From the NCBI GenBank assembly GCA_019117605.1, contig DWZK01000093.1, positions 1 to 44,264 of the forward strand: DNA of 44,264 bases, read 5' to 3'. Source of the DNA: Candidatus Intestinimonas stercoravium. GTDB lineage: Bacteria; Bacillota; Clostridia; Oscillospirales; Oscillospiraceae. A program made the position numbers and the translations under genes. This document shows, in pieces, positions 1-44,264 of the stretch. Each line of letters begins with the position of its first letter. The stretch's first letter is position 1. The notes below the pieces were generated by a model. That model saw only the letters and a program-made list of their open reading frames with translations. It made no database searches and was not told where the DNA came from.

Positions 1-278
1 AGGGAGTTGGCGGAGGAGATGAACAGGGTGGCCGTGGCGCACTTCTTCGCGATCTCCTCCATCACGCACACATAGCTGCGCATATCCAGCCCCAGGCCGC
101 CGTACTCCTCGGGGATCTTCAGCCCCAGGAAGCCCAGGTCCGCCATCTGCTGCACCACTTCCATCGGGAACTCTTCCGTCTGGTCGATCCCTGCCGCCAG
201 GGGCGCCAGCGTCTTGTTGGCGAAATCCCGCGCCATTTCACGGATGGATCTATGGTCTTCGTTGAAAAACGGGTCCAT
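1..278 (-). CDS. acyl-CoA dehydrogenase, N-terminal part (truncated by window edge)
   Basis: Minus-strand translation from 278: MDPFFNEDHRSIREMARDFANKTLAPLAAGIDQTEEFPMEVVQQMADLGFLGLKIPEEYGGLGLD..., typical ACAD N-domain; the listed ORF 119..313 is in a different frame. Confidence 0.88.
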   Translation of the reverse strand, partial: MDPFFNEDHRSIREMARDFANKTLAPLAAGIDQTEEFPMEVVQQMADLGFLGLKIPEEYGGLGLDMRSYVCVMEEIAKKCATATLFISSANS

Positions 279-296
279 ATGCTTTTTCTCCCCTCC

Positions 297-791
297 TCAG
301 CTCTCAGCGCCATCCGGCCGCATGGCGGCCTTCTCCGTCCTGATGAGCAGCACCAGCCGTTCTTCCGCTACCTGCTCATCATCCTGGTTATATACCCACA
401 CATGGAAGGTCACCACGCCCTGCCCGGTCGTTTTGCTCAGGCGCTTGTCCTCCGCCATGAACTTACAGTATATCGTATCCTGGAAGCGCACCGGTTCCTG
501 ATAGCTGATCCGCATATCCAGCAGTGCCAGCGCTGTGCCCTCGAACATCAGCGTCTGGGACAGCAGCCCCGTACTGACGATGAACGTCACGTTCCCATAG
601 GCGATGCGGGAGCCATAGATGGTGCTCCGCCCATACACATCATTGGTATGGGTGGCGCTCCAGTCGCCGGAGAGGCCGGCGAAGTTGACGATATCCGTCT
701 CCGTAATGGTCCGGGCGCCGGTGATGTACGTCTGGCCCAGTTCCCACTCACCATAAGTCTTGCCCTTGAACTGACGGTCTTTGAGTCCCAT
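297..791 (-). CDS. MaoC-like hotdog-fold dehydratase/hydratase
   Basis: 164 aa; TYGEWELGQTYITGARTITETDIVNFAGLSGDWSATHTND, MaoC-type motif. Confidence 0.85.
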   Translation of the reverse strand: MGLKDRQFKGKTYGEWELGQTYITGARTITETDIVNFAGLSGDWSATHTNDVYGRSTIYGSRIAYGNVTFIVSTGLLSQTLMFEGTALALLDMRISYQEPVRFQDTIYCKFMAEDKRLSKTTGQGVVTFHVWVYNQDDEQVAEERLVLLIRTEKAAMRPDGAES

Positions 792-806
792 ATCCTCCCT
801 GCCTCC

Positions 807-1283
807 TTACTCCATATGCTCTCGGTCTGTGGCCATCAAGATCACCCAGGTGCCGTCCATGACCATCTCGTCCCGCTGGTTGAATACCGAGATGCGGTAG
901 GTGATGATGCCTCTTCCCGGTTTTCTGGAAAGGCGTTTGGCAGTGGGGGTCATGGTCAGGTAGATGGTATCTCCCACGAAGACCGGCTTTAGGAAGGACA
1001 TCTGCTGATCCAGCAGCCCGATATAGCTGCCGTCCACCCAGAGGGTCTGGCAGTCCAGTCCGTTGGCGATGATGAAGGTCAGTCCGCCGGGCACCACCGG
1101 CTTCTTGTAATAGTCCTGCTCCGCAAAGGGCTCGTTGGTATAGTGTGGATCGTAGTCTCCGGAGAGAGCGCAGTAGCTCGTCACATCGGACTCCCGTATG
1201 GTGCGCGCCCCCGTGGTATATACCTTGTCGAGCTCCCATTCATCGTAGAGCATGCCTTTGAAATCATAGTGCAGAACGCCCAT
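807..1283 (-). CDS. MaoC-like hotdog-fold dehydratase/hydratase (paralogue of neighbour)
   Basis: Start reset to MGVLHYDFKGMLYDEWELDKVYTTGARTIRESDVTSYCALSGDYDPHYTNE; same motif as 297..791. Confidence 0.85.
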   Translation of the reverse strand: MGVLHYDFKGMLYDEWELDKVYTTGARTIRESDVTSYCALSGDYDPHYTNEPFAEQDYYKKPVVPGGLTFIIANGLDCQTLWVDGSYIGLLDQQMSFLKPVFVGDTIYLTMTPTAKRLSRKPGRGIITYRISVFNQRDEMVMDGTWVILMATDREHME

Positions 1284-1308
1284 AGCGTCTGCCTCCTTTC
1301 TTCTTTCG

Positions 1309-2499
1309 TTACCGTACGGTGCCTTCCGCCCGCAGAGCGCCGATCTGCTCCGCCGTATAGCCCAGCCCTGCCAGGATCTCATCGGTGTGTTCTCCCAGGT
1401 GGGGCGGCATCATGCGGATCTGTCCGGGCGTCTCGCTCATTTTGACCGGGATCCCTTTGTCCTTGTATTTGCCCATCCCCTCATATTCCATATCGACGAC
1501 CATCTCCCGGAACAGGATCTGCTCGTCCTCCAGGACCTCGCTGATCTTCAGGACAGGGGCATAGAGCTGACCGTATTCACTGAAGATCGTCTCGATCTCC
1601 TTCCGGGTGTGCTTGGAGGCCCAGTCCTGGACGATATCGTGCAGCTCGTTGATGTGTTCCCACCGCTGTACGGAGGTCTTGTACGCAGGGTCCTCCCCCA
1701 GGTCGGGCCGGCCGATGGCTTCGGCGAAGCGGCTCCAGTCTGTGGGCGTGGAATTGCCCAGCTGGCAATAGCCGTCCTTCGCCTCGAAGAGGTCATAGGG
1801 ATAATCGGACAGATCCCGGTCTCCGATGCGCTCCGGCTCCTGCCCCAGCAGCGAATATTGTACGAAGCAGTGCTGCAGGAGGGCCACCAGAGAGTCCACC
1901 ATGGACACATCGATATACTGGCCCTTCCCCGTCTTCTCCCTGTAGTACAGGGCATACATGATGCCCTGCACCAGGAACATGCCCGCCACGCTGTCTCCAA
2001 ATGCCACGCCGGAGGCGGTGGGCTTCCCCTCCGGGGCGGGCCAGCCGGTGATGTACATCAAGCCGCTCTGTGCCTCGGCCAGATTGGAATAGGCGCCGCG
2101 GTGAGCATAGGGGCCCGTCTGTCCGTATCCCGAAAGAGAGGCCATGATGATGTCCGGTTTGACTGCCCGCAGGGCTTCATAGTCGATCCCCAGCTTCTTC
2201 GTCACGCCGGGCCGGTAGTTCTCCACCACGATGTCCGCGCCCTTCACCAGCTCGAAGAGGATCTTCTTCCCCTCTTCGCTCTTCAGGTTCAGTGCCACGC
2301 TCTTCTTGTTGCGGTTCATATACAGGAAGTGGATGCTCTGTCCGTTGATACAGGGGTTCCAGGAGCGGGAACCGTCTCCCGCCTTCACATTCTCGATCTT
2401 GATCACCTCAGCGCCGAAATCCGCCAGCTGCATAGTGGCGATGGGCGCAGAGTATGAGGTGCTCAGATCGATGACCCTGATCCCTTCCAATGCGTTCAT
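1309..2499 (-). CDS. CaiB/BaiF family (family III) CoA-transferase
   Basis: 396 aa; MNALEGIRVIDLSTSYSAPIATMQLADFGAEVIKIE..., VENYRPGVTKKLGIDYEAL; catalytic Asp in GDSVAG. Confidence 0.93.
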   Translation of the reverse strand: MNALEGIRVIDLSTSYSAPIATMQLADFGAEVIKIENVKAGDGSRSWNPCINGQSIHFLYMNRNKKSVALNLKSEEGKKILFELVKGADIVVENYRPGVTKKLGIDYEALRAVKPDIIMASLSGYGQTGPYAHRGAYSNLAEAQSGLMYITGWPAPEGKPTASGVAFGDSVAGMFLVQGIMYALYYREKTGKGQYIDVSMVDSLVALLQHCFVQYSLLGQEPERIGDRDLSDYPYDLFEAKDGYCQLGNSTPTDWSRFAEAIGRPDLGEDPAYKTSVQRWEHINELHDIVQDWASKHTRKEIETIFSEYGQLYAPVLKISEVLEDEQILFREMVVDMEYEGMGKYKDKGIPVKMSETPGQIRMMPPHLGEHTDEILAGLGYTAEQIGALRAEGTVR

Positions 2500-2595
2500 A
2501 TATATCCCTCCGATGCTGCGCGCCTTCGCGCAGCAGATATGTTCCCGGGCCGCCGGTCTGTCATATCCGGCGGCCCGGATCGATCCTCAGATCTG

Positions 2596-3705
2596 TCACG
2601 CCCCGTACTGGAGCGCCAGTTTTGCCACCATCTCCCCCGAATGGATGAGGTCCTCGATCACCAGGGACTCTTTGATGGTGTGGTTCGCCGTATATCCGGT
2701 AGAGAGGCCCACGAGAGCGATCCCCGCCCTGCTGAGCAGGTTGGCATCGAAACCGCCCGCGCCGTCTTCGACGGACATATGGATGCCCATCTCATCGAAG
2801 ACCCGTTTGGCGAGCTGGACCGGCGCGGCGCTGTCCGGAGTGTGGAATGCCGGATAGTCCACGATAGCCCTGGCCTCGATCTTGCAGCCCGTGGTCTGCG
2901 CCACAGCGGCAGAGACCTCCTGGAATGCCTGGATATATGCAGCCAGCTTGTCGTTGTTCCGGCTCATGGCGAAAGCCTTCGCGAGGACATGGTCGGGGAT
3001 GGTATTGCAGGGAGACGGGCAGTCGAAATAGGACCAGTTGATGACCGTCTCCTCATCCACCCGGCTGTCCCCGATCGAAGAGAGGACCTGCACTGCGGCC
3101 CTGAGGGCGCTCTTGCCCCGCTCAGGATAGGCCGCATGAGCCGGTTCTCCCGTCACTTCCAGGAAGAGCTGGGCCTTCCCCATGGCGGAACGGAGGACCC
3201 GGCCGATCCGGCCGGGAGAGTCCAGTACATAGCCGAAGCGGGAGTGGAGCACACTGGCATCGAAGTTGAAGCTGCCCCGCAGCCCGATCTCCTCGCATAC
3301 GGTGAAGAGCACCTCGATCCGCGGGAACTTCTGCCCGGAGGCTTTCAGCCTCCGCAGCCCGTCCAGGATCGCGCTCACGCCGGACAGGTCGTCTGCGGCC
3401 AGTATCGTGGTCCCGTCGGACACCAGCTTGCCGTCTTCCACCTGGGGCCGGATCCCGAAGCCGTTCTGTACCCGGTCCAGATGGGCGCAGAAGAGGATCG
3501 AGCCCTCCAGACCTCCGTCCAGGACCGCGAAAACGTTCCCTGCCGTGGCTCCATCGATCTTGGATGCCGCGTCATCCTCCGTGACCGTGCAGCCCAGGCT
3601 CTCCAGTTTTGCCTTTACCGTGTCTACGATCGCCCTCTCCTGCCGGGAAAAGGTGTCGATCTTCGCCAGTTCTATAAATTCTTCTACGATAGGAGCTTGA
3701 CTCAT
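2596..3705 (-). CDS. M20/M25/M40 family metallopeptidase (peptidase T-like)
   Basis: 369 aa; FCAHLDRV, ILAADDLSGVSAIL, VCEEIGLRGS motifs. Confidence 0.88.
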   Translation of the reverse strand: MSQAPIVEEFIELAKIDTFSRQERAIVDTVKAKLESLGCTVTEDDAASKIDGATAGNVFAVLDGGLEGSILFCAHLDRVQNGFGIRPQVEDGKLVSDGTTILAADDLSGVSAILDGLRRLKASGQKFPRIEVLFTVCEEIGLRGSFNFDASVLHSRFGYVLDSPGRIGRVLRSAMGKAQLFLEVTGEPAHAAYPERGKSALRAAVQVLSSIGDSRVDEETVINWSYFDCPSPCNTIPDHVLAKAFAMSRNNDKLAAYIQAFQEVSAAVAQTTGCKIEARAIVDYPAFHTPDSAAPVQLAKRVFDEMGIHMSVEDGAGGFDANLLSRAGIALVGLSTGYTANHTIKESLVIEDLIHSGEMVAKLALQYGA

Positions 3706-3797
3706 CGCTTTACACCTCGATATACTTAGAGTTATAGTTTCGTCTTCCCCGGTGCGAGAGACCTCCCCCGCCTGCCGGGTACAAACATGGAGAAAGG

Positions 3798-4703
3798 GTG
3801 TCCACCGTGGAATTGTCCCAGCTGAAATACTTTCGCGCCGTAGCCAAAGTCCAAAACATGTCCAAGGCGGCTGCGGAGCTCTACGTCACGCAGCCCACTT
3901 TGAGCCAGAGCATCAAGCATCTGGAGGAGGAGCTGGGCGTGAAGCTCTTCGATCGCTCGGGGAAGAGCGTGATCCTCAACGACTGCGGGAAGAAGCTCCT
4001 GGGCTACACCGACCAGATCTTCGCTCTCGTGGATGAGGCGAAGGGGGAGCTCGCCGATGTGGCGGCCAAGAACGATTCTGTCGTGTCGGTATCCATCAAC
4101 ACCAGTTCCAACCTCCTGATCGGTCTGCTCCCGGACTTTACCCGGCAATACCCGGACATCCGTTTTCGTATCATGCAGAACGACTGGAGCCAGCCCGATG
4201 CAGACGACTTCGACCTGTGCATCAACAGCTCCTCCTCCCGCCCGGAGGGCATCAATGTAGAGACTATCCTGAAAGAGCGCATCCTGCTGGCCCTGCCCCT
4301 GGACCATCCCCTAGCGGCGCGCGACACGATCTCCTTCCAGGATCTCCGGCAGGAGAGCTTCATCCAGGTGAATGGGAAGGAGCTGCAGGACCATCTCTAC
4401 GCCTGCTGCCAGGAGGCCGGTTTCGAGCCCAATGTGGCCTTCGTCTGCGACTTTCCCACCACGGTCTGCGACTTCGTGGAGATGGGGATCGGTGTGGCCC
4501 TCTTCCCCGAGATCACCTGGTATAATCCTGTGGGGCGCGGTATCGTCCTCCGTCCGCTCCAGGAGCGGACCTCCCGGCGGTATATCTCGGTCTCCTGGCG
4601 GAGCTCCACATATCTCTCCAGGAACGCCCGGCTGTTCAGGGACCACCTGATCGGATACATGCGGGAACACTACCCGCTCCCCGATACGGAGCAGCCGCTC
4701 TGA
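3798..4703 (+). CDS. LysR family transcriptional regulator
   Basis: MSTVELSQLKYFRAVAKVQNMSKAAAELYVTQPTLSQSIKHLEEELGVKLFDRSGKSVILN; GTG start; divergent from the M20 peptidase. Confidence 0.93.
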   Translation: MSTVELSQLKYFRAVAKVQNMSKAAAELYVTQPTLSQSIKHLEEELGVKLFDRSGKSVILNDCGKKLLGYTDQIFALVDEAKGELADVAAKNDSVVSVSINTSSNLLIGLLPDFTRQYPDIRFRIMQNDWSQPDADDFDLCINSSSSRPEGINVETILKERILLALPLDHPLAARDTISFQDLRQESFIQVNGKELQDHLYACCQEAGFEPNVAFVCDFPTTVCDFVEMGIGVALFPEITWYNPVGRGIVLRPLQERTSRRYISVSWRSSTYLSRNARLFRDHLIGYMREHYPLPDTEQPL

Positions 4704-4709
4704 CGTTCC

Positions 4710-5366
4710 TCACTTCTCCGTCTTTTTCGACTGGATCATGAATACGCCTCGGGAGACGAACATGCCGATGATGACCACCAGCAGTGTGATCCACACGCTG
4801 GACAGGCCCAGCATGCTCAGGACCGCATAGGTGATGAAGGCGGCGATGATGAGCGGGACGTTGAAGCGCAGGTTCTTCATGGCGTAGTCGATGACGATGG
4901 CGCCGAAGATCGCGGGCGCGATATAGCTGAAGGCGTCCGTCACGCTGGCGGGCAGGATGGAGATCAGGCCCGTGCCCACGATGACCACGAAGGTCAGCCA
5001 GATCACGGTGACGAAGTTGGTCACCGCCGCCGCCATGGTGGAGAGCACGTTGCCCTCAGGCGTGCCCGCTTCCACCTCTGCGGCCTTCTGCGCGGCAGAG
5101 ATGGCCGGCATGCGCAGATCTCCCACATTCCCCGTTGTCCAACTCAGACAGGAGGCTCCGACGCCCAGAGCCGGATAGAAGGTGATCGGCTGCACCACCC
5201 AGCCCACCGCAAAGGACGCGGCCATCATGCCGGCGATGGAGGCGATGTCAGGCGGGCTGGGGATCACGCCATGGAACAGCCAGAGGTACAGGGCGGGGAG
5301 GAAGCTGGCGATGACCGCGCAGCACATGGTGATGAGCCCCAGACGCAGGCACTTTTTGTCAAACAT
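4710..5366 (-). CDS. multi-pass membrane protein, partner of DUF5058-like protein
   Basis: 218 aa with several hydrophobic segments; 18 bp from the next membrane protein gene, same strand. Confidence 0.75.
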   Translation of the reverse strand: MFDKKCLRLGLITMCCAVIASFLPALYLWLFHGVIPSPPDIASIAGMMAASFAVGWVVQPITFYPALGVGASCLSWTTGNVGDLRMPAISAAQKAAEVEAGTPEGNVLSTMAAAVTNFVTVIWLTFVVIVGTGLISILPASVTDAFSYIAPAIFGAIVIDYAMKNLRFNVPLIIAAFITYAVLSMLGLSSVWITLLVVIIGMFVSRGVFMIQSKKTEK

Positions 5367-5384
5367 ACGATCATCCTCCTTCGG

Positions 5385-6083
5385 TCAGGAAATGACAGCC
5401 GCAACGGCGGCGCCGACGATAATGGAGATCCCAAGGCCCAGTTCCTGCAGCCGTTTGTTCTTGGCAAATGCCTTGTTCAGGATGAACATGGTGATGCCGC
5501 CAGCTACTGCGGCCACCGCATAGGGACTGGCCTTTCCATAGACTTGATTGATCAACAGGTAGGAGAACAGGCTCACCAGGCAGCCGCCCATCAGCAATTT
5601 GATCCATTTCGGGTCGAATTTTTCATTGAGGGTCTTGGTCACCGCTCCGCCGGCGGTGATCATGGCCATAGCCCCGATCAGCCAGCCCGCCACGTCGATC
5701 CCCTGTGCCCATACGGCGTAAGAGAGGTTCTGGAGCTCATACTCCTCTGTCCCCTCCTCTGCCGTGACCATATCCTCGACGGTAGAGGCGATCGCGAGCT
5801 CCGTACGTCCGGATCCCACATCGTTCATCCGCATCCAGGCGGTGGGCCCCCCCAGAGAAGCCATGAGCGTGACCAGCATGATGGACAGGGCCAGGGTGGG
5901 CCCGACTGCCGCCACAACGGCGGAGCGTTTGGCCTCTTTCTGCTTTTCTTTGGAGATGCCCAGAGCATTCGCCTCTTTTTTCGCCATGCGCATGAAGAGG
6001 GCTGCCTGGATCACGATGATCAAGATCATGATGCCGGCGGCTATCCACATCCCAGGGCTGTTTTTGATCGCTGTAATATCCAT
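5385..6083 (-). CDS. DUF5058-like membrane protein
   Basis: 232 aa, multi-TM: SPGMWIAAGIMILIIVIQAALFMRMAKKEANALGI...; family name from memory, not searched. Confidence 0.65.
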   Translation of the reverse strand: MDITAIKNSPGMWIAAGIMILIIVIQAALFMRMAKKEANALGISKEKQKEAKRSAVVAAVGPTLALSIMLVTLMASLGGPTAWMRMNDVGSGRTELAIASTVEDMVTAEEGTEEYELQNLSYAVWAQGIDVAGWLIGAMAMITAGGAVTKTLNEKFDPKWIKLLMGGCLVSLFSYLLINQVYGKASPYAVAAVAGGITMFILNKAFAKNKRLQELGLGISIIVGAAVAAVIS

Positions 6084-6726
6084 ACTCGGTCCCTCCCGTT
6101 ATGTATCGCGATCGAAGATCGCTCTCTTTCTGTCGCTCGGTATCTTTGCGTTCCCGCGCTCTTATCATCTCCTCGTTATCCCTTCGGACCGTCTGTTCTG
6201 CGGCGCCACTTGCAGTTACACATTAACATGTTTGTGCAAAATATTCAACAAAAACCGCGTATTTATCATATAAATTATACAAATTATATAATAAAAATAA
6301 ATAATAAGACTGATGTACACACCGCTCCCATGGACAGCGCACGCCACTTTCCCGGCTTCAACGGCCCTCCGGCACAGGCGGAGGGCCTTCCTGTGTGTGC
6401 AAGGCCCCGTCACTTGGATATAGTCCGGAGGCACCTCTGCCTCTATGACCTTTACCTGTATCCATCCACAGAGTCTGTGCAGTTTCTCCTGTTTCTTTCC
6501 ACTTTCCTGATAAAACATCTTTCGCTAAAACTTTGGCACAGATACGATATGGTATCCGCAGTCCCATTCCGCATGTGACAGACTGACCGCACCGCTCATC
6601 GGGATCTCTTCTTTGCTTTCTGGGCTTGCAGCTGCCGGGCCGCGCCCCCAGCTGAACGGAAGCGTCTGCTCTCCGCTCCGGCTTTTACAGAGCGCTCTGG
6701 CATAGCCCGGGGATCCGGACTACAAA

Positions 6727-6782
6727 AAAGATGGAGAGGGCGCCCCTGGACTTGTTTGTCCAGGGGCGCCCTCTCCATCTTT
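6727..6782 (-). terminator. intrinsic terminator of the nitroreductase-ending operon
   Basis: Perfect 25-bp arms AAAGATGGAGAGGGCGCCCCTGGAC/GTCCAGGGGCGCCCTCTCCATCTTT, 6-nt loop; minus strand continues into a T tract. Confidence 0.85.
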
Positions 6783-6907
6783 CTGGCGACGCTATCCGAT
6801 CCCCCGCCGGTCGGCCTGCCTCTTACCGGCGCCGATGCGGCCGCCCGGCGGGCGTGTCACCGGGTCCTGCGGTCATCTTCCCATACAGCACAGCTCAAGT
6901 GAACAGG

Positions 6908-7486
6908 CTATAAGATGATATATCGATCCCTTTTCCTTTTCGGCGCCGGTGGGACTTTCTCCGGATACCCCAATGTGATCAGAGCGGACAGTTCTCCTTT
7001 TCCCGGCGCGAACCTCTCCCGTATCCCCTGTCCCAAACCTGCCTCGAGGGGGGCTGTCAGCCAGCAGCTCCCAACGCCCAGGCTCCACGCCGCCAAAAGC
7101 ATGTTCTCGATGGCGGCGGCGATGCTCTGCTGGATGACTGTGGCTTTGTTGGGGTAGGTCTGCTCTTTTTGGAAAACGAGGACGCATACCGGCGCCTCTC
7201 CCAGTTTGGCGAGGAACCGCTTCGTCTCCGCTATCACCTGCGGGTATTTTGAAAATCGTTCCTCCAAATGTTCCTTCAGCCGTTCCGGCGCCGGGCGCAG
7301 GATCCCGGTCAGATCCCGTATGGCCCCCCGGCTTTTGAGCAAGGCGAAAAACCACGGCTGGAGGTCGTCTGCCGAAGGCGCCATAAGGGCCGCAGTCATG
7401 ATCTTTTGAAGGACCTCATCCGGGATGGGATCGGGTCGATAAGCTCTGACGCTCCGCCTGGTCGAGATCGCCGTCAGGCAGTCCAT
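6908..7486 (-). CDS. nitroreductase family protein
   Basis: 192 aa; MDCLTAISTRRSVRAYRPDPIPDEVLQKIMTAALMAPSADDLQPWFFAL. Confidence 0.88.
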   Translation of the reverse strand: MDCLTAISTRRSVRAYRPDPIPDEVLQKIMTAALMAPSADDLQPWFFALLKSRGAIRDLTGILRPAPERLKEHLEERFSKYPQVIAETKRFLAKLGEAPVCVLVFQKEQTYPNKATVIQQSIAAAIENMLLAAWSLGVGSCWLTAPLEAGLGQGIRERFAPGKGELSALITLGYPEKVPPAPKRKRDRYIIL

Positions 7487-7601
7487 GTCTTTGATATCCT
7501 CCCCTCAGCGCAGCTCTGGATAGAGGCGCACAGCTCCGCTCGGACCGGGGCATCGCGGCGCGCGCGGTCCGTCCACATGCCGGAGCAAGATAGCGGTCAG
7601 G

Positions 7602-9017
7602 TCACCGTGTCCCGCTCTGCTCCTTTTTTTGCAGGTCCCGATGGATCGCAGCAGCGGCCTTTTTCCCGGCTCCCATGGCCAAGATCACTGTGGCGGCGCC
7701 GGTGACGGCATCTCCTCCGGCATAGACCCATTCCTTCGAAGTCCTCCCGGTCTCTTCATCCGCTACGATCCCGCCCCATTTCTGGGTCTTCAATCCAGGT
7801 GTCGTATCTTTGATCAGCGGGTCGGGGCGGTTGCCGATGGCCACGACTACCGTGTCCACATCCATCAGAGACTCGCTCCCCGTTTTGGGGACCGGTCTCC
7901 GGCGTCCGGACGCATCCGGTTCACCCAGCTCCATCTCCACGCACCGCATCTGCTTCACGTTGCCTTCCTCATCCCCGACGATCTCGACCGGGGCACAGAG
8001 GAGCTTGAATACGATGCCCTCTTCCTTCGCATGCTGTACCTCTTCCGCTCTGGCCGGCATCTCTGCCTCGCCTCTGCGATAAACGATATAGACGTCCTCT
8101 GCTCCAAGCCGCTTTGCGCACCGGGCGGCGTCCATCGCCACGTTGCCGCCGCCGATGACGGCCGCCCGCCTGCCCACTCGTACCGGCGTATCCGCCTTCG
8201 GGAAGGTATATGCCTTCATCAGGTTGATACGCGTCAGGAACTCGTTCGCAGAATAGACCCCATTCAAGTTCTCTCCCGGGATCTTCTGAAAATTCGGCAG
8301 TCCGGCTCCAGAGCCCACGAATACAGCGTCATATCCCTCCAGCAGTTCATCCACCGAGATCGTTCTCCCGACCACCACATCGGTATGTATCTCAACGCCC
8401 AGCTTTTCGACGGCGGCGATCTCTTTCCGCACCAGTGCCTTCGGCAGGCGGAACTCGGGGATGCCGTACACCAGCACGCCTCCCGGGGCATGCAGCGCTT
8501 CGAAGATCGTGACTCGATACCCCAGCTTCGCCAGATCTCCGGCGCAGGTCAGACCGGCCGGGCCGGAGCCTACCACCGCGACCCGCTTCCCATTGGCAGG
8601 CGCGGCGCCCGTCTGCGGCAGGGCCTCGGGATGGGCCATGCCCCAGTCCGCCGCGAACCGCTCCAGCCTCCCGATGCCCACCGGCTCCGCCTTGATGCCG
8701 CGGACACATCTGCTCTCACATTGGGTCTCCTGGGGGCAGACTCGTCCGCAGATGGCAGGCAGCGCGCTCGTGGATCTCAAGATCCTGTACGCGCCTTCCA
8801 GGTCACCTGCTTTTATCCTCTGGATGAACTCCGGGATGCGGACATTGACCGGGCAGCCGGAGACGCAGGGCTGATCTTTGCAGTTCAGACAGCGCTCCGC
8901 CTCTCTCCGGGCCATCTCCTGGTCGGTGTAGCCCAGACTGACCTCACGAAAATCCTTCCGGCGCTCCAGCGGATCCAATTCCACCGCCGGGGTCTTTTTC
9001 GGTCCCATATCAGGCAT
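7602..9017 (-). CDS. nfnB: NADPH-dependent glutamate-synthase-small-subunit-like oxidoreductase, NfnB-type subunit
   Basis: 471 aa; CLNCKDQPCVSGCPVNVRIPEFI and CGRVCPQETQCESRCVRG cluster motifs, GSGPAGLTCAGDLAKLGYRVTIFE FAD motif; overlaps NfnA-like gene. Confidence 0.85.
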   Translation of the reverse strand: MPDMGPKKTPAVELDPLERRKDFREVSLGYTDQEMARREAERCLNCKDQPCVSGCPVNVRIPEFIQRIKAGDLEGAYRILRSTSALPAICGRVCPQETQCESRCVRGIKAEPVGIGRLERFAADWGMAHPEALPQTGAAPANGKRVAVVGSGPAGLTCAGDLAKLGYRVTIFEALHAPGGVLVYGIPEFRLPKALVRKEIAAVEKLGVEIHTDVVVGRTISVDELLEGYDAVFVGSGAGLPNFQKIPGENLNGVYSANEFLTRINLMKAYTFPKADTPVRVGRRAAVIGGGNVAMDAARCAKRLGAEDVYIVYRRGEAEMPARAEEVQHAKEEGIVFKLLCAPVEIVGDEEGNVKQMRCVEMELGEPDASGRRRPVPKTGSESLMDVDTVVVAIGNRPDPLIKDTTPGLKTQKWGGIVADEETGRTSKEWVYAGGDAVTGAATVILAMGAGKKAAAAIHRDLQKKEQSGTR

Positions 9018-9873
9018 GTCCAGGCCCTCCCTGCTTCAACAGACTACAGTTCTCATGCCGCTCCATGCTCTGCGCCTCTTCCCGCCGATACATGCGGCTG
9101 CGGATGATAGCTTCATCGAAATCTACCAGATGTCCATCGAAATCCGGTCCGTCTACACAGGCGAACCGTGTCTCTCCCGCGACGGTCAGACGGCAGCCGC
9201 CGCACATGCCGGTCCCATCGATCATGATGGGGTTCATGGAGACTACAGTGGGGATATCGTATGTGCGGGTCATGTCGCAGACGCCGCGCATCATGGGCAG
9301 CGGTCCGATGGCGATGACTTCATCATAGTGCACGCCGGCTGCCAGCCGCTCCTGCAAGGCGTCGGTGACGAGTCCCTTGTGTCCGTTTGAACCGTCGTCC
9401 GTCATCACATACAGATGGGTGCAGGCGCTCTTCAACTCCTCCGTCAGGATGGATAGGCTGGAGGAGCGGAAGCCCACGATCACATCCACATCCGCCCCTC
9501 TCTCGTGGAGGGCTTTGGCCTGTGGATAGGCGATAGCGATGCCCAGGCCGCCGCCGACCACGGCTATCTTCTTGCCCTCCTTGCCCTCCAGGTCGCTCGG
9601 CTTTCCCAGCGGGCCCACGAGATCCAAAAGGGCGTCCCCCTCCTCCAGCGCATCCAGCCGCCGGGTAGTGGCCCCCACTTTCTGGAAAATGATACTGACC
9701 GTGCCCGCCTCCTGGTCGTGACCGGCGATGGTCAGCGGGATGCGCTCCCCATCCTCGTCGATGCGAAGGATGACGAACTGCCCCGGCATCGCTTTCTTTG
9801 CCACGGCCGGCGCCAATATCTCCATATGTGTCACCGTCTCATGCAGACGGCATTTTTTTACGATCGGATACAA
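9010..9873 (-). CDS. nfnA: ferredoxin:NADP+ oxidoreductase-like subunit with [2Fe-2S] site, NfnA-type subunit
   Basis: 287 aa; FNR-like fold (PGQFVILRIDEDGERIPLTIAG), MCGGCRLTVAGETRFACVDGPDFDGHLVDFD. Confidence 0.85.
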   Translation of the reverse strand: MYPIVKKCRLHETVTHMEILAPAVAKKAMPGQFVILRIDEDGERIPLTIAGHDQEAGTVSIIFQKVGATTRRLDALEEGDALLDLVGPLGKPSDLEGKEGKKIAVVGGGLGIAIAYPQAKALHERGADVDVIVGFRSSSLSILTEELKSACTHLYVMTDDGSNGHKGLVTDALQERLAAGVHYDEVIAIGPLPMMRGVCDMTRTYDIPTVVSMNPIMIDGTGMCGGCRLTVAGETRFACVDGPDFDGHLVDFDEAIIRSRMYRREEAQSMERHENCSLLKQGGPGHA

Positions 9874-9928
9874 CTCTCTTCCTCCCCCGGCTTTCTATGG
9901 ATCGTCTGCGCTGTCACAGTCTGTGGGA

Positions 9929-10768
9929 CTATCTATCGCTGTAATCGTAAAACCCCTTGCCGGTCTTTCTGCCCAGATGCCCGGCACGGACCAGCTTCCG
10001 CAGCAGTGGCGCAGGGCGGTATCTCGGGTCGCCTGTCTCCGCATACAGGGTCTCCATGATGGAGAGGATCACATCCAGTCCGGCACTGTCGGCCAACTGG
10101 AGGGGGCCGATCGGGTGATTGAGCCCGAAGCGCATGGCCCTGTCGATGTCTTCCACCGTGGCCACTCCGGTCTCCACCAGTCCGATGGCCTCATTGATCA
10201 GCGGGTCGATGAGCTTGTTGACGATGAATCCCGGGGCTTCTGTGACCTCTACCATCTCTTTTTCCAGGTCCTGGGCCAGACCTTTTATGAGATCGAACGC
10301 CGCCTGCGGCGTATCCGCTCCGCGGACGACCTCCAGCAGCTTCATAGCGTGGACGGGGAAAAAGAAGTGCATCCCTATCAGAGGATGTTTCAGCCCCATC
10401 CCCAGCTCCGTGATCGACAGGGCCGAAGTGTTGGAGGCGAACACCGTCTCTGCCTTGCACATGTCATCCAGCTCGGTCAAGAGCGCCCGCTTCGCGGCGA
10501 TGTCCTCCTTGATCGTCTCGATGATGAGGTCGGCGTCTGCCGCGGCCTCTTTCTCCTCGACATGTATCAGCTCGAGGATCGACCGTCTCTTATCTTCCGT
10601 CAGTTTCCCGCGCTCCGCCCTTCTCGACAGCGAGGCCGCCAAAGCCTCCTTGTGTCTCTGGGCAGAAGCGATACTGCTGGCGTACATCAGGGTGACGTGG
10701 CCATGGGCCGCGAAGAGCTCCGCGATCCCGCTGCCCATAGTGCCTGCCCCAAAAACTGCGATCTTCAT
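9929..10768 (-). CDS. hbd: 3-hydroxyacyl-CoA (3-hydroxybutyryl-CoA) dehydrogenase
   Basis: 279 aa; [53 protein letters not shown]. Confidence 0.92.
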
Positions 10769-11142
10769 ATATCGTCCTCCTGAACTTGTTTTCGTCTTCC
10801 GCTGTTACCCACATCTTCTTCTCCTGCGGCGCGGTCTCCGCCTCCAGGGCATGTCCGACGGGACGGGCCGGCGATACGGCGTCTCGCCCTCCGGGAGGCC
10901 CATCCTCGGGAACGGCCCAAAAGGACACGGCCTGTCCGTCTCGTTCAGCAGCGCGCCAAGCACACGCCCCGATGAGACGGCAGGCCATGTCCTCAGAGGC
11001 GGGAAGTGCCATCGCTGGGGCCCCCGGCCATGGTCCGCGAGGAGAGCCGCCGGATCTCATGCCTATGACCGGCCCGCCCGACAGTGCCCTTCTATGTATC
11101 TGTCGCTATGCTGCCCCTGCCTGTCCTCGTTCAGATGGAGGT

Positions 11143-12453
11143 TCAGCCGAGCAGGATGCACAGGGGGACTTCCACTATGAAGGTCAACAGTACAGGCACG
11201 ACGACCGTACAGACTCCGACGTATTTATACGCCTCCTTGTGCGTCACGCCGCAGACGCCGAATACCGTCAGCAGAGCGCCGCAGTGGGGCAGTGTATCGA
11301 GCCCGGTGGCCGCTTGGCAGATGATGCGGTGGACGAACCCCAGGTTTATCCCCTCGACGCCCATGAAGACCTCGCCCAGAGTCTGCAGGGAGAGATTGAC
11401 CGCGCTCGTGGCCGAGCCCAGGACGAAAGCGAACACGTTCGCAGAGATCGCCGCCAGCAGATACGGGTTGATGGTCGTCACCTTGACCCAATCGATGATG
11501 GCGCCATATAGAGGCGTCAGGACGACGACGGCGCCGAACCCGACGATCACGGCGGTATTCACCAGGACCACAGCTCCTTGTACCGCGCTGTCCTTGGTCA
11601 TCTCCACCCATTCCTGGTAGCTCTGGCATTTATGGAACAGGATCACAGAGAGGATGATCCCCAGGAACAGGGCGATCTCCACGTCCCAGCCCAGGAAATT
11701 GAAGCCGACGATGATGACCATGGCGGGAAGCAGAGCCGGGATCAGGCCGGGCCGCTTCGCAGCAGCATCCCCGGAGGAGGTCTCGTTCAATTCGTCGTAG
11801 CTGTCGAATACGATCCCTTGGGCCGCCAGTTTCTTTGCCTGCCAGAGGATGAAGGCGGAATCGATGACGATCGCCAGACCGGCAAATATGAAGCCGGGGA
11901 CGGCACCGGCCAAGGGGTCGGTCCCGAACGTCTCCATGGGGAGCACGTTCATGGACTGCGTGGAGCCCGGCATCGCCGCGGCGACTGTCCAAGTGATGTA
12001 GCAGAACACCGCCGGGAGCAGGCGCTTGGGAAGGTTTGCTTTCGCGAACAGCTCCAGAGCGATCGGGTACATGACGAAGATCAGTACGAAAGAGCTGACG
12101 CCGGCGATGGACAAGACGATCCCCGCGATGATGATGGGGAGCAGCGCATTTTTATTGCCGAACACCTTGGCCAGCGATGCCGCGATCGTGGCTGCCGCTC
12201 CACTCACTTGATAGATCTTCCCGAAGATGGAGCCTGTGACGAACAGTACGAACCACCGCGCGAAATAAGATCCTGTCTCCACGGCGTAGGTCTGCATGAT
12301 GCCGTCGAAGAGGTCGATCCCGTTGAATGCGCAGAGCAGCAATACGGCGATCGCGCTGTAGATGATCGTCGACCAGTTTTTATACGCCAACAGGATCAAT
12401 GCCGCCGTCGCTACCGCCAGTCCTATGATGGACATCAATAAGGTCTGATCCAT
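11143..12453 (-). CDS. GntP-like organic acid permease
   Basis: 436 aa polytopic protein, FARWFVLFVTGSIFGKIYQVSGAAATIA..., ends with LTFIVEVPLCILLG. Confidence 0.72.
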   Translation of the reverse strand: MDQTLLMSIIGLAVATAALILLAYKNWSTIIYSAIAVLLLCAFNGIDLFDGIMQTYAVETGSYFARWFVLFVTGSIFGKIYQVSGAAATIAASLAKVFGNKNALLPIIIAGIVLSIAGVSSFVLIFVMYPIALELFAKANLPKRLLPAVFCYITWTVAAAMPGSTQSMNVLPMETFGTDPLAGAVPGFIFAGLAIVIDSAFILWQAKKLAAQGIVFDSYDELNETSSGDAAAKRPGLIPALLPAMVIIVGFNFLGWDVEIALFLGIILSVILFHKCQSYQEWVEMTKDSAVQGAVVLVNTAVIVGFGAVVVLTPLYGAIIDWVKVTTINPYLLAAISANVFAFVLGSATSAVNLSLQTLGEVFMGVEGINLGFVHRIICQAATGLDTLPHCGALLTVFGVCGVTHKEAYKYVGVCTVVVPVLLTFIVEVPLCILLG

Positions 12454-12521
12454 TGTAACACTCCTTGCCTCTCGAATTGATACCCTTTCTATATACCACC
12501 GCTCCGTGGAGGCCGCTCCTG

Positions 12522-13700
12522 TCAGGCGATCGGTCCGCAGGCTCCCGTGGCGGCCATGTCTTCGATCTCTTCTCTGGTATAACCGACGCTCTCAAGGATC
12601 TGCAGATTGTCCTCGCCCAGAGTGGGGGGCGCAGATGCCTCCTGGAGAGGGATCGTGGGCAGCGAACTGATCTTGTGCGGGATGCGGGTCTGCAGCGTCT
12701 TGCCTGTCAGGGGGAAGTCGCAGTACTCCATCAGGCCGGTATTGGACTTCAAGATGTACTCGATCCCCTCCGTCTTGTTGTTCACATAGGTGGCGCAGAT
12801 ATCCTTATCCCCGATCCATTCCTTCCACTCGTCCAGGGTCTTGCTCTTCATGAAGCTCTCCATCTTTTCGAAGAACTCCGGATGCTCCTCCAGCCGCGCC
12901 TTCATATAGGGGCGCATCTCTTCGAAGCCCGTCATATCGATCCAGGTGTTCCAGAATTTCTCCTCGTTCAGGCAGAGGGCCACATGACGGCCGTCCTTCG
13001 TCTCCCAGATCCAATTCCCCAGGAAGCGGAACGTCAGATCGCTATATTCGAAGTGCCCGCCCTGGAAGCACCACTTCTCGTCGATCTTGGCATTCCACCA
13101 GATGAAGGAGTCGAACATGCTGACATCGCAGAAAGCCCCTTCTCCGGTCGCTCCTCGCTGCAGCAGGGCCGCCATCATATCCTGGATGGCCACCATCGAG
13201 CTGACCATGTCGCACAGATGGATCGGCGCGTGCCGCGGTCCGTTCAGATACATGTAGCCGGACAGCGCCTGGAAGTTCAGGTCGTGATAGGCCAGCAGGC
13301 TCCGCGGATCGTCCTGGCCGAAGGCGCTGATCGCCACATGTATGATGCCTGGATTGATCGTTTTCTCCACCTCATAGTCGATGCCCAGCCGTTTCATGAC
13401 GCCGGGCCTGAAATTTTCAAAGACGATGTCCGCATCCTTCAAAAGGCGGAGATATGCCTCCTTGCCCTTTTCGCTCTTCAGGTTCAGTGTCACGCTCTTC
13501 TTGTTGCGGTCCAGGGCGCAGGTGTAGTAGCTGACCCCGTTGATCATCGGCTCCAGCGTCCTGCCGTAATCCCCATGTTTCAGATTCTCGACCTTTATGA
13601 CCTCGGCGCCCAGATCTGCAAACACCTGCGTCGTGTATTCCCCCAGCAGATAAGAAGTGTGGTCCAAGATCTTGATCCCGGAAAATACGTCCTTTTTCAT
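12522..13700 (-). CDS. CaiB/BaiF family (family III) CoA-transferase
   Basis: 392 aa; GIKILDHTSYLLGEYTTQVFADLGAEVIKVENLKHGDYGR; VFENFRPGVMKRLGIDYE. Confidence 0.93.
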   Translation of the reverse strand: MKKDVFSGIKILDHTSYLLGEYTTQVFADLGAEVIKVENLKHGDYGRTLEPMINGVSYYTCALDRNKKSVTLNLKSEKGKEAYLRLLKDADIVFENFRPGVMKRLGIDYEVEKTINPGIIHVAISAFGQDDPRSLLAYHDLNFQALSGYMYLNGPRHAPIHLCDMVSSMVAIQDMMAALLQRGATGEGAFCDVSMFDSFIWWNAKIDEKWCFQGGHFEYSDLTFRFLGNWIWETKDGRHVALCLNEEKFWNTWIDMTGFEEMRPYMKARLEEHPEFFEKMESFMKSKTLDEWKEWIGDKDICATYVNNKTEGIEYILKSNTGLMEYCDFPLTGKTLQTRIPHKISSLPTIPLQEASAPPTLGEDNLQILESVGYTREEIEDMAATGACGPIA

Positions 13701-13726
13701 CCTCTAACTCCTTTCTTTTCGCGCGG

Positions 13727-14272
13727 CTAGAAAGTCAACTGAAAGAGCCCGTGCTGGCTGCAATAGGCATAGGCGCGATGTCCCCGCTTGCACTGGAAAA
13801 GGCAGTGCTCCCATCCCATGCGGCACACCTCTCTGTCGCAAAATACGAAAGCGTCCTCATCAGCCATACAAAAGGTCGCTACCGACCTTCCGTAGCGGGG
13901 GATGTATTTCATCTGCCCACCCTGAAAGGTGTGCAGGAAGATCCACTCGATATGGTGTTCCTCTGTCATGGGGTGGAGCCCGGCCGCCACCTCCACCCGG
14001 ACAGCATTATGCTCCGACCCGCCGAATATGGAGAACCGCATCTCATGTTCTGCCAGACAGCGCTCGTCCCGGCAGGGGATCTCTCTTGTGAGCGCCTTGC
14101 CGCAGCACCGTCCGGGCTCCTCCTCCCCGGCGCTCTGTGCTCCAGCCGCCTGATACCGGACCTGTACCATCCCGCAGGTGCTGCACCGATAAAATCTCGG
14201 CTCCTCTGTCCGGTATGGCGGGCGGCGGCTGACGGTGCACGCCGTGGGATAGGCTCTCCTCTGTTCTTTCAT
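13727..14272 (-). CDS. desulfoferrodoxin/superoxide reductase-like protein (divergent)
   Basis: FYRCSTCG...RCCGKAL (desulforedoxin-like Cys4), LHPMTEEHHIEWI and AYCSQHGLF (SOR Fe-centre motifs); start codon uncertain. Confidence 0.7.
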   Translation of the reverse strand: MKEQRRAYPTACTVSRRPPYRTEEPRFYRCSTCGMVQVRYQAAGAQSAGEEEPGRCCGKALTREIPCRDERCLAEHEMRFSIFGGSEHNAVRVEVAAGLHPMTEEHHIEWIFLHTFQGGQMKYIPRYGRSVATFCMADEDAFVFCDREVCRMGWEHCLFQCKRGHRAYAYCSQHGLFQLTF

Positions 14273-14438
14273 GTTCGATGACCCTCATCTTTCTGTTCCC
14301 GCTCCCCCATCCGGTCCTCCCGGCCAGAGCGCATGGGGCATAAGAAGGAGGACGCATATCCAGTCACCGCTTCGATATACCAGCACATGACTTTCTACGC
14401 GTCCTCCTTTCTTCAAAAGGATCTCTATGAACTTGCGA

Positions 14439-15575
14439 TCACGCTTTTGCCAACTGCTTGGCGATGGTCAAGCGTTGGATCTGATTGGTGCCCTCGAAGA
14501 TCTGGAAGATCTTCGAGTCGCGCATCATCTTCTCCACCGGGTATTCTTTGGAATAGCCATAGCCGCCAAAGACCTGCACCGCATCGGTCGTCACCTGGAC
14601 GGCAGAGTCCGAGGCGAAGGTCTTTGCCATCGACGCCTCCTTCGTGGCATTGAGGCCCGCATCCAGCTTTGCCATGCCATAGCGCACCAGCTGTCGGGAC
14701 GCCTCTGTCTTGATGGCCATGTCGGCCAGCAGGACCTGCATGGCCTGGTGTTCGATCAGAGGCTTCCCATAGGAGGTCCGGATCTTGGCGTATGCTACAG
14801 ACTCGTCCAGCGCCGCCTGGCAGATGCCGGTGGCGATGGCCGCGTTGTACAGCCGGCCGGGGTCCAGCGCCCCCATGGCGATGCTCAGGCCCTTGCCCTC
14901 CGGGCCCACCATGGCGCTGATCGGCACGCGGACATCCTCCATGACGACATCGCAGGTGTTGGAGAGGCGCAGCCCCATCTTATTTTCATGCTTGCCCACG
15001 ATCAGCCCCGGGACGTCCCGCTCCAGCATAAAAGCCGTGATGCCCTTGGACCCCAGGCTCCGGTCTCTGGTGGCGCACATCAGGAAGAGGCACGCCTCCT
15101 GCGCATTGGTCACGAACGTCTTCGTCCCGTTCAGGACCACCGTGTCGCCCTCGATCCGATAGGTGGAGCGCAGGGCCGCGGCGTCGGAGCCGCAGTTGGG
15201 CTCCGTGAGCCCCAGTGCGGCAAAGCCGCCGGCGATCACCAGATCGCTCATCCTCTTTTTTTGCTCTTCGGTGCCGGCCCGGAGCACCATCTCGATAGGC
15301 GTGCCCGTGGCCAGCATGGTCAGCGCAAAGCCGGAGTCCGTTCGTCCCATCTCCTCCAACAGGACGCCCATCGTAGTGAAGTCCAGACCGCTCCCGCCGT
15401 ACTCCTCCGGGATATGCAGTGCATGGAAGCCAAGGTCAAAAGCCTTTCGATAGATCTCGACGGGGAACTCTCCGCTCTCGTCGTACTCTGCTATATGCGG
15501 TTTGACTTCTTCCTGCATGAAAGACCTGACAAGGTCCCTGAGCTCCCTTTGGTCTTCGGTAAGTAAAAAATCCAT
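14439..15575 (-). CDS. acyl-CoA dehydrogenase
   Basis: 378 aa; IPEEYGGSGLD, LTEPNCGSDAAALRSTYR, QVFGGYGYSKEYPVEKMMRDSKIFQIFEGTNQIQR. Confidence 0.94.
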   Translation of the reverse strand: MDFLLTEDQRELRDLVRSFMQEEVKPHIAEYDESGEFPVEIYRKAFDLGFHALHIPEEYGGSGLDFTTMGVLLEEMGRTDSGFALTMLATGTPIEMVLRAGTEEQKKRMSDLVIAGGFAALGLTEPNCGSDAAALRSTYRIEGDTVVLNGTKTFVTNAQEACLFLMCATRDRSLGSKGITAFMLERDVPGLIVGKHENKMGLRLSNTCDVVMEDVRVPISAMVGPEGKGLSIAMGALDPGRLYNAAIATGICQAALDESVAYAKIRTSYGKPLIEHQAMQVLLADMAIKTEASRQLVRYGMAKLDAGLNATKEASMAKTFASDSAVQVTTDAVQVFGGYGYSKEYPVEKMMRDSKIFQIFEGTNQIQRLTIAKQLAKA

Positions 15576-15590
15576 CTGTCCTCATCCACC

Positions 15591-16784
15591 TTACGCGTAA
15601 TTGGAGGTCCTCATCTCGCCGTTCTTGGAAAGGACGGAACGGAGCAGGGTCAGGCGCTGGATGGTGGGAGGGCCCTCCTCCAGCCAGAGGGCGCGGCAGT
15701 CGCGATAGAGGCGCTCCACCGGTCCATAGGGGTTATCCTCGAAGTAGCCGATACCGCCGAAGATCTCCAGCGCGGTGTCGGTGCATCTGCGGGACACGCC
15801 GGTAGCGAACAGCTTGGCGATAGAGGAGATCTCATCGATATCCTCGCCGCGGTCGAACTTCTGGGCGCAGTCCCGGCACAGCAGGCGGAGCGCGTGGATC
15901 TCGGCGGCCATGTCGGCGATCATGCCCTGGATGGCCTGCCGCTGGATCAGAGGCTTGCCGAACGTGACGCGGTCATTGGCGCGCTTGATGCACAGCTCCA
16001 GCAGCCGCTGGCAGATGCCCAGCATACAGACGGCCATGGAGCCGCGGGAGATCTGAAGGGAGTTGACCGCCACCGACAGGCCCTCGCCCACAGGACCCAT
16101 CCGGTATTTGTCGTCGATCTCCAGGTCCTCCATATAGACATAGGCATGTCCGACGCCGCGGCAGCCCATCATATGGGGCATGTTCTCCATCCGCAGCCCG
16201 GGCGTGTTGACCGGCACCATGAAGGTCGTGTGCGCTCCGCCGGTCTTCCGCTTGCTGTCGTCCGTGATGCAGACGATGTTGATGGCGTCACACACGTCTG
16301 TGAAGGAGATCAGGGTCTTCTTGCCGTTCAGGACCCACTTGTCCCCCTTCTTGACAGCGGTGGAGCGGATATCCGCGCCTGTGCCGCAGCCCTCCTCGGT
16401 GAGGGCGAAGGCGATGAATTTCTCGCCTTTGGCCATCTGAGGCAGCCACTCATCCTTCAGCTCCTTGGGACCGTGATCGTAGAGGATCTCCCAGCCCATG
16501 CCGTTGGCGATATGGAAAAACATACGGATGGCATTGTTGCCCCGGGCGATCTCCTCCAGGATGGTGAACCACTGCTCTTTGCCCAGCCCCATGCCGCCGT
16601 ACTCTGTGGGCATGGTCATGCGGAACAGGTCGTTCCGCTTCCCGATCTCCCACATCTCGGGCGGGTAGACATTGGTCTTGTCCATCAAGTTGCCCAGAGG
16701 CTCCAGCTCCTCCTCTGTGACCTTTCGGATCTTCATCCTCAGGTCGTAGAGCTCCTGCTCACTGATCCGCTCGAATTTGTGCAT
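15591..16784 (-). CDS. acyl-CoA dehydrogenase family protein (divergent C-terminus)
   Basis: 397 aa; PTEYGGMGLGKEQW, LTEEGCGTGADIRSTAVK, LEIFGGIGYFEDNPYGPVERLYRDCRALWLEEGPPTIQR. Confidence 0.9.
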   Translation of the reverse strand: MHKFERISEQELYDLRMKIRKVTEEELEPLGNLMDKTNVYPPEMWEIGKRNDLFRMTMPTEYGGMGLGKEQWFTILEEIARGNNAIRMFFHIANGMGWEILYDHGPKELKDEWLPQMAKGEKFIAFALTEEGCGTGADIRSTAVKKGDKWVLNGKKTLISFTDVCDAINIVCITDDSKRKTGGAHTTFMVPVNTPGLRMENMPHMMGCRGVGHAYVYMEDLEIDDKYRMGPVGEGLSVAVNSLQISRGSMAVCMLGICQRLLELCIKRANDRVTFGKPLIQRQAIQGMIADMAAEIHALRLLCRDCAQKFDRGEDIDEISSIAKLFATGVSRRCTDTALEIFGGIGYFEDNPYGPVERLYRDCRALWLEEGPPTIQRLTLLRSVLSKNGEMRTSNYA

Positions 16785-16864
16785 ACCGATCCCTCCATCT
16801 TATCATTATTGATATGGCTGTATACGGTGTGGTCCCCGTATATCTCCGGCGGAAGCTCCATCGC

Positions 16865-18067
16865 TCATATGATCCCTTTTTCCTTCAGGGCCGCGTACTC
16901 TTCATCCGTCTTGCCCAGGATCCCCTTATATACCGCCTCATCGCTGGCCCCCAGGTCCTGTGCCGGCACCGGGTCGCGGAAGGGCGTCCTGGACATCTTG
17001 AAGGGCGTCATCGTGACCGTGTACCGCCCGATCTTGGGGTGCTCCAGCTCCACCAGTTCTCCGCGCTGTCTGAAATGGGGCTCCTTGAAGCAGTCTTCCA
17101 TCGTGTTCACCGGCGCGCAGGGGATGCGCATCGCCTGGAACTGGGCGATCACCTCGTCCCTGGGCAGCTTGGAGGTGTAATCGTTCACCAGCTTATCCAG
17201 GAACGCGCGGTTCTGCCGCCGGGCCATATTGGTGGCGCAGCGGGGGTCGTCCTTCAGCTCGGGGTGCCCGATGGCATCCAGGATGAGCCAGGCGAATTTG
17301 TCCGAGGAGATGTTCATGTAGAAGGTATCCTTGCCCTCCAGGGTATCGAAGCACCCGGTCATGCCGATCGAAGGGTGTCCGTTGCCGCAGCGGGGCATAT
17401 TCTCTCCGGTGAAGGAATAATAAGTGGCCGCATTCTCTGTGAAGTTCAGGCAGGCGTCCACCATCGCGACATCGATGTGCTGCCCCTTGCCGGAGATGCT
17501 CCGCTCATACAGCGCGGCGAGCACACCGATGGCACACATATACCCGGAGATCTCGTCCACGGCTCCCGGGCCGACCTTGATGCCCGGCTCCCCTTCCCGC
17601 CCGTTCATGGCGATGAGCCCGCCGAATGCCTGGGCGATCCCGTCAAAGGCGGGATAATTGACATATGGGCTGTCCTTCTGCCCATAGCCGGAGATGGAGC
17701 CATAGATGATGCTGGGGTTATACTTGATCACGCTCTCATAATCGAGCTGATATTTCTTCATCACTCCCGCAGCATTGTTCTCCACCAACACATCGCACTC
17801 TTTGACCAGCTCGTAGAACAGCTCCCGCCCCTCGGGCTTGGTATAGTCCAGCGTGATGCTGCGCTTGTTGCGGTTGAATGCGTGGTACCAGCCAGACTCT
17901 CCGTTCTTGAACGGCGCGAAGGTCCTGCCGTCATCACCAGTCCCGATACGCTCGATCTTCCAAACGTCCGCTCCCAAGTCGCTCAAGATCTGACAGGTCG
18001 TCGGCCCGGCCAGGAACCGGGTCACATCGAGAACGCGGAGCCCCTTCAAGCAGGTGTTTTCAAACAT
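16865..18067 (-). CDS. CaiB/BaiF family (family III) CoA-transferase
   Basis: 400 aa; GLRVLDVTRFLAGPTTCQILSDLGADVWKIERIGTGDDGR; catalytic Asp in GPGAVDEISGYM. Confidence 0.93.
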   Translation of the reverse strand: MFENTCLKGLRVLDVTRFLAGPTTCQILSDLGADVWKIERIGTGDDGRTFAPFKNGESGWYHAFNRNKRSITLDYTKPEGRELFYELVKECDVLVENNAAGVMKKYQLDYESVIKYNPSIIYGSISGYGQKDSPYVNYPAFDGIAQAFGGLIAMNGREGEPGIKVGPGAVDEISGYMCAIGVLAALYERSISGKGQHIDVAMVDACLNFTENAATYYSFTGENMPRCGNGHPSIGMTGCFDTLEGKDTFYMNISSDKFAWLILDAIGHPELKDDPRCATNMARRQNRAFLDKLVNDYTSKLPRDEVIAQFQAMRIPCAPVNTMEDCFKEPHFRQRGELVELEHPKIGRYTVTMTPFKMSRTPFRDPVPAQDLGASDEAVYKGILGKTDEEYAALKEKGII

Positions 18068-18177
18068 AGGCGATCACGCCTCCCTTTCATGATTCGTTCG
18101 TACTTTACATCTCCGCTGCTGCTATCTAAACTATACCCTCCTTCTTATCGCAAGAGAAGGAACAAACGCCCCCTCGT

Positions 18178-18191
18178 GTCCACGTCTGGAC
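18178..18191. promoter_or_regulatory. candidate operator GTCCA-CGTC-TGGAC upstream of the CoA-transferase operon
   Basis: Perfect inverted repeat; also found at 25212..25225 at equivalent spacing from a putative -10. Confidence 0.4.
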
Positions 18192-18326
18192 GTTTCGTGT
18201 GGATCGTCCATTATTTTTCCGTCCAACTCCCCCGATTTTTTGGTCATTCTATACGATCCGCTCCGTCTCTCTCCGTCCAGGCCATCTTCCATCCGCCTTT
18301 TCAGGGAACTGTTTGGACATGAAAAG

Positions 18327-18366
18327 AGCCCCTGCCTTCCAAGGTATCCTTCAGAAAGCAGGAGCT
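18327..18366 (-). terminator. terminator of the TetR gene
   Basis: Minus strand AGCTCCTGC...GCAGGGGCT (one G-U) followed by CTTTTC. Confidence 0.65.
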
Positions 18367-18437
18367 GTCTTTACCATCAAAGAAAGGGCGTGCCCTTCCC
18401 TGTCGCGTCTATATGAGAGACGGGCCCTCGTTCGCTT

Positions 18438-18998
18438 TTATGTCTCCCATTCCTCAGGCCGCAGTGGGAGGAAGTCCCGTATCGCCTTCGGCATACAGCG
18501 GAGGAGCCGTTTCGCCTGCAGCTCCGGCGGGGTCTCCATGCCTGAAGAGACCCACTCGATATACATGTTCGAGGCAGCGTACGCGTTGAACTTCAGGGCA
18601 AACTCGACTTCGTCCGTGATATTCTGTTCTCCATAGTGGCGAGAGATGCACTTCTTGTAATAGTGATAGTTCTGCTGGTAGATCGCCTCTGAGAGAGAGT
18701 TTTGTCCCGCCAGCTTGCAGGCCTGCATGAGGAAGCTCTTGATCTTGATCGCCTCCTGGTGCAGCTTTACCAGATAGGGGAAGTAGCCCTGTGTCTCTAC
18801 CAGCTTGCGCTCTCCCGCCAATGTATGCAGGAATATCCAGTAGATCAAGTCGTTCTTATCCCGGAAGTGATTATAAAATGTACCCCGGCCGGCGCCAGCC
18901 CTCTGTACGATCTCCGTCACTGTGATCTTATGGAGCGGCTTCTCCTTGTTCAGGGCGATCAGCGCATCAGCAAACAAACGTTCGACATTGATCGGCAT
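18438..18998 (-). CDS. TetR/AcrR family transcriptional regulator
   Basis: 186 aa; ALIALNKEKPLHKITVTEIVQRAGAGRGTFYNHFRDKNDLIYWIF. Confidence 0.92.
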   Translation of the reverse strand: MPINVERLFADALIALNKEKPLHKITVTEIVQRAGAGRGTFYNHFRDKNDLIYWIFLHTLAGERKLVETQGYFPYLVKLHQEAIKIKSFLMQACKLAGQNSLSEAIYQQNYHYYKKCISRHYGEQNITDEVEFALKFNAYAASNMYIEWVSSGMETPPELQAKRLLRCMPKAIRDFLPLRPEEWET

Positions 18999-19102
18999 AA
19001 ACTTCCCCCCAGTATAATTTATCCGTTTATCTTCAGACGTCGAAAAAATTACACATCAGGTCCCAAAGTGCCCCCGGACAGATCCCGCTGTCCAGATGCA
19101 AA

Positions 19103-19136
19103 AATGTAGATGTCTCATGGATGAGACATCTACATT
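19103..19136. promoter_or_regulatory. 16-bp-arm palindrome between nitroreductase 3' end and TetR start: operator or terminator
   Basis: AATGTAGATGTCTCAT-GG-ATGAGACATCTACATT, 2-nt spacer; on minus strand followed by a short T tract. Confidence 0.55.
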
Positions 19137-19242
19137 CTACCATATCAGGAGGAATATGTCCAATGCCCGGCCTGGATCTCGGACCATTCCTATTTTGCAT
19201 TTCTAGCGTACGCGGCACTGCTGCCGCCCTTCTGGAAGGGCG

Positions 19243-19902
19243 TTAAAACCCGACCCACTGCGTGATCTGCGCCACGTCCTCACGCGTGCTGACCACCTGA
19301 TTGGCTGGGAATCCCGGATCGGGGTAGCCCAATGCGATGCCGACGGCCGGCCGCCTGTCCTCCGGCAGGGAGAGCACCTCCCGGATGCCGCGCTGCAGCA
19401 TGACCGCCTGGCTCTGGACACAGGTCCCCAGGCCATATGCCATCGCGGCATAGCACAGGTTCTGTGTCAGACACCCGATGTCCAGCCGGGACACCAACGG
19501 GTCGACCGTCGTATCCTCCAGGATGAGGACCAATACCGGCGCGTCAAAGAAGCGGAAGCCGCGCTCCAGCCACCATGTGCGGCGCGCTTTATCTTCCCGT
19601 TGGATGTCCATGGCTTTGAAGAGCTGTTTCGCGATGGCGACCCGCCTCGTCCGATAGGCTCCGCCGAATTCCGGCTCCGGCACATCGAATGGCACGCCGG
19701 CCCTGAGGTCCTCGATGTTTCGTTCCCGGATCGCATCCAGCGGCGCACCGGTCACCACGGTGAGCTCCCAGGGCTGCATATTCAGTGCCGACACCGCCCG
19801 TGTCGCCAGCTCCAGGACGCCGTGTATCGTTTCTTGGGACACCGGCTCTTGCAGATAGCCCCGTATGGACCGTCTCCCCAGGATCGCTTCCTTCAGTTCC
19901 AT
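19243..19902 (-). CDS. nitroreductase family protein
   Basis: 219 aa; MELKEAILGRRSIRGYLQEPVSQETIHGVLELATRAVSALNMQPWELTVVTG. Confidence 0.9.
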   Translation of the reverse strand: MELKEAILGRRSIRGYLQEPVSQETIHGVLELATRAVSALNMQPWELTVVTGAPLDAIRERNIEDLRAGVPFDVPEPEFGGAYRTRRVAIAKQLFKAMDIQREDKARRTWWLERGFRFFDAPVLVLILEDTTVDPLVSRLDIGCLTQNLCYAAMAYGLGTCVQSQAVMLQRGIREVLSLPEDRRPAVGIALGYPDPGFPANQVVSTREDVAQITQWVGF

Positions 19903-19932
19903 AAGCCGCTCCTTTCTATCCCCACCTGTATG

Positions 19933-20892
19933 TCACCGCTCTTCTTCGTCCGCCCCGCCGCCGAAGGGCTCCCCCAAACGGATCTGCCCTCCGAGCAGGG
20001 CCGCCGCCTCCTGCGGGGTCAGTTCCCCAGCAGATACCCTGTCCGCCAGCCGGGCGACTTGCCCCTTCACCGCTTCCTTCCAGCGTGAGAGCGCCCCGCT
20101 GAAGATCTCATCTTCGATCCGGGCCCGCTCTCTGGCTCCCCGCGTCCCCTCCGACCTGGCATACGCCGACTCGATCGCAGACAGGAGCTCCTCTATCCCC
20201 CTCCCCTTCGAAGCGGCGGTCCGCACCAGCATGGGGCGGCGCTCTGCCGGAAGCAGGTCGAGCATCGCCGACAGCTGGAGATGGAGGCTCCCGGCTCCCG
20301 GCCTGTCCATCTTGTTCAAAACGAATATGTCCGCGATCTCCTGTATGCCGGCCTTGGCCAGCTGGATGTCATCCCCGTTTCCCGGCGCCAGGACCACAGC
20401 AGTCACATCCGTAAAATTCCGGATTTCGGTCTCGCCTTGTCCCGCTCCAAGGCTCTCCAGGAGGATCACGTCAAAGCCGAACGCCTTATACAGGTAGAGC
20501 GCATCCTTGGCCCCCTGAGAGATGCCGCCCAGCTCTCCACGGCTGGCGAAGGAGCGGATGAAAACGCCCGGGTCACCGCTGTGCCGTCCCATGCGGAGAC
20601 GGTCCCCCAGCAGCGCGCCTCCGGTATAGGGGGAGCTGGGGTCCACTGCCAGGACCCCTACAGTGGCCCCCTCTTCCCGGTAGGCGGAGATGAGGCAGTC
20701 CACCAGGGTGGATTTTCCCGCTCCGCCCGCCCCAGTGAGCCCGACGACCATGCAGTCCTTCCCCGCGTCCCGGTAGGCGGCCCTCATCACCAGCGGCTTC
20801 TCCTGCCCATCGTTCTCCACGATGGTGATCGCCCGTGCGAGCGCTCTCCAGTCATGCGCCTGGAACCGCTCCAGAAGGTCCCCGGCCTTCAT
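19933..20892 (-). CDS. meaB: MeaB/ArgK-type GTPase, B12 mutase chaperone
   Basis: Start reset to MKAGDLLERFQAHDWRALARAITIVEN; VVGLTGAGGAGKSTLVDCLI, AVDPSSPYTGGALLGDRLRM, FVLNKMDRPGA. Confidence 0.9.
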   Translation of the reverse strand: MKAGDLLERFQAHDWRALARAITIVENDGQEKPLVMRAAYRDAGKDCMVVGLTGAGGAGKSTLVDCLISAYREEGATVGVLAVDPSSPYTGGALLGDRLRMGRHSGDPGVFIRSFASRGELGGISQGAKDALYLYKAFGFDVILLESLGAGQGETEIRNFTDVTAVVLAPGNGDDIQLAKAGIQEIADIFVLNKMDRPGAGSLHLQLSAMLDLLPAERRPMLVRTAASKGRGIEELLSAIESAYARSEGTRGARERARIEDEIFSGALSRWKEAVKGQVARLADRVSAGELTPQEAAALLGGQIRLGEPFGGGADEEER

Positions 20893-20932
20893 CTCCGCGC
20901 ACCTCCTCCCTGGAGCCGCAGGAGCGCCCGCG

Positions 20933-21334
20933 CTACGATGGCCGCTGTCCCACGAGCTCATAGACTTTTTCCACGCATGCGCCGACAGGGCTCCCTGTCC
21001 CAAAGCAGGCCTTGACTCCCATCTCCAGCAGCGCCTCCCGGTCGGCCCGGGTGAGCAGGCCGCCGCAAAAAACGGGGATATCCGCCTCCATGCGGCGCAG
21101 CTCCTCCAATATCTTCCGGCAGATGATCGGCAGGCTCCCAGTCAGGTCGGACACGCCGATCACATCCACATCCTCCGCCACTGCCGTACGGGCGATGGCC
21201 GCCTCCGACTGGTATCTGCCGGTATAGAGGACCTCCATCCCGGCGTCGCGAAATGCGGTCATCATGGTCAAAGCGCCCCGCTCATGGATATCACAGCCCG
21301 CCTTGGCCACCAAAACTCTGATCTTCCTCGGCAT
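20933..21334 (-). CDS. cobalamin-binding (small) subunit of acyl-CoA mutase
   Basis: 133 aa; VLVAKAGCDIHERGA (DxHxxG), VIGVSDLTGS (SxL), VFCGG. Confidence 0.92.
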   Translation of the reverse strand: MPRKIRVLVAKAGCDIHERGALTMMTAFRDAGMEVLYTGRYQSEAAIARTAVAEDVDVIGVSDLTGSLPIICRKILEELRRMEADIPVFCGGLLTRADREALLEMGVKACFGTGSPVGACVEKVYELVGQRPS

Positions 21335-21379
21335 CGATGTTCACCCCCCGCCGCTCTGTTTCGGCCGTATTTCTTCTCC

Positions 21380-23071
21380 CTATGCCGGCAGGTCCCGCAG
21401 GGCCTGCTCCACATGGTCCGGCGTAGGTATCATGTCCACAGGGTCATATCCCAGTCCATAGGCCAGCCGCACGATACCGCACACTTCTCCGATGGTCAGG
21501 CCGGCTTTTCCGCCGTCTATGACCGCTCTGGAGATATTGGCCCCGGTCTTCGTATCCTGATAGAGCCTTCGGATGGCCCGGGCTACCGCTTCCTGATCTC
21601 GGGACGCCCGGAATGCTTTCACCTCGGCCACGCGCTCCTGGCGCACCTGTTCCGGCGGGACGGTATAGGCGCAGTCGGCGATCGCCTGATTCACAGGCCC
21701 ATCCTCTCCCTGGAAAGCGTTGAGGCCAACGATCAGGCGTTTCCCCTCTTCCCGCTCGCGCTGGACCCGCAGGCGGTCCTGCTCCATGACCCCGCGGAGC
21801 CATCCGCTCTCCAGACAGGCATAGATCCCCCCGTTCTCCTCCATCTCCCTCAGGTATGCGTTGGCCTCCTCTTCCAGCTTGTCCGTCAGCCATTCCAGGT
21901 AATACGAGCCCCCCAGCGGGTCCGCAGTAAGGGGCACATTGGCCTCATGGGCCAGGATGTGCTGCATATCCAAGGTGAACATCCGCGCCTCGTAAGAGGG
22001 CAGGCCCACTGCCTCGTCGATGCTGCACGCATCGATGGAGTTCACTCCGCCCAGGACGCCGGCCAGGGTCTGGATGGTCACGCGGGCCGCATTGTTCAGC
22101 GGTTTCTGCGCCTGGAGCGACAGCCCGGAGGTCCGTATCCCGATCTTCAGCATCATGGTGGACTTCTTCTGGGCTCCGAAGCGCTCCCTGGCCACTTTGG
22201 CCCACATGCGCCGTGCCGCCCGGAACTTGGCGATGCTCTCGAAAAAGTCGGACTCCGCGTCCATCGCCACCACCATGGGCCCGAACTCATCGATCGTATG
22301 ACCGCGCTTGCAGAAGTCTTCTATGATCGCCGTACAAACAGCGATCACCTCGCCCAGTTCGTGGATCGCGTTCATCCCTGCCTGGCACGGATCGATCCCA
22401 TTGGGGACCACGGGCCTCCACTTCGGCGTGTGTTCCAGACAGTACTCGATGTGGTCCATCAGCACCCTGCGCTCGATCTCAGTGGGCCAGGACGGGTCCC
22501 CATAGACGAGCTTGCTCCGGACCGGATCGGCGATGTCGGTCCCCAGGAGCTTGCTGATGTCTCCGCCTCTGTTCTCGATCATAGCCACGAGCAGCCCGTG
22601 GAAATAGATGGCGTCCAGCACGTTCATGAAGCCGCCTTCGTACACGGTGTTCTCCAGCGGCAGCCCGTCCAGCATGGTCTCATAGGTGTTGATGGCATAC
22701 GAGGCGATGCCGCCGCAGAACATCGCGGAAAGCGCCAGCGGATGGTCCGGATCCAGCCCGTTCTGTGTGGGCAAGTCGCAGGTCAGGCGCAGGTCGTTCA
22801 TCCCGTTCTCGATATAGGATCTGAACGCCGCGTTGGTGGACTCCGGCGTATCATAGCTGACCAGGAACGCTTTCAGCCACAGGCGGTCACGGTACATCTT
22901 GGGGTAGATCCCGCGGGTGAAGGGATAGCTGCCGGGGTCGGAGATGTCCTCTTCATAACGGCTCTTGACATCCTCCGGCGTATAGACCGGCTCGACATAG
23001 ATGCCGCTCTGCGTCTCCTCTCTGACCAGCCCGCCCTCATCTCGGTCCAGCTTCACCACGTTTTCACTCAT
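21380..23071 (-). CDS. B12-dependent acyl-CoA mutase large subunit, divergent, substrate unknown
   Basis: 563 aa; CDLPTQNGLDPDHPLA, FRAARRMWAKVARERFGAQ, RTSGLSLQAQKPLNNAARVTIQTLAGVLGG, PLTADPLGGSYYLEWLTD. Confidence 0.9.
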   Translation of the reverse strand: MSENVVKLDRDEGGLVREETQSGIYVEPVYTPEDVKSRYEEDISDPGSYPFTRGIYPKMYRDRLWLKAFLVSYDTPESTNAAFRSYIENGMNDLRLTCDLPTQNGLDPDHPLALSAMFCGGIASYAINTYETMLDGLPLENTVYEGGFMNVLDAIYFHGLLVAMIENRGGDISKLLGTDIADPVRSKLVYGDPSWPTEIERRVLMDHIEYCLEHTPKWRPVVPNGIDPCQAGMNAIHELGEVIAVCTAIIEDFCKRGHTIDEFGPMVVAMDAESDFFESIAKFRAARRMWAKVARERFGAQKKSTMMLKIGIRTSGLSLQAQKPLNNAARVTIQTLAGVLGGVNSIDACSIDEAVGLPSYEARMFTLDMQHILAHEANVPLTADPLGGSYYLEWLTDKLEEEANAYLREMEENGGIYACLESGWLRGVMEQDRLRVQREREEGKRLIVGLNAFQGEDGPVNQAIADCAYTVPPEQVRQERVAEVKAFRASRDQEAVARAIRRLYQDTKTGANISRAVIDGGKAGLTIGEVCGIVRLAYGLGYDPVDMIPTPDHVEQALRDLPA

Positions 23072-23103
23072 TCAAATGGTCTCTCCCTTCTGCGGGTAGT
23101 GGT

Positions 23104-23889
23104 TCAGCGTCCGATGAATCCTTTGGGCGGACGCTTCTCCAGATATGCTGCATAAGCCTCTTTGGTGTCTTTCGTGGCATAGAGGTGGGCAAAAAGAGCG
23201 CTCTCCATCTGTAAAGCGCGCTGAAGATCGCACTGCATCCCGTCATAGATGGAGGTCTTGATATATCGGATCGCCATAGGCGCCTTAGAGGCGATCTTCT
23301 CCGCCAAGGCGAGCGCCTCATCCATCAGTCGGTCCGCCGGGACCACCCGGTCCACGAGCCCCATCTCGAGCGCCTGGCGGGCCGTGTATCTGTCCCCGGT
23401 ATACATGATCTCCCGGGCCTTCGACATCCCCACGATGCGCGGAAGGCGCTGTGTCCCGCCCCACCCGGGATATACGCCCAGATCTATCTCCGGAGAGCCC
23501 AGCTTCGCGTCGTCCGCAGCGATGCGGATATCACACGCGATCGCGAACTCCACCCCTCCTCCCAGGCAATAGCCGTTGATGGCCGCGATGACCGGGGCTT
23601 TGAAGCGTTCGATCTTCTCCAGCAGTTCTCCGCCCGTGCGGACGAATCCATAGGCGGCGATGACGTCTTTTTCCGCCTCTTCATGGATGTCCCCACCGGC
23701 ACAGAACGCTTTTCCTCCGTGTCCGGTCAGGATGACGCAGCGGATGTCCGGATCTTCATCCATGGCCGCAAATACCTTCTTCATCTCTATCACTGTCTCC
23801 GTGTTCATCGCGTTGAGCACTTCCGGACGGTGGAAAGAAATGATGCCTACCCTGCCCCGCTTTTCATAGAGCAGCCCTCGCAGTTCCAT
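23104..23889 (-). CDS. enoyl-CoA hydratase/isomerase
   Basis: Start reset to MELRGLLYEKRGRVGIISFHRPEVLNAMNTE; GHGGKAFCAGGDIHEEAE, INGYCLGGGVEFAIACDIRIA; GGGAGG-type RBS. Confidence 0.93.
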   Translation of the reverse strand: MELRGLLYEKRGRVGIISFHRPEVLNAMNTETVIEMKKVFAAMDEDPDIRCVILTGHGGKAFCAGGDIHEEAEKDVIAAYGFVRTGGELLEKIERFKAPVIAAINGYCLGGGVEFAIACDIRIAADDAKLGSPEIDLGVYPGWGGTQRLPRIVGMSKAREIMYTGDRYTARQALEMGLVDRVVPADRLMDEALALAEKIASKAPMAIRYIKTSIYDGMQCDLQRALQMESALFAHLYATKDTKEAYAAYLEKRPPKGFIGR

Positions 23890-23959
23890 ATCGAGCCCTC
23901 CCACTCGATCGCGCATCCGGAGGCCGCTTTCCCGGCCTCCGGATGCACCGATCCGCCTG

Positions 23960-25096
23960 TTACTCCTTCTCCAGTTCCCGCGCGATCACGATCCGCTGGA
24001 TCTGGTTCGTCCCTTCAAAGATCTGGAAGATCTTCGAGTCTCTCATCATCTTTTCCACGGGGTACTCCTTGCTGTAGCCGTAACCGCCGAATACCTGGAC
24101 CGCATTCGTCGCCACCTGGACGGCCGCATCGCCACAGAACGCCTTTGCCATCGACGCCTCTTTGCTGGCCTTCTTCCCCGCGTCCAGCACCTGCATCCCA
24201 TTGTACACCAGCAGCTTGGCCGCCTCCGTCTGGATGGCCATATCGGCCAGCATCATCTGGATCGCCTGGTGCCGGATGATCGGCACGCCGAAGGAGGTGC
24301 GCTGCTTGGCGTAGTCCACCGCGGCATCCAATGCCGCGCGGCAGATGCCCGTGGCGATGGCGGCATTGTTCAGCCGTCCGGCATCCAAGCCGGCCAGCGC
24401 GATGTGCATGCCCTTCCCCTCCTCGCCCAGGAGGCAGTCGGCGGGGACCCGCACCTCATCCAGCGCGACATCCGTCGTGTTGGAGAGCCTCAGTCCCATC
24501 TTGTCCTCGTGTTTGCCCACGGTGAGCCCGGGCGTGCCGCGCTCTACGATGAAGGCGGAGATGCCCTTCGCGCCCAGAGCGCGGTCTTTCGTGGCAAAGA
24601 CGATGTAAACGCTGGCCTCCTGTCCGTTGGTCACGAAACATTTGGAGCCGTTGAGCACATAACTATCTCCGTCCCTGCGGTAAGTCGTGCGCATAGCCAC
24701 CGAATCGGAGCCGTTCCCGGGCTCCGTCAGGCAGAAGGATCCAAAGCCGCCCGGCACGATGATATCGCATATCCGGCGCTTCTGCTCTTCGTTCCCGCCG
24801 ATCAGCACACACTTCAGAGCCAGAGACGTGCACAGGATGGTGATAGCGAATCCGGGGTCGGTATACCCCATCTCCTCCAGGAGGAAGCCCATCGTGGTGT
24901 GGTCCAGACCGCTTCCCCCGTATTCCTCCGGGATGTCCAGACAGTGGAACCCCAGCTCGAATGCTTTTTTATAGATATCTACCGGAAATTCTCCGCTCGC
25001 GTCCAGCTCCCGTAATCTGGGCTTGACTTCCCCTTCCATGAAAGCCCCGATCAGTCGCTTCAGCTCGGCCTGGTCCTCTGTCAAAACGATCCCCAT
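23960..25096 (-). CDS. acyl-CoA dehydrogenase
   Basis: Start reset to MGIVLTEDQAELKRLIGAFM; FGGYGYSKEYPVEKMMRDSKIFQIFEGTNQIQR; closely similar to the 14439..15575 product. Confidence 0.94.
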   Translation of the reverse strand: MGIVLTEDQAELKRLIGAFMEGEVKPRLRELDASGEFPVDIYKKAFELGFHCLDIPEEYGGSGLDHTTMGFLLEEMGYTDPGFAITILCTSLALKCVLIGGNEEQKRRICDIIVPGGFGSFCLTEPGNGSDSVAMRTTYRRDGDSYVLNGSKCFVTNGQEASVYIVFATKDRALGAKGISAFIVERGTPGLTVGKHEDKMGLRLSNTTDVALDEVRVPADCLLGEEGKGMHIALAGLDAGRLNNAAIATGICRAALDAAVDYAKQRTSFGVPIIRHQAIQMMLADMAIQTEAAKLLVYNGMQVLDAGKKASKEASMAKAFCGDAAVQVATNAVQVFGGYGYSKEYPVEKMMRDSKIFQIFEGTNQIQRIVIARELEKE

Positions 25097-25211
25097 ATAT
25101 GCTCGTCTCCTTTCTAATCTGGCGATGCCGCCGAATTTTCTGCATTTTCTTCCTGCACTATTAGTATAAACGTCTATTTCGTGTTCATGGAAGCGACAAA
25201 CACGGCCCCGC

Positions 25212-25225
25212 GTCCATAATTGGAC
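25212..25225. promoter_or_regulatory. candidate operator GTCCA-TAAT-TGGAC inside a larger hairpin (25196..25241)
   Basis: Perfect inverted repeat nested between 13-bp arms ACAAACACGGCCC/GGGCCGTGTTTGT. Confidence 0.4.
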
Positions 25226-25346
25226 ACAGGGCCGTGTTTGTTCATCCCACCGTCTCCCGGGCGGGCGCTGCGGGCCTGGAGGCATATGTACGACGCATAA
25301 AAGGCCGCCGTGGGAGGAAACTATTGGCAGTCGGGAGGGTGATGGG

Positions 25347-25610
25347 ATGGAGATCAACATACGGGATGACGCGAAGATCGTGGAGATCTGGCTGGACAGG
25401 CAGGAAAAGGCGGATGTGGCGCTTCGGAGCCGGCTGGAGCCCCTCTACCAGGCGTACCACGCCCGAAGATATCTGGTGGCGGTGTTCTTGTCCGGTACAG
25501 CGCCGCTGTACGAGGAGACGCGGGATCTGCTGCTCTACGGCCGCAGACGGCAGGCGGAGCTCGAGGTCCGGCAGGAGAAGGGGGGCGGAGCGGCCTGCCC
25601 GCCTCCCTGA
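25347..25610 (+). CDS. small hypothetical protein preceding the recombinase
   Basis: 87 aa MEINIRDDAKIVEIWLDRQEKADVALRSRLEPLYQAYHARRYLVAVFLSG; RBS GGGAGGGTGATGGG upstream. Confidence 0.65.
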   Translation: MEINIRDDAKIVEIWLDRQEKADVALRSRLEPLYQAYHARRYLVAVFLSGTAPLYEETRDLLLYGRRRQAELEVRQEKGGGAACPPP

Positions 25611-25618
25611 TCTTCCAT

Positions 25619-25647
25619 TTGCGCTCCTTGCGCCCGCATGGTACAAT
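25619..25647 (+). promoter_or_regulatory. sigmaA-like promoter of the recombinase gene
   Basis: TTGCGC-17 bp-TACAAT. Confidence 0.5.
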
Positions 25648-25772
25648 GTCATCTATCTATATCATCTCTATCTTCACTTCCATTGACAGGATGACCCGCC
25701 GCGGACATATGCGGCCCGCCACGGCGGGCCGGACCCGGGCCCCGTCTCCGGCCCTGGCCGGAGGGCGGAGAG

Positions 25773-27989
25773 ATGTGGGAAAGGACGGTGGGACACTTGA
25801 TCGAGAGATACCATATCGCGGGCTACTGCCGTATCTCGGTGGACGAAGAGCTGGACCGGGACAATGTGTCCATCGAGAACCAGAGGTCGATCATCGAGGA
25901 CTTCGTGAAGCGGAAGTTCCCAGACAGTACCCTCACCTTTTATGAAGACCGGGACCGCTCCGGCTACACCTTCGAGCAGCGGGAGGGCTATCAGGCGATG
26001 CGGAAGGGGCTCATGTCCCATCAGTACGAGATCCTGGTCGTCAAAGATTTCTCCCGTTTCTCCCGGCGCAACAGCCGGGGCCTGGTGGAGCTGGAGGATC
26101 TGCGCGACGCCGGGGCGCGGATCGTCTCCATCGGGGACGGCATCGACTTCCCCAATGACGACGACTGGCTGAAGATCCAGTTCCAGTTCCTCATCAACGA
26201 GATGCCTGTCACCGACACCAGCAAGAAGGTGAAGTCGGTGATCCAGCGGCGGCAGGCCGACGGCAGGTGGATCTGCGCCGCCCCCTACGGCTATCTCGTG
26301 AACAAGCGCCAGGAGTTCGAGGTCGTCCCCACCGAGGCGGAGGTAGTGCGGGAGATCTTCCGCCTGTACATCGACGGCTGGGGCTATAAGAAGATCGCCA
26401 ATCACCTCACCGACCGGGGGATCCCGACCCCCCGCATGGCGGAGAAGGAGAGGAAGGAGGCCGCCGGAGAGGGCTATAGACGGGCCGCCAAGCCGGCGTG
26501 GGCGATCGTCACCGTCCAGGGCATCCTGGACAATGACTTCTACATCGGCACCCTGCGGCAGGGCAAGTACACACGGAAGAAGATCAACGGCAAGGACGTC
26601 CGCCGGGACGCGCTGGAGCATGTGGTCATCGAGCACCACCACCAGCCCATCATCGACTACCGCACCTTCGCCACTGTCCGGGCGCTCCGGGAGAGCCGCT
26701 CCACCGGCCACTACCGGGGAAAGAAGAAAAACGACAACCCCTGGTCCGGTTTCCTGGAGTGCGGGGACTGCGGGGCCCCCATGTTCGCCATGAGCCGCTC
26801 TGACCTGCGCGCCGCCTATACCTGCGGCACCTATCACCGGCGCGGCCGGAAGGGCTGCACCAGCCACCATATCCGGGTGGACAGGCTGGACGAGCTGATG
26901 AAGGCCTATATCCGAAAGGTGAAAACGGGTTCCAGGGAGATGCTGGAGCGCCTCAACAGGGACCTCGCCCGGGAGCGGGAGGACGTGGGCGAGGCCGAGC
27001 AGAGCGCCGCGAACCTGGAGGCGGTGCTCGCCCAGCTCCAGGAGGAGCTGAAAGCCACCAAGCGCCAGCGCATCCGGGATCTGGTGAAGCATCCGGAACA
27101 GGAGGCCCTCCTGGAGGAGACCTATGACGAGCTGGAGAGCGACTTGGCCCGCCGCATCGGGGGCATCCAGGACCAGATCGCCATGGCGGTGGACAAGCGC
27201 AATACCATCATCCGGGTGGACCGGGCCGCCAAGACCGCCATGGAGGTGTTCGACGATATCCTGGCCAAGGACCATCTGGAGCGGAACGACCTTCAGCTCA
27301 TCGTCCAAAAGATCAGGGTCTATGAAGACCACCTGGAGGTACAGCTCAAGGCCGACGTGGACGGCCTGCTCCGCTGCGGGACGCTCCCGGAGGAGGTCCC
27401 GGAGGCCGCAGCCGCGCTGGCCCGGAGGGACACCATAAATTTTAAGGCGGGCATGGGACATATCTCGCCCCTCGTCGTCGTCCAGACGTCCAACAGACGT
27501 CCGGACAAGGTGTTCCATGCCAATGTTATCAGTGACGGCGACCCTCTGGAGATCTATACGGACAAGGATGGAGGCGTCATCTTCAAAAAATACTCCCTCA
27601 TGGGCGGACTGGGGGATTTCGCCGCCCAGATCTGTGAGGCCCTCTACAAGACCGCCAGTCAGATCGCGGTCATCACCGACCGGGATACCTGTATCGCCGT
27701 ATCGGGCACGCCCAGGCGCGAGATCGGCGACCACCGCATCTCTCCCGAGCTGGAGCGGCTGATGGAGGAGCGGCAGATCTACCAGCGCCGGGAGCAGGAC
27801 CCCTTCCTCCCCGTCTGTGAGGACACCAGCAAGTATACCCTGGAGGTGGCCGCCCCTATCCTGGCCGAAGGGGACGTGCTGGGCTCCGTCATCTTCGCTT
27901 CCGTCGGCGGCGGACCCACCACCAGCGATACCGAGTATAAGCTGGTCCAGGCAGTCTCCGGCTTCCTGGGGCGGCACATGGAGTCCTGA
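25773..27989 (+). CDS. serine recombinase fused in frame to SpoVT-like C-terminal (GAF-type) domain
   Basis: 738 aa; GYCRISVDEELDRDNVSIENQ, LVVKDFSRFSRRN, zinc-ribbon CGDCGAPMF; C-terminus DGDPLEIYTDKDGGVIFKKYSLMGGLGDFAAQICEALYKTASQIAVITDRDTCIAVSG...EYKLVQAVSGFLGRHMES resembles SpoVT. Confidence 0.88.
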   Translation: MWERTVGHLIERYHIAGYCRISVDEELDRDNVSIENQRSIIEDFVKRKFPDSTLTFYEDRDRSGYTFEQREGYQAMRKGLMSHQYEILVVKDFSRFSRRNSRGLVELEDLRDAGARIVSIGDGIDFPNDDDWLKIQFQFLINEMPVTDTSKKVKSVIQRRQADGRWICAAPYGYLVNKRQEFEVVPTEAEVVREIFRLYIDGWGYKKIANHLTDRGIPTPRMAEKERKEAAGEGYRRAAKPAWAIVTVQGILDNDFYIGTLRQGKYTRKKINGKDVRRDALEHVVIEHHHQPIIDYRTFATVRALRESRSTGHYRGKKKNDNPWSGFLECGDCGAPMFAMSRSDLRAAYTCGTYHRRGRKGCTSHHIRVDRLDELMKAYIRKVKTGSREMLERLNRDLAREREDVGEAEQSAANLEAVLAQLQEELKATKRQRIRDLVKHPEQEALLEETYDELESDLARRIGGIQDQIAMAVDKRNTIIRVDRAAKTAMEVFDDILAKDHLERNDLQLIVQKIRVYEDHLEVQLKADVDGLLRCGTLPEEVPEAAAALARRDTINFKAGMGHISPLVVVQTSNRRPDKVFHANVISDGDPLEIYTDKDGGVIFKKYSLMGGLGDFAAQICEALYKTASQIAVITDRDTCIAVSGTPRREIGDHRISPELERLMEERQIYQRREQDPFLPVCEDTSKYTLEVAAPILAEGDVLGSVIFASVGGGPTTSDTEYKLVQAVSGFLGRHMES

Positions 27990-28018
27990 GCCCCATCCGC
28001 CCCCCTCCTGACGTCAAA

Positions 28019-28050
28019 AGCCGGCACTCTGTGGAGCGCCGGCTCTTTTC
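28019..28050 (+). terminator. terminator of the recombinase-SpoVT gene
   Basis: AGCCGGCACTC-tgtg-GAGCGCCGGCT then CTTTTC. Confidence 0.75.
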
Positions 28051-28089
28051 TCACCTTATCCGTTCCATATAAAAAGAGCTCCGGATAAA

Positions 28090-28455
28090 ACACGACCCCC
28101 TGGCCATCCAACGTGGCCAGGGGGCTACCGGTTTTCCTGGATCTCTACCAAATTCCGTTACCTCTTCTTTCTACAGGATACGCGCCGCCAGTCATTTGCT
28201 CGGAAAAGATACCTTACCTGCAATTACCGCTTCTTACATCTCTCGCACATTCGGTCCTGTCGATCGCGATACTTCGCTAGAGGTCTCCGTGTGCCTTCTC
28301 ACATGGGTGAGTGCTGTAGGTGGATCTGTCAGGAGGTCTTTCGCTGTCTGCTCTTGTCTGGGACACGCGGGCGAATGGTTTGGAGCTCCATATTCACCCT
28401 TTTGAAAAGCTGTTGTGAGTTTCTGTCTCCATGGGACTCACCTCATCCTTTCTGT
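28090..28455 (-). ncRNA. candidate ~360-nt structured non-coding RNA
   Basis: Minus-strand promoter TTGACT-17-TACTAT (28460..28488), no convincing ORF, ends at hairpin CCCCCTGGCCA/TGGCCAGGGGG (28096..28124). Confidence 0.5.
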
Positions 28456-28459
28456 CTAT

Positions 28460-28488
28460 ATAGTACAACATCTCCCGCCATTAGTCAA
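28460..28488 (-). promoter_or_regulatory. strong sigmaA-like promoter firing into 28455..28090
   Basis: Minus strand TTGACT-17 nt-TACTAT. Confidence 0.65.
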
Positions 28489-28534
28489 TTGTTTTTTGTG
28501 AAAAAGATATGGATCTTTTTTGTGCGTTTTATCC

Positions 28535-28564
28535 AAAAAGCGCGGGAGGATACCCTCCCGCGCT
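28535..28564 (-). terminator. terminator of phoH
   Basis: Minus strand AGCGCGGGAGG-gtat-CCTCCCGCGCT followed by TTTT. Confidence 0.85.
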
Positions 28565-28580
28565 CTCAGTCCGGTCCCGT

Positions 28581-29555
28581 TCAGCCGTGCTGTTTGCCCT
28601 TTTTCCGGACCTCGTCCTCCTCGTAGGCCCGGATGATCCGCTGCACGATCACATGGCGCACCACATCGGCCTCTCCCAGGCGGCAGATGGCGATATCCTC
28701 CACGCCCCGGAGGACCCGCATGGCCTCTTTCAGGCCGCTGACCCGGTCGGCGGGCAGGTCGATCTGGGTGATGTCGCCGGTGATGACGATCTTGGAGCCG
28801 AAGCCCAGACGGGTGAGGAACATCTTCATCTGCTCCCGGGAGGTGTTCTGGGCCTCGTCCAGGATGATGAAGGAGTCGTCCAGGGTGCGGCCCCGCATGT
28901 AGGCCAGGGGAGCCACTTCGATATTGCCCCGCTCCAGATATTTGGCGTAGGACTCCGGCCCCAGCATATCGAAGAGGGCATCGTAGAGGGGCCGGAGGTA
29001 GGGATCCACCTTGCTCTGGAGGTCGCCCGGCAGGAAGCCCAGCCGCTCTCCCGCCTCCACAGCGGGCCGGGTGAGGATGATGCGGTTGACCTCTCCGCCC
29101 CGGAAAGCGGCCACGGCGGCGGCCACCGCCAGATAGGTCTTGCCGGTGCCGGCAGGCCCCACCCCCAGGGTGACGGTGTTCTTCTTGATGGCCTCCACAT
29201 ACCGCTTCTGGCCCAGGGTCTTGGGCTTGACCGGCTTCCCCTTGGCGGTGACGCAGAGCACGTCCCGGGCCACCTCGCCGATCTTGTCTTCGTTTCCCGA
29301 CTTGACCAGCTCCAGCACATAGCGGACGTTCTGCTCGTTGATGGGCTCCCCCCGGCCGGAGAGCTCCATCAGGCCCTCGATGGCCTTCACGCCGTGCATG
29401 ACGTCCTCCGCCTCGCCCGATACCTTCAGGGCCCCGTCCCGGTTCACCACCGATACGGAGAGCTCCCGCTCGATCAGTTTCATATTTTCATCGAAGGAGC
29501 CGAAAATGTTGGCGGCTTCTTCCATACGCTCGATGTTGACGGTCTGTTCTATCAA
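28581..29555 (-). CDS. PhoH family ATPase
   Basis: GVGPAGTGKTYLAVAAAVAAFRGGEVNRIILTRPAVEAGERLGFLPGD, DDSFIILDEAQNTS; likely TTG start after GAAGGA RBS. Confidence 0.92.
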   Translation of the reverse strand: MIEQTVNIERMEEAANIFGSFDENMKLIERELSVSVVNRDGALKVSGEAEDVMHGVKAIEGLMELSGRGEPINEQNVRYVLELVKSGNEDKIGEVARDVLCVTAKGKPVKPKTLGQKRYVEAIKKNTVTLGVGPAGTGKTYLAVAAAVAAFRGGEVNRIILTRPAVEAGERLGFLPGDLQSKVDPYLRPLYDALFDMLGPESYAKYLERGNIEVAPLAYMRGRTLDDSFIILDEAQNTSREQMKMFLTRLGFGSKIVITGDITQIDLPADRVSGLKEAMRVLRGVEDIAICRLGEADVVRHVIVQRIIRAYEEDEVRKKGKQHG

Positions 29556-29601
29556 AATTCCTTCGCTCCTTATCCTTCGCGGCGCATCCGGCCCGGTCTG
29601 T

Positions 29602-30837
29602 TCAGGCATCCGCCCCGGGGAGGATCTCTCCCGCCGTACCGGGGAAAGTGACCTCCCGCCCGATCTGCTCCAGGCACTCCGCCTGGAGGGTGACATACAG
29701 CATCCCGTCCGCCGCCCGGGCCGTGAAGGCCGACGAGACCACTTCTCCTCCCTCTCCCAGCTGTTGGGTCAGCCGCTGGGAGAGCTGCGTCTCCAGCAGA
29801 TCCTGGGCCGCGCCGGGGTCCAGCGCCGCCGTCGCCGTCTCATAGGTCCGCCACTCCGTCACCTCCAGGGCCAGGGGCATCTCCCGGCCGCCGGGGAGGG
29901 TGAGCGTATAGACCTTGCTTATTTTATCATATCCCTGCAGGGGGATTCCAGTCTTTCCTAAAATATTTACCCTGTGCCCCAGTACCGTGAGGCTGTACGT
30001 CCGGCCGCTCTCCCCGGTGTAGGCCTTCACCTGGGCGGTGAGAGGGATCTTCCCCTCCAGGCTCCGCCATGTCCGGGCATAGACGCTGCCCCGTGCATGG
30101 ACCAGCCGCTGGCCCGCGTCGGTCTCGGACCACATGGGCTCCTTGAGGTCCATGACCCCGCTGATCAGGATCTCCCCCTCCAGCACCGTGTCCCCCTCCT
30201 GGAAGCAGGGCTGCCCCTCCAGCACCTCCATATGGGTGATGATGCCCGGGGCCTCCGCCACCACATGGGCCGGCGTATGCTCCTCCCGGGTCTCCGGCTC
30301 GGGCAGCTTCTCCCGGACCAGGACCTCCGCCCGGGTGCCGTGGAGGTTCACCGACATCCAGGAGAGCCCGGTGAGCTGGATGAGGGACTCCTGACTGATG
30401 CGCCGCACGTCCAGGCCGGGGCCATAGGCCCCCACCCGCACGCCGTGCCGGGCCAGCTCCGAGAGGATCACCGAGGTGGATACCTGTTGGTTGCCCGAGA
30501 CCTCGATGGTCAGGATGAACTGGGAGAACACGCACACTGCCCCGATGGACAGGACCAGCCCGATCAGCAGGGCATACCGCTTCCGGAACCCCGCCAGGAA
30601 GAAGGGCAGCCCCTCCCCCCGCCGGGCGGCGGCCTCGCACTGGACCTTTTCCGCGATGCGCCGCACCTTGTGCGCATCCCGGCGGGCCGCCCGCAGGCGC
30701 AGCGTATGGGCATCCACCCACTCCAGGTCCCAGAAGGCCACCCGCTGCTGGGCGCAGAGGTTGAGGAACCGCTCCGGGAAGGCCCCGGTCACAGTGAAGG
30801 GGACGCTGCCCCGCAGGAAATTGATGAAGGTCTGCAC
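29602..30837 (-). CDS. yqfD: sporulation protein YqfD
   Basis: 411 aa; FLRGSVPFTVTGAFPERFLNLCAQQRVAFWDLEW; FSQFILTIEVSGNQQVSTSVILSELARHGVRVGAYG; adjacent to phoH and yqfC. Confidence 0.9.
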   Translation of the reverse strand: MQTFINFLRGSVPFTVTGAFPERFLNLCAQQRVAFWDLEWVDAHTLRLRAARRDAHKVRRIAEKVQCEAAARRGEGLPFFLAGFRKRYALLIGLVLSIGAVCVFSQFILTIEVSGNQQVSTSVILSELARHGVRVGAYGPGLDVRRISQESLIQLTGLSWMSVNLHGTRAEVLVREKLPEPETREEHTPAHVVAEAPGIITHMEVLEGQPCFQEGDTVLEGEILISGVMDLKEPMWSETDAGQRLVHARGSVYARTWRSLEGKIPLTAQVKAYTGESGRTYSLTVLGHRVNILGKTGIPLQGYDKISKVYTLTLPGGREMPLALEVTEWRTYETATAALDPGAAQDLLETQLSQRLTQQLGEGGEVVSSAFTARAADGMLYVTLQAECLEQIGREVTFPGTAGEILPGADA

Positions 30838-30849
30838 CGCTCCCCCTCC

Positions 30850-31131
30850 TCAGGTCAGGTCCACACCGGAGATGCGCCCGGTGATGAGCAGCTCCACCCC
30901 GTTCATGGCCCGGAGCTCCAGCCCCTCTCCACGGACCTTCACGATGAGCTTGCCGCCGCTGATGTGGATCTCATCCGTGCCATAGGCCAGGATGCCCTGG
31001 TGGTTCTCCATGCGGAACTGCCGGTCCCCCAGCAGCTCCATCCTGGGCAGCCCCGCCACCACGTCTCCAGGCAGGTCGAACCGCTCCGCCGCCTTTTCCA
31101 GCAGCCCCTCTCTCCGCTCCCGCTTCTCCAC
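30850..31131 (-). CDS. yqfC: YabP/YqfC family sporulation protein
   Basis: 93 aa; LPGDVVAGLPRMELLGDRQFRMENHQGILAYGTDEIHISGG; upstream of yqfD. Confidence 0.88.
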   Translation of the reverse strand: MEKRERREGLLEKAAERFDLPGDVVAGLPRMELLGDRQFRMENHQGILAYGTDEIHISGGKLIVKVRGEGLELRAMNGVELLITGRISGVDLT

Positions 31132-31206
31132 GGCCAGCCCCCCTCTCCCCTGATGTGTATGCGGAAGAGGCCCCTCTCTTGCCTGTCCCCGCGGCCCGCA
31201 AACGAT

Positions 31207-31244
31207 AAGGGGCGCCCGGCAGCATCAGCTGCCGGGCGCCCCTT
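31207..31244 (-). terminator. terminator of the GH3/SLH gene
   Basis: AAGGGGCGCCCGGCAGC-atca-GCTGCCGGGCGCCCCTT, 17-bp arms. Confidence 0.75.
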
Positions 31245-31272
31245 CGGGGATCTTGCTATGCTGTTTTCCGGC

Positions 31273-34200
31273 TCAGATCCTGCTGTAGTTGAGCAGCATC
31301 TGGGCCACCTCGGCGCGGGTGGCGGCCCCGCCGGGGTTGAGCTGGCCGGCCTCGTTGCCGGACAGGATGCCGTTGGACACGGCCCAGCCCATGGCCTCAA
31401 CGGCCCAGGAGGACACGCTGGAGGCGTCGGGGTAGGCGCTCAGGTCCGCCCCGGCGGCGCCGCCGCCGGCGTACCGGTAGAGCATCACGGCCAGCTGCTC
31501 ACGGGTGATGTTCCCCTCGGGATCGAACAGGCCGTTCCCGATACCGGTGACGATGCCCTGCTCCGCGGCCCAGGTCACCGCCTCGGTGTACCACTGGCCG
31601 GCGGCCACGTCGGTGAAGGCGTTGGCGCCGGTGGGGGCGGGCTGGCCCTCCATCCGCCACAGCACGGTGGCCAGCATGGCGCGGCTCATGGGCACGCTGG
31701 GGCCGAAGGTAGTCTCGGAGGTGCCGTTGAAGTAGCCCTGGCCGGTCACATACTCGATGGCCTCAGAGGCCCAGTGGCCGGCGGGCACGTCGGTGAAGGT
31801 GGTGGGAGAGAGCGGAGTCTCGCCGTCATCGATATCGGTGTCGGGGGCCTCGGGCTCAGTGGGCTCGTCGGGCGTCTCACTGCTGCCGGCGGAGCTGCCG
31901 CTGCCGCCGGAGACCACGGTGGAGGCGTTCTCCGCGTCGTGGTCATCGCTGGTGGCGGGCTCATCGGGCACATCGGGCTCGTCGGGCTCATCCACGCCGC
32001 CCAGAGACACGTCCACGGTCTCCTGGAGCACCAGGTCGTCCGTGTCGGAGGAGCTGCCCACATAGATGGTGCGCTCTCCCTCGGCCACGGTCCACTTGCC
32101 CTTGGTGCCGTCGGGGAACTCGATCAGCTCGTCATCGGAGAGGGTGCTGTTCCAGTAGGAGAGGGAGCGCTGGTCCACATGGAAGGTGACCTCCCGGCTC
32201 TCGCCGGGCTGCAGGTCCTTGACCCGCTCATAGCCGGCCAGCTGGAGCTCCGCGCTCTGGATGCCCTCGGGCAGGGCGCTCATATCGGCCTGGCCCAGGT
32301 AGAGCTGGACCACTTCGTCGCCGGCCACATCGCCGGTGTTGGTGACGGTGAAGGTCACGTCGTAGCCCACCTCATCGCCATCCGTGGCATTCTCGGTGAC
32401 GCGCAGGCCGGAGTAGCCGAAGGTGGTGTAGGAGAGGCCGTAGCCGAAGTCATAGAGGGGCTCGATATCCATGGCGTCGTACCAGCGGTAGCCGGTCAGG
32501 ATGCCCTCATCATAGTTGGTGGTGTTGGGACTGCCGCCCATGCCGGGGAAACCGCCGCCGGGGAAACCGCCGCCGGGGAAACCGCCACCGGGGAAACCGC
32601 CACCGGGGAAGTCCCCGCCGGGGAAGTCCCCGCCAGGGAAGTCTCCGCCAGGGAAGCCGCCTCCAGGGCCGCCGGAAGTCCCTTCGTCTCCCTCGTCCTC
32701 ATCAGTCTCGTCGGGCACTTCATACTTGTCGAAGGCCTCGTCGGAATAGGTCAGGAGGGTGTCCTCATCGTGGGCGGGGATGGCGTAGGCCAGCTTGCCG
32801 CCGGGGTTCACCTCGCCGGTGAGCAGGTTCGCGGTGGCCTCGCCGCCGCCCTGGCCGGGGAAATACATCTCCAGCAGGCCGTCCACCTGATCGATCCACT
32901 GGTCCATCACCACGGCGGTGGAGTTGTTCAGCACCACCACCACCTGGTGGCCGTTCTCATGGGCGGCCTCGGCCACGTCCAGGATCAGCTGCTCCTGGTC
33001 CTCGCTCAGGCGGAGGGTGGTCTCCTCCCGGGTGTCGGCGGGATCGGTGGCCTGCCGGTAGGCGAAGACGATGGAGACGTCCTGGGCAGCGGCCACGTCC
33101 AGAGCCTGCTGGTACTGCGCTTCCCGCATGGAGGGGGTGATCCAGGCCAGCCGGACCTGGAGGTCCTTCTCCGCGTAGCCGGCCACTGCGGCCACCACGA
33201 CCTTGTAGTACTTGCCCGCCTCCAGCTCTACGGTGGCGGAGGAGCCGATGTTCATGCCGGTGGCGGTGGGGATGACCTGGCTGTCCGGCCACTGGGCGCC
33301 CTGCCGGCTGGAGGTGCCGCCGAAGGTGACGGTGGTGGGCTCCTCCACGGTCTCGTCGATGCTGTCCAGGCCGTCAGTCATGATGACGCCCTGCATCTGG
33401 CCGCCGATGCCCTCCAGGAGCATGGTGTAGGTGCCGGTCTCGGGGGCCTGGATGTAAGTGGTCCAGGTGTAGGCCACAGGGTCATCCTCGCCCTGATAGG
33501 GGAAGGCGGTGGCGGTGCCCTGGTCCGCGTTCTCGCTCTTGTAGGTGCGGTTGGGCTCGCCATCGATGGTGCCGGTGGTGAAGTCGATATCCGCATCGAT
33601 CTGGGCGAACTCGCCGATCTCGTGGCCGTTCATCTGGGTCTCGCTGACGCCGCCCACCGTGATCTGCTGGCCCTGCTGGTCCTGGCTCTCGCCGCTGCTG
33701 CCGGCAGTGCCATAGGTGCGGGTGACGCCGTTGATGACCACGGAGGCACCGGTCTCCTCCTCGGTGGGCTCGTCGGCAAGGACCTGGACGGTCTCGGCCT
33801 CGTCGGCGGGTGCGTCGGGGGCCTCGGTCTCGCCGGCGGTCTCCTGGACGGTCTCGGTCTCGCCGGCGGTCTCCTGGACGGTCTCGGCCTCGCCGGCGGT
33901 CTCCTCGACGGTCTCGGTCTCGCCGGCGGTCTCCTCGGGGGCCTCGGTCTCGCCGGCGGTCTCCTCGGGGGCCTCGGTCTCGCCGGCGGTCTCCTGGACG
34001 GTCTCGGCCTCGCCGGCGGTCTCCTCGATGGCCTCGGTCTCGCCGGCGGTCTCCTCGACGGTCTCAGCCGCATCGGCGGGCACGCCGGGGGTCTCGGTCT
34101 CGCCGGCGTCGGGATCGGCGGTGAACAGATATTCAGCGGGGATGGGCTCGCCCACCATATCGATGCCCACGGCGCCGTCCACGCGGTCCTCACCCAGCAG

Positions 34201-35271
34201 GTCCACCATGGCCGCATAGGGGCTGGTCATCTCGCTGATCGTGCCGTAGGAGCGCTCGCCGCCCACGCCGGAGATCAGATCCATGCCGCCCACGCCGATG
34301 ATGCCCACAGTGCGGTCATCGCCGTCCACAGCGACGGGGAGCACATCCTCCTCGTTCTTCAGAAGGACGCCGCCCTCCTCCGCGATCTTCTGGGAGCGGA
34401 GGGTGTTCTCAGCTACGATCTCGTCCAGCTCGTCCAGACGCCCCTCCAGCTGGATGACCTCCGGGGGATCGGGGTCCTCCTTGGCCAGGCCGTCGGCGCC
34501 GATCTCCACCCAGTAGAGGTAGCCGGCCCGGCCCAGGGCGGTGAGCACATTGCCCGCGGCCTCGTCCACCATGGCGTCCATCTCCGCCTGGGTGTAGGTG
34601 CCGTCGTCCACCAGGGCCTGGGCGCTCTCCTGGGAGTTGTTGCTCAGGCTGGGCATCTCCACATCGGTGCCGTCATCCAGGGTGAAGCCGCTGTTGCCGC
34701 CCCAGTCGGTGACGGTGAAGCCCACGAAGTTCCACATCTGGCGGAGCACGGTCTCCTGCAGGTAGGAGTGGGCGGAGGCCGCCGTGCCGTTGATCTTGTT
34801 GTAAGAGGACATCATGCCCAGCAGGCCGCCCTCGGTCACCGCCGCCTCGAAGCCGGGCAGATGCAGCTCGTGCATGGCCTGCTCGGAGATCTCGATGTTG
34901 GTGCCGGTACCGGGCGTGGCGTTCTGGGAGAACACGGCGAAGTGCTTGCCCACGGCGATGACGCCCTGGTCCTGCACGCCCTGGGTCTCGCCCACGGCCA
35001 TGTCGGAGAGCAGATAGGGGTCCTCGCCGAACTGGTCCTTGGCCCGGCCGAACTGGGGCATACGGGTGATGTCGAACTGGGTGCCCAGCTGGACGTTGCC
35101 GCCGATGGCCTGGTTCTCGGAGCCGTGGATCACGCCGTACTCATAGGCCATCTCCGGGTCCCAGGTGGCGGCCACCATCTGCTCCTGGGGCGGGTTGGTG
35201 GTGTCCTCCAGATAGTACACGCCGGCGGGGCCGTCGTACATCCGGGACCGGGGCACGCCCAGGCGGGGCAC
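31273..35271 (-). CDS. glycoside hydrolase family 3 with C-terminal SLH domains (main part of a frameshifted gene)
   Basis: GH3 N-domain (MPRLGVPRSRMYDGPAGVYYLED, GFTVTDWGGNSGFTLDDGTDVEMPS), FN3-like domain, SLH repeats (TFTDVPAGHWASEAIEYV..., AFTDVAAGQWYTEAVTWAAEQGIVTGIGNGLFDPEGNITREQLAVMLYRYA). Confidence 0.9.
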   Translation of the reverse strand: MPRLGVPRSRMYDGPAGVYYLEDTTNPPQEQMVAATWDPEMAYEYGVIHGSENQAIGGNVQLGTQFDITRMPQFGRAKDQFGEDPYLLSDMAVGETQGVQDQGVIAVGKHFAVFSQNATPGTGTNIEISEQAMHELHLPGFEAAVTEGGLLGMMSSYNKINGTAASAHSYLQETVLRQMWNFVGFTVTDWGGNSGFTLDDGTDVEMPSLSNNSQESAQALVDDGTYTQAEMDAMVDEAAGNVLTALGRAGYLYWVEIGADGLAKEDPDPPEVIQLEGRLDELDEIVAENTLRSQKIAEEGGVLLKNEEDVLPVAVDGDDRTVGIIGVGGMDLISGVGGERSYGTISEMTSPYAAMVDLLGEDRVDGAVGIDMVGEPIPAEYLFTADPDAGETETPGVPADAAETVEETAGETEAIEETAGEAETVQETAGETEAPEETAGETEAPEETAGETETVEETAGEAETVQETAGETETVQETAGETEAPDAPADEAETVQVLADEPTEEETGASVVINGVTRTYGTAGSSGESQDQQGQQITVGGVSETQMNGHEIGEFAQIDADIDFTTGTIDGEPNRTYKSENADQGTATAFPYQGEDDPVAYTWTTYIQAPETGTYTMLLEGIGGQMQGVIMTDGLDSIDETVEEPTTVTFGGTSSRQGAQWPDSQVIPTATGMNIGSSATVELEAGKYYKVVVAAVAGYAEKDLQVRLAWITPSMREAQYQQALDVAAAQDVSIVFAYRQATDPADTREETTLRLSEDQEQLILDVAEAAHENGHQVVVVLNNSTAVVMDQWIDQVDGLLEMYFPGQGGGEATANLLTGEVNPGGKLAYAIPAHDEDTLLTYSDEAFDKYEVPDETDEDEGDEGTSGGPGGGFPGGDFPGGDFPGGDFPGGGFPGGGFPGGGFPGGGFPGMGGSPNTTNYDEGILTGYRWYDAMDIEPLYDFGYGLSYTTFGYSGLRVTENATDGDEVGYDVTFTVTNTGDVAGDEVVQLYLGQADMSALPEGIQSAELQLAGYERVKDLQPGESREVTFHVDQRSLSYWNSTLSDDELIEFPDGTKGKWTVAEGERTIYVGSSSDTDDLVLQETVDVSLGGVDEPDEPDVPDEPATSDDHDAENASTVVSGGSGSSAGSSETPDEPTEPEAPDTDIDDGETPLSPTTFTDVPAGHWASEAIEYVTGQGYFNGTSETTFGPSVPMSRAMLATVLWRMEGQPAPTGANAFTDVAAGQWYTEAVTWAAEQGIVTGIGNGLFDPEGNITREQLAVMLYRYAGGGAAGADLSAYPDASSVSSWAVEAMGWAVSNGILSGNEAGQLNPGGAATRAEVAQMLLNYSRI
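32541..32670 (-). repeat. 15-bp coding repeat encoding (FPGG[D/G])n
   Basis: PGGGFPGGDFPGGDFPGGDFPGGDFPGGGFPGGGFPGGGFPGGGFPGMGG. Confidence 0.9.
33811..34080 (-). repeat. 30-bp tandem coding repeat, 9 units, encoding (EETAGETE[A/T][P/V])n
   Basis: Exact 30-bp register in the sequence lines, e.g. ctcctggacggtctcggtctcgccggcggt. Confidence 0.93.
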
Positions 35272-35276
35272 ACCGA

Positions 35277-35546
35277 TCAGAGAGCCGGCCTCGCCGTTGG
35301 AGCCGGTCCCGCTGCGCCCAGCAGGGCGAACTTCTCTTCATCTGTCATGGCCTTCAGCAGGGCGTCTACCTTGGCGTCCACCTCTTCGTCGGTCTCTGCC
35401 AGACCGGCCTGGACGTCCTCCCAGGTGTACAGCTCGCCGAAGTCAGGGGCATCGTCCGCGGCCAGCGCACTGGGCACGCTCATGGATGCGGTCACCGAGG
35501 CGGCCACCAACCCGGACAACAGCCTCCTTTTCCAGTTCTTTGGCAC
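35277..35546 (-). pseudogene. signal-peptide/N-terminal fragment of the same GH3 gene, out of frame with 31273..35271
   Basis: VPKNWKRRLLSGLVAASVTASMSVPSALAADD...DALLKAMTDEEKFALLGA then frame is lost; RBS GAGGAG before the GTG at 35546. Confidence 0.8.
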
Positions 35547-35779
35547 AATGATCACTCCTCGCAGTCGCTTTCTTTCCTGCACGGGGAAGATGCCCCGTGT
35601 CATTACATATATTTTACATATCGCGGCGGGAACTGACCAATGCCGATGTGAGATCATGCTATGCGGGATCTTCATAGCCGGGACAGGTGGAGAGGGGCCC
35701 CCGCGCAAGGCGGCCTGCGCTGTCCTCCGGCGGTGGAAAAATACCGAAGCACATGATGTCCGGCCGGAAGATAGAGGAT

Positions 35780-35818
35780 GAGCCCGGGCCCCAGCGAAAC
35801 ACCGCTGAGCCCGGGCTC
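35780..35818 (-). terminator. terminator of mnmE
   Basis: GAGCCCGGGC...GCCCGGGCTC with inner AGCG/CGCT pairing. Confidence 0.65.
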
Positions 35819-35846
35819 CATCCTTGCCGTTGCGGGCGATGAGCGC

Positions 35847-37238
35847 TCACTTGCCCACACAGAAGCGGGAGAAGATCCGGTCCACCACGTCCTCTCTGAC
35901 GGCCCGGCCGGTGAGCTCGGCCAGGGCCTCCAGGGCGTCCTCCACCCCGGTGAGCACCGCGTCGGGGGTGAGCCCGGCCTCCAGGGCCTGTCCTCCCTCC
36001 CGAAGGGCGTCCAGGGCCCTGCGGGCGGCCTCCGCCTGCCGGGCGTTGGTGAGCATGGCCCCCGTCTCTCCCGGGGCGCCGGCGGGGAAGAGGGCGGCCA
36101 CGGCGGCCCCCAGCTCCTCCAGCCCCGCCCCGGTCCGGGCGCTCACCGAGAGCTGGGGGGCGGGGGCCCCATCGGGGAGGCGGAAGGGGAGGGCGTCCTC
36201 CTGGGGCAGGTCCGCTTTGGTGCGCACCAGCAGCGCCCGGGGGCACTTGGAGAGGGCCTCCTCCCACAGGGCCTCCTCGGCGGCCCTGCGGGCGGGGTCC
36301 GGCGGGGCGGAGCCGTCCACCAGCACCAGGGCCAGCTCGGCCTCCTCCAGGGCGGCCCGGCTCCGCTCCACCCCCAGCCGCTCCACCGGGTCGGCGGTGT
36401 CCCGGAGGCCCGCCGTGTCCACTAGGCGGAGGAGCACGCCGCCCAGGGCGCACCGCTCCTCCACCGTGTCCCGGGTGGTGCCGGGGATGTCGGTGACGAT
36501 GGCCCGCTGATAGCCCACCAGGGCGTTGAGCAGGGAGGACTTCCCCGCGTTGGGCAGGCCCACGATGGCGCAGGGGGCCCCACGGACCAGGAAGCGGCCC
36601 CGGCCGTAAGTGGCCAGCAGGGCCTCCAGGTCCGCCGCCGCCCCTTCCATGGTCTCGGAGAGCGCCTGGGCACGGAAGGGGTCGATGTCCTCATCCGGGT
36701 AGTCCAGCACCGCGTGGAAGTGGGCGGTCAGGTCCAGGAGCCGCTGGTACACCCCCTCCACCCGGCGGGAGAGGGCTCCGGTGAGCTGCCCCGCCGCCGT
36801 CCGGGCGGCCTCGGGGGTCTCCGCGTCCAGCAGGTCGGCCACCGCCTCCGCCTGGGGCAGGTCCAGCTTCCCCGCCAGGAAGGCCCGGCGGGTGAACTCC
36901 CCCGGCTGGGCGGGCCGGGCCCCGGCGGCGTACAGGGCCTCCAGCCCCAGAGAGAGCACCATGGGGGAGCCGTGGCAGTGGAGCTCCGCCGTATCCTCCC
37001 CAGTGTAGCTGTGGGGAGCCCGGGACACGGTGGCCAGGACCTGGTCGATGACGTTGCCCTCCCGGTCCAGCAGGGAGCCGTACACCAGCCTCTGGGCGGG
37101 GACCTCCGAGAGGGGACGGCCCGACCGGGCGCGGAACACCCGGTCCGCGGCCTGGATGGCTCCCTCGCCGGACAGGCGCAGGATGCCGATGGCCGCCGGG
37201 GCGGCGGCGGTGGAGAGGGCGGCGATGAGATGGGACAT
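35847..37238 (-). CDS. mnmE: tRNA modification GTPase MnmE
   Basis: Start MSHLIAALSTAAAPAAIGILRLSGEGA; GLPNAGKSSLLNALVGYQRAIVTDIPGTTRD; C-terminus RIFSRFCVGK. Confidence 0.96.
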   Translation of the reverse strand: MSHLIAALSTAAAPAAIGILRLSGEGAIQAADRVFRARSGRPLSEVPAQRLVYGSLLDREGNVIDQVLATVSRAPHSYTGEDTAELHCHGSPMVLSLGLEALYAAGARPAQPGEFTRRAFLAGKLDLPQAEAVADLLDAETPEAARTAAGQLTGALSRRVEGVYQRLLDLTAHFHAVLDYPDEDIDPFRAQALSETMEGAAADLEALLATYGRGRFLVRGAPCAIVGLPNAGKSSLLNALVGYQRAIVTDIPGTTRDTVEERCALGGVLLRLVDTAGLRDTADPVERLGVERSRAALEEAELALVLVDGSAPPDPARRAAEEALWEEALSKCPRALLVRTKADLPQEDALPFRLPDGAPAPQLSVSARTGAGLEELGAAVAALFPAGAPGETGAMLTNARQAEAARRALDALREGGQALEAGLTPDAVLTGVEDALEALAELTGRAVREDVVDRIFSRFCVGK

Positions 37239-37532
37239 GGTGAGGACCTCCTGTGGGGACCGGGCGGGCCCTTTTTGAAAAACAGGCCCGCCCGGAGAGA
37301 AAAATAGAAGATCGTCGAAAACGCCGTGTAAGGTGTCCTTGACAGGTTGATTATGTCTACTCGATCGCATACAGAGGAGTTTCCACCGGCCTGCGGATGG
37401 ATGTGGAAGATCCGGTGGAAAATGTGCAAAACCCTTGTGGATACTGAAAGTGGGGCGGAGATCGCTCCCGCCCGGGGGATGGATATACGATCGTATATGC
37501 CCCGCCAAAGGCGGAGGAGACATAACGTCCGG

Positions 37533-38930
37533 TCAGCCCTGTTCCAGGCGTCCGGCGATGACCTGGGCCACCTTGACGCCGGAGGCGCCGGCCTGGGCCA
37601 GGCCCCGGGTGATGCCCGCTCCGTCGCCGATGGCGAAGAAGCGTGGGAGGGCGGTCTCCAGCTCGCCGGAGAGGGCCAGCCGGGAGGAGTAGAACTTGAC
37701 CTCCGCGCCGTAGAGCAGGGTGTCGTAATTGGCGGTGCCCGGGGCCAGCTTGTCCAGCTGGTAGATCATCTCGATGATGTTGTCCAGCTGCCGCTTGGGC
37801 AGGGCCAGGGACAGGTCGCCGGGCACGGCGGCGGTGAGGGTGGGCCGGGTGAAGGACTGGCGCATCCGGTGCTCGTTGGTGCGCACCCCCTTCACCAGAT
37901 CCCCGAAGCGCTGCACCAGCACGCCGCCGGAGAGCATGTTGGACAGGGAGGCGATATGCTTGCCGTAGCGGTAGGGCTCGTTGAAGGGCTCTGTGAACCG
38001 GTTGGACACCAGCAGGGCGAAGTTGGTGTTCTCGCTCTGAAGGGCGGGGTCCGCGTAGGAGTGGCCGTTGACGGTATTGATGCCCTCCACGTTCTCCGCC
38101 ACCACATGGCCGTAGGGGTTCATGCAGAAGGTGCGCACCTGGTCGCCGTACTGCTTGGTGCGGTAGACCAGCTTGGACTCGTAGACCACGCTGGTGATGT
38201 GCTCGAACACACGGGCGGGCAGCTCCACCCGGACGCCGATATCCACCTGGTTGTTGATGAGGGAGAGGCCCAGGCCCTTGCACTGGTCGGCGAACCACTC
38301 CGCGCCCGAGCGGCCCGGAGCGGCGACGAGCCAGTCGCAGGAGATCTCGCCGCCCTGCTCCAGCTCCAGACGGTAGCCGCCGTCCGCAGTGTGGATGGCG
38401 GCCACAGCGGTGTGGAAGCGGAACTCGATCCGGGGCTTCAGGTCCTCATAGATGTTCTGGAGGATCTTCAGGTTCTTCTCCGTGCCCAGGTGCTTGCACC
38501 GGGCCTGAAGCAGGTGGAGGTCGAACTCCAGGGCCTTCTTGGCCAGGTCACGGGCCTGCGGGGTGTCGGTGGAGTACATCTCGGTGGTGGCGCCGTGGGC
38601 GACGTTGATCGAGTCCACATACTCGATGAGCTCCATCACCTCGCCGGCGGGCATGAAGTCGGTGAGCCAGCCGCCGAAGGCGGTGGTGAAGTTGAACTTC
38701 CCGTCGGAGAAGGCCCCGGCCCCGCCGAAGCCGCACATGGTGCCGCACACCTTGCACTGGATGCAGTCCCGCACCTTGCCGGCCACGATGGGACAGCTCC
38801 GGCTGTAGATGTCCGCCCCCTGCTCCAGCACCACGACCCGGAGGCCGGGGCAGCGCCGGATGAGCTCATAGCCCGCATAGATCCCCGCCTCTCCGCAGCC
38901 GATGATCGCCACGTCGTATCTCTCGTTCAT
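37533..38930 (-). CDS. FAD-dependent oxidoreductase
   Basis: Start MNERYDVAIIGCGEAGIYAGYELIRRCPGLRVVVLEQG; GFGGAGAFSDGKFN; FFAIGDGAGITRGLAQAGASGV. Confidence 0.88.
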   Translation of the reverse strand: MNERYDVAIIGCGEAGIYAGYELIRRCPGLRVVVLEQGADIYSRSCPIVAGKVRDCIQCKVCGTMCGFGGAGAFSDGKFNFTTAFGGWLTDFMPAGEVMELIEYVDSINVAHGATTEMYSTDTPQARDLAKKALEFDLHLLQARCKHLGTEKNLKILQNIYEDLKPRIEFRFHTAVAAIHTADGGYRLELEQGGEISCDWLVAAPGRSGAEWFADQCKGLGLSLINNQVDIGVRVELPARVFEHITSVVYESKLVYRTKQYGDQVRTFCMNPYGHVVAENVEGINTVNGHSYADPALQSENTNFALLVSNRFTEPFNEPYRYGKHIASLSNMLSGGVLVQRFGDLVKGVRTNEHRMRQSFTRPTLTAAVPGDLSLALPKRQLDNIIEMIYQLDKLAPGTANYDTLLYGAEVKFYSSRLALSGELETALPRFFAIGDGAGITRGLAQAGASGVKVAQVIAGRLEQG

Positions 38931-39130
38931 GTGTTCCGCTCCTTTGCGTGTCCGTCTCCCGGGGAAGGATGTCTCTTCCGGGGAGGGATAGATGACATAT
39001 CTCTTCCATTTTAGTATACCAAAAAAACAGAGAGGACAAAAGGAGAAAAATTTTTTGGCGCCGAGGGAACTTTCCCCGCCGGCCGCCGTCAAAGGGAGAG
39101 GAAACGATAAGAAAGCAAAGGAGATCAGCT

Positions 39131-39934
39131 ATGAAACGTATCTTTACTGCAGCCCTTGCCATGGGCATGGTCCTCTCCCTGGGCGCCTCCGCCCTGGCCG
39201 CCGGGAGCTACAGCGGCTCCATCACCGTCAACGGCACGGCGGTGGACACCGCCTCCCTCCCCGCAGCCCCCGCCGGGGCCACCTATGTGCCCCTGCGCAC
39301 GGTGGCCGAGGCCGACTACGGCTTTGCCGACTGGTATCCCGAGGAGGGCCGCTCCTTCTTCTCCCTGGATGCCAACAGCATCTATGTGGACTGCGCCACC
39401 GGCGCGATCGAGGTCAACGATCAGACCGTGAGCGGGATGAACGCCGTCTTCGTCCAGGGCGTCACCTATGTGCCCGTGGGCCTGTTCGACCGGCTGGAGG
39501 GCTACACCGCCACGGTCACCGGCGCTGACATCGCCATCGCCACCCCCAACGGGGAGGCCCTCACCAAGCTGGCCCGGCAGATCATCGACACCGTGGGCAT
39601 GGGCGCCTCCATCAAGCAGGACGCCGCCGGCATGGAGTCCTTCTACGGCATCCCCGCCGACTGCTTTGAAGAAGCGATAGGCTTCTTCCCCATGATGATC
39701 AGCGCGGACACCGTGGTGATCGGCAAGGTGGCCCCCGGCAAGATGGACGCGGCCAAGGAGGCCCTGGAGGCCCAGCGGGCCGCCACCCAGCAGAGCTTCG
39801 AGCAGTATCTGCCCGGGCCCCTGGAGGTGGCCAAGAACGGCCAGGTGGTCACCAGCGGCGACTACATCATGCTCATCCTCTCCAGTGACAACGACACCGC
39901 CATCGACCTGTTCCAGGCGGGCGTGCAGGGCTGA
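39131..39934 (+). CDS. secreted stalk-domain protein with DUF4358-like C-terminal domain
   Basis: Signal peptide MKRIFTAALAMGMVLSLGASALAAG; TYVPLRTVAEADYGFADWYPEEGRSFFSLDANSI; C-terminal GIPADCFEEAIGFFPMMISADTVVIGKV. Confidence 0.78.
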   Translation: MKRIFTAALAMGMVLSLGASALAAGSYSGSITVNGTAVDTASLPAAPAGATYVPLRTVAEADYGFADWYPEEGRSFFSLDANSIYVDCATGAIEVNDQTVSGMNAVFVQGVTYVPVGLFDRLEGYTATVTGADIAIATPNGEALTKLARQIIDTVGMGASIKQDAAGMESFYGIPADCFEEAIGFFPMMISADTVVIGKVAPGKMDAAKEALEAQRAATQQSFEQYLPGPLEVAKNGQVVTSGDYIMLILSSDNDTAIDLFQAGVQG

Positions 39935-39962
39935 GCCCTCCCCGCGATACGGCGGGAGACAG

Positions 39963-40212
39963 AAAAGACAGGGGCGGACATCCAAACGGATGTCCGCCCC
40001 TGTCTCAGCCTGTCGAAGAAGTGGTACAACGCTGGAGAAGCAGCGGGGGGATAGTGTGAAAGGGGGGCGGTGAGCCCCCACTTTCGCGTACAGTCGGGAA
40101 CATTTTGACGCAAGTCAAAATGTCAGACAGCGTGTCAAAAAAGTCCAAATGGACTTTTTTGACACGCTGAGACAGGGGCGGACATCCAAACGGATGTCCG
40201 CCCCTGTCTTTT
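39963..40212. repeat. palindrome-dense non-coding element bounded by 47-bp inverted repeats (MITE-like candidate)
   Basis: IRs 39963..40009 and 40166..40212, each itself a 17-bp-arm hairpin; inner hairpins 40100..40123 and 40128..40169. Confidence 0.75.
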
Positions 40213-40223
40213 CCATGGTGTGG

Positions 40224-41051
40224 TCAGACCTGGAACTGCGCCCCCGCGCCGATCCAGCGGATGCGGTCCCCCATGGTCCTCTTCAGTCCCTCGAAGCCGG
40301 CGGGCCCGGTACAGTGACAGGTGTAGTAGGTGGTGCCGGGATAGCGGAGCAGGGCGCCGGCGATGGCGTCCAGGGTCTCCTGGGGCACACAGCCGCCGTC
40401 CCGGGGGTTGGAGAGGTGGAAACCGCCGATCACCGCGTCCATGGGCCGGCCGGCCAGCTCCACGGCCCGCTCCAGGATGTTCAGGATGCCCCGGTGGGCG
40501 CAGCCTGCGATCAGTACGGCGGTGTCCCCCTCCTGGTAGAGCAGGTCCTGCTCGTGGAGGAATGGGTCGGGCCGCAGGTCCTCCGCCGTGCCGGTGAGGA
40601 GGGTATTCTGGGTCTGGGGCCGGAGCTTGTCCCCGGGGACCGAGGAGAAGATCGTGAAGCCCCCCTCCAGGACCTGGTCGCCGGTGAGGAGGACCACCCG
40701 GGGCTCTCCCCGCAGGGCGGGGTCCAGCCCGATGGGCTCCACCTTCCCGCTGGCGCGCCTGGTGAAATGGGGCTCCAGAGCGGCGGCCTGCATGTATACC
40801 TTTGCCCTGGGGCAGGCGTCCAGGAAGGCCCGAAGGCCGCCGCCGTGGTCGTTGTGTCCGTGGGAGAGGACCGCGAAGTCCACGTCCGCCAGGTCCAGGC
40901 CCAGCCGCGCGGCGTTCTCCAGGAAGAGGCCGCTGGCGCCGGTGTCGAAGAGCACCTTGTGTCCGGGGGTGGTGAGGTACAGGCTCAGACCGTGCTCGCA
41001 GGAAAAGGAAGCGGAAGAGACGCTGTCATCCATCAAGACTGAGATCTGCAT
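40224..41051 (-). CDS. MBL-fold metallo-hydrolase
   Basis: Start MQISVLMDDSVSSASFSCEHGLSLYLTTPGHKVLFDTGASG; LSHGHNDHGGGLRAF; AGCAHRGILNILERA; GGFHLSNP. Confidence 0.9.
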   Translation of the reverse strand: MQISVLMDDSVSSASFSCEHGLSLYLTTPGHKVLFDTGASGLFLENAARLGLDLADVDFAVLSHGHNDHGGGLRAFLDACPRAKVYMQAAALEPHFTRRASGKVEPIGLDPALRGEPRVVLLTGDQVLEGGFTIFSSVPGDKLRPQTQNTLLTGTAEDLRPDPFLHEQDLLYQEGDTAVLIAGCAHRGILNILERAVELAGRPMDAVIGGFHLSNPRDGGCVPQETLDAIAGALLRYPGTTYYTCHCTGPAGFEGLKRTMGDRIRWIGAGAQFQV

Positions 41052-41136
41052 CGAAGTTACCTCCTTGGGCGGGGCTGCCGCCACTCGTCACGCCCATTAT
41101 ACCACGGACCGCGCGCACCTTCCACCGGTTTTGGGG

Positions 41137-41895
41137 CTACCGGGCCCAGTGGGCCACCGCGTCCCGCAGGAAGCGGGCGCAGCCGGGGACGTCCCGGTCG
41201 TAGTATGCGGTGAAGCGGGGGTCCGCCACATAGAGCTCCGCCAGCCCTCTGTGCTTGGCCGGGTCGTAGGGCCCTCCCGTAGCGGTGAGCCACTGGCGGT
41301 GGAGGGCGGCGATCTCCTGTCCCGCCCCGCTCTCGGGAGAGAGGGCGGACTGCACCGCCGCCTCCAGACGGCGCTGGATCTCGCCGCCCAGCCGGGACCA
41401 CTCCCGGTACTGGGACTGGGTCAGGCCCATCACGGCGGCGTGGGCCTCGTCTACCGGGGCGTCGCCGTATCGCGCCCGGATCTCCCGGCCGTAGGTGTCC
41501 TCGTTCCACGCCACGGCCCGCTGTTTGAATACCTCGAATTTCTGCTCGTCGTTCATGATCTCATCCCTTTCCTGTGCCCGGATGGTGTCCTTCACCGACC
41601 GGATCAGGCCGTCGAGCCGGGCCCGCTCCGCCTCCAGCGCGGCCAGGTGGCTGCGCAGGGCGGCCAGGCGGTCGAAGGCGGGGTCGTCCAGGCACGCTTT
41701 GATCTGGGAGAGCCCCACCCCCAGGGCCCGGTAATAGAGGATGTCCTGGAGCCGGTCCACCTCCGCCGGGCCGTAGTAGCGGTGACCGCTCTCCGCGGTG
41801 CGGCTGGGCTTCAGCAGGCCGATCTGGTCATACCAGCGCAGTGTCCGGGTGGTGGTCCCGGACAGGCGCGCGAGGACTTGGATCGAATATTCCAC
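41137..41895 (-). CDS. MerR family regulator with TipAS-type effector domain
   Basis: MEYSIQVLARLSGTTTRTLRWYDQIGLLKPSRTAESGHRYYGPAEVDRLQDIL; C-terminal TipAS-like domain. Confidence 0.9.
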   Translation of the reverse strand: MEYSIQVLARLSGTTTRTLRWYDQIGLLKPSRTAESGHRYYGPAEVDRLQDILYYRALGVGLSQIKACLDDPAFDRLAALRSHLAALEAERARLDGLIRSVKDTIRAQERDEIMNDEQKFEVFKQRAVAWNEDTYGREIRARYGDAPVDEAHAAVMGLTQSQYREWSRLGGEIQRRLEAAVQSALSPESGAGQEIAALHRQWLTATGGPYDPAKHRGLAELYVADPRFTAYYDRDVPGCARFLRDAVAHWAR

Positions 41896-42179
41896 AGGGC
41901 ATATCTCCTCCTTGGGCGCATCTTCGGGGCCGCGGCCGGCCGCATCCGGGCCCCTATGGACAGTGTAGCAGTTGACGCAGCGGCAGAGTCAAGAGGGAAG
42001 ATCCGACCTCTTTCGCCAAAAGGGGATATCTGATATACTGGATGTCCAGCGGGCCGGAGCGGGGGCTCCGGCCGGGCCCGGCCTGCGCGAAAAAAACAAG
42101 CACTGTCGCGAGGCGGGCAGGGGGGGAGGTGGAGCATATCACGCCTGCCGACCATTTGAAAGAAAGGAAGCATGACAGA

Positions 42180-43025
42180 ATGAAAGAGATCGATGTGAAA
42201 CGGGCCGTGGCGGCAGCCCTCCTGTTGGTGGCGGGGCTCCTCTCCTTCTTCGTCGTGGCTGGGATCACCTCCTCCACGGACTTCCATGCGGAGAGCATCG
42301 CGGCGCTGGAGGAGAAGCAGACCACCGCCATGGGGCTCACCGCCGCCTCCGCTGCGGCATCCACGGCCCTCACCCTCATCCCGGGGGACGCGGCCAACCC
42401 CATCGCGGAGAAGCTGGCGGACCTGAGCGCCTCCTTCCTGGTGGTGCTCTGCGCCATCCTGCTGGAGAAATACCTGCTGACCATGACCTGCTATGTGGCC
42501 TTCCAGTGGCTGATCCCGATCCTGTGCGGCCTGGGCATCGCATACCTGTTCCTGGGCTGGACGGGGCTGAAGGTGCTGGCGGTGAAGCTGGCCATCCTCA
42601 GCCTGGCCCTGGTGGCGGCGATCCCGACCAGCGTGAAGGTCTCCGCCATGATCGAGGATACCTATCAGGCGTCTATAGAGGCCACCATCGAGAACGCCCA
42701 GAACGCCGCCTCGGAGGTGGAGGAGGCCGCCGGGGAAGAGGGGGCCGATGAAGAGGGCTTCCTCTCCGGGCTCCTGGACAAGGTGACCGGCGCGGCCTCC
42801 GCTGTCACCGATAAGCTGGGGGACCTGGTGAACGGCTTCATGGAGGCCCTGGCGGTCATGCTGGTCACCACCTGCCTTATCCCGATCCTGGTATTCGTAT
42901 TCTTCCTGTGGCTGGTGAAGCTGCTGTTTTCCGTAGAGCTGCCGGTGAGCTTTAAAGGAACCTGGCAGGGCGTAAGACATACAGTTTTTACTGGAAGCGG
43001 GCATAAAAACGGCGGCGGGCAGTAA
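42180..43025 (+). CDS. hypothetical multi-pass membrane protein
   Basis: Start MKEIDVKRAVAAALLLVAGLLSFFVVAGI after AGAAAGGAAG RBS; several TM segments and an acidic loop. Confidence 0.75.
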   Translation: MKEIDVKRAVAAALLLVAGLLSFFVVAGITSSTDFHAESIAALEEKQTTAMGLTAASAAASTALTLIPGDAANPIAEKLADLSASFLVVLCAILLEKYLLTMTCYVAFQWLIPILCGLGIAYLFLGWTGLKVLAVKLAILSLALVAAIPTSVKVSAMIEDTYQASIEATIENAQNAASEVEEAAGEEGADEEGFLSGLLDKVTGAASAVTDKLGDLVNGFMEALAVMLVTTCLIPILVFVFFLWLVKLLFSVELPVSFKGTWQGVRHTVFTGSGHKNGGGQ

Positions 43026-43065
43026 AGAAGGCAGCGCCTGACCGCGGCCATTGACATAGCGACAG

Positions 43066-43107
43066 GGACAAGAAGGCCTGCGGCGATCGCCGCAGGCCTT
43101 CTTGTCC
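43066..43107. terminator. bidirectional terminator, perfect 42-bp palindrome between convergent genes
   Basis: GGACAAGAAGGCCTGCGGCGATCGCCGCAGGCCTTCTTGTCC. Confidence 0.75.
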
Positions 43108-43138
43108 TGCTCTCTATGTTTTTTCTGCCTTTACGCCG

Positions 43139-44068
43139 TCAGGGGCGGGGCTGGATCTCGGCGGCCAGGATCTCCTCCTTGCGGTCCAGCAGCTCAGGCC
43201 CCTCCAGGGCGGCGAAGAGCGCGTCGGTCCCCAGCCGGTCGATGGCGGCGCCCAGCCGCTCCTTCTGCCAGGCGTTCTTCCGGAACCAGAGCATGGTCTT
43301 CTCCAGCAGGGGGAAGATCTCCTCCCGGCCAACCAGGCGGGGGTAGGGGGTGCCCATGCGGGTGGACTTGCCCCAGGTGCCGCCCACATAGATCTGATAG
43401 AGGGTGTCGCTGCCGGTGACCGCGCCGAAGGGGCACTTGGTGGCGCAGACGCCGCAGGTCTTGCACCGGGCGGAGTCGATGGACACCTTGCCCTCCTGAA
43501 GGGAGGCGGCCTTCACCGGGCAGCGGGCCTCCACCTGACAGACCTTGCAGCCCCGGCACTTCTCCAGGTCGATGTGGGGGACCCGGTGGCCCTCCACGCC
43601 GAAGTCGTTGAGGCTGGGCTTCATGCAGCTGTTGGGGCAGCCGCCCACAGCGATCTTGAACTTGTGGGGGAGGGACACGGAGCCCCAGTCCAGATAATAG
43701 CGCTCGTGGAGCTCCCTGCCCAGGGCCTGGGTATCGTAATTGCCGTAGATGCAGGTGGTGCCCTTGCAGGCGGTGACGGGGCGCACCTTGGCCCCGGTGC
43801 CGCCGAAGTAGAGATCGTGCGCCGCGGCGAAGGCCACCGCCTCGTCGATCTGCTCGTAGGGGATGCCCACGATCTCAGCGGCGAGGCGGGAGGTGAAGGC
43901 GATCTTGCCGTTGCCGAACCGGCGCGCGAGCTCGGCCACGGCGGAGAGGTCCTCCGCGGTGAATACGCTGCCGGCCGGCACGATGCGGCCGGAGAAGCAC
44001 TCGGTGCCCCGGTTGATCAGGAATCCCATCCCCTTGACGCGGGCGATATCTGCCGGTCTCAATGCCAT
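43139..44068 (-). CDS. nitrite/sulfite reductase-like [4Fe-4S] protein (AsrC-like)
   Basis: Start MALRPADIARVKGMGFLINRG; ACKGTTCIYGNYDTQALG, VGGCPNSCMKPSLNDFGVEG, two ferredoxin-type CxxCxxxC motifs. Confidence 0.85.
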   Translation of the reverse strand: MALRPADIARVKGMGFLINRGTECFSGRIVPAGSVFTAEDLSAVAELARRFGNGKIAFTSRLAAEIVGIPYEQIDEAVAFAAAHDLYFGGTGAKVRPVTACKGTTCIYGNYDTQALGRELHERYYLDWGSVSLPHKFKIAVGGCPNSCMKPSLNDFGVEGHRVPHIDLEKCRGCKVCQVEARCPVKAASLQEGKVSIDSARCKTCGVCATKCPFGAVTGSDTLYQIYVGGTWGKSTRMGTPYPRLVGREEIFPLLEKTMLWFRKNAWQKERLGAAIDRLGTDALFAALEGPELLDRKEEILAAEIQPRP

Positions 44069-44264
44069 ATAGACCATCCTTTTTCTCTTTTTTCCACCGC
44101 CGCGCGGGCGGAGGTGAGGGAGGCCATTATATCTCACTCAGGGGGAAAAGACAAGAAAAATGTAAGACGCATCTCTCTTTCCCACATGGGACAAGGGGAC
44201 GCTGACGGCGAAGGGAAGAGGCCGGAGCAGAGAAAAATTTCCCGGAAAGGAAAGTTTGTAGGGA

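Follow-up and report, generated by a model that had tools for sequence, protein, structure and literature searches.

Does a B12-dependent acyl-CoA mutase whose active site departs from that of methylmalonyl-CoA mutase (MCM) still catalyse a rearrangement, and if so, on which acyl-CoA? This question was raised by a gene at positions 21380..23071 (minus strand) of the 44,264-nucleotide contig DWZK01000093.1 of Candidatus Intestinimonas stercoravium, called here the window. The original prediction, made by reading the sequence, had proposed a rewired active site and a probable new substrate.

The mutase gene and its operon

The gene encodes a 563-aa large subunit which is a genuine, very divergent member of the B12-dependent acyl-CoA mutase superfamily. 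It matched the Pfam MM_CoA_mutase family (PF01642) over its full length (8.8e-134, 447 bits, for a curated cut-off of 22.1) and scored 369 bits on TIGR00641 (cut-off 304), in agreement with the core fold, and the position, that had been predicted. The MCM beta model TIGR00642 gave 135 bits, below its cut-off of 617. Its best match in the PDB was 4r3u, a 2-hydroxyisobutyryl-CoA mutase (HCM; 3.5e-77). No second PF01642 gene, and thus no catalytic alpha partner, was found in the same genome, which is 82% complete.

The large subunit, the B12 subunit and MeaB each have a gene of their own within one operon. The split into large and small subunits had been noticed to resemble that of isobutyryl-CoA and 2-hydroxyisobutyryl-CoA mutases, and 4r3u shares it. 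The cobalamin-binding small subunit (20933..21334, minus strand, 133 aa; TIGR00640 103.6 bits, cut-off 57.5; PF02310) reads KAGCDIHERG in translation, so that the KxGxDxHxxG motif, with its DxHxxG core, is intact, as had been noticed. It is followed by a MeaB-type G-protein chaperone (19933..21003, minus strand; TIGR00750 272 bits, cut-off 241; PF03308), whose true start is probably the ATG near 20892. Upstream of the mutase, in the same operon and with gaps of 33-44 bp, lie an enoyl-CoA hydratase of the crotonase family (23104..23916, minus strand; PF00378, 3e-76), in which both catalytic Glu motifs, GGGVEFA and GSPEIDLG, were recognised by eye, and an acyl-CoA dehydrogenase (23960..25360, minus strand; PF00441/PF02770/PF02771). 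The latter gave an AcrC-like match of 385.7 bits, under the equivalog cut-off, and since its domain begins near residue 89 its start is likely at about 25096.

A nitroreductase-family flavoprotein gene (19243..19902, minus strand; weak NCBIfam nitroreductase/BluB-like matches) stands 30 bp downstream of MeaB. Beyond it, also on the minus strand, are a family III, CaiB-type CoA-transferase (16865..18067; NCBIfam CaiB-family matches) and two more acyl-CoA dehydrogenases, at 15591..16784 (profile match) and 14439..15575 (NCBIfam; 66% identical to the product of the 23960 gene). Every ORF of the cluster is intact, and no epimerase or carboxylase was found among its annotated genes. A PduO/EutT-family adenosyltransferase gene (PF01923) is present in the same genome. 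Taken as a whole, positions 1-25360 form a dense CoA-metabolism cluster, with three CaiB-type CoA-transferases and three acyl-CoA dehydrogenases in all, two MaoC-like proteins, a 3-hydroxyacyl-CoA dehydrogenase, NfnAB/GltD-like oxidoreductases, GntP and DUF5058 transporters and an M20 peptidase. A gene at 13727-14272 (minus strand), adjoining the CoA-transferase and dehydrogenase genes, encodes 181 residues that include a degenerate desulfoferrodoxin-like domain.

Residues of the substrate pocket

The large subunit was aligned with the Propionibacterium shermanii MCM (whose numbering is used throughout), human MCM, HCM (4r3u) and about 90 homologues. At sites 89, 207 and 244 it carries Leu, Tyr and Asp (Y89L, R207Y, H244D). 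The predicted changes at 89 and 244 were thus borne out, and a proper alignment did not restore Tyr, Arg or His at any of the three positions. The loss of Arg207 also stood, but not its register: the hand alignment of the segment KLVYGDPSWP was one position off, and the aligned residue is Tyr. His244 is invariant in the background homologues (90/90), so that its replacement by Asp is not chance noise.

A rewiring limited to these three sites is real but understates the extent of the change. The alignment further revealed the replacements T85L, R87A, S114R, S162Y, T166F, Q197I, N236R, F287A, H328G, Q330R, Q361N and N366C, the loss of H364 and the absence of R283. Among 78 columns conserved at 95% or more, 24 are lost and 54 kept, to be compared with 44-45 kept in MCM beta subunits, and the lost ones appear to be mostly substrate- or CoA-facing. 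Indeed, T85, R87, S114, Q197, N236, R283, F287, H328, Q330 and Q361 are what we take to be CoA, substrate or adenosine contacts in the MCM crystal structures. Retained are Y75, M78, R82 and T195, at the mouth of the CoA channel, as well as G333 and E370. The protein therefore does not carry the combination of His244 and CoA-channel residues of the catalytic members of the superfamily. Tyr89, His244, Lys604, Asp608 and His610 have been listed as active-site residues of MCM (PMC3205055); the three that belong to the B12 domain are kept here, and Tyr89 and His244 are gone.

As had been proposed, the pocket matches no familiar type: L/Y/D equals none of those compared, namely MCM (Y/R/H), HCM (I/Q/H), F/Q/H, the Xanthobacter Py2 type (L/N/H) and a type found in two Pseudomonadota mutases. 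On this alignment, the defining residues of each characterised subtype tested are missing. No mutase with Asp at 244 was found in the literature searched. The two Pseudomonadota proteins have Ala243, Val330 and Cys or Ala at 366 and keep His244; this other pocket type is possibly that of ethylmalonyl-CoA mutase. An AlphaFold2 model built from a 2-sequence alignment reached a pLDDT of 36.8, too low to be of use for the geometry of the pocket or for a fold search.

Relatives and the element in spoVT

Close relatives of the large subunit were found neither in about 1880 genomes, where the best identity was 38-39%, to ordinary mutases, nor in a scan of GTDB contigs, which returned only 34% relatives. 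A phage search gave distant matches only, and a plasmid search a single Asp244 partner, from Paraburkholderia sp. PGU19. A scaffold from human faeces, submitted under the name 'Bacteriophage sp.' (MT838864.1, positions 3797-5269), encodes a 25% identical large subunit in which Tyr89, Arg207 and His244 are all kept.

In a 45-row IQ-TREE mixture tree, the large subunit and the Paraburkholderia protein were joined (support 99/97), and the pair stood beside a Xanthobacter Py2/Sphingobium/Roseovarius clade (99/95), away from the MCM and HCM types. We take this clade, which includes Xaut_5043 of Xanthobacter autotrophicus Py2, to be that of the characterised isovaleryl-/pivalyl-CoA mutase PCM. When either of the two long branches was dropped, the other still joined the Py2 clade; for the large subunit taken without the Paraburkholderia protein, it was the nearest clade with support 98/98. 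By AU test, placing the large subunit with MCM was rejected (p 0.0009), as was placing it with the HCM type (p 0.011) or with the Py2 clade if the Paraburkholderia protein is kept out (p 0.015). Grouping it with MCM beta subunits was not rejected (p 0.077). As terminal branches measure 2.5-3.6 changes per site, the placement is tentative. Neither residues nor grouping thus fit MCM (Tyr89/Arg207/His244) or the 2-hydroxyisobutyryl-/isobutyryl-CoA mutases (Ile or Phe89, Gln207, His244), and because both groupings were rejected methylmalonyl-CoA is very unlikely to be the substrate. From the Py2-type signature (Leu89/Asn207/Gln243/His244), only Leu89 is shared.

Identities private to the large subunit and one other group were also scored. 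They first seemed to single out the Paraburkholderia protein (28 versus at most 19), but this advantage vanished once beta subunits were added and the Py2 clade was taken out of the background: counts became about equal, at 23 for Paraburkholderia, 22-26 for the Py2 clade and up to 22 for beta subunits, and they are accordingly given no weight as a sign of kinship. Given these counts, and the overlap of the lost sites with those lost in beta, a shift of substrate and a loss of CoA binding cannot be told apart from sequence alone.

The rarity of the mutase, and its absence from relatives, fit its location on a mobile element. At 25773..27989 (plus strand), the gene of a large serine recombinase (PF00239, PF07508, PF13408) runs on in frame into the 3' part of spoVT (PF15714), at the right end of the element, on its attR side. 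The attachment junction (27520..27544, plus strand) consists of the arm CCAATGTTATCAGTGAC followed by the core GGCGACCC. Its mate arm GTCACTGACTACATTGG was found on another contig of the same genome, C28, adjoining codons 1-33 of spoVT (10092-10190), which end exactly at GDP. Both junctions carry the core, and the two arms match each other as inverted repeats in 15 of their 17 positions. ORFs that read by eye as ybeY, era and recO neighbour the 5' part of spoVT on C28, and PhoH- and YqfD-like ORFs, also identified by eye, follow spoVT in the window. Most relatives in the genus have an intact spoVT, starting MKATGIVRRIDDLGRVVIPKEIRRTMRIREGDPLEI; one shows a recombinase fusion with the same junction, and in another a truncated spoVT immediately follows a recombinase gene. 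The GC content is 0.60 in positions 1-27520 of the window and 0.66 to the right. From the split spoVT, the matching core and arms and this GC step, we conclude that the mutase cluster is cargo of an integrative element. The element measures at least about 37 kb (the first 27.5 kb of the window and positions 1-10.1 kb of C28, the gap between contigs being unclosed), and is reminiscent of skin-type elements in that it interrupts a sporulation gene. To its right, a large ORF at 31273-35271 (minus strand) has, by eye, fibronectin/GH3-like parts, a G-rich repeat and SLH-like C-terminal domains.

Competing readings and comparison with known systems

The reading we favour, to which we give an even chance, is that the large subunit is the substrate-binding part of an active AdoCbl carbon-skeleton mutase of the alpha2beta2 type, its pocket rebuilt for another substrate and its gene acquired as cargo. 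MeaB would load AdoCbl on the small subunit, and binding of the substrate would trigger Co-C homolysis, proceeding as usual, with the lower-ligand His of the B12 subunit and Glu370 kept. The molecule rearranged would be a branched acyl-CoA devoid of the free carboxylate bound by Arg207 in MCM, Asp244 and the basic Arg330 taking over the polar contacts of His244, Gln197 and Gln330. The product may then pass to the enzymes of the two upstream genes, the acyl-CoA dehydrogenase and the enoyl-CoA hydratase, for beta-oxidation or reduction, and the cluster itself would have arrived with the element in spoVT. A new substrate is plausible, presumably other than methylmalonyl-, isobutyryl- or 2-hydroxyisobutyryl-CoA and most likely an acyl-CoA that is branched, uncharged or hydroxylated, although the sequence points to no single compound. 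The "probable new substrate" of the original prediction is strengthened by a pocket equal to no compared type and by the rejected MCM and HCM groupings, and weakened by the beta-like replacements and by the fact that catalysis itself is not established. Less likely than not is the broader proposal that the Clostridia element and the Paraburkholderia plasmid both carry members of a new class of catalytic AdoCbl acyl-CoA mutases, with Asp244 paired with a basic residue 330 and with a branched substrate that no known mutase handles.

Activity in one form or another, all active readings taken together, appears rather probable in view of the intact B12 subunit and MeaB, the missing alpha partner, the 54 invariant columns kept against 44-45 in beta, and an enoyl-CoA hydratase and acyl-CoA dehydrogenase that look intact. 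The large subunit might nevertheless be catalytically dead or unable to bind CoA, like MutA, the beta subunit of heterodimeric MCM, and serve as a structural or regulatory partner, or be a decaying gene of the mobile element. We hold this for a minority view, though a serious one: CoA and substrate contacts are mostly changed, R87, S114, S162, Q197, N236, H244, R283, F287, H328, Q330 and H364 are lost as in beta, N236R and Q330R are identical to beta, the bulky S114R, S162Y and T166F would fill the barrel, and neither the AU test nor the private identities separate the protein from beta subunits. Yet it is encoded alone with its B12 subunit and chaperone in a cluster of intact ORFs, the alpha-type model outscores the beta model by far (369 versus 135 bits), and strand 4 retains an alpha-like xGxDxxxAG layout. 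The loss of R87, S114, T166, N236 and R283 while the B12 machinery is retained could also be accounted for by a substrate other than a normal CoA thioester, or by a different AdoCbl radical reaction. We consider this improbable, as Y75, M78, R82 and T195 are kept at the CoA mouth and the neighbours are all CoA enzymes; we know of no precedent in the family.

Membership of the Py2 clade as a pivalyl-/isovaleryl-CoA-type mutase is less probable still. It would explain Leu89 and the nearest well-defined clade of the trees, but the Py2 proteins have Gln197, Asn207, Asn236, Gln243, His244, Arg283 and Gln330, none of which occurs in the large subunit, and a clade without the Paraburkholderia protein was rejected. 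As for an ordinary MCM of propionate metabolism, the family name and the set of subunits speak for it; with Y89, R207 and H244 all lost, neither epimerase nor carboxylase annotated in the cluster, and the MCM clade rejected, we find it scarcely credible.

Known changes of specificity among mutases involve one to three residues around positions 89, 116 and 207, and His244 is kept by each catalytic acyl-CoA mutase compared. Should the favoured reading hold, with Asp244 and a rebuilt CoA channel, the radical rearrangement would not require His244, and gut anaerobes would seem to carry out a carbon-skeleton rearrangement that has so far escaped notice. An inactive protein would be unusual as well: a pseudo-mutase that stands alone and retains a B12 subunit and a chaperone of its own.

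Among known systems, MCM alpha (1req) has the same fold but a full pocket. The non-catalytic MCM beta subunit (1e1c_B) has the same fold too and shares N236R and the ADP motif in strand 3, Q330R being common to Clostridia beta chains; it differs in being part of an alpha-beta heterodimer and in matching a different model. IaaGH, the benzylmalonyl-/phenylsuccinyl-CoA mutase of anaerobic auxin degradation (PMC8360864), is comparable by its gene set alone (mutase, acyl-CoA dehydrogenase and CoA-transferase), and only as an analogy; its substrate is a dicarboxylate. HCM (4r3u), alike in its split organisation, differs by Ile89/Gln207/His244 and Asp116 and keeps nearly all CoA contacts. Proteins of the Py2 clade likewise have separate large, small and MeaB genes, Leu89 and no Arg207, but they keep His244 and most CoA-contact residues, and their genes neighbour those of an AMP ligase and an ABC transporter.

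The closest counterpart is the uncharacterised mutase of plasmid p3 of Paraburkholderia sp. PGU19 (WP_180736718.1), although the two proteins are only 35% identical. They have in common Asp244, a hydrophobic residue at 197, a basic one at 330, Cys366 (which is not diagnostic by itself, as one of the Pseudomonadota mutases also has it), the loss of S114, N236, R283, F287 and H328, and a short C-terminal YDP extension. The Paraburkholderia protein has Met197, Ala236, Ser283 and His330 and, unlike the large subunit, keeps T85, R87 and Y243. Its genes are ordered acyl-CoA dehydrogenase (two copies), enoyl-CoA hydratase, mutase, B12 subunit and MeaB, the last four in the same order as here; with flanking dehydrogenase and hydratase only 25-32% identical between the clusters, this order may be convergent. 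There, the setting is one of aerobic catabolism, with genes for a Rieske oxygenase, DUF1302/DUF1329 and MMPL proteins and a cobalamin adenosyltransferase in the same cluster, a gene set which suggests a hydrophobic substrate, perhaps terpenoid or steroid-like.
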